Of a stretch of DNA of 26,422 bases, positions 1 to 26,422 are shown in pieces. Position numbers and translations under genes: made by a program. How positions within the stretch are numbered: position 1 is the stretch's first letter; every line of letters begins with the position of its first letter. Origin of the DNA: a virus; IMG/VR virus record IMGVR_UViG_3300013286_000048, positions 1 through 26,422 of that record; one strand, given 5' to 3'. The notes beneath the pieces are model-generated. The model saw only the letters and a program-made list of their open reading frames with translations. It made no database searches and was not told where the DNA came from.

Positions 1-3000
1 AGAAGGCGTGCAATGACTTGGTTGGAGATCAAGAATGGATGTAATGGGCCTCCCATATTGTCGCCGCGAGTTGTGTGCCTGTCTGCCTCCAGCATTCCAA
101 CCTGTTCTCCGTTGATGTCTTCTATGGAGCCGACTTTTGGGGTGATTGTTGATGTTGGATCTACTTGATATTGCACTTCCCTTCCATCGTCTGTTAGTTG
201 CATTGCAATTGTATAATGACCACTTGCTGGAACCTTTTTAGGAAGTTTTGTGGCAAAGCCTGCCTTTTGAACTGCGTCAGCTTTATCAAGTTCAATTTGC
301 TGTTCTGGCTTAAAACTAATTCCACCAATTGGCGCAATGCCTGCCAACGGCTTGGCAGTCTCCTGCGTCTTGGTCTTAAAGCCTTCCCAATCGACCTTGC
401 CGTCCTCAGGTTCTTTAAGCTGTCCTTCTGCCTTTGCTTTTTCAGCCAAATACTCACGATACGGCTCTAGGATATTGGCTAGGTGATCAGATAAACGAGT
501 CGCCGCTTTAAGAACATTTTCCTTTGTGTCAAAATTATCAACTTGAATTACTTTTGTTGGAAAACCAAACTCTCTTGCTCTAAACACAGACACATCGTGA
601 TTTCTGATAGTAATCTTGTGGTTTTCTCTATCTGTTTCATAGGTGTTTTCTAGCGTTTCGCCTTCTCCTGTTGGAATAGAGATATGAATATATTTGCTTC
701 CTGTGGAGGCACCATGTTCATCATACCTTGCTCCTAAATTATCAAAAGCACCACTGAAATAATCTAGGACTAAACCAAAAGTAGAATCTTTTTCAATATG
801 GAAATCGTAATTTTCTTCTGAAGGATCAGGCAATGAATAAACGAAAGATTTTAGTTTTTCTTTGAAAGCGTTTATTCCACCATCATGGATTGAGGCATCG
901 TATTTCTCATTATTATCATCGCTCTTCGGCATGAACCTTATGTCGTTGCTCTGCTGGTTAAACCGCTGTGAGAGTGGGATCAGATTGCCTTGGTCGTCGT
1001 AGGTTGCAGGGTCTGATAGTTTTATCTGCGACGATTCAAATGGACGATATGTGTCGTGTGAATAATCATCCTCAACATCAATTCCTTTGACTTCTTCAAT
1101 CGGCTTTCCTGCAACTGATTGTTCATTAAAAAATTCTTTTCCAGCTTCAATCGTGTCTTTATGAATTAGCCCATCATAACCTCTTTGTTTAAGTGCTTTT
1201 ATGAACCATTGATTATCTGCTAATGCATAAGTATCTAATTCAATTCCTTGAAGAATATTGTCAATTTTTTCTGGCAGATCAGCATCGTCATTATCAATTA
1301 ATTCTTGTATTGCTTCACGCACATCACCAAAATGCCTTAAACGAAACATACCTTCATTATCAGAAGCCTGTATGTCACTTTCAAATTGAGTGGATTTTTC
1401 AAGTTTCTGTAACCTTACAAATAATTTTTTTAAGTCTTCAATTGTAAAAGTAGTATTTGGGTCTTCTTCTGTATTTGGTCGGAAATCATAATTTGTATAA
1501 TTTTCAATAATTTCACCAAGATTTACTTTTGTTCCGTATTCACGCAAATCCAAAGGGTTTTTTAGGTTTAGATATACCTTCTTTACACTTCCTGTTTCTG
1601 AAGGTTTTATTCCTCCAAACATGTCTCTATCATGGGTGTAAAGTTTAGCAACCTCTGGTACATCAGTAAACGAAAGCGTTGCACGACCTCCTTGTGTTTG
1701 CATTACTCTACTCTCGTTTAGTTTTTTTCTAATTCCACGATAGAGAGGATATGCAATTGGGAATCCCATTTCTTTTGCTTTTTCATCCACCAGCCTCTGC
1801 GCCTCCTCCATATCGCCAGACTCAATAGCCTTGGCGTGTGCCTCGTCTAGCTTGGATGCAGGCATGAAGGAGATGCCGCTTTTTCCTTCATAATCAACCA
1901 TGTCGCTGTGCAGGACTCCGCGAAGGGTGTCCACCTTTTCAGCTTCTGTTTTAGGTTCGCGTAATTGTCCAGCGGCTTTTGCTACTTTGAATGCCTCTCT
2001 GCGACTAACAAATTTTTTCGATCCATCTGGAAAAACTATTTCAAAACCATAACGCCATCCCTCTCTTTCAATTCTGTTGAATTTCCTGTTTTCTGCGCCT
2101 TCGATGTCAGAAAGAGGGAATGGCATAATCTCTTCGTGAGATTTTCCTGTTTCATATACAAGTTCGTTTCTAGGGTGTCCTGTTTCAAATGCCGCCGCGC
2201 TTACTTTTGTTCCTTCAGCATAACCAGATTTAAGAGTGTCTTCTTTAATTGTAGGTGGGAGTTCATTTGGTGTTACATCAGCCCAAACAAATTGCGGTTT
2301 GGATAATGCATCAAAATCATAAATCCTTCCATTGTCGGAATTCACAAAACGAACATTCCCGCCTAAATAATCTTTGCTAATATCAATAGCTAAAAGAGCT
2401 TCCATTGGTGCTACTACTTCCTTTGCTCCAACTGCCTTAATTCTGTCCCAACTATCAATTTTTGGAATAATTGTTGTTTTTGCCCCATTGATAGACTCAA
2501 CTTTTTTTAGTTCAGGAGCATAAAGATAACCAGAATCAACTGCAAAAAGATTGGTGCATTCTTTGAGCCTTGGAAGCACAACACTATTAGAATAATCAGC
2601 AAGGATTCTCCCTGCCTTTTCCAGTTTTGGAAGTGTAAGCTCTTTAAGATAGATCTCTCCACGGCGTGTAAAGTCTATGTCTCTGCATTCTTCTAGGTTA
2701 GGAGCATTTATACTTTTAACATTGCCCGCCATTAGGTCAGCGCAATTTTTTAGTTGCGGCAGATTAAGATTATATCTGTATTTATTAACAAGAATATCTC
2801 CAGAAGTTTCAAGTGAGCGTATGTCAATATCACCTTCAACTCGCTTGAAATTCAGGAATCCAGATTTCTTGAGTTTCGGCAATGATACAGATCCAAATGA
2901 TGCGGCATCAATGTTTCCGCATTCTTCAAGATTTGGCAGATCAACAACCCCTCCTCCAATCGGAGGAAGACCTTGAGGAAAGTTAATATCTCCTTTAATA

Positions 3001-6000
3001 ACCCTATATTTGTCCCGTTCTTTGTCCCTGAAAGAGTAATCATACGATGTCTTTAAGACACCTGTCTTTTCATCGAAAATATCTGCTTGCGTAGGGGCAT
3101 GATCCCTAAATGGAGCAATATATTCCTGATCAAAATCTCCGCGAGCCATTCGCGCCCGTGGAGGAATAAAGATTCCTAGCTGATTGTAGTATTTGTAAGC
3201 CTCTTCAGGAACCTTTCCAGTTTCCATAACCTGAACTGCCATTTTCCTAAAATCTCTGTCATACAGGTAGCTTTCTCCTCCAGTCGGGCCTTCTCCGCTC
3301 CTGATAAACTCCTCTGCCTTCTTGTCATATTCAGGCTTGGTAATATTTTGTGAATCGCCGCGACCTCGCACCTCTGCAATCTGACCATTGTCGGTGCGGA
3401 TTGCTACCTGTGGCTCACCCTGATCAAAATATAGGTAGAAGTCACCACCAGAGAGGTGGCTGTTTGCAGTTCCTACGCTTCCACCAGTACACCATTTGGT
3501 TCCAGCGCAATCTGCGTTCAGCGTCTCTGCGTCACCCATGTCGCTTGACTGGTCGTATTTCTTCCACCCTGTGAAGACTCCGCGCTTCTTTACGCGAGCT
3601 TGGATGACATCAAATACGCCCTTTGTATAGGCTTCCTTTGAGGACATCCCTTGGCGCATATAGTCAGCAATCTTGGAAGCGGTTGCTCCTGAAACCTCGT
3701 TAGGAACAGCCTCGTTTCCGTTGGAGATGTTCTGGATGAGGGGAACCATCTCGCCGCTTTCGTTGTAGCCAGCATTCACCCTGAACTTGGCGGAGGTGTT
3801 GAGGATTGCGGCTACTTCGGCTGGGGTGTAGGAGCCTCTAAACGCCTGATTGCGAAGATTCTCATATGTGTCACCATTTAGCTTTTCTAACTCCGCTTGC
3901 TTTTCTTCCCATAGCCCAATATCACCACTTGCAAAAGCATCATTTATTTCATTGATTTTCTTTTGTAAATCCGTCTGATTTGACTCCTTCATCTCCCAAA
4001 GTAAATAATTCGCGCTCTTTGCAAGCGCATTAACCCTGAATTGCGTGATCTCGTCTACGCGATCTTGATTAAATGAGTTGTCAAATTCTTGCTGGCTCAT
4101 GTTGCGGATGCGAAGCCAGTCTGGTGGAAAATCTGCCGCCTGTGCAGGCGTAGCGTTGCGAACCACTTTCTGGTAGTAGTTCTTGATCTTCTCTGGGTCG
4201 ATTTTGGGAAATAATTCACCTTTTGGTGGTGCGCCTCCATAAACATACGCTCCATACTTTTCACCAACATAATTATGAATAAACGCATCCAGTGCCGCCA
4301 TCGTTGCAGGCTTGGCCTTAATTCCGCTGTTCTCTAGCTCGCGGTCAAAGAACTCAAGGTGCTGCTTGGTTCCCTCCTCGCGGATCTCCATGCTAGCAGG
4401 CATGAAGAACAGCCCAGAACCACCAACTTTCCTAGACGCTTCCATGTAATCATATTGTGATCCAGCAATCGGGTTGTACGAGGTATCTTGATTTTCCATT
4501 TCCTCTCGCGCCGCCATGATGCGGTTCACATAATCATCCTTTGTTTCGCCATCGCGCTGTGGAGATACATACCTAACACCAAACGGTTTTTCCTCCTTGC
4601 TGTGCGCGGCGGTAATGCCAAGGTCGATAGCTGACGGCCTGCGTTCTTCCTCAACACGGGGAGCTGTCTCACCTTCTTCTGGACGCTCTTCGTAAGGCAA
4701 GCCGGATTCCGGCATGGCATTGATCTTTGCCTTGTAATAATCGACTGGTATATTCTGAGCGTTGCTTTTTTGGAGTGAAGACACATGGTCTGCTCTCATC
4801 GACATAATCGTGCGATCAAGGTCAGCTTGTTTTCCTTTGAGATAAAAGCGGTTTTGATTCTTAAACTCAGTATCCTTGTCTTTTAGATTCAAGAAGTTGT
4901 TAAAGATGTCGCGTTTGAGTTTTGCTTTAGTTTCATCAGCATCCAGTCCTTCCCATCCCTCTCGTCCGGCCTGCCAGTTTGCAAGGTACTTGGTAACAAA
5001 GTCATTAAAAAACTCTGACTTGCTTCCGTTCCACATATCAAGAATATGTGGGAACTCAGCACCCCATGCGTGGATCTTATTAAAGAGGCGAGTGGCAGAA
5101 ATGACTGTTACGTTGAAATTCCCGTCCTTCGTAAAGTGCATTCCAATCGGAACCACATCATACTGCTTCATCATCAGCGACTTTCTCTTCCCTTTCTTGC
5201 CGGAGGTTGGCGAATACTCTGCAAGCCAGCGTTGGCCTTCTCCAGATGCCAGCGTCTCGTTCATCGACAAGATTACATCCTTGATTGCCTTGGGAACAAC
5301 ATTCTCCGGCAGGTTCTTGATGTTTTGGATCTGATCGGGCGTGAATGTTCCGCGCCATGTAATTCCCTCTTCAGGAATTTCCCCAGTAATCCCAAGTGCG
5401 TTGAGTATCAAGTCCCTGCGAGCCTTTTGATTCTTTTTGATTTGCGAATCAGATAGCATGATCGGGCTTTCACCATCAGGCTGCATGGCAACCTCGCGGG
5501 TGACAGTTATAGATCCACCTTCAGGTATCTGGACATTATTAACTTCGTCTGGGATCTGTCCGTACCCTTTTGTTTGTACTGGCCTGCCAGTCGACGGATC
5601 TACCTTCCAGCTACCTTCGGCGGCTGATGGATTGGCAACAGAAACCTTGGAAACAACTTCGCCCTTCGCATTTCGTATCGTCGCGTATACCTGAGTCTGA
5701 TACATCCCGCTATTAACTCCGTACTTTTTAAGAAGACCCTTGTTCTTCTTCATGTCTTTCTGAGAAATCTCAATAGTTGGCTGAGAATCGATTACAGGAG
5801 CGATATGACCATTGTAGTCATTGACCGCTTGGATCGATTTTTGGGTAGCCGCCTGAATTTCAGGAGTAAACTCAATGCCAAGTACAGGCGATGGCTTCAT
5901 TGGGTTAGGGCCACCAACGCCAAGTACGGCATTAACGGCTCTGCCTAGCATATTATTAGAATTGCTTGTCCTAGCCCACCGCATCAAAGCAGTTTCTCCA

Positions 6001-9000
6001 CCATTGAGAACCATTGAGTGGAGCGAATTACCAGCCATTTCAGCGATGTACTCTTCCCTCATGTACGGAATCACTTCCTTGTCAATCATTCGGTTGTTTG
6101 CCTCATCCCACATTCCTTGAGAAGAAAGCCAAGCCTTCTTTTTCTCGTCGGTACGGCCTCGCAAATAGTTATTCCACATGAGATCTTTCAGGAACTCATT
6201 GGATACCATACCCGTGTCTTGGGACGCTATTGTTCCATCATCGTGATAAATGTTGGTCGAGAAAAGCGCGGAAAGCAGTTCCGAATTAGTTTTTTGGAAC
6301 TCTTCTGTGCGTCCGTACAAATGACCGCCTTCATGGGTCAATGCATCGTAAATTGTAGACCCGTAAATCCCTGCACGCCGCTTGGCGTTGTCCATATTGA
6401 TGATTCCAGTAGTTTTGCTCGGATCAAACATGATCGGGTCATTTTTCAATGCGTCTGCAAGGTCTGTTCCTGCACGCAATTCAATTCCTCCGGCTGAAGT
6501 GACGACGAAGCCGTCCTGAGATGCAATCATCTCCAGCTTTGCCATGCCCTGCGGAGTGCTTGCCAATTCCTTATTTTGATCTATTAGCCTTTGCAGGATC
6601 TGGTCTTTTGTAAGAACTTCCAAACCGACATTGCTTTGTCCAGCAAGCAGAGGCCCATTAAGCCCCCTATGGATATTGGAAAACAGCAAATCCTGCTGTC
6701 TTCCGTACTCTCTCATGGTCTCGGAATTGGCACTCATGAACTGAGTCAACTTGTCGTCAGCTTGCTGGTAGTCTTCTTGAGCTTTCTTGATATCTTCTGG
6801 CTTCGACTTTGGATTTACCACCAGCGTGCGTAGATCCTCGTACTTTTGCGCCACGATACCGCGCTGATTGTTCACCACATTCCTGTAGTCGCGGATGTCG
6901 TTCATGTTGCGCTTCGTTTCATCAGAAGCGTCCTTCTTTGCGTAATAAATCGAAGCATTTTCCTGCCGGATTCTGTTTTCTCTGGCGGTTGGAGATTCAT
7001 GGATTGCAGACGAGATGATGTGAGGAATCATCATCATAGCCATGCCATTTGCGACCTCGGATGGCATATCCTCATGCGGCGTGCTTTCAATAATTCCCAT
7101 CGCTGCGGCAAGCGTTCCCGCTTCAATACCTCCGTAAGCCATCGGAACAAGGTTTTGGGCAAACCAATTCGCTACTGGAGAGCTAATCTTGCCTATTTTA
7201 CCTCCAAACAAATTTTGAGTTGCCTTTGTTGATGTTGGAAGGTTTCCGGCGATTTGAAAAACATTCCCACCAGTCCCACGAAGCCCTTGTTGGACTTTGC
7301 CAAGGTCTGCAAGAACTCCGGCAGTACTTCCAATTCCCCTAAGTGCGCCATATCCGGCAAGCTCTCCGGCGGCTCCATATTCAACTCCCTTGAGAAATCC
7401 GGCTGCCATTCCAAGCGGCCCTTCATTGCGGTTCCCATACGCCCCAATAGCTCCTGTAGTAAACGGTATAGCCGTACCCAATGCTCCAGTAGTAGCATAT
7501 TTTTTAAGAGCATCGGCTGCTGCATTGGCATTTTGGCTTATTCCATTAGCCCAAAGGTATGGTTTAGGAACACCCCACGGGCCAAGTTTGATTTCAGTAC
7601 CATTTCCCCTCTCAAGACGCTCTGCCTCAATCTTATCCTGCAAATCTTTGTGCAGGAGATTAGAATTGTACTTATCCTCTCGCATCTGTTCTTTTGTGCG
7701 AGGTGGTGCATTTTCTTTGGGAGCGGCGGTAATGTTTCCCCTTTCATCAACCAAAAATGTTCCTCCTTCCCTTGCTGTCTGAGCAATATCTGTCATTGCC
7801 ATAGCCTGCGGTAGCAGAGACTCTAGCTCGTTAAGTCTTGCCGCCTCTCGGAAACCTTTTCCAGCAATATTTAATGCCTCCATAGCGGGGCCGAAAACAT
7901 TTGCTTCAGGGATAAACAATTGAGCGGCTGTAGCCACATCTTCCTTTTCTTTTGGAAGCTGAGATGCCCACTTTTGAAGCGTTGCAGATCCCCAATTCTG
8001 CGAGTCTTTCATCCATTGTTGAGTAGCTTGACCCTCTGTAAGTGTAGGATCTTTAAGCATCCGCTCTTTAACGCTGGGTACAAGATAACTTGCAAGTAAC
8101 GGTCTTAAAAGCTGTGCGTAGCTTTGCTGGCCTCCATCTTCCGTAGGTGCTTCACCAGCATAGTAAAGTATCTTTCCAATGTTGCTTGGAGCTTTAGCAT
8201 TTACCCGCGCTCTATCTGCATCAATGTCGTTACGGGTCATGAAATTGACCAACTTCTCGGCCTTTGATTTAGGATTCCATGAAATAAGTCCACTTTCATC
8301 AATTGCCAGACCAAGATTATCGGCAAGTTCTATGCCGCCTTCTTGAGCCTTACGCGCCATTTGATATACTTCCAGAGGCACTCCTCCAATAGAACCACCA
8401 ACACTATAAATATCTTTCCCAACTTCCTTTAGTTTTTCCGTTTCTGTTGGTTTTGCTTGCTTATATTTAGGTTCTTCAGGCATCCCCTTGCCAGTAATGT
8501 AATCCAAAAATTCGGCATTCTTTGACCATTCTGCGTATTTTTTTAAATAATCTTCCTGTGCTTTCTCATCTTCCAAAGACTGGTAGTACACGCTCTTTTC
8601 GCCTTCTTTAGGCGGTTGTGGTTTTGGCGGTACTGGCCTCCCCTCTCGCTGTGCAGCATAAGCCTGCATTGCCCATTGCGTGTATTGAGAATCGTAGCTA
8701 TCACTAGGAGCAAACATACCCTGCTTTGTGCCTGCTTCGCCCATTCCCAATGCAGTTGAAGGAATTCCTGTAAGAAATGAAAGAGGGGCAGCGGCATCGG
8801 CAACATCCTTTGCCGTAGTTCCTACCCCTGAGTATGCCTTGCCAAAAAAGTTAGCCAATCCAGTAGCTGCATTAACAAACGGATGCCTATCTGTATTTTG
8901 CGGACTATTGTAGTAGTCCATCATCGCCAAGCTCTGCTTAACACCAAATTTCAGCTTTGGGTTGGCTTTATGTAGTTCGTAAATAGCTTTCCCGTCCGTA

Positions 9001-9338
9001 GTATTATTAATGTAATCCTGAATCATATAATCAGGATTTTCAGGATCAAACTTTGACGCTTGTGCAATTAGCGAATTATCTTCTTGCGGCTGCTTTTGTT
9101 TGCTAACCGATGTTTTGTTTTGAGCTATTTGTTGATCTGGAGGAAGAAAACTTTCACCAGTTACAGATGCCTTGTTTTCAGCAATCTGATCTTCAGGACT
9201 TTTGTATACTTGCTGAGTTTCAGCCTTTTGCTCTGTATTCTCTGTTTTGGATGGCGTTAAAACAGATTCCTTGTTCCTTTTGATTTGTTCGTCAGGAGGG
9301 AGCAGTACATCAGAGTCTGTGTTAGTTTGTGCCGCCAT
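1..9338 (-). CDS. Giant polyvalent protein (>=3112 aa, 3' end outside window) with zincin, K-W-C-T-G-G, LRR and ART-PolyVal domains
   Basis: One frame stays open from the ATG at 9338 to the window edge, giving 3112 codons with no stop. Visible order by residue: three degenerate P-x-QI-xx-NK-x-SV repeats (15-78); a long unassigned helical part; Gly/Ala-rich hydrophobic stretches (about 614-690 and 720-778); a zinc-protease motif HEGGH (1002-1006) with EEYIAE (1095-1100) as the likely third ligand region; GTKWCTGG then GDFYLYF and VAIR (1946-1981); a leucine-rich solenoid with L-P-x-L repeats (about 2110-2330); a FVSRREAFKVAKAAGQL segment (to about 2459); and an ADP-ribosyltransferase domain from YRG (2533-2535) through SFTDVPEVA to QIKLSDPATYDD and DIRFMP (2799-2804). 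This combination is typical of phage polyvalent proteins, which are thought to be injected with the DNA. The start overlaps the 658-aa gene by 17 nt, consistent with translational coupling. Ejection and enzymatic activity are inferred; the ART call is the firmest. Confidence 0.9.
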   Translation of the reverse strand, partial: MAAQTNTDSDVLLPPDEQIKRNKESVLTPSKTENTEQKAETQQVYKSPEDQIAENKASVTGESFLPPDQQIAQNKTSVSKQKQPQEDNSLIAQASKFDPENPDYMIQDYINNTTDGKAIYELHKANPKLKFGVKQSLAMMDYYNSPQNTDRHPFVNAATGLANFFGKAYSGVGTTAKDVADAAAPLSFLTGIPSTALGMGEAGTKQGMFAPSDSYDSQYTQWAMQAYAAQREGRPVPPKPQPPKEGEKSVYYQSLEDEKAQEDYLKKYAEWSKNAEFLDYITGKGMPEEPKYKQAKPTETEKLKEVGKDIYSVGGSIGGVPLEVYQMARKAQEGGIELADNLGLAIDESGLISWNPKSKAEKLVNFMTRNDIDADRARVNAKAPSNIGKILYYAGEAPTEDGGQQSYAQLLRPLLASYLVPSVKERMLKDPTLTEGQATQQWMKDSQNWGSATLQKWASQLPKEKEDVATAAQLFIPEANVFGPAMEALNIAGKGFREAARLNELESLLPQAMAMTDIAQTAREGGTFLVDERGNITAAPKENAPPRTKEQMREDKYNSNLLHKDLQDKIEAERLERGNGTEIKLGPWGVPKPYLWANGISQNANAAADALKKYATTGALGTAIPFTTGAIGAYGNRNEGPLGMAAGFLKGVEYGAAGELAGYGALRGIGSTAGVLADLGKVQQGLRGTGGNVFQIAGNLPTSTKATQNLFGGKIGKISSPVANWFAQNLVPMAYGGIEAGTLAAAMGIIESTPHEDMPSEVANGMAMMMIPHIISSAIHESPTARENRIRQENASIYYAKKDASDETKRNMNDIRDYRNVVNNQRGIVAQKYEDLRTLVVNPKSKPEDIKKAQEDYQQADDKLTQFMSANSETMREYGRQQDLLFSNIHRGLNGPLLAGQSNVGLEVLTKDQILQRLIDQNKELASTPQGMAKLEMIASQDGFVVTSAGGIELRAGTDLADALKNDPIMFDPSKTTGIINMDNAKRRAGIYGSTIYDALTHEGGHLYGRTEEFQKTNSELLSALFSTNIYHDDGTIASQDTGMVSNEFLKDLMWNNYLRGRTDEKKKAWLSSQGMWDEANNRMIDKEVIPYMREEYIAEMAGNSLHSMVLNGGETALMRWARTSNSNNMLGRAVNAVLGVGGPNPMKPSPVLGIEFTPEIQAATQKSIQAVNDYNGHIAPVIDSQPTIEISQKDMKKNKGLLKKYGVNSGMYQTQVYATIRNAKGEVVSKVSVANPSAAEGSWKVDPSTGRPVQTKGYGQIPDEVNNVQIPEGGSITVTREVAMQPDGESPIMLSDSQIKKNQKARRDLILNALGITGEIPEEGITWRGTFTPDQIQNIKNLPENVVPKAIKDVILSMNETLASGEGQRWLAEYSPTSGKKGKRKSLMMKQYDVVPIGMHFTKDGNFNVTVISATRLFNKIHAWGAEFPHILDMWNGSKSEFFNDFVTKYLANWQAGREGWEGLDADETKAKLKRDIFNNFLNLKDKDTEFKNQNRFYLKGKQADLDRTIMSMRADHVSSLQKSNAQNIPVDYYKAKINAMPESGLPYEERPEEGETAPRVEEERRPSAIDLGITAAHSKEEKPFGVRYVSPQRDGETKDDYVNRIMAAREEMENQDTSYNPIAGSQYDYMEASRKVGGSGLFFMPASMEIREEGTKQHLEFFDRELENSGIKAKPATMAALDAFIHNYVGEKYGAYVYGGAPPKGELFPKIDPEKIKNYYQKVVRNATPAQAADFPPDWLRIRNMSQQEFDNSFNQDRVDEITQFRVNALAKSANYLLWEMKESNQTDLQKKINEINDAFASGDIGLWEEKQAELEKLNGDTYENLRNQAFRGSYTPAEVAAILNTSAKFRVNAGYNESGEMVPLIQNISNGNEAVPNEVSGATASKIADYMRQGMSSKEAYTKGVFDVIQARVKKRGVFTGWKKYDQSSDMGDAETLNADCAGTKWCTGGSVGTANSHLSGGDFYLYFDQGEPQVAIRTDNGQIAEVRGRGDSQNITKPEYDKKAEEFIRSGEGPTGGESYLYDRDFRKMAVQVMETGKVPEEAYKYYNQLGIFIPPRARMARGDFDQEYIAPFRDHAPTQADIFDEKTGVLKTSYDYSFRDKERDKYRVIKGDINFPQGLPPIGGGVVDLPNLEECGNIDAASFGSVSLPKLKKSGFLNFKRVEGDIDIRSLETSGDILVNKYRYNLNLPQLKNCADLMAGNVKSINAPNLEECRDIDFTRRGEIYLKELTLPKLEKAGRILADYSNSVVLPRLKECTNLFAVDSGYLYAPELKKVESINGAKTTIIPKIDSWDRIKAVGAKEVVAPMEALLAIDISKDYLGGNVRFVNSDNGRIYDFDALSKPQFVWADVTPNELPPTIKEDTLKSGYAEGTKVSAAAFETGHPRNELVYETGKSHEEIMPFPLSDIEGAENRKFNRIEREGWRYGFEIVFPDGSKKFVSRREAFKVAKAAGQLREPKTEAEKVDTLRGVLHSDMVDYEGKSGISFMPASKLDEAHAKAIESGDMEEAQRLVDEKAKEMGFPIAYPLYRGIRKKLNESRVMQTQGGRATLSFTDVPEVAKLYTHDRDMFGGIKPSETGSVKKVYLNLKNPLDLREYGTKVNLGEIIENYTNYDFRPNTEEDPNTTFTIEDLKKLFVRLQKLEKSTQFESDIQASDNEGMFRLRHFGDVREAIQELIDNDDADLPEKIDNILQGIELDTYALADNQWFIKALKQRGYDGLIHKDTIEAGKEFFNEQSVAGKPIEEVKGIDVEDDYSHDTYRPFESSQIKLSDPATYDDQGNLIPLSQRFNQQSNDIRFMPKSDDNNEKYDASIHDGGINAFKEKLKSFVYSLPDPSEENYDFHIEKDSTFGLVLDYFSGAFDNLGARYDEHGASTGSKYIHISIPTGEGETLENTYETDRENHKITIRNHDVSVFRAREFGFPTKVIQVDNFDTKENVLKAATRLSDHLANILEPYREYLAEKAKAEGQLKEPEDGKVDWEGFKTKTQETAKPLAGIAPIGGISFKPEQQIELDKADAVQKAGFATKLPKKVPASGHYTIAMQLTDDGREVQYQVDPTSTITPKVGSIEDINGEQVGMLEADRHTTRGDNMGGPLHPFLISNQVIARL
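9105..9299 (-). repeat. Three degenerate N-terminal peptide repeats in the giant protein
   Basis: Residues 15-26, 48-59 and 67-78 of the giant protein each read P-[DE]-x-Q-I-x-x-N-K-x-S-V (PDEQIKRNKESV, PEDQIAENKASV, PDQQIAQNKTSV). They are separated by polar linkers. They could be docking motifs or virion-packaging tags; this is not established. Confidence 0.8.
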
Positions 9339-11298
9339 CTGGTGCTATGAAAATTGGCTGTTGAGGAGTTTCGTGATATATCAGTCGTCCAGACCATCCA
9401 GCAGGATAGCGAACGCCATTAATGACTTCTCCGTATTGCTTTAAGTCATCGAAATTGGCAGGAATGCCAGTTTTTGCAATATCCAAATCCTTTAATAACT
9501 GCATATGACGCTGGGTGGCCTTTTTATATGCTTCAACGTCTTTCGGTTGCTTGTTTTTTCTATTGCCCCACGCATCATTCATTTCCTTCTCTGTTTGAGA
9601 TATTTCTTTTTCAACATCTCCCTGCAAGCGAAGAATTGGATACTTGTGAGCGCGATTGTCTTCAGTAATATTTTGGCTTTCCAATCGGTCAATCATGCGG
9701 TTTTTGCTAGCTACCAAAGTATTAAGCCCCTCATGCTCCATATTAAGAACCTTGGTCATGGATTCAGCCATTTCTTTTCTTTCTTCAGGAGTAAGAAGAT
9801 TTGTCGATGATGCCGGAACATTCTTAAAAGCCAGAGTTTGCAATTTATTCCAAAGCGGCCTGTTGTTGGTAAGCATTTCGTACTGATTGTGCGTAGGAAC
9901 ATTACCAGTAGCAAATCGCACATATTGATCCATTAAGCTCTGATCAAGTTGTGACCTATTGCCATAGTTTTCTCCCATTTCAACAAGTGTTGTCAGATCG
10001 CCAAAGAATTTCTCCATAGTAGGCTTTATCTTATCCTTGGCCTGTTTAACCGCGGTATCTTGGTTAAATTTATCAACCGATTGATTGAAAGAATCAATCT
10101 CCTTAAACTCCTGACGCTGCTTTAGTCTTTGCTCACCAAGATCACCAAACATTGAAGCCTTTTTTACATCGGCAGCAGTAGGCCATTTTACTTCAGTCAT
10201 GCCATTTCCAACTCCAGTAAGGACTGGAAGTTCAATATCTTTCATGCCGCGAGCTTTTGAATATTCAAGAATAGCTTGGGCTGTTTGATCAGGAATTCCT
10301 TTATAGTTTTTATGAAGCTCTTTTTCGTATTCAGGTATTACTGGTGCTTTTTGACTAGCAAGTGCCTGATTACCATCCATGATTCCCAACACCCTCTCCA
10401 ATGTTGCTGATTCTTGGTTATTCATCCCCCCTAGATTGGACAATGAATTGAAATATTGTTTGGGATTACGCAGTAACGAAGGCTGTGTAGGAGTAGCAGA
10501 AACAGATGCTCCAGCACCAAGTCCAGCACCAAATCCATTCTGGTTAGCCCAATCTACATTAGAAAGTTGTTTAAGTGCTTGTTGATTGTTGAAAATTGTA
10601 GGTGCTTCCGTTGTTGGGACTGGGCTAGTAATGTCGCCAAGTGGGTTTTTAGGAGCCGGAAGAACATCTTTTGGAGGTTCTGATCCAGTACCAAAGTCTG
10701 TGCCTCCCATTTCTTCAATTTCTTTATCTGTGGGTAATTTCCCAAAATCAGCATCTGTTTTAATTTCCTCACGATTGTACTTGTCAGAAATTGTACTTGC
10801 AGGAGTTGGAGGGGTAGAATCTTTATATTCTCCAAAAGAAGGAAGCTGTAGGTTTGTAAATCCCTTAGCACCAGCATCTATCATGTGTTGCTTGAAATTT
10901 TCCATTTCTTGATTGTGCCTGCGCGTTTCTTCCAACCGCAAATTTGCCAATTCATTAGACTCTGCTGATTTTATGCCAGCAATTTTTTCCTGACTAGCCC
11001 TCTCCTCACGCTTTAGCTGAATCTCTTGATCCTTTTCTGCCTGCTTTTGTTTATTCAGATAGATTGCCTGAATCCCTTGCGAAATTCCCTGTGCGGCCTG
11101 AGAAATACCAGACCCAATTCCTTCGCTAACTATCTCAGGGCGTGCTGATGGAACACTCCATCCGGCAAGGGGAGAAATTTTAATTGGAGATGATTGACCT
11201 CCGGCAAACGACAAGGGCTTTAACCCCGAAAGCTGATACCCTTGGGCTAAGTCAGGGGTAGGAACTTGGATATTAAAGCCTTGAGTTTCTAGTGCCAT
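9322..11298 (-). CDS. 658-aa coiled-coil protein, candidate ejection (internal virion) protein
   Basis: Starts at ATG 11298, six bases after the preceding gene, and overlaps the giant gene by 17 nt. Residues 47-73 carry a W-x-x-x-SA-x-PE-x-V-x-EG motif running into AQGIS, shared with the 125-aa protein at 12444-12821. After it comes a charged, heptad-rich stretch (about 80-140) that looks like a long coiled coil, then a Pro/Thr/Ser-rich linker (about 155-240) and a mostly helical C-terminal half. No catalytic motif is visible. Long helical proteins just before the largest virion protein are typical of podovirus ejection proteins such as those of T7 or P22, and I infer that role from position and composition rather than recognised homology. 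It could instead be a tail-assembly or scaffold component. Confidence 0.85.
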   Translation of the reverse strand: MALETQGFNIQVPTPDLAQGYQLSGLKPLSFAGGQSSPIKISPLAGWSVPSARPEIVSEGIGSGISQAAQGISQGIQAIYLNKQKQAEKDQEIQLKREERASQEKIAGIKSAESNELANLRLEETRRHNQEMENFKQHMIDAGAKGFTNLQLPSFGEYKDSTPPTPASTISDKYNREEIKTDADFGKLPTDKEIEEMGGTDFGTGSEPPKDVLPAPKNPLGDITSPVPTTEAPTIFNNQQALKQLSNVDWANQNGFGAGLGAGASVSATPTQPSLLRNPKQYFNSLSNLGGMNNQESATLERVLGIMDGNQALASQKAPVIPEYEKELHKNYKGIPDQTAQAILEYSKARGMKDIELPVLTGVGNGMTEVKWPTAADVKKASMFGDLGEQRLKQRQEFKEIDSFNQSVDKFNQDTAVKQAKDKIKPTMEKFFGDLTTLVEMGENYGNRSQLDQSLMDQYVRFATGNVPTHNQYEMLTNNRPLWNKLQTLAFKNVPASSTNLLTPEERKEMAESMTKVLNMEHEGLNTLVASKNRMIDRLESQNITEDNRAHKYPILRLQGDVEKEISQTEKEMNDAWGNRKNKQPKDVEAYKKATQRHMQLLKDLDIAKTGIPANFDDLKQYGEVINGVRYPAGWSGRLIYHETPQQPIFIAPDGGTN

Positions 11299-11304
11299 AA
11301 AATT

Positions 11305-11805
11305 TTAACTTCCACCAAGGTTGATACCTTGAACTGATGGTGACGCAAACATATTTGTGGAAGCTCCTGTAGTATTGACGACAGGGGCGGTAGCAGATGC
11401 TCCAGCACCAACTTGCTTGGGAGAAGCTATTCCCGCGCCTCCGGCCTGTCCAATATTACCCAAAGAAGCTCCTTTGGCGGTAGCAGGATTAAAAGCCCCG
11501 CCAATGGCCGTAGTCGCTGAACTTGCATACGGGGTGGTTGATGTTACAGAAGCGTCTTTTGTAACCTGCTGTTGATTCGATGCAGAGATTTGTTGTTTTG
11601 CCGTATCAGTACCCTTTTGAGCCTGCGTGTTGGCATTTGTGATTGCGGTATTGTATGCCGCATCTTCTTGGGATTTCTTTTGGGCAGCAGCGGCGGCAGC
11701 AGCAGCAGCAGCTTGTTGTTGCATTATAGCCAACAATCCACTCTGATCTGTTTGTTGTGGTTGTGACTGATAATAACCACCACCACCTGCTTTAGATCCG
11801 CCCAT
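11305..11805 (-). CDS. 166-aa Ala/Gln-rich low-complexity protein, paralogue of the next upstream gene
   Basis: I chose the ATG at 11805 because it lies one base after the TAA of the preceding gene and has a strong GGGAGGT ribosome site; a longer open frame to 12045 would overlap that gene heavily. The protein begins MGGSK, has a Gly/Tyr/Gln stretch, then ten alanines in a row, then a Q/N/T-rich body with GGAFN and a Gly/Ala/Ser-rich tail. It aligns with the 198-aa protein at D-A-x-YN, ANT, QQI, NQ, DAS, GGAFN and N-x-G in the same order, so the two look like a tandem duplication. Function is unknown. Small Ala/Gln-rich proteins in this part of podovirus genomes are often virion or ejection proteins. 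Confidence 0.85.
   Translation of the reverse strand: MGGSKAGGGGYYQSQPQQTDQSGLLAIMQQQAAAAAAAAAAQKKSQEDAAYNTAITNANTQAQKGTDTAKQQISASNQQQVTKDASVTSTTPYASSATTAIGGAFNPATAKGASLGNIGQAGGAGIASPKQVGAGASATAPVVNTTGASTNMFASPSVQGINLGGS
11684..11713 (-). repeat. Alanine-codon trinucleotide run
   Basis: A run of about ten GCN codons (mostly GCT and GCC on the coding strand) encodes consecutive alanines in the 166-aa protein. Such a run is prone to slippage. The paralogue has broken Ala/Gln runs at the same place. Confidence 0.75.
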
Positions 11806-11806
11806 A

Positions 11807-12403
11807 TTACCTACCTCCCAGCGTGCTAGCTTCTTGTTTATTGCCAATAATATTTGCCGCAGTAACCCCCGTGTTGCTAGTTGGAGTAATTTGAGCGGCT
11901 GTAGTTGCGGCAGGATTGTAAATCTTAGGGTTGGCGATTTGATTGTATGCAGTATTGGGCATATATCCAGAAGCAGATCCAAGGTTGGAGATTTTGTTCT
12001 GCTGTGCCTGTCCAAGATTGAAAGCACCTCCTGTAACATTTGCACCAGTTCCAGCCATTGCTGATTGATAAGCCTTCAACGCGGATGCGTCCTGAGCTTG
12101 CTGATATTGGTTTTGCAATCCAATTTGTTGTGCTGCTTGTTGCGCTCCTTGAGATCCGGCTGTATTTGCGGCTTGAACTTGCGAGTTGTAGATAGCGTCT
12201 TGCTGTGCCTTCAGAGCGGCGGCTTGTGCAGCGGCTTGTGCAGCCTGCTGCTGGGACAAAAATGCCATCAGAACAGCATTGGAATCGGCCTGTGGATCAG
12301 AGTACATACCCATACCACCTCCGCCTCCTTTTCCTCCACCCTTCCAATTGAATAATCCATGGTCAGCAGACCATCTTTGTTTTAAGAAGCTATTTCCGCC
12401 CAT
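11807..12403 (-). CDS. 198-aa Gln/Ala/Gly-rich protein, candidate virion/ejection protein
   Basis: ATG at 12403 begins MGGNSFLKQRW. Residues about 20-35 are almost all glycine and lysine, followed by a Q/A-rich helix (QQQAAQAAAQAAALKAQQD) and an Asn/Gln/Thr-rich tail. It shares ordered landmarks with the 166-aa protein encoded next (DAIYN, ANT, QQI, NQ, DAS, GGAFN, SNLG). No enzymatic motif or signal peptide is seen. The 40-nt gap before it is one of the longest in the late block; it is A/C-rich with a CAACAACAAC run and has no clear Shine-Dalgarno site. The stop region (GGGAGGTAGGTAA) doubles as the ribosome site of the next gene. Confidence 0.85.
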   Translation of the reverse strand: MGGNSFLKQRWSADHGLFNWKGGGKGGGGGMGMYSDPQADSNAVLMAFLSQQQAAQAAAQAAALKAQQDAIYNSQVQAANTAGSQGAQQAAQQIGLQNQYQQAQDASALKAYQSAMAGTGANVTGGAFNLGQAQQNKISNLGSASGYMPNTAYNQIANPKIYNPAATTAAQITPTSNTGVTAANIIGNKQEASTLGGR

Positions 12404-12443
12404 AATTTTAGTTGTTTTTCAGTTGTTGTTGTAGGTTAAAAAT

Positions 12444-12821
12444 TTAGTAGTTGTACCCATACAATCTTTCCATCTGATCGGGCTGGTAATTAACACCTTT
12501 CGCTTGCGGGTAATACGAAGATCCATCCCTGCTATATCCATAAGCGTAGGGAGCGGCTTGTTGTGCATCTGTGACAGAATTATATCCACTAGATGCATTG
12601 GGGGTTGCTCCCTTATATGCACCAGCGGCAGAAGAAATACCTTGAGCAAAATTAGAAACACCTTGCGCCATTCCTTCTGTAACTTTTTCAGGGTGTGCGC
12701 TGTCAATCCTCCATGGATGCTGATAGGTAGCATCTTGGAATCCCCTGCCATCACGATTTCTAGGATCGATAGCATGAAGAGGTTGAATACTTACTTCGTT
12801 ATTTGGATTGGCTCCACCCAT
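12444..12821 (-). CDS. 125-aa small protein with the ejection-type W-SA-PE-V-EG-AQGIS motif
   Basis: ATG at 12821, beginning MGGANPNNE. Residues 37-63 read W-R-I-D-SA-H-PE-K-V-T-EG and end in AQGIS, matching residues 47-73 of the 658-aa protein in spacing and identity. The C-terminal third is Tyr/Ser/Gly/Gln-rich (YGYSRDGSSYYPQ) and ends YGYNY. A longer-named alternative frame in this interval would require abandoning this motif, so I reject it. Function unknown; the shared motif suggests that both proteins bind the same partner, or that this is a shortened duplicate of the 658-aa N-terminus. Confidence 0.8.
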   Translation of the reverse strand: MGGANPNNEVSIQPLHAIDPRNRDGRGFQDATYQHPWRIDSAHPEKVTEGMAQGVSNFAQGISSAAGAYKGATPNASSGYNSVTDAQQAAPYAYGYSRDGSSYYPQAKGVNYQPDQMERLYGYNY

Positions 12822-12840
12822 GCGGCGTAAATTAATGATT

Positions 12841-13053
12841 TTAAGTGTTTATGGCAACATCTTTATTAATATCCCAAGTTCCGTTGGCATAGAACTTTAT
12901 CTGGTCGCTCCTAAAGTGACGAATATGTCCTCCATTTCGCATTATTACAGCAAATAGATCATTTTGCCACCCGCTCTCTGCCTGAACATAGAATAAATAG
13001 CCATCTCCCGTAGGAGTAACTACATCAATTGGACTTTTGAATTCGTGTATCAT
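12841..13053 (-). CDS. 70-aa hypothetical protein
   Basis: I chose ATG 13053 (MIHEFKSPIDVV), one base after the PP-loop gene's stop; a TTG at 13083 would add ten residues but overlap that gene. The sequence has alternating hydrophobic and polar residues (YLFYVQAE, LFAVIMRNGGHIRHF, IKFYANGTW) that suggest a small all-beta domain. No known family is recognised. The tight spacing implies cotranscription with the PP-loop gene upstream and the virion genes downstream. Confidence 0.7.
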   Translation of the reverse strand: MIHEFKSPIDVVTPTGDGYLFYVQAESGWQNDLFAVIMRNGGHIRHFRSDQIKFYANGTWDINKDVAINT

Positions 13054-13054
13054 G

Positions 13055-13900
13055 TTATTTGTTCCAAACTGGTTGAAATCCAAGGTCGGGGAATACCATG
13101 TCCTCGTATGGAGCCATGTGCGACATATTTGTAATGGTAGCCTTTAGTTTTGGGCAGTAAGCAGGCTGTCCAGCCGTGTGCCTATCAATGCAGTTTAGGC
13201 AGGTAGGAATATAGTCGGCATTCTTACTTTTATCGGACTTGTGACCCCAAGCTCCATTAGCAAACTCATACCTATCAAGATCAGGCAATATCCCGTGATC
13301 TTCTAGCCATGCATACACCTGATCATCAGTCCAGTCCCTAAGCAAATATAGGCTCATCGGAGACCCCTCGGCGTATCGGATGTCCTGAGTCATTGGTACA
13401 TGGCCCTTAATAGGGTCTGTATCGCATTGTTTTGTTCCAATGAATACTCCATGCCAAGGCCAATTAAAATTTCCAGTAGGACGGCCTAAAAAGTCGATAC
13501 CGCAAAGATACTTTTCATTCGCTACAGGACGCTCGGTTCCCAGAGACAGGACAATACATTTAGTTCCCCATTGCTGATATTTCAGGAGATCAAACCTCAT
13601 CTTGCCCGTATTTACATCAGGGCCATCTGCTATTGCTACCCTCATTGGTGGGTACTCATGCATTTCAAGATCCCACAATTTAATCAGCTTGTCGCTATAG
13701 GCATACCTTTCGCGAAAGTACGGCTCCCTGAACTGGACTACAGGAAGGTGAATATTGCACGCAAACTTCAAAAAATGAAGTAGGGCAGTAGAGTCTTTGC
13801 CGCCGCTCCAAAGAACGGCTGACTTAGGCCACCTATTTATCCACTCTTTTGCTTTTTCCTTAGTTTCAGATATTAATTTTTGTGTGTATGTTTCATTCAT
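13055..13900 (-). CDS. PP-loop ATPase of the PAPS reductase / adenine nucleotide alpha-hydrolase superfamily
   Basis: Start ATG 13900 overlaps the preceding stop by one base (TAATG); the longer frame to 14038 would overlap that gene by 139 nt. The protein is 281 aa. Residues 32-37 are SGGKDS, the PP-loop that binds ATP pyrophosphate, followed by TALLHF. The C-terminus has Cys234, Cys237 and Cys249 (CLNC and YCP), possibly a metal-binding or sulfur-handling site. Family members adenylate a substrate, as in sulfate reduction, thiolation, or Dnd-type phosphorothioation (DndC). PAPS-reductase-like genes are common in phages but their role is mostly unknown. Here the gene sits inside the virion block with no dnd or cys partner visible, so I cannot choose a substrate. 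Confidence 0.88.
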   Translation of the reverse strand: MNETYTQKLISETKEKAKEWINRWPKSAVLWSGGKDSTALLHFLKFACNIHLPVVQFREPYFRERYAYSDKLIKLWDLEMHEYPPMRVAIADGPDVNTGKMRFDLLKYQQWGTKCIVLSLGTERPVANEKYLCGIDFLGRPTGNFNWPWHGVFIGTKQCDTDPIKGHVPMTQDIRYAEGSPMSLYLLRDWTDDQVYAWLEDHGILPDLDRYEFANGAWGHKSDKSKNADYIPTCLNCIDRHTAGQPAYCPKLKATITNMSHMAPYEDMVFPDLGFQPVWNK

Positions 13901-14436
13901 TAAATAGCAACAGCCGCTGCAAGTGCAATGGCTCCAGCCGCTGCTCCTCCGGCGGCATACATTGATCCAGTAGCAGAATTTTTTGATTGTGCATCGTTGA
14001 CGGCCCCTTGGTACATTGCTTGCTGGTAATTCTGCCAATTCTGATTGTTTGCATTAACTGCTTGAGATTCAGAACCCATCATTTGATTAATCCAGTCCAT
14101 ATTCGATTGTGCGTTGCCTTGCGCCCCTTGAATCGCTGAATTAATTATTTCCCTACCCAATTTTGCGCGTTGTGCTGCGGCAGACTCAAGCTGTTGTGCG
14201 CCAGCGGTAGGGTTGATGCCAGTAACTGGAGGTTGTCCGATTAATGCTTGCGCTTGAGCAATATTTTGTGCGCGAAGAGCCGATCCTTGCTGTGTTGCGG
14301 CATCATAAAAACCACTTTTTCCGATGGTGCTATCTTTTAACCCAGTACCAAGGTAATTCTCAAGACCCTTAGTCTTTGACCAGTTGTTAAGCTGATCAGA
14401 CCACAAATAATTACCTGAAGAATCTTGGTTAACCAT
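13900..14436 (-). CDS. 178-aa Gln/Asn-rich protein with hydrophobic Gly/Ala C-terminus, candidate ejection protein
   Basis: ATG 14436 (MVNQDSSGNYLW). The body is rich in Q, N and A with a long predicted helix (about 80-150). The last ~20 residues are Gly/Ala/Ile/Val-rich (AAGGAAAGAIALAAAVAI), which could be a glycine-zipper membrane helix. A soluble helical protein ending in such a segment fits a phage protein that inserts in the host envelope during DNA delivery. This is inference; no family is recognised. It directly precedes the PP-loop gene, with one shared base. Confidence 0.82.
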   Translation of the reverse strand: MVNQDSSGNYLWSDQLNNWSKTKGLENYLGTGLKDSTIGKSGFYDAATQQGSALRAQNIAQAQALIGQPPVTGINPTAGAQQLESAAAQRAKLGREIINSAIQGAQGNAQSNMDWINQMMGSESQAVNANNQNWQNYQQAMYQGAVNDAQSKNSATGSMYAAGGAAAGAIALAAAVAI

Positions 14437-14437
14437 A

Positions 14438-14812
14438 TTAAATTAGGCCAGTCTTATTCCCGTATTGATTCATGGTGTTCTGCCAATAATTTGGTGTCAC
14501 ATCCTGATATGACGCTTTATTTAGTTCAGACCTTGCGGCTGCGGCTTCTGGATTTTGCATCTGCTCTAGCTTCTGGCTGTTGTAGGCATTGATAGCGGCT
14601 ACTTTGTTTGCTTGCTCTAGTTGACCAGATGGCCCGTATACATCGGGAGTATAAGCCTGCTGAGGGATCGAAGAAACCAATTTAAGCAGTTCGCTCTGAT
14701 TTGTTAGTGCATTCTGACCAAGCTGTGACTGCATGGCAATTTGTGCCAGAGCCAAAGAATTATCTGGCTTAGAAATATAATTAGCAGGATTAGGAGATGA
14801 TGAGCCGCCCAT
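14438..14812 (-). CDS. 124-aa hypothetical virion-type protein
   Basis: ATG 14812, beginning MGGSSSPNPANYI, one of four proteins in this block that start M-G-G. It is polar and helical (ALAQIAMQSQLGQNAL, then LEQANKVAAINAYNSQKLEQM) with a short C-terminal PNYWQNTMNQYG. It ends one base before the start of the 178-aa gene. No family recognised; position and composition resemble the small internal proteins of short-tailed phages. Confidence 0.8.
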   Translation of the reverse strand: MGGSSSPNPANYISKPDNSLALAQIAMQSQLGQNALTNQSELLKLVSSIPQQAYTPDVYGPSGQLEQANKVAAINAYNSQKLEQMQNPEAAAARSELNKASYQDVTPNYWQNTMNQYGNKTGLI

Positions 14813-14814
14813 AA

Positions 14815-15201
14815 TTAAGCCGGACTATAGATTTCTCTCTTTAACCTGACAAGACCTAATTTATTCATTGTTTCTTCAGGAAAATTCATCCTATGCGTGT
14901 CAGTTTCTAATGGCACACCTATGTAACTTAGCCTGCCGGAAAGCTGAGTGTGTGTTTTCCAGTCGTTCATTACTTGAATTACATCCCTCGGCCTAGTGAG
15001 AGCCGGATGAAAAGCAGGATAGATGGTAGGCAGATGAACATGATCCGAATATCCGAAGAGAGTGTCGTCGCGATAGTGTGCATATACATTTACATTGGGG
15101 TGTTCATTAATTTCATGATCAAATGACTTAGCAAATGTCTTGAGTTGGTGAAATTCTTGTGTGTTTGGTGGGATATATTTGTAATTTATTGATGATCGCA
15201 T
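14815..15201 (-). CDS. 128-aa hypothetical protein, possibly GNAT-like (T7 gp13 position)
   Basis: ATG 15201 (MRSSINYKYIPP) is two bases after the preceding stop and has AGGA eight bases upstream; a longer frame to 15321 overlaps the upstream gene by over 100 nt. The protein has a globular mix with NVYAHYRDDTLFGYSDH, a conserved-looking H-x-P-x-x-YPAFHP segment, and an end MNKLGLVRLKREIY that resembles the C-terminal strand of acetyltransferase folds. No acetyl-CoA loop is visible. In T7-like phages an acetyltransferase-like internal protein (gp13) lies just after the tail-tube genes, as here, but the link is only a suggestion. Confidence 0.82.
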   Translation of the reverse strand: MRSSINYKYIPPNTQEFHQLKTFAKSFDHEINEHPNVNVYAHYRDDTLFGYSDHVHLPTIYPAFHPALTRPRDVIQVMNDWKTHTQLSGRLSYIGVPLETDTHRMNFPEETMNKLGLVRLKREIYSPA

Positions 15202-15203
15202 GA

Positions 15204-15449
15204 TTAAGTTCCTATAGCTACCTGAATGCCATTTGCAAGCGAAGATTGATAATTCTGACCTTGTTGGGACACAACTTGATCCCTTGTTACGGAATTGCCA
15301 CACAATACACATGGCAAGCAACCGCTAGATGTCCGATTATCAATTGGTATGCTTGAATACAAAGGTATAACACCATCATTCCCGTATGGGCTAATGAATA
15401 GGTTCGGGAAGTGATTAACCTGCTTACTTGCGTCTTGGATCGTAGGCAT
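15204..15449 (-). CDS. 81-aa small protein with Cys pairs
   Basis: ATG 15449, four bases after the tail-tubular-B-like gene. The middle of the protein has CLPCVLCGN (two overlapping CxxC pairs), and the C-terminus is polar (VSQQGQNYQSSLANGIQ). The cysteines could bind zinc or form a disulfide. No family recognised. The upstream bases are A-rich (CTAAAAA) without a Shine-Dalgarno site. Confidence 0.75.
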   Translation of the reverse strand: MPTIQDASKQVNHFPNLFISPYGNDGVIPLYSSIPIDNRTSSGCLPCVLCGNSVTRDQVVSQQGQNYQSSLANGIQVAIGT

Positions 15450-15452
15450 TTT

Positions 15453-17582
15453 TTAGCATGGGTTGGCTAGTCGGTATTGCTGGGCAGAGTTCGTTGCTTC
15501 TTGAGTTGCAAGGTTAGATGCCTGTTGGATTGCGTCATCGAGCGAGGTATAGCTTGTGAACGATGCTGTAGCGGTTGCCGACACAGCAGGCGTTGAGTTG
15601 TTGCAACGGAGAGTTATGGTTCGTGTTTGCGTGCTAGACCATGAGTTTATTGCATTGCCAGCAGATTCTTGTGGAGCCGGAGCGAGATCAACTTTCTCAC
15701 TAACCCCGTCCTCGCCAACTACGCAATATTGTGTCTCGTTTGAGCTTGGCAATCCTACTGACTTTTCTGACCAGAGGTCTTGGAACATACGGATTGCATC
15801 AACACCCATAGCTCCACACCATTCAACTAAGAAGCTAAACGCCTTGTCCACATCGTATGTGTAAGTTGATTCACAGGAAGTTGAAGTAAGGCGAGAAACA
15901 TTTTCAGTAGTTAGCCTGCGAGATTGTGTTTGTAAAATTCCAAGTTTTGCAATTTGCGAAGCGTATTGGCTGGTTTCAAACTGATAAGGCTCTGTTGCTG
16001 CTAGGATTCTGGTATTCAGGATGGGGCTATATGTTCCCTTTGTGCCTCGGTACGATACCTTCACATCGACCGTTCCAGCAATCTGAGAGCAATCCAACTC
16101 CCCATAAGCCAGTTGCTTCATATCCATTGAGTCGCCCAGCAAGGCGGTCTCAAACTGGCAGTAAATCCTATTAACAAGCTCGTCTGTAGTGCCGTCCTGA
16201 TTGATTTGCAAGTATGTGTCATAACGCTCCGGCGAGAACGCCTCCCACATATGATTGAATGAACCATCGCTGGTGCTGGCATAGTCTACTGAGAATGCAA
16301 AGATGCGAGGCTGACCAGATATAATGTTTGAAGACCAGCAGACAGGCCGGATACCAGTCCAAACTCCAGCCCATGCAGGAACTTTTGTCTGATTCCATTC
16401 TGATGCCGGAGCATAATCCAAGACCATTGTAACGCTGTTCGTAGGCTCCAGATACGGGATGCTGTACAGCAGATAATTCTCAAACGATGCCGCGCATACG
16501 CTGCTGGCATCTGCCGCCATGAGCCTCTTTGCCTTAGCCATTTCAATATCCTTGTATAGAACCTGACTAGACAGATACGAGGATGAGGCCACATCGACGC
16601 TGACAAGACCTCCCTGAGAGTACCACCACATCATGCCAGCTTGGAATGCGATGCTGTTTCCAGCAATACATCCGATGGTAGGATATAAGGTAGATTGGAA
16701 GTTGGGAGTAACTCCCCATTGGGCGCGATCTAACACGCCGCTCGCTAAGCTGTATGTGGATTGATCAGTAAATACATAAAGTCGAGTGTCGTTGTTTTGA
16801 CCGACATAATCGTGCATCGCAGTAACTGGCCTTGGGACGCTGAAGTCACCTCTTCCGGCTCCCTCGGTTCGTTCTTTCCAACTCAGCGGGTCTGCAAGGT
16901 CGGATGCGGCAATAATGTTGCCAGTCGCCACCCACAGGCGACTTCCTGAGTATGCCATCCAGTATCCGATGGGCATCTTTTCAGCGATCTGACCAGACTT
17001 GTCAGAGCCGTCCCAGTATCCGGCTTGATTTATACCATCTTGGACGATGACTAGGCGGTGGGAGGGGACAACGGTCGTCGTCGAGCTATTACCAAGTGAT
17101 GCAGACTGCGTAGCAATAATGAAATTTACATTCTTTATATTCGGGTCGAGCGAAATATTGGAAAGCCTGTATTCATCCCAAGAACGCGGTTGAGTAAGCG
17201 GAAACGGCGCATAGTATACTTTTCCGTCAACACAGAAAACCGCATAAGTAATTTCAGAAACAGCAACGCCATTGCCATCTGGGTTATATACAGCGGCCTG
17301 CTGCGTAATCGCAACTCCCGCTTGGTTTGTTATTGTTTGAGCCGCTTGAAATTGCTTGTTTGCGTTAAATACTACACCGCCTTGGAAGTTTCCGGCAGGT
17401 AGCGATAATTTCATTTTAAACCCATTGCGGGTCTGAACCACTCCGCCCCTGCAAGTAATATTCTGACCGAATTTGTACTGGTCTTCAGGAAGCGTCCAAG
17501 GATTCCTAACGGAATTCATGCCATGCATCCACGATGCGGTGGCTTTTATCTGCCTGCCGGATGTGATGTTCGGACTTTTCAT
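15453..17582 (-). CDS. Tail tubular protein B / tail nozzle-like protein (709 aa)
   Basis: Start ATG 17582 overlaps the upstream stop (TAATG); a TTG two codons earlier is less likely. The N-terminus (SVRNPWTLPEDQYKFGQN, then RGGVVQTRNG) and the motif RLYVFTDQSTYSLASG (about residue 270) are the pattern I associate with podovirus tail-tube tip proteins (T7 gp12, P22 gp10 class), which form a hexameric beta-propeller nozzle. The protein is long, beta-rich, and ends in a Ser/Thr/Ala-rich ~60-residue tail. It follows the 1191-aa adaptor-like protein as gp12 follows gp11 in T7. Length is close to the T7 protein (about 790 aa). Homology is judged by pattern and synteny, not by a search. Confidence 0.8.
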   Translation of the reverse strand: MKSPNITSGRQIKATASWMHGMNSVRNPWTLPEDQYKFGQNITCRGGVVQTRNGFKMKLSLPAGNFQGGVVFNANKQFQAAQTITNQAGVAITQQAAVYNPDGNGVAVSEITYAVFCVDGKVYYAPFPLTQPRSWDEYRLSNISLDPNIKNVNFIIATQSASLGNSSTTTVVPSHRLVIVQDGINQAGYWDGSDKSGQIAEKMPIGYWMAYSGSRLWVATGNIIAASDLADPLSWKERTEGAGRGDFSVPRPVTAMHDYVGQNNDTRLYVFTDQSTYSLASGVLDRAQWGVTPNFQSTLYPTIGCIAGNSIAFQAGMMWWYSQGGLVSVDVASSSYLSSQVLYKDIEMAKAKRLMAADASSVCAASFENYLLYSIPYLEPTNSVTMVLDYAPASEWNQTKVPAWAGVWTGIRPVCWSSNIISGQPRIFAFSVDYASTSDGSFNHMWEAFSPERYDTYLQINQDGTTDELVNRIYCQFETALLGDSMDMKQLAYGELDCSQIAGTVDVKVSYRGTKGTYSPILNTRILAATEPYQFETSQYASQIAKLGILQTQSRRLTTENVSRLTSTSCESTYTYDVDKAFSFLVEWCGAMGVDAIRMFQDLWSEKSVGLPSSNETQYCVVGEDGVSEKVDLAPAPQESAGNAINSWSSTQTRTITLRCNNSTPAVSATATASFTSYTSLDDAIQQASNLATQEATNSAQQYRLANPC

Positions 17583-20500
17583 TACCAATAATAGACAGAA
17601 TCTATAACAGGGTCAGTAGCGTCTCCGTATACCAGATTATTTACCTGAATATTCTCCATTGCGTGTCCAGCCATACTTTCGTTCTGGTTACGAAGGTATG
17701 CAATTGCCTTTGCCCAATACTTTTCGGACTGATCGGTGAAGTCCTTATCTTCAAGATCGACGGCGTGCAGTCCAGCCATAATCGCACGGGTATTTTCAAT
17801 CGGAATGTAGTCGTAAACGCTGGTGATTGTGGGGTGGGCCATGCGGTAGATGATCCTAGCCCATGAACATTGCTGACCGATGCGAATCCGGCGGTATTTC
17901 GGGTTAACTTCGCTCGGATGGTACTGACCAATCAATGCCATGTCGTTGCTGCGACCATAATCGTAGGCGTAAAGGCTAACATAACCTTGAGTAATCGGCT
18001 TTTCGATGTGAAGGATTGCTTTTACCAGAGTTGGAGCGAGGATTGAATCAATAAAGAATGTGCTAGATACAGAATTTCCCGTGCTTTGATACGAAATTCT
18101 ACCATCTGTAGATACCAAGTTGGTTGCTTGTGCTAGTGTTGGGTAAAGCTCAATGGTATTTGCATCAACAAAGCGTGCATAGTACAGCACGGGATTTGCC
18201 TGCGTGCTTGCTGTTAGGCTATTGGGCAGAACATCTCCAGTATTTGGCCTTACGCTTACTTGATCACCAGTATCAAAGATAGAATTAGGTGCTGCAATGC
18301 TAGTAGATGACTCCGGCGTAAAGCTGCGTATGATCTTCATGCTGAGTTGACCAACACCAAGTGATGGTATCGACCCATTCATGAATGTAACGGGTGTTCC
18401 ATTGGAATTCGTAAGGTAGATATTGTTGCCGGAAATATGCACAAAGTAATTTGTGTTTGCAGCAAGCCCATATGGGAGGTTGCCAGTAGATGCAAACTGA
18501 ACCACCTCGCCATTTGTGAGGTACTCGACTGAGCTAGGCGTTAAGAGTGCAGATCTATTGGTGCTATTGTCAGATGGAATGTATGCCTTTGCATATGCAG
18601 GAACGCGAATTGAAAAATATGATTGACCAACTCCAACAGCGGTTGGTTTAACCAAAGATCCGTTAAGGTATACATTGGCAGTTTTGCTGCTTATTTTTTG
18701 AAGCGTATAAGGGACATTGGGACTAAATCCAGTAGGTAGGAGATAGTCAGAGGCAAGGTAAATTGTATCACCTGTATTTACTCCATTGAAATCACCAGTC
18801 CAAACTCCGTTAAATCCGATGCTGAAAGCCCTAGATAGCGACACATAAAAGTCACCAGATGATGCGCCAGTAATAGTTACCTTCGAGTAATCCGAATTGA
18901 GGATTGTAAATGTTCCCGTGCTAGTGTTGAGGGGAGCCTCTGCCCTGTATGCAACTCCGGCCTGAAGCGGAGCAGGTAATGTTCCAGTAGAAGAAAACTC
19001 AATTTGCACACCAGTAGATGGTGTGATTTCCACATTTGGAGGGGATGTGTACCCTGTGCCTTCGGTGACGATTGTTATTGCGGTCACAGCACCATTGCTG
19101 GCTTTAGCTGTGGCAGTAGCACCAGATCCTCCGCCACCAGTAATTCTTACGATTGGATCGTAAGCATAATTAACTCCGCTTCCGCCGGAGGGGACTGTGA
19201 TATAAGAAACAAAAGATGTCTGTAGCTTTGCAACAGCCCGTGCGCCATTTGCAGAAGTTCCAGATACAGCTACGCAAGATACATTTGTTGCACTTGCTGT
19301 TACTGCGTTTGTAAGGGTTATTGTGAGTCCTACTACCGCAGAAATCTTTGTTCCATCAGGAATATTATCTCCAAAGATGCTTTGTCCCGCTGCCAATCCG
19401 TTGGATGAACTGACAACAATGTCCGCGCTTCCAGAAGTCATGGTAGCCGTGAAGTAAATATTTGCTTGCGGAGGTGAAATTGTAATCGTAGGGGCCGTAA
19501 TATACCCTTGACCAGCTTGTGTAATAACGATTGACCCAAGGGCGTATGTTTGTGAACCAGAAGCATCTGGAATCATCACCGCATACCCTTCTGTATTAGA
19601 AGTTATTTGCGAAGTTCCTGTGGGAGGGGTTGGAGGTGCAGAAAAAGTAACGATAGGGGCGTTAGTATAGCCCTTTCCTCCAGTAATCACTTGTACGCTT
19701 GTGACTCCGCCGACAACTACTGCCGTTGCGGTTGCTCCAGAACCCGTAGGAGTCTGAATGTTTAATCCAGCGGCTGTAATTTGACTGGTAGTACCTGTGC
19801 TGGCAACGGCAGGGATGAGTTTAACGAGTGCGCTAGTTCCGATAAGTCCAGCGGTAATGGTAATCGGGTTTACAAGAACGCTTGCAGATGATGCCGCAGA
19901 ATCAGCAGCATTCGTGTGCAAAGAGATCGTAGTTGTGTCAATGACATTGACAAAATAGTTCTGACCAGCAAGCAGGGGAGGAGGAAGCGTTCCACCAGAG
20001 GTATACGCCTGAACGGAATCGTTTTGATTGTAGTAGTGAGGAACTGAAAACTTAAATGTGGTTTCAGGTGAGATTGGCTTACGAAGATCAACATTGAACT
20101 GACCGCTATTGCCAGAAAGAAAGATAGGATTGATGTTGTTTTGAGCGTCAGAGAATGATCCGAATACTTGCAGGTTCTGATTGTCCAGATTTTGCGTAAA
20201 GTATGTCGTGTTTTCTACTAGAGGCGAAGGCAATGATCCTGAAAAAGATCCTCCTGTTGCCGCAGAAAAAGTAATTTCATTTGGAGAATCCAGAGATATT
20301 GACGGGACTCCATTTACAAGGTTGATGCTAGTAAGTAGAGATGTATTTCTTGAATCCGTAAGCACAACACCATTGGTGGTAGAACCGACAATACTTTGAA
20401 GCGATACAGGGTTGTTTTTAGACTTTGCATCCAAAGAGTTTTCGTAAAGCTGGATCGTATAGCTGTCATCTACGCCAATGTAATAGGTTTTACTTGCTAT

Positions 20501-21157
20501 CAGAACGCTAGGAAGGGTTCCACTTGCAAGGCTCAGGATAGCGGACTGACCAGATGCCAGTTGATGTACCGTTTGAGATATGAATTTTGTGATGGGTGAT
20601 ACTGAAACGCTGCGAGTTTGGATTGTAACTCCATCAGGCTCAATTGTTCCATATGGAAAATCAGATTGGGCGTGTACAGGTACAAGCAATCCATCAACTT
20701 TTGTTCCATCGGGCAATTGTGTGCGAAGTTCGCGATTGTTGCTGTCAGTTCCTATCACTCGGATCTGAATTCCGGCATCCGCTTGGTGTTCTGCGACCGC
20801 CACAAGCTGAGAGGGCTGGCGGATATCCATGATCGTGCTGACAAATCCCCTATCATCCCATGCCCATGAAACGGGATTATACATCCCTCCCTTGTTGACA
20901 TTGTATTGGAACAGCCGTCCCCTGAAATAGGTGGGAGATCCGTCAATATTAATGGCGAGAGGAACTTCAATCCCGCGAGGGAGCGTGATTGTCTGACCAT
21001 CCCATCCCGTGCAGACATCTACCTCCTGATTAATATGGAAGTAATGCCCAGACTCCATAAGGGTCTGGACTGCCTCGGTCAGCTTACGAAATACCTTGGC
21101 CTGATCTGTGGTTGCAAGAATTTCAGAAGCCTCGTCAATGATCTCGCTGACGAACAT
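17582..21157 (-). CDS. Tail adaptor/tubular-A-like protein with a huge internal repeat insertion (1191 aa)
   Basis: ATG 21157. Residues 1-205 (helical SEIIDEASEILATTD, then beta segments with TLPRGIEVPLAI) and 1034-1191 (LHIEKPITQGYVSLYAYDY, YRRIRI, then a helical end) look like the two halves of one head-tail adaptor or tubular-A protein, a family usually about 200-400 aa. Between them lie about 830 residues of repeats. One type is L-P-x-x-L-x-A-x-x-x-Y-F followed by a strand, seen about seven times (for example GTLPPPLLAGQNYFVNV and GNLPYGLAANTNYFVHI). The other is a G-x-GY-x-x-x-P motif (GGKGYTNAPIVTF, GQGYITAPTITI, GTGYTSPPNVEI) with GSGATATA, common in phage fibre and decoration proteins. 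The insert probably projects from the tail. It precedes the nozzle-like gene with one shared base. Confidence 0.82.
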   Translation of the reverse strand: MFVSEIIDEASEILATTDQAKVFRKLTEAVQTLMESGHYFHINQEVDVCTGWDGQTITLPRGIEVPLAINIDGSPTYFRGRLFQYNVNKGGMYNPVSWAWDDRGFVSTIMDIRQPSQLVAVAEHQADAGIQIRVIGTDSNNRELRTQLPDGTKVDGLLVPVHAQSDFPYGTIEPDGVTIQTRSVSVSPITKFISQTVHQLASGQSAILSLASGTLPSVLIASKTYYIGVDDSYTIQLYENSLDAKSKNNPVSLQSIVGSTTNGVVLTDSRNTSLLTSINLVNGVPSISLDSPNEITFSAATGGSFSGSLPSPLVENTTYFTQNLDNQNLQVFGSFSDAQNNINPIFLSGNSGQFNVDLRKPISPETTFKFSVPHYYNQNDSVQAYTSGGTLPPPLLAGQNYFVNVIDTTTISLHTNAADSAASSASVLVNPITITAGLIGTSALVKLIPAVASTGTTSQITAAGLNIQTPTGSGATATAVVVGGVTSVQVITGGKGYTNAPIVTFSAPPTPPTGTSQITSNTEGYAVMIPDASGSQTYALGSIVITQAGQGYITAPTITISPPQANIYFTATMTSGSADIVVSSSNGLAAGQSIFGDNIPDGTKISAVVGLTITLTNAVTASATNVSCVAVSGTSANGARAVAKLQTSFVSYITVPSGGSGVNYAYDPIVRITGGGGSGATATAKASNGAVTAITIVTEGTGYTSPPNVEITPSTGVQIEFSSTGTLPAPLQAGVAYRAEAPLNTSTGTFTILNSDYSKVTITGASSGDFYVSLSRAFSIGFNGVWTGDFNGVNTGDTIYLASDYLLPTGFSPNVPYTLQKISSKTANVYLNGSLVKPTAVGVGQSYFSIRVPAYAKAYIPSDNSTNRSALLTPSSVEYLTNGEVVQFASTGNLPYGLAANTNYFVHISGNNIYLTNSNGTPVTFMNGSIPSLGVGQLSMKIIRSFTPESSTSIAAPNSIFDTGDQVSVRPNTGDVLPNSLTASTQANPVLYYARFVDANTIELYPTLAQATNLVSTDGRISYQSTGNSVSSTFFIDSILAPTLVKAILHIEKPITQGYVSLYAYDYGRSNDMALIGQYHPSEVNPKYRRIRIGQQCSWARIIYRMAHPTITSVYDYIPIENTRAIMAGLHAVDLEDKDFTDQSEKYWAKAIAYLRNQNESMAGHAMENIQVNNLVYGDATDPVIDSVYYW

Positions 21158-21167
21158 TTAAGATGGG

Positions 21168-21515
21168 TTATTTTTGGCTTCCTTCTTTAGCCATGCTGTT
21201 TAGGAAATCCTCGTCGCTACCAGCACCGCCTTGTGAGCCACCAGCGGGAGCGGAAGGAGGCATCTCGGTAGGAGGCCCGCCTGCGCTTGCTCCAGTTTGC
21301 TGTGCAACGCTTTGAGCTAGGCTATCAACTCCAGATGCGAGTTGTGAAATAAGCTGATGAATTGCGTCAAAGGCAACTTTGGGCATGGAGATCATAACGG
21401 ATCCATCATCCACGCCTTGCGGCATTGGAGGGGCCATGTCTCCGGCAGGAGCTTGTCCCATTCCTTGCATGGGAGCGTCAGGTTGTTCGGTAGGGGGCAT
21501 AGTCTTGTCAGCCAT
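21168..21515 (-). CDS. 115-aa Pro/Met/Gly-rich hypothetical protein
   Basis: ATG 21515 (MADKTMPPTEQ). The ends are Pro/Gly/Met-rich and disordered-looking; the centre (about 45-75) is a helix, VAFDAIHQLISQLASGVDSLAQS, shown here in part as AIHQLISQLASG. The C-terminus has DEDFLNSMAKEG. The central helix with disordered flanks could be an oligomerising assembly protein. No family recognised. Its stop is ten bases before the adaptor-like gene. Confidence 0.8.
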   Translation of the reverse strand: MADKTMPPTEQPDAPMQGMGQAPAGDMAPPMPQGVDDGSVMISMPKVAFDAIHQLISQLASGVDSLAQSVAQQTGASAGGPPTEMPPSAPAGGSQGGAGSDEDFLNSMAKEGSQK

Positions 21516-21519
21516 AATA

Positions 21520-21906
21520 TTAGTCGTTGGTTGTTTCGGACGCTGCTTTTAGACCCATGTCGATGGCATCCTCATCGTTAGGTTCCTCGGACTTTTCCTC
21601 GGCAGATTCTGTGGCTTCTCCGGCCTTGATCCCATGGATCTCAAGTTCAGTTGTATAGCGGGATACTTCTTTCCCGTTTACCATTACCTTTTCTTCGCGC
21701 TCCATTACTTTCTTGTAATGAATAACGGCGGTTCCATCCTTGGGAAGATCCTTCAGGGCATTCTTTTCGTGGAACCAGAGTGAAGGGTAGTGAATGTGCG
21801 TGTCGGCCTCGGCTTCAACTTTTTCAATGTGATCCGCGCCTTTCATTGAAAGGTCTTCTCCAAGATCGTGAAATCCTTCGGGTAAATTAATTTTTTCGTG
21901 TGCCAT
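21520..21906 (-). CDS. 128-aa acidic hypothetical protein
   Basis: ATG 21906 (MAHEKINLPEGFHD), no Shine-Dalgarno site. Residues about 30-90 form a compact charged region with HIHYPSLWFHEKNAL and a beta hairpin around VNGKEVSRYTTELEIHGI. The last ~35 residues are strongly acidic (ESAEEKSEEPNDEDAID) and probably disordered. No catalytic motif. The placement between fibre-like genes and tail genes suggests a structural or assembly role, but nothing in the sequence proves it. Confidence 0.8.
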   Translation of the reverse strand: MAHEKINLPEGFHDLGEDLSMKGADHIEKVEAEADTHIHYPSLWFHEKNALKDLPKDGTAVIHYKKVMEREEKVMVNGKEVSRYTTELEIHGIKAGEATESAEEKSEEPNDEDAIDMGLKAASETTND

Positions 21907-21931
21907 AAGTGTTTAAGTTGTAATTGCTATA

Positions 21932-22351
21932 TTAAGATAGTGTCAAGGTTGATGATCTAACAATTCCATCTGATCCTTGATACTTAAATACAAGATTTGT
22001 ATTGTTAAGCGTTTGAATAACAAGTTCTCCCTTTTGTACAGGTGATGCATTAGGGTTTACAAACTGACCAAATGCCCTAATAAAATAACACATAAGACCC
22101 TCACCTGAGTTGCGAGAAATACCCAATATAGATGCCGTGTTGTTTGGATCGCAAGGGACATTCCAAATTACTTGCCGATTCACTACCGACTTCGTGATCT
22201 TTCCATACAATGCATTGACAAGATTATCAATGAGGGATGGAACGCTCTCATGCGAGACGCTAGGATATGGTATATCTAGTCGGCAGGCAGATCCGTATGG
22301 GTTACCTACTGGAGGATTGTTTTGACCAAATGGTAAAGGATCGCAGGACAT
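21932..22351 (-). CDS. 139-aa appendage protein with shared N-terminal anchor-like module
   Basis: I chose ATG 22351 (MSCDPLPFG), two bases after the upstream stop; ten further residues are possible but would overlap it. Residues 28-94 repeat almost exactly the module in the 226-aa protein, including YPSVSHESVPSL and WN-x-PCDPNNTA. The C-terminus (ELVIQTLNNTNLVFKYQG, then DGIVRSSTLTLS) resembles short beta-rich tips of phage tail and fibre proteins. The module may anchor different tips to the same virion site. Homology between the two genes is directly visible; the anchor role is inferred. Confidence 0.82.
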   Translation of the reverse strand: MSCDPLPFGQNNPPVGNPYGSACRLDIPYPSVSHESVPSLIDNLVNALYGKITKSVVNRQVIWNVPCDPNNTASILGISRNSGEGLMCYFIRAFGQFVNPNASPVQKGELVIQTLNNTNLVFKYQGSDGIVRSSTLTLS

Positions 22352-22353
22352 GA

Positions 22354-23028
22354 TTAAATATAATGCACATCTAAAAGGCAATTATTTCCAGTTATAGGAG
22401 TAGTACTTGAATCTGGCAATGTGCCTGTAATTGCAAATGAAATTCCTGTAGAAAACTTTACTCCTGTTGGTGGCATAAAATTAGAGTTTCCACCAAAACC
22501 ATTGTATCCACCTATAACAAATGATAATTTAACTGGAGTTGTTCCAACTACTACAGAGCTACTTACCGAATCATAAAATTTTAATGTATAAACTGTATTA
22601 CCTGCCAACGCCCCCATCCCAAAATATACTCCCAAAAGAATTCCGGCACTTGATTTAACAGATGTGAGATTTAGTCCATCAGATGCAACTAAATGCAATA
22701 CGCTAGAGTTTGCAGTATTAAGAGTAGGAGGTGCAAGGACTATCGGGCAGCTTGGATCATCCCAAATAACTTCCAAAAGGTCTCCAGAAGATGAAGATGA
22801 GGTGGAGGTAGCCAATGTCAGAATATTAGTTCCTGCATTCCAAGTCCCACCAAGTCCACTTGCTCCTGCGGCAAAAATAATAACATTCGTCGTCAAGTCA
22901 ATGACAGCCAATAGTCTTGTAAAGTTAAAACCATAAGCAGTTACGGCTGTTGTAAAATTAAGAGTACCCGCCCCTGCTCCAGCAGGGGTGAAAGTAGGGT
23001 TTACGGAAGATGGGAGTATTGTTTTCAT
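22354..23028 (-). CDS. 224-aa beta-rich hypothetical structural protein
   Basis: ATG 23028 (MKTILPSSVNPTF). The composition is Gly, Ser, Thr and Asn-rich with alternating hydrophobic residues throughout, typical of a beta-sandwich or beta-helix virion protein. There are short runs such as TSTSSSSSGD, VIGGYNGFGGNS and FMPPTGVKF. No signal peptide and no catalytic motif. It sits between the two genes that carry the shared module, so it may cap, fold or decorate the same appendage. The end of the gene is two bases upstream of the next start. Confidence 0.78.
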   Translation of the reverse strand: MKTILPSSVNPTFTPAGAGAGTLNFTTAVTAYGFNFTRLLAVIDLTTNVIIFAAGASGLGGTWNAGTNILTLATSTSSSSSGDLLEVIWDDPSCPIVLAPPTLNTANSSVLHLVASDGLNLTSVKSSAGILLGVYFGMGALAGNTVYTLKFYDSVSSSVVVGTTPVKLSFVIGGYNGFGGNSNFMPPTGVKFSTGISFAITGTLPDSSTTPITGNNCLLDVHYI

Positions 23029-23031
23029 AGA

Positions 23032-23712
23032 TTATCCAAAGATAAGGGCGTTTGTAATGGTTTGAGATAAAGCAGTTCCAGTAAGAGAGCCAGTCAAATT
23101 TACAGCATTAGTTGCATTAGTTGCATTTGTTGCATTTGTGGCATTAGTTGCGTTAGAAGCGTTTGTAGCATTAGTTGCAAGAGTCGCTGTAGCTGCGTTG
23201 CCAGTACAAGATCCAGAGGAACCCGTGACATTACCAGTAACATTTCCTGTTACGCTCCCAGTTATGTTTCCAGTAACATTGCCAGTAACATTGCCAGTAA
23301 TGTTTCCTGTAAAAACTCCTGCAATAGAACCAGTTCCAGTAATGGTAGGATTGGTGATTGCAGGTGATGTTAGCGTTTTGTTGGTTAGAGTCTGTACTCC
23401 ATTCAGGGTAACTTGGTTAGCCGGAATTGGTATAATGTTCAAGACCCTAATGATATAACAAAGAAGTCCCTCTCCCACCTCTCTTGGGTATCCAGTAATT
23501 GCAGCAGTATTATTAGGGTCGCATGGGATATTCCAAACAACCTTACCTTGATACACATCCTTTGTAATTGTTCCGTACAGGGCATTTACCAGATTATCTA
23601 TCAAGCTGGGAACAGACTCATGTGATACGGAAGGATACGGCGTATCAGGGTTACAAACGCCATTATACGCACCGCCATATCCATAATCTGAGCCAGAGCA
23701 TCCGCAAGACAT
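23032..23712 (-). CDS. 226-aa tail-fibre-like protein with TGN[VI] and NAT repeats
   Basis: ATG 23712 (MSCGCSGSDYGYGG). Residues 25-91 are the module shared with the 139-aa protein. After a linker come a four-residue repeat T-G-N-[VI] (about residues 131-162) and a three-residue N-A-T repeat (about 179-202), then a Leu/Thr-rich end. This fibre pattern, with TGNVTGN followed by an A/T/N-rich stretch, is common in phage tail and structural proteins and suggests a long trimeric stalk. Upstream is a 44-nt spacer, the longest in the window, before the winged-helix-like gene. Confidence 0.85.
   Translation of the reverse strand: MSCGCSGSDYGYGGAYNGVCNPDTPYPSVSHESVPSLIDNLVNALYGTITKDVYQGKVVWNIPCDPNNTAAITGYPREVGEGLLCYIIRVLNIIPIPANQVTLNGVQTLTNKTLTSPAITNPTITGTGSIAGVFTGNITGNVTGNVTGNITGSVTGNVTGNVTGSSGSCTGNAATATLATNATNASNATNATNATNATNATNAVNLTGSLTGTALSQTITNALIFG
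23105..23176 (-). repeat. Eight tandem 9-bp repeats in the fibre gene
   Basis: Units of GCATTAGTT on the plus strand and close variants (GCATTTGTT, GCGTTAGAA) follow each other without gaps. On the coding strand they encode N-A-T/S triplets. Slippage here would add or remove three residues at a time. Confidence 0.85.
23225..23320 (-). repeat. Eight tandem 12-bp repeats in the fibre gene
   Basis: Degenerate 12-bp units such as GTAACATTGCCA on the plus strand, two of them identical and adjacent (23273-23296), encode the four-residue T-G-N-[VI] repeat on the coding strand. Confidence 0.8.
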
Positions 23713-23756
23713 ATGGATGGATGCTAATGATTAATATTCATAATGCAAGTCACATC

Positions 23757-24017
23757 TTATGGTTCCGAAGTTGGTGAATAATGCCAAACAGCAGTTATAC
23801 CCCTTCCCGTATCAATTCTAAATTTCTTGCGATGAAGTTTATTAAGTTTGATTAGTTTATTTACCCTTGAATGCATTGTGGTGATTGGCAATGACATTTT
23901 TTGAGCCATTACTTGCAGGTTTATCCATCCATCCGGCACTTCGTCTACATTTCCAGTAGAAAAACTTTCATTCATCATTTCTTGAAGCCAGTCGTTAGCA
24001 GATTTATTTGTTTTCAT
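23757..24017 (-). CDS. 86-aa winged-helix-like DNA-binding protein
   Basis: I chose ATG 24017 (MKTNKSANDW), two bases after the phosphoesterase stop, with GGAGG about 14 bases upstream; a longer frame overlaps that gene. Residues about 34-70 (WINLQVMAQKMSLPITTMHS, then VNKLIKLNKLHRKKF) match a helix-turn-helix with a recognition helix around TTMHSRVNKL, followed by a two-strand wing ending ITAVWHYSP. It is probably a small transcription regulator. Its target is unknown; the 44-nt spacer just downstream could be an operator, but I see no palindrome there. Confidence 0.75.
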   Translation of the reverse strand: MKTNKSANDWLQEMMNESFSTGNVDEVPDGWINLQVMAQKMSLPITTMHSRVNKLIKLNKLHRKKFRIDTGRGITAVWHYSPTSEP

Positions 24018-24019
24018 TT

Positions 24020-24784
24020 TTATAGCGGCAACCTCCACACCTCGCCGTGTTGCCTTTGTGTTATTTGTAGCGAGGATTGGTTCAGGGATTCACAATAGTG
24101 TCCCCAGATAAATGCTTGCGTCCATGCGAATGTGCTAGGTCGGTTCTTGGCATACTCCAAAGCCCCTCGCCTTGTTAGAGTTCCAATATTGTAGCCTGTT
24201 CCGCCGTGCTTTGTTTTAGCACTTGCTGTTGCTACTTTGTGGGTGTGTCCAAATACTATTTTTCTGCGTTTCCCATCGCAATAGGCCGAAGCCATGTCTC
24301 TAGCTGCCTGTTCATTGTAAATCGTACCATGGGTAAAACCAATATCAGCAATGTCTACAATCTGCTCAATACCTGTATATGGAACGAGGCGAGCTTTTAA
24401 CTTTTGAGCAGTATCTTCAATGGACTGGATAATTTTATAAGCGCAGTAAGCAGTAACGCTGTTTTTAGAATAAGTTAGCTTCCACGCTCTGTCTTCATGG
24501 TTTCCACAAAGAATGTATGGATCTTTACATCCTGCCATAAGTTCTCGCAAGTGCGTTAATCCAGTATCAATGTCGGGTGTTACTTCGTCTCCATCGTTGC
24601 CTGATCCTAATCCATTACCCATGAGCGCAGTAAGGTCGATGAAATCTCCTAGATGAAGAATCGTATCCGGCGAAAATTTGTCTTTAAATTTTAAGACATG
24701 ATCCCATGCTTCTTCATCAATATATTTTGCATGACTACACGATATTGCGAGTAGCCTTTTCCATTTGTGAATTATGTTTGCCAT
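24020..24784 (-). CDS. Calcineurin-like metallophosphoesterase with altered first motif
   Basis: ATG 24784, one base overlap with the preceding stop (TAATG) and AAGGA upstream. The 254-aa protein shows the family blocks in order: LGDFID (45-50), CGNHEDR (93-99), THG (151-153) and FGHTH (178-182), which bind the two metals. The first block, normally D-x-H, is C16-S17-H18, so the usual metal-bridging aspartate is replaced by cysteine. The protein could therefore use one metal, or cysteine could replace the ligand. Substrates in this superfamily range from nucleic acids to phosphoproteins and nucleotides; this gene gives no clue. It sits between lysis genes and the regulator. Confidence 0.88.
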   Translation of the reverse strand: MANIIHKWKRLLAISCSHAKYIDEEAWDHVLKFKDKFSPDTILHLGDFIDLTALMGNGLGSGNDGDEVTPDIDTGLTHLRELMAGCKDPYILCGNHEDRAWKLTYSKNSVTAYCAYKIIQSIEDTAQKLKARLVPYTGIEQIVDIADIGFTHGTIYNEQAARDMASAYCDGKRRKIVFGHTHKVATASAKTKHGGTGYNIGTLTRRGALEYAKNRPSTFAWTQAFIWGHYCESLNQSSLQITQRQHGEVWRLPL

Positions 24785-25026
24785 TAGTGGAATTCCTTTT
24801 CTTGTTCGTCATCTGGATCAAAATCGCCATCAACCCATTTCCCAACATGATTCTGAATAGCAAATTTATTTCCCTGCAAGATGTGGGTGTGTTGAGTATC
24901 GCCATCTTCGTCAACCCAATTAATAAATACTGCAAGGTTTGGAAAATGTTCTGTGATGATACCAATAGCTTTCTGGAGATTATTCCACTCGCATTCTGTT
25001 ATTGTTTCTGGCCTCGGAGGAATCAC
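24784..25026 (-). CDS. 80-aa hypothetical protein
   Basis: A GTG at 25026 overlaps the endolysin stop as GTGA, the same junction type as in the u-spanin/holin pair, so I prefer it to the GTG at 25050. The protein is acidic at the end (WVDGDFDPDDEQEKEFH) with a short beta-like centre (LAVFINWVDEDG, then THILQGNKFAIQN). No family recognised. It lies between the endolysin and phosphoesterase genes with overlaps at both ends, so it is probably translated with them. Confidence 0.7.
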   Translation of the reverse strand: MIPPRPETITECEWNNLQKAIGIITEHFPNLAVFINWVDEDGDTQHTHILQGNKFAIQNHVGKWVDGDFDPDDEQEKEFH

Positions 25027-25514
25027 AAGGTCTTGACATGCACGAAACACGCGAGGTCTTCAAGTCTTTTATTCCATCCTGCCAGAAATTTTTGATCGTA
25101 TGGGTGTTTTTCGACAATTAACGAGTTTACTCGTTTTTGATCATTAATAAATGCAATTGGGTCATGGTTTGTCCTGTTCAGGATCAAATTCGCCTGCTTA
25201 ACACCGCTTACAATTTTGCAATTGAACCAAACTTCTCCCAGAGGATACTTCATGTCTTCTACATGGAACCGATTCCAATTTCTCCAGTACAAATTAGTCG
25301 CTCCATCCATCGTGAGATTGCGTATGTCGTCAACACTAAGATTAAAAGGACTCTCTTTGAATTCTCTGAAGTCGCATCCCCACTTGGTGACCCCTCCGTC
25401 ATCCCCTTCAACTTCCTCTGCAACGACGAACTTGTAGTCCCCGTAATGCCCCTTGGCAAAGACGCATTCGTGTTCAAATATGAACGGAAGGAACGACTTA
25501 AATCGTTGTGTCAT
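25023..25514 (-). CDS. Endolysin, GH108 N-acetylmuramidase-like
   Basis: ATG 25514, overlapping the two-TM gene by 17 nt. The 163-aa protein has an N-terminal F-L-P-F-x-F-E-H-E (catalytic Glu probably E16), then DDGGVTKWG at 38-46, matching the D-x-GG-x-T-x-x-G signature of glycoside hydrolase 108 muramidases, then IRNLTMDGATNLYWRNW, the usual helix with aromatic residues. These enzymes cleave peptidoglycan between N-acetylmuramic acid and N-acetylglucosamine. There is no signal peptide, so it needs the holin for release. The usual E-G-G after the catalytic Glu is replaced (E-C-V), and the spacing to DDGG is longer than typical. The lysis setting supports the call. Confidence 0.82.
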   Translation of the reverse strand: MTQRFKSFLPFIFEHECVFAKGHYGDYKFVVAEEVEGDDGGVTKWGCDFREFKESPFNLSVDDIRNLTMDGATNLYWRNWNRFHVEDMKYPLGEVWFNCKIVSGVKQANLILNRTNHDPIAFINDQKRVNSLIVEKHPYDQKFLAGWNKRLEDLACFVHVKTL

Positions 25515-25875
25515 GTGTCAGCAGATAGTCTTTGGGATCTCTGCGAAGCTCTGTGATATGAGTTTCTGAATCCGGCAATTCTTGGTTGGAATGTATATCT
25601 TGAGATTCGTCTAAATGCTGAAGGACGCTCATTCCCTTAAAGTCAACTACTGCTTGCCCTGTGATTAATGTTGTCGCAAGAGCAGCAAACGCCATCACGC
25701 AAAGGTTTGCTAATTCCATTATGTCTTTCGCTACTTCCGCATGGCTCATTATTAGGAATGCAGAAATAACAAAAACAAACAGGACACACGCACAGGCTAA
25801 AAGCCCATAAAGGGCTTTTTTTGACTCCGATGCCTTCTGGGATAACTTTGATGAGATTAACTGTTCTTTGTTCAC
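25498..25875 (-). CDS. Two-TM holin-like membrane protein (125 aa)
   Basis: I chose GTG 25875 because it overlaps the u-spanin stop as GTGA; a longer frame to 25959 would overlap that gene by 88 nt. The protein has a polar N-terminus (KLSQKASESKK), a first hydrophobic helix (ALYGLLACACVLFVFVISAF), a short loop, a second one (ELANLCVMAFAALATTLI) and a charged C-terminal tail with ELRRDPKDYLLTHD. Its size, two helices and place beside an endolysin and spanin fit a class II holin. No sequence family is recognised, so holin is the leading guess, not a proof. A palindrome resembling a terminator lies inside this gene. Confidence 0.78.
   Translation of the reverse strand: MNKEQLISSKLSQKASESKKALYGLLACACVLFVFVISAFLIMSHAEVAKDIMELANLCVMAFAALATTLITGQAVVDFKGMSVLQHLDESQDIHSNQELPDSETHITELRRDPKDYLLTHDTTI
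25799..25822 (+). terminator. Terminator-like hairpin inside the holin-like gene
   Basis: AAAAGCCC, loop ATAAA, GGGCTTTT followed by more T (seven in all) on the plus strand. Its U-tract lies on the plus strand, so it would stop transcription running against the genes. The stem has only four G-C pairs and may be chance coding sequence. Confidence 0.3.
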
Positions 25876-26240
25876 AAAGCAAATCGCCAAGCTGTCTTGA
25901 TCCCGATATACCCCACAACGCATAGGATGGAGACAATCGCAATTCCCCGCCAAAACCATAGTTCCTTTAAAGCCTTCTCTTGCTTGCTATGCCAGTATAC
26001 AACATCATTCTGTGCCTTGTTTAGCTCCTTGGATTGCTGATCAACTTGTGCCTCGTAATTTGTAATCGCAGACTCAAGGTTGCTGAGTGCCTTTTGCCCC
26101 TCTTGCTTTACAAGCGGCTTTAATTTTTCAACCGAAGTGCGAACCGCTACAACAGAAGGAGCAGTATAGGAAACTTTCTCTTTATTGGACGCACATCCAA
26201 TAAGAATTATAGATGCACATACAATAAGAAGTTTCTTCAT
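25872..26240 (-). CDS. u-spanin candidate: lipoprotein with C-terminal transmembrane helix (122 aa)
   Basis: ATG 26240 overlaps the preceding stop as ATGA and has AGGA at good spacing. The protein starts MKKLLIVCASIILIGC, a signal peptide with lipobox L-I-G-C, so Cys16 would be lipidated and held in the outer membrane. Residues about 30-92 form a charged coiled-coil-like stretch (Q/E/K-rich). The C-terminus has a hydrophobic helix, WRGIAIVSILCVVGYIGI, that could sit in the inner membrane. A single protein joining both membranes is the layout of the unimolecular spanins (T1 gp11 class), which fuse the two membranes in the last step of lysis. T1 gp11 has a beta-rich middle, so the coiled-coil here is a difference. 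Confidence 0.82.
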   Translation of the reverse strand: MKKLLIVCASIILIGCASNKEKVSYTAPSVVAVRTSVEKLKPLVKQEGQKALSNLESAITNYEAQVDQQSKELNKAQNDVVYWHSKQEKALKELWFWRGIAIVSILCVVGYIGIKTAWRFAL

Positions 26241-26422
26241 TTGTTCCTGTTCTTGTGGTCTGCGTAGAGATCGTAGGCTAGCTTTGCAAATGATGCTAAT
26301 CCGACCAAGATACCAATCACCATGCTGGCTACGCGAAGCTCAAGGTCAATCATTGGGTCAAGGCTGATAGCCGCCGCCGCAATAGGGGCAGTCATGCCTA
26401 TTGCTCCGGTAGCGGCTGTATC
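26237..26422 (-). CDS. Small membrane protein of the lysis region, 5' end not determined
   Basis: The frame is open to the window edge; a possible start is ATG 26395 (MTAPIAAAAISLDP). The visible part has a hydrophobic helix VASMVIGILVGLASFAKLAY and a charged end DLYADHKNRNK. The layout, one helix and a charged C-terminus ahead of a spanin, fits a small holin or antiholin. It ends in ATGA with the u-spanin start. Partial; the upstream part is outside the window, so the call is provisional. Confidence 0.7.
   Translation of the reverse strand, partial: DTAATGAIGMTAPIAAAAISLDPMIDLELRVASMVIGILVGLASFAKLAYDLYADHKNRNK

Follow-up and report, generated by a model that had tools for sequence, protein, structure and literature searches.

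The window, by which we mean the whole stretch of DNA analysed here, is IMG/VR virus record IMGVR_UViG_3300013286_000048 (26,422 bases). At one end it carries the giant gene that is the subject of this report, with virion-type genes upstream of it on the same strand.

3 to 9338, minus strand: gene for the giant polyvalent protein, 3112 codons, with its 3′ end off the contig, homologues known
9322 to 11298, minus strand: 658-aa protein, candidate ejection partner, directly upstream of the giant and syntenic in relatives
15453 to 17588, minus strand: 711-aa virion (tail) protein, 57–74% identical in relatives, with a weak match to phrog_511
17582 to 21157, minus strand: 1191-aa virion protein matching phrog families of head closure, baseplate and virion structural type

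The giant frame starts with ATG at base 9338 and runs without a stop off the contig at base 3, in agreement with the single frame of at least 3112 codons given in the preliminary description. Within bases 1–9338, rival frames have longest stop-free runs of 193 codons on the plus strand and of 114 and 79 codons on the minus strand. Because relatives supply complete homologues of 2049–4269 aa, we regard the frame as a gene with a real missing end. The 17-nt overlap with the upstream gene, which had been singled out as worth study, is present but not conserved, with gaps of 1–9 nt in relatives; since they lack it, the overlap carries no weight. The apparent 47-nt overlap of giant and upstream gene in the relative L064 is based on an uncertain TTG start. 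A check of start sites showed no clear Shine-Dalgarno signal in either direction.

The family set consists of 19 IMG/VR loci gathered by trunk alignment and the window, which together give 15 giants of 2,049–4,269 aa, except the contig-cut L066 and L070/L071. Searches of IMG/VR and INPHARED with full-length patterns and with tblastn of the giant gave no match, but shorter conserved pieces did retrieve relatives from IMG/VR, and the piece with the WCTGG motif, used as a query, gave nine IMG/VR loci. Against 50,697 phage records, neither the whole giant protein, nor the tail gene of the window, nor the trunk of a relative had a match, so the phage group has no close cultured member among those records. 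Prophage relatives of the trunk were not found in 84,980 genomes. The phage belongs to an uncultured, short-tailed-type or podovirus-like group; a candidate terminase in a 59,008-base related record has weak PDB matches to terminases.

Gene order is kept among the relatives: a pair of large virion proteins comes first, then small ones, often with MGG at the start, a protein of 560–750 aa, and the giant. The position after ejection-type genes described previously is a conserved one (phrog_511, weakly matched by the tail protein, is an internal virion protein family). As to the further claim that the giant is the last virion-type gene, relatives with sequence downstream mostly have a small ORF and/or a gene of ~433 aa there. 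The ~433-aa protein (MATEIPRKEDLKDISDAVCMFVDHGLF...), found after the giant in L075 and most relatives, has no convincing Pfam family. In the same operon of the window, a series of small M-G-G proteins (11305–14812), also seen in relatives, has no family match. Inside the virion gene cluster of L060, YcaO (Pfam E 9e-61) adjoins TfuA (7.5e-29) at L060:2858–4995, which is L040:14240–16377 on the minus strand, with equivalents in L061 and L063. YcaO-TfuA pairs modify peptide backbones, and a modified virion protein is conceivable here because the glycine-rich MGG proteins come right after the pair. At the corresponding position, the window has a PAPS-reductase-like gene (13055–14038; phrog_424, E 8e-7), which L069 and L074 share at 51–54% identity.

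The conserved part of the giant is an N-terminal trunk with four landmarks.

4710 to 7541, minus strand: conserved trunk, residues 600–1543, present in 15/15 giants
6321 to 6335, minus strand: HEGGH zincin motif, residues 1002–1006
4722 to 5366, minus strand: best conserved trunk part, residues 1325–1539; its AlphaFold2 model resembles WYL-domain SH3-like barrels
4710 to 4721, minus strand: N-A-M-P at the end of the trunk; 15/15 giants have N-x-[ML]-P here

Over residues 880–1560, the trunks of relatives are 30–39% identical to that of the window. A protease-like domain had been suspected in this protein, and the HEGGH motif at residue 1002, with a conserved Glu helix after it (residues ~1090–1100), supports this; motif and Glu are found in all 15 giants, with HExxH in 13 and HExxxH in L064 and L073 (HEGFGH and HEGGGH). 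Both forms of zincin are described in the available text of the 2017 survey of polyvalent proteins (Iyer et al., PMC5512222), and because HExxxH is a described variant, we dropped the reading that L064 and L073 had lost the zincin. The AlphaFold2 model of the trunk is of middling confidence (pLDDT 69, pTM 0.46). In residues 880–1180 of the model (pLDDT ~70–85 over much of the stretch), zinc metalloproteases (lethal-factor type, YbeY, IrrE/PprI and DPP III) align at Z 3–6, and for residues 1325–1539 WYL-domain regulators fill the top 8 rows from VIA-align (Z 6.8–9.3, 73–93 residues aligned), Z values in the middling range being common. This part of the trunk has no sequence match to WYL. The zincin and WYL-like fold matches, both drawn from predicted models, are suggestive; the Foldseek check proposed earlier gave no significant match for either this model or that of the cargo.

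C-terminal to the trunk, the giant consists of modules with a recurring tripeptide, F-[ML]-P, at their borders.

4398 to 4406, minus strand: F-M-P boundary motif 1, residue 1645
3189 to 3761, minus strand: GTxWCTG domain, residues ~1860–2050
2349 to 3035, minus strand: leucine-rich solenoid, residues ~2102–2330, 19-residue period, pLDDT mostly 80–92 over the core
1860 to 1868, minus strand: F-M-P boundary motif 2, residue 2491
927 to 1766, minus strand: ART-like module, residues 2525–2804, with R-S-E-like residues
927 to 935, minus strand: F-M-P boundary motif 3, residue 2802, at the end of the ART module
306 to 314, minus strand: F-K-P, a motif variant, residue 3009; FMP at the same place in L075 and L063
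3 to 305, minus strand: start of the shared C-terminal domain, 430–500 aa in relatives, here cut by the contig end

The cargo of the window thus runs from the GTxWCTG domain with the solenoid (residues 1648–2493) through the ART-like module (2494–2804) and a further stretch to the C-terminal domain (3012 on). The K-W-C-T-G-G domain of the preliminary description corresponds to the GTxWCTG domain, which is conserved in many giants, with invariant residues that include W, C, T and G, then GDFY, R, E and RG, and which is also found in other giant proteins bearing Kinase-PolyVal, LPD38 or LPD39. A GTxWCTG..GDFYVYY domain is further present in proteins of 490–860 aa in bacterial MAGs (L097–L108) assigned to Patescibacteria, Bacilli and unclassified bacteria, and those scanned have no convincing Pfam family. 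GNAT-like matches for this domain were too weak for use. The leucine-rich domain reported earlier appears as an LRR-like solenoid with a 19-residue period in the AlphaFold2 model of the cargo (pTM 0.42, middling confidence); its structural matches are LRR and beta-helix proteins at Z 10–12, a range common for repeats.

The ART domain is a more qualified case. In the window, the match to Pfam ART-PolyVal (PF18760) is sub-threshold (E 0.0046, 18.2 bits, below the gathering score of 31.2 bits), and where that family has the catalytic residues H-Y-D, the window reads R-S-E-like in an uncertain alignment. ART-PolyVal is above the cut-off in two relatives, L064 (E 2.8e-14; H-Y-D-like) and L063 (6.8e-9), to which the module of the window is linked by a conserved tail. 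Other cargo in relatives includes Kinase-PolyVal (E 7e-20), ParB-like and DUF7178 domains. On sequence grounds, the assignment of the giant to the known class of polyvalent proteins, already made in the preliminary description, holds because relatives carry Kinase-PolyVal and ART-PolyVal; LPD38 and LPD39 occur in the giants that share the GTxWCTG domain. The window adds two or more putative effector domains in one protein (zincin motif, GTxWCTG, solenoid and ART), encoded beside virion genes in a virus record with conserved virion-gene order.

What the first reading of the sequence could not reveal is that the giant is a fixed trunk with exchangeable cargo bounded by F-M-P. Residues 1–1345 of L060 and L061 are 98% identical, after which the two giants carry unlike cargo, in which only the C-terminal domains are alike and these are distantly related. 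Modular exchange takes place precisely at F-M-P: when the cargo is cut at the motif, 10 module pairs from different phages match along 90% or more of each member, compared with a mean of 0.08 full-length pairs, and at most 1, with random cuts (60 trials). L060 and L073, which have trunks of 32% identity, share a 678-nt module that is 98.1% identical, and the similarity begins and ends exactly at two FMP codons. Of 121 ends of nucleotide matches between cargo regions, 31 lie no more than 10 residues from F-[ML]-P, compared with 5.5 expected and a maximum of 16 in 2,000 trials. Because such ends are partly attracted to any conserved residue, we give most weight to the exchange seen at the nucleotide level and to the control with random cuts. 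Modules also change place: one that starts with VAVVPER is the first in L061 and lies further along in L075 and L062. L073, a giant with HExxxH, has three F-M-P copies, two of which bound the module that it has in common with L060.

The 15 giants contain 58 copies of F-[ML]-P where 8.1 are expected (maximum 18 in 500 shuffles), nearly all of them C-terminal to the trunk; the motif statistics cover 12–15 sequences that are not independent of one another. Outside the giants, genes from nine of these records have the motif at chance level (13 versus 10.3 expected), and we rejected the idea that it is a general trait of the proteins of these phages. Eleven giants from outside the family show no enrichment of the motif, so a general trait of giant polyvalent proteins was rejected as well. 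A third candidate, that F-M-P is part of the ART domain, was rejected with an unrelated 3,145-aa phage protein that has the ART tail IPLSKRFNSRSSDIR without FMP. L064 is an exception within the family in that its cargo modules are without F-M-P. In an unrelated marine giant (L084, 2,448 aa), M-S-F-P is strongly over-represented, with 14 copies, which could reflect either a simple repeat or a further boundary motif.

We consider it probable that the giant is a polyvalent cargo protein that is packaged and ejected with the genome and that combines a zincin trunk with effector modules joined at F-M-P. The trunk (about 1,540 residues, N-terminal, with the zincin) would be the part for delivery and processing, and the C-terminal half would be a row of exchangeable effector modules with F-M-P joints and the shared C-terminal domain last. 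From the gene order and the precedents of N4 and DEV vRNAP, we infer that the giant travels in the virion and leaves it alongside the genome, perhaps as beads on a string; the ejected modules, with their presumed enzyme activities, would then act on the host at once. F-M-P marks the junctions where the string gains or loses modules, and any processing by the zincin, before or after ejection, would have its best candidate site there. We hypothesize that the trunk zincin would cleave at F-[ML]-P, in the head or after ejection, freeing each module as an effector of its own from a phage-delivered polyprotein, with this cut code also keeping modules interchangeable between phages, a proposal that we put forward tentatively.

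F-M-P might instead be a structural joint only, a cap or linker that tolerates fusion, with the whole protein moving as beads on a string. In the models, the trunk-end copy and motif 1 are found in stretches of low confidence that are probably flexible, and L064 carries cargo where the motif is absent, both of which fit a joint without cleavage. A plain linker need not hold the same three residues, however, and F-M-P is nearly fixed with variable flanks across lineages whose trunks are 28% identical. Because N4 vRNAP, functionally the nearest model, stays in one piece through packaging and ejection (PMC12633501), we judge a joint without cleavage, somewhat short of an even chance, to be about as likely as cutting by the zincin. 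Conservation could also reflect recombination rather than protein function if TTCATGCC were a crossover site in the DNA: the exchange edges coincide with these bases, and the motif Phe codon is TTC in 47/55 cases. TTC is favoured before ATG elsewhere too (15:5 and 20:10), which leaves no clear excess of conservation in the DNA, and the codon use test gave no support to conservation at the DNA level. Since codon use in the motif does not clearly depart from that of Phe before Met elsewhere, selection seems to act on the protein. All TTCATGCC copies in the giants are in frame, and the lack of peptide excess in other phage genes likewise argues against crossover in the DNA, which we consider highly improbable. 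It is unlikely, but somewhat less so, that the giant is not packaged and is made late to act in the infected cell, for example against competing phages or in assembly. ART and kinase domains could work late; the fixed place of the giant after the tail and ejection-type genes, as for N4 and DEV vRNAP and for other polyvalent proteins that the available text of PMC5512222 reports or predicts to be packaged, speaks against this.

The F-M-P motif is a concrete candidate site for the self-processing predicted for polyvalent proteins. Because it parts modules in nearly all giants examined, L064 being the exception, it lets module borders be read and offers a route to new effector domains, and the same trunk with different cargo in different phages amounts to a natural experiment.

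In the portions of the 2017 survey available (PMC5512222), polyvalent proteins are predicted to be processed by their own zincins, in analogy to RNA virus polyproteins, and those portions give no zincin recognition site. The giant shares with the proteins described there its size and multidomain build, its location beside virion genes, zincins including the HExxxH variant, ART, kinase and ParB domains, and domain shuffling. It differs from those described in its fixed trunk and C-terminal string of modules with recurring F-[ML]-P; no inter-module motif of this kind was found in the same portions, and the terms KWC, LRR and leucine-rich are absent from the main text. Phage P1 DdrB, according to the available text, is head-packaged, bears a zincin and is processed, probably by that zincin; the text gives no cleavage site for DdrB (PMC5512222). 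In DEV, the gene order is gp73-gp72-gp71, and the position of the giant matches that of gp71, the ejected giant polymerase coded beside gp72 and gp73 (PMC10925440). A beads-on-a-string passage through the tail has been proposed for N4 vRNAP (PMC12633501). Like the N4 and DEV vRNAP (Schitoviridae; 3,400–3,500 aa; PMC12633501, PMC10925440), the giant is encoded next to ejection proteins and has an N-terminal part that may serve delivery, putative enzymatic cargo after it and a large C-terminal part. A single-subunit RNA polymerase domain was not found with Pfam, PHROGs or PDB sequences in the giant, whose last part lies beyond the contig, and its cargo, unlike theirs, varies among close relatives. 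In its way of working, the giant could be likened to polymorphic toxins, with near-identical N-terminal parts and wholly different C-terminal effectors in L060 and L061, but it sits in a phage virion operon and would carry several effectors in series.

Follow-up and report, generated by a model that had tools for sequence, protein, structure and literature searches.

The window analysed here, a stretch of 26,422 nucleotides (positions 1 to 26,422 of IMG/VR virus record IMGVR_UViG_3300013286_000048), contains two genes, named A and B, whose proteins share a module close to the N-terminus. The genes and features around them, all on the minus strand, are:

23757 to 24784, minus strand: genes for a 93-aa protein and a metallophosphoesterase (254 aa), the upstream flank of the slot that holds the fibre genes
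23032 to 23712, minus strand: gene A, 226 aa; from N- to C-terminus a Cys-rich N-terminus, the putative anchor module, a repetitive shaft and a C-terminus ending ...TITNALIFG
about 23446 to 23649, minus strand: the module in A, PDTPYPSVSHESVPSLIDNLVNALYG...GEGLLCYIIR
about 23032 to 23060, minus strand: the motif that ends A
about 22354 to 23031, minus strand: gene for a 224-aa protein without the module, proposed to make up the distal part of fibre A
21932 to 22351, minus strand: gene B, 139 aa from an ATG or 149 aa from an upstream TTG; N-terminus, module and short tip
about 22076 to 22276, minus strand: the module in B, DIPYPSVSHESVPSLIDNLVNALYG...GEGLMCYFIR
21932 to 22075, minus strand: the tip of B, a C-terminal knob resembling the last ~42 residues of Vi-type tailspikes and fibres
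21168 to 21906, minus strand: a pair of short conserved genes (128 and 115 aa), the downstream flank of the slot
15453 to 21157, minus strand: genes for conserved virion-type proteins of 1191 and 711 aa, following the slot

The shaft of A contains the repeats TLTNKTLTSP, GNVTGN and NATNAT. Chance similarity of A and B is ruled out by BLASTP of the whole proteins (E = 7e-39, single comparison). The module is identical at 50 of 67 residues, and 23 of these, PYPSVSHESVPSLIDNLVNALYG, form the longest unbroken run. A preliminary description of this DNA had noted a shared module of about 67 residues in the 226- and 139-aa proteins, with an identical stretch of more than 20 residues; both observations hold, with coordinates that differ from ours by 6–10 bases. 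Its count of 17 differing bases in 60 was a close estimate, which we correct to 19 of 69 over the 23-residue run, all of them synonymous.

Over the module as a whole 73 of 201 bases differ, giving 30 silent and 17 residue-changing codon differences. The raw numbers of synonymous and nonsynonymous changes are similar (about 39 and 34), and constraint on the protein is seen per site, with pS at 0.83 (dS being saturated and not estimable) and pN at 0.22. Among related phages, the ten closest pairs (dS 0.11–0.48) have dN/dS values of 0–0.17. The module is under purifying selection, as the preliminary description had proposed in claiming that it is strongly held at the protein level. Exact DNA matches between A and B are short, at most 8 bases within the modules and 9 over the whole genes.

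Many other phages carry the module. IMG/VR was searched with one protein query and then with a 50-row profile, which gave 60 and 182 confirmed loci, respectively (individual loci are referred to below by L numbers). After removal of duplicates, 92 distinct module proteins were kept, so that in uncultured phage contigs the module begins at least 92 different proteins. It is N-terminal in all 92, preceded by 9–73 residues (mostly 9–42) and followed by 22–1283, some of the proteins being clipped by contig ends. Invariant or nearly invariant residues include PYP, ES, PS, NL, LYG, W, PCDP, EGL, CY and the final R. A cysteine lies no more than seven residues ahead of PYP in every protein, and two more invariant cysteines lie inside the module, in PCDP and LCY. 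Three invariant cysteines per chain are unusual among fibre proteins; they may bind metal or form disulfides. The proteins start with MSC in 72 of the 92 cases.

No match to the module was found in GenBank phages, in Pfam or NCBIfam, or in the PDB by profile search. In PHROGs there were weak matches by single members only, to unannotated families (best E 0.0011). A profile search of bacterial and archaeal genomes, one per species, produced candidates, none of which was confirmed, and no description of the module was found in the literature. The phage group is known only from metagenomes. The module is best read as a new family of anchors within a known class of proteins, the modular receptor-binding proteins.

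The regions behind the module are informative. In ten long members they match collagen repeats, right-handed β-helix/pectate lyase, Peptidase_S74 (the endosialidase chaperone), GDSL lipase, the K1-lyase C-terminal domain and RCC1, together with numerous PHROG families of tail fibres and tailspikes. These matches identify the regions as the distal parts of tail fibres and tailspikes. BLASTP detects similarity between the modules in all 4186 pairs of proteins and similarity between the tips in only 782, and the tips can be aligned over 70% of the longer tip in 65 of the 4186. In four pairs (L006/L051, L022/L025, L016/L022 and L013/L051) the modules are 88–91% identical, yet tip similarity is absent. 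Constant modules joined to dissimilar tips imply that the tips have been swapped behind a constant anchor. The family therefore has the organisation of modular receptor-binding proteins, with a conserved N-terminal part and variable C-terminal parts that contain fibre or spike domains. The proposal that A and B are tail-fibre proteins, alike in the N-terminal module and unrelated at the tips, is supported by these results. Certain C-terminal classes recur across module groups, ending ...GPITVNPGVTLTVPSGSTYTIV, ...ITARRVR or ...SGSEITIVSLSVA (for example in L020, L041, L052 and L098).

Two module copies are found in 10 of the 40 records searched, and one copy in the other 30. The 40 include both L001 and L002, whose records carry near-identical copies. 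Contig ends truncate some of the one-copy loci, and the two-copy counts are therefore lower bounds; L049, for example, was counted as one-copy, and the contig edge there (1–648) cuts a further module gene of which only the last 20 module residues match. In the module tree, B of the window falls together with the second copies of L001, L003, L008 and L006 (96/89), and A groups with their first copies on a weaker branch (84/88). The gene order A then B is common to these five genomes. Each group has residues of its own: CxxDTPYP and xG[KQ]xVW are fixed in group A, and CRxDIPYP and VNR[QR]V in group B. From the sequences, the pair is most likely older than the divergence of the five phages. In a tree of the backbone genes, the clade of the window mixes loci that have two copies (9 of 18 rows) with loci that have one, and two-copy loci are rare elsewhere. 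Given this pattern, and the single copy in three quarters of the records, a second copy is non-essential.

The preliminary description had ascribed the pair to an old duplication. The age stands: synonymous sites in the shared module are saturated, which rules out a recent duplication. The duplication itself is no better supported than the gain of a second fibre gene from a relative. When neighbours are ranked by similarity, the two window copies come no higher than 26th and 10th on each other's lists, their pS and pN lie near the family medians, and their identical 23-mer is also present in L004. The identity of A and B is therefore an instance of the general conservation of the family and not the mark of a specially tight pair, and a resemblance of this typical degree does not favour duplication within the lineage. 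Horizontal acquisition, which we would rate at slightly under an even chance, would account for these ranks, for the placing of the copies in different groups of the module tree, for the scatter of the two-copy state on the backbone tree and for the ease with which tips recombine. In AU tests the two copies are rejected as sisters in L001 (p 0.001) and L003 (p 0.008). The same test leaves the window pair as possible sisters (p 0.18), the module providing only 68 columns, and the shared A–B order fits an old duplication equally well.

The tip of B is very short. Its last 42 residues are 50% identical (E 5e-7) to the C-terminus of a 671-aa fibre, a Kayfunavirus protein, that occupies the gp17 position in T7-like phages of Salmonella Typhi. 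Further matches are to Vi01_171c, which is the Vi tailspike of Kuttervirus Vi01, and to a protein of 825 aa from Sinorhizobium phage AP-16-3. All the alignments end at natural C-termini, which marks the tip as a Vi-type knob. Judged by its sequence, B is an anchor plus a knob, without a central domain, and may be a fibre reduced to the minimum.

With a tip consisting of only this 42-residue knob, B may be a stub and not a second working adhesin: a decayed tailspike that has lost its central domain and that either occupies attachment sites or is a relic. Module and knob are indeed all that B has, and truncated anchor-bearing proteins have been reported in KP32viruses of groups C and D (PMC6872550). 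An equally short B was found at no other locus. We nevertheless consider a stub somewhat unlikely, since the reading frame is intact and stops exactly at the natural C-terminus of the knob, and since module and knob are both conserved, where a relic would soon lose them.

The C-terminus of A points to a different arrangement. An end motif of this kind (NALIFG, AALIFG, FAIALS or TSIALG) is present in 7 of 85 distinct complete module proteins. In all seven the next gene encodes a protein with a common N-terminal domain of about 85 residues, as the 224-aa protein does in the window, and this holds for none of the other 78 (Fisher p 2e-10, an overstated value because the pattern was written after the ends had been seen and several of the loci are related, leaving about 4–5 independent lineages). 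The domain is restricted to genes that come immediately after those of module proteins ending like A. Beyond the window it is encoded in L006 (10292–10972), L072 (9663–11411), L001 (5736–6326) and L027 (5547–6194). The 224-aa gene and its relatives have no match in GenBank phages. The simplest reading of the sequences, and the one they suggest, is that two genes, those for A and the 224-aa protein, together encode a single fibre.

The motif and the gene that goes with it follow a B-type module in L006 and an A-type module in the window, and thus appear to move together. Tentatively, and with rather less confidence than doubt, we propose that these fibres use two standard joints, namely the Cys-containing N-terminal plug of all the proteins and, in a subset, a short hydrophobic C-terminal end (NALIFG, FAIALS or TSIALG) on which a separate protein docks through the new ~85-residue domain. 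The end and its gene would move as a unit between plug types. If this is true, the phages possess a three-piece kit for host recognition, whose parts are exchanged between A-type and B-type plugs.

The fibre genes lie in a fixed slot at nearly every locus, after the metallophosphoesterase and 93-aa genes and ahead of the 128-, 115-, 1191- and 711-aa genes. The 128- and 115-aa flank is present at nearly all loci long enough to show that side. The slot adjoins conserved virion-type genes, so that the module genes sit within a virion structural cluster. The 1191- and 711-aa proteins are candidate carriers of the socket that would receive the module. Neither has a match in GenBank phages or in PDB profile searches with their alignments, and an AlphaFold2 model of the 711-aa protein (17 relatives) is unusable (pLDDT 38). 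The 711-aa family has a weak but consistent match to a PHROG internal-virion family, in 16 of 17 members. A head-closure or baseplate name for the 1191-aa protein was dropped because its PHROG matches lie mostly in the repetitive middle.

At 3–9338 on the minus strand, an open frame of more than 3100 aa runs off the contig and is the largest gene in the window; a relative (L127, 5462–15775) has an open frame of 3438 aa at the corresponding place. The giant frame possibly encodes an internal or ejected virion protein with several domains and, together with the internal-virion match of the 711-aa family, suggests that the phage is a podovirus.

On the basis of these observations we think it likely that the module is the virion anchor of a family of tail fibres and tailspikes, and that this phage encodes two such fibres that dock at the same kind of site. 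The module would be the virion-attachment domain of fibres and tailspikes among a set of uncultured tailed phages, where every anchor carries one distal part out of many that can be exchanged. One fibre would consist of A, probably lengthened by the 224-aa protein, which would bind the ...NALIFG end, and the other of B, with its anchor and tailspike-type C-terminal knob. With both anchors docked in the same kind of tail site, the virion would carry two tips. Silent-site drift would have left the anchors without shared DNA long enough for easy recombination, the protein surface staying fixed. The module is thus probably a standard plug that permits interchangeable or paired host-recognition tips. 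What we infer is that the proteins are trimers, that a socket receives them, that A touches the 224-aa protein, and that virions contain both A and B. Bearing on the trimer are the collagen, S74 chaperone and tailspike knob domains of the distal parts, and the poor monomer model of the module, which AlphaFold2 with 50 relatives predicts at an unusable pLDDT of 55. Given this model and the absence of a homologue of known structure, the case for attachment is built on position and modularity.

An alternative is a branched fibre, in which a single module protein, either A or B, makes contact with the tail and holds the other one. Branched complexes are common where there are two receptor-binding proteins, as in KP32, G7C and Kuttervirus (PMC6872550, PMC11414711), and the group-specific residues kept by A and B would suit two binding roles. 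In the Klebsiella cases, however, a short docking peptide is all that the second protein has, whereas here both carry the full module, and 30 of the 40 records have only one module protein; we regard branching as unlikely. Invertible tips of the Mu/P1 type are improbable, as A and B point the same way and their longest exact DNA match is only 9 bases.

Several known systems resemble the arrangement with two docked fibres. The N-terminal domain of T7 gp17 is the anchor of a trimeric fibre; the present module is likewise N-terminal, the phages may be podoviruses, and the knob of B is found on the gp17-position protein of T7-like Salmonella phages. The module differs in having no sequence match to gp17 or to any PDB chain. 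K1E/K1-5/SP6 and the KP34/KP32-type podoviruses place two receptor-binding proteins on each virion. The genes lie near each other, and the proteins combine conserved N-terminal elements for attachment with unrelated distal parts, some members being truncated; the second protein usually has a docking peptide of 7–30 residues and the first a separate anchor (PMC6872550). Here, in contrast, both proteins carry the same module of ~67 residues, which matches no known anchor in the libraries searched.

The TSP1–4 complex of Kuttervirus and other Ackermannviridae also has adjacent tailspike genes, shared N-terminal domains and swapped distal parts, and the C-terminus of the Vi01 Vi tailspike matches the knob of B, but it is a branched complex of myoviruses built on gp10-like XD/TD domains (PMC11414711). 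The present phages have at most two copies, and their module has no sequence match to a gp10-like, XD/TD or XD2/XD3 domain (Pfam, PHROG, NCBIfam and PDB), though the folds may be alike. When phage S117 was given a tailspike gene sharing a domain with its own, the gene recombined with its relative (PMC11414711). With only short DNA matches between A and B, silent divergence plausibly stabilises the two-fibre arrangement. The pair would then be a natural case of two fibres with one attachment domain that escape recombination of the S117 type. The class of mechanism, modular receptor-binding proteins, is already well known; the finding is useful in that the module marks fibre genes in widespread uncultured phages without annotated relatives, where it can be used to find host-recognition genes and to follow the exchange of tips.

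Some other genes in the window are worth adding. A PAPS-reductase/CysD-like protein is encoded within the virion gene cluster (13055–13915, minus strand), with weak NCBIfam CysD matches and an SGGKDST motif. Upstream of the fibre slot there is a GH108-type endolysin (25023–25514, minus strand; Pfam PF05838, PHROG 315), and a 122-aa lipoprotein-like gene at 25872–26240 looks like a spanin.
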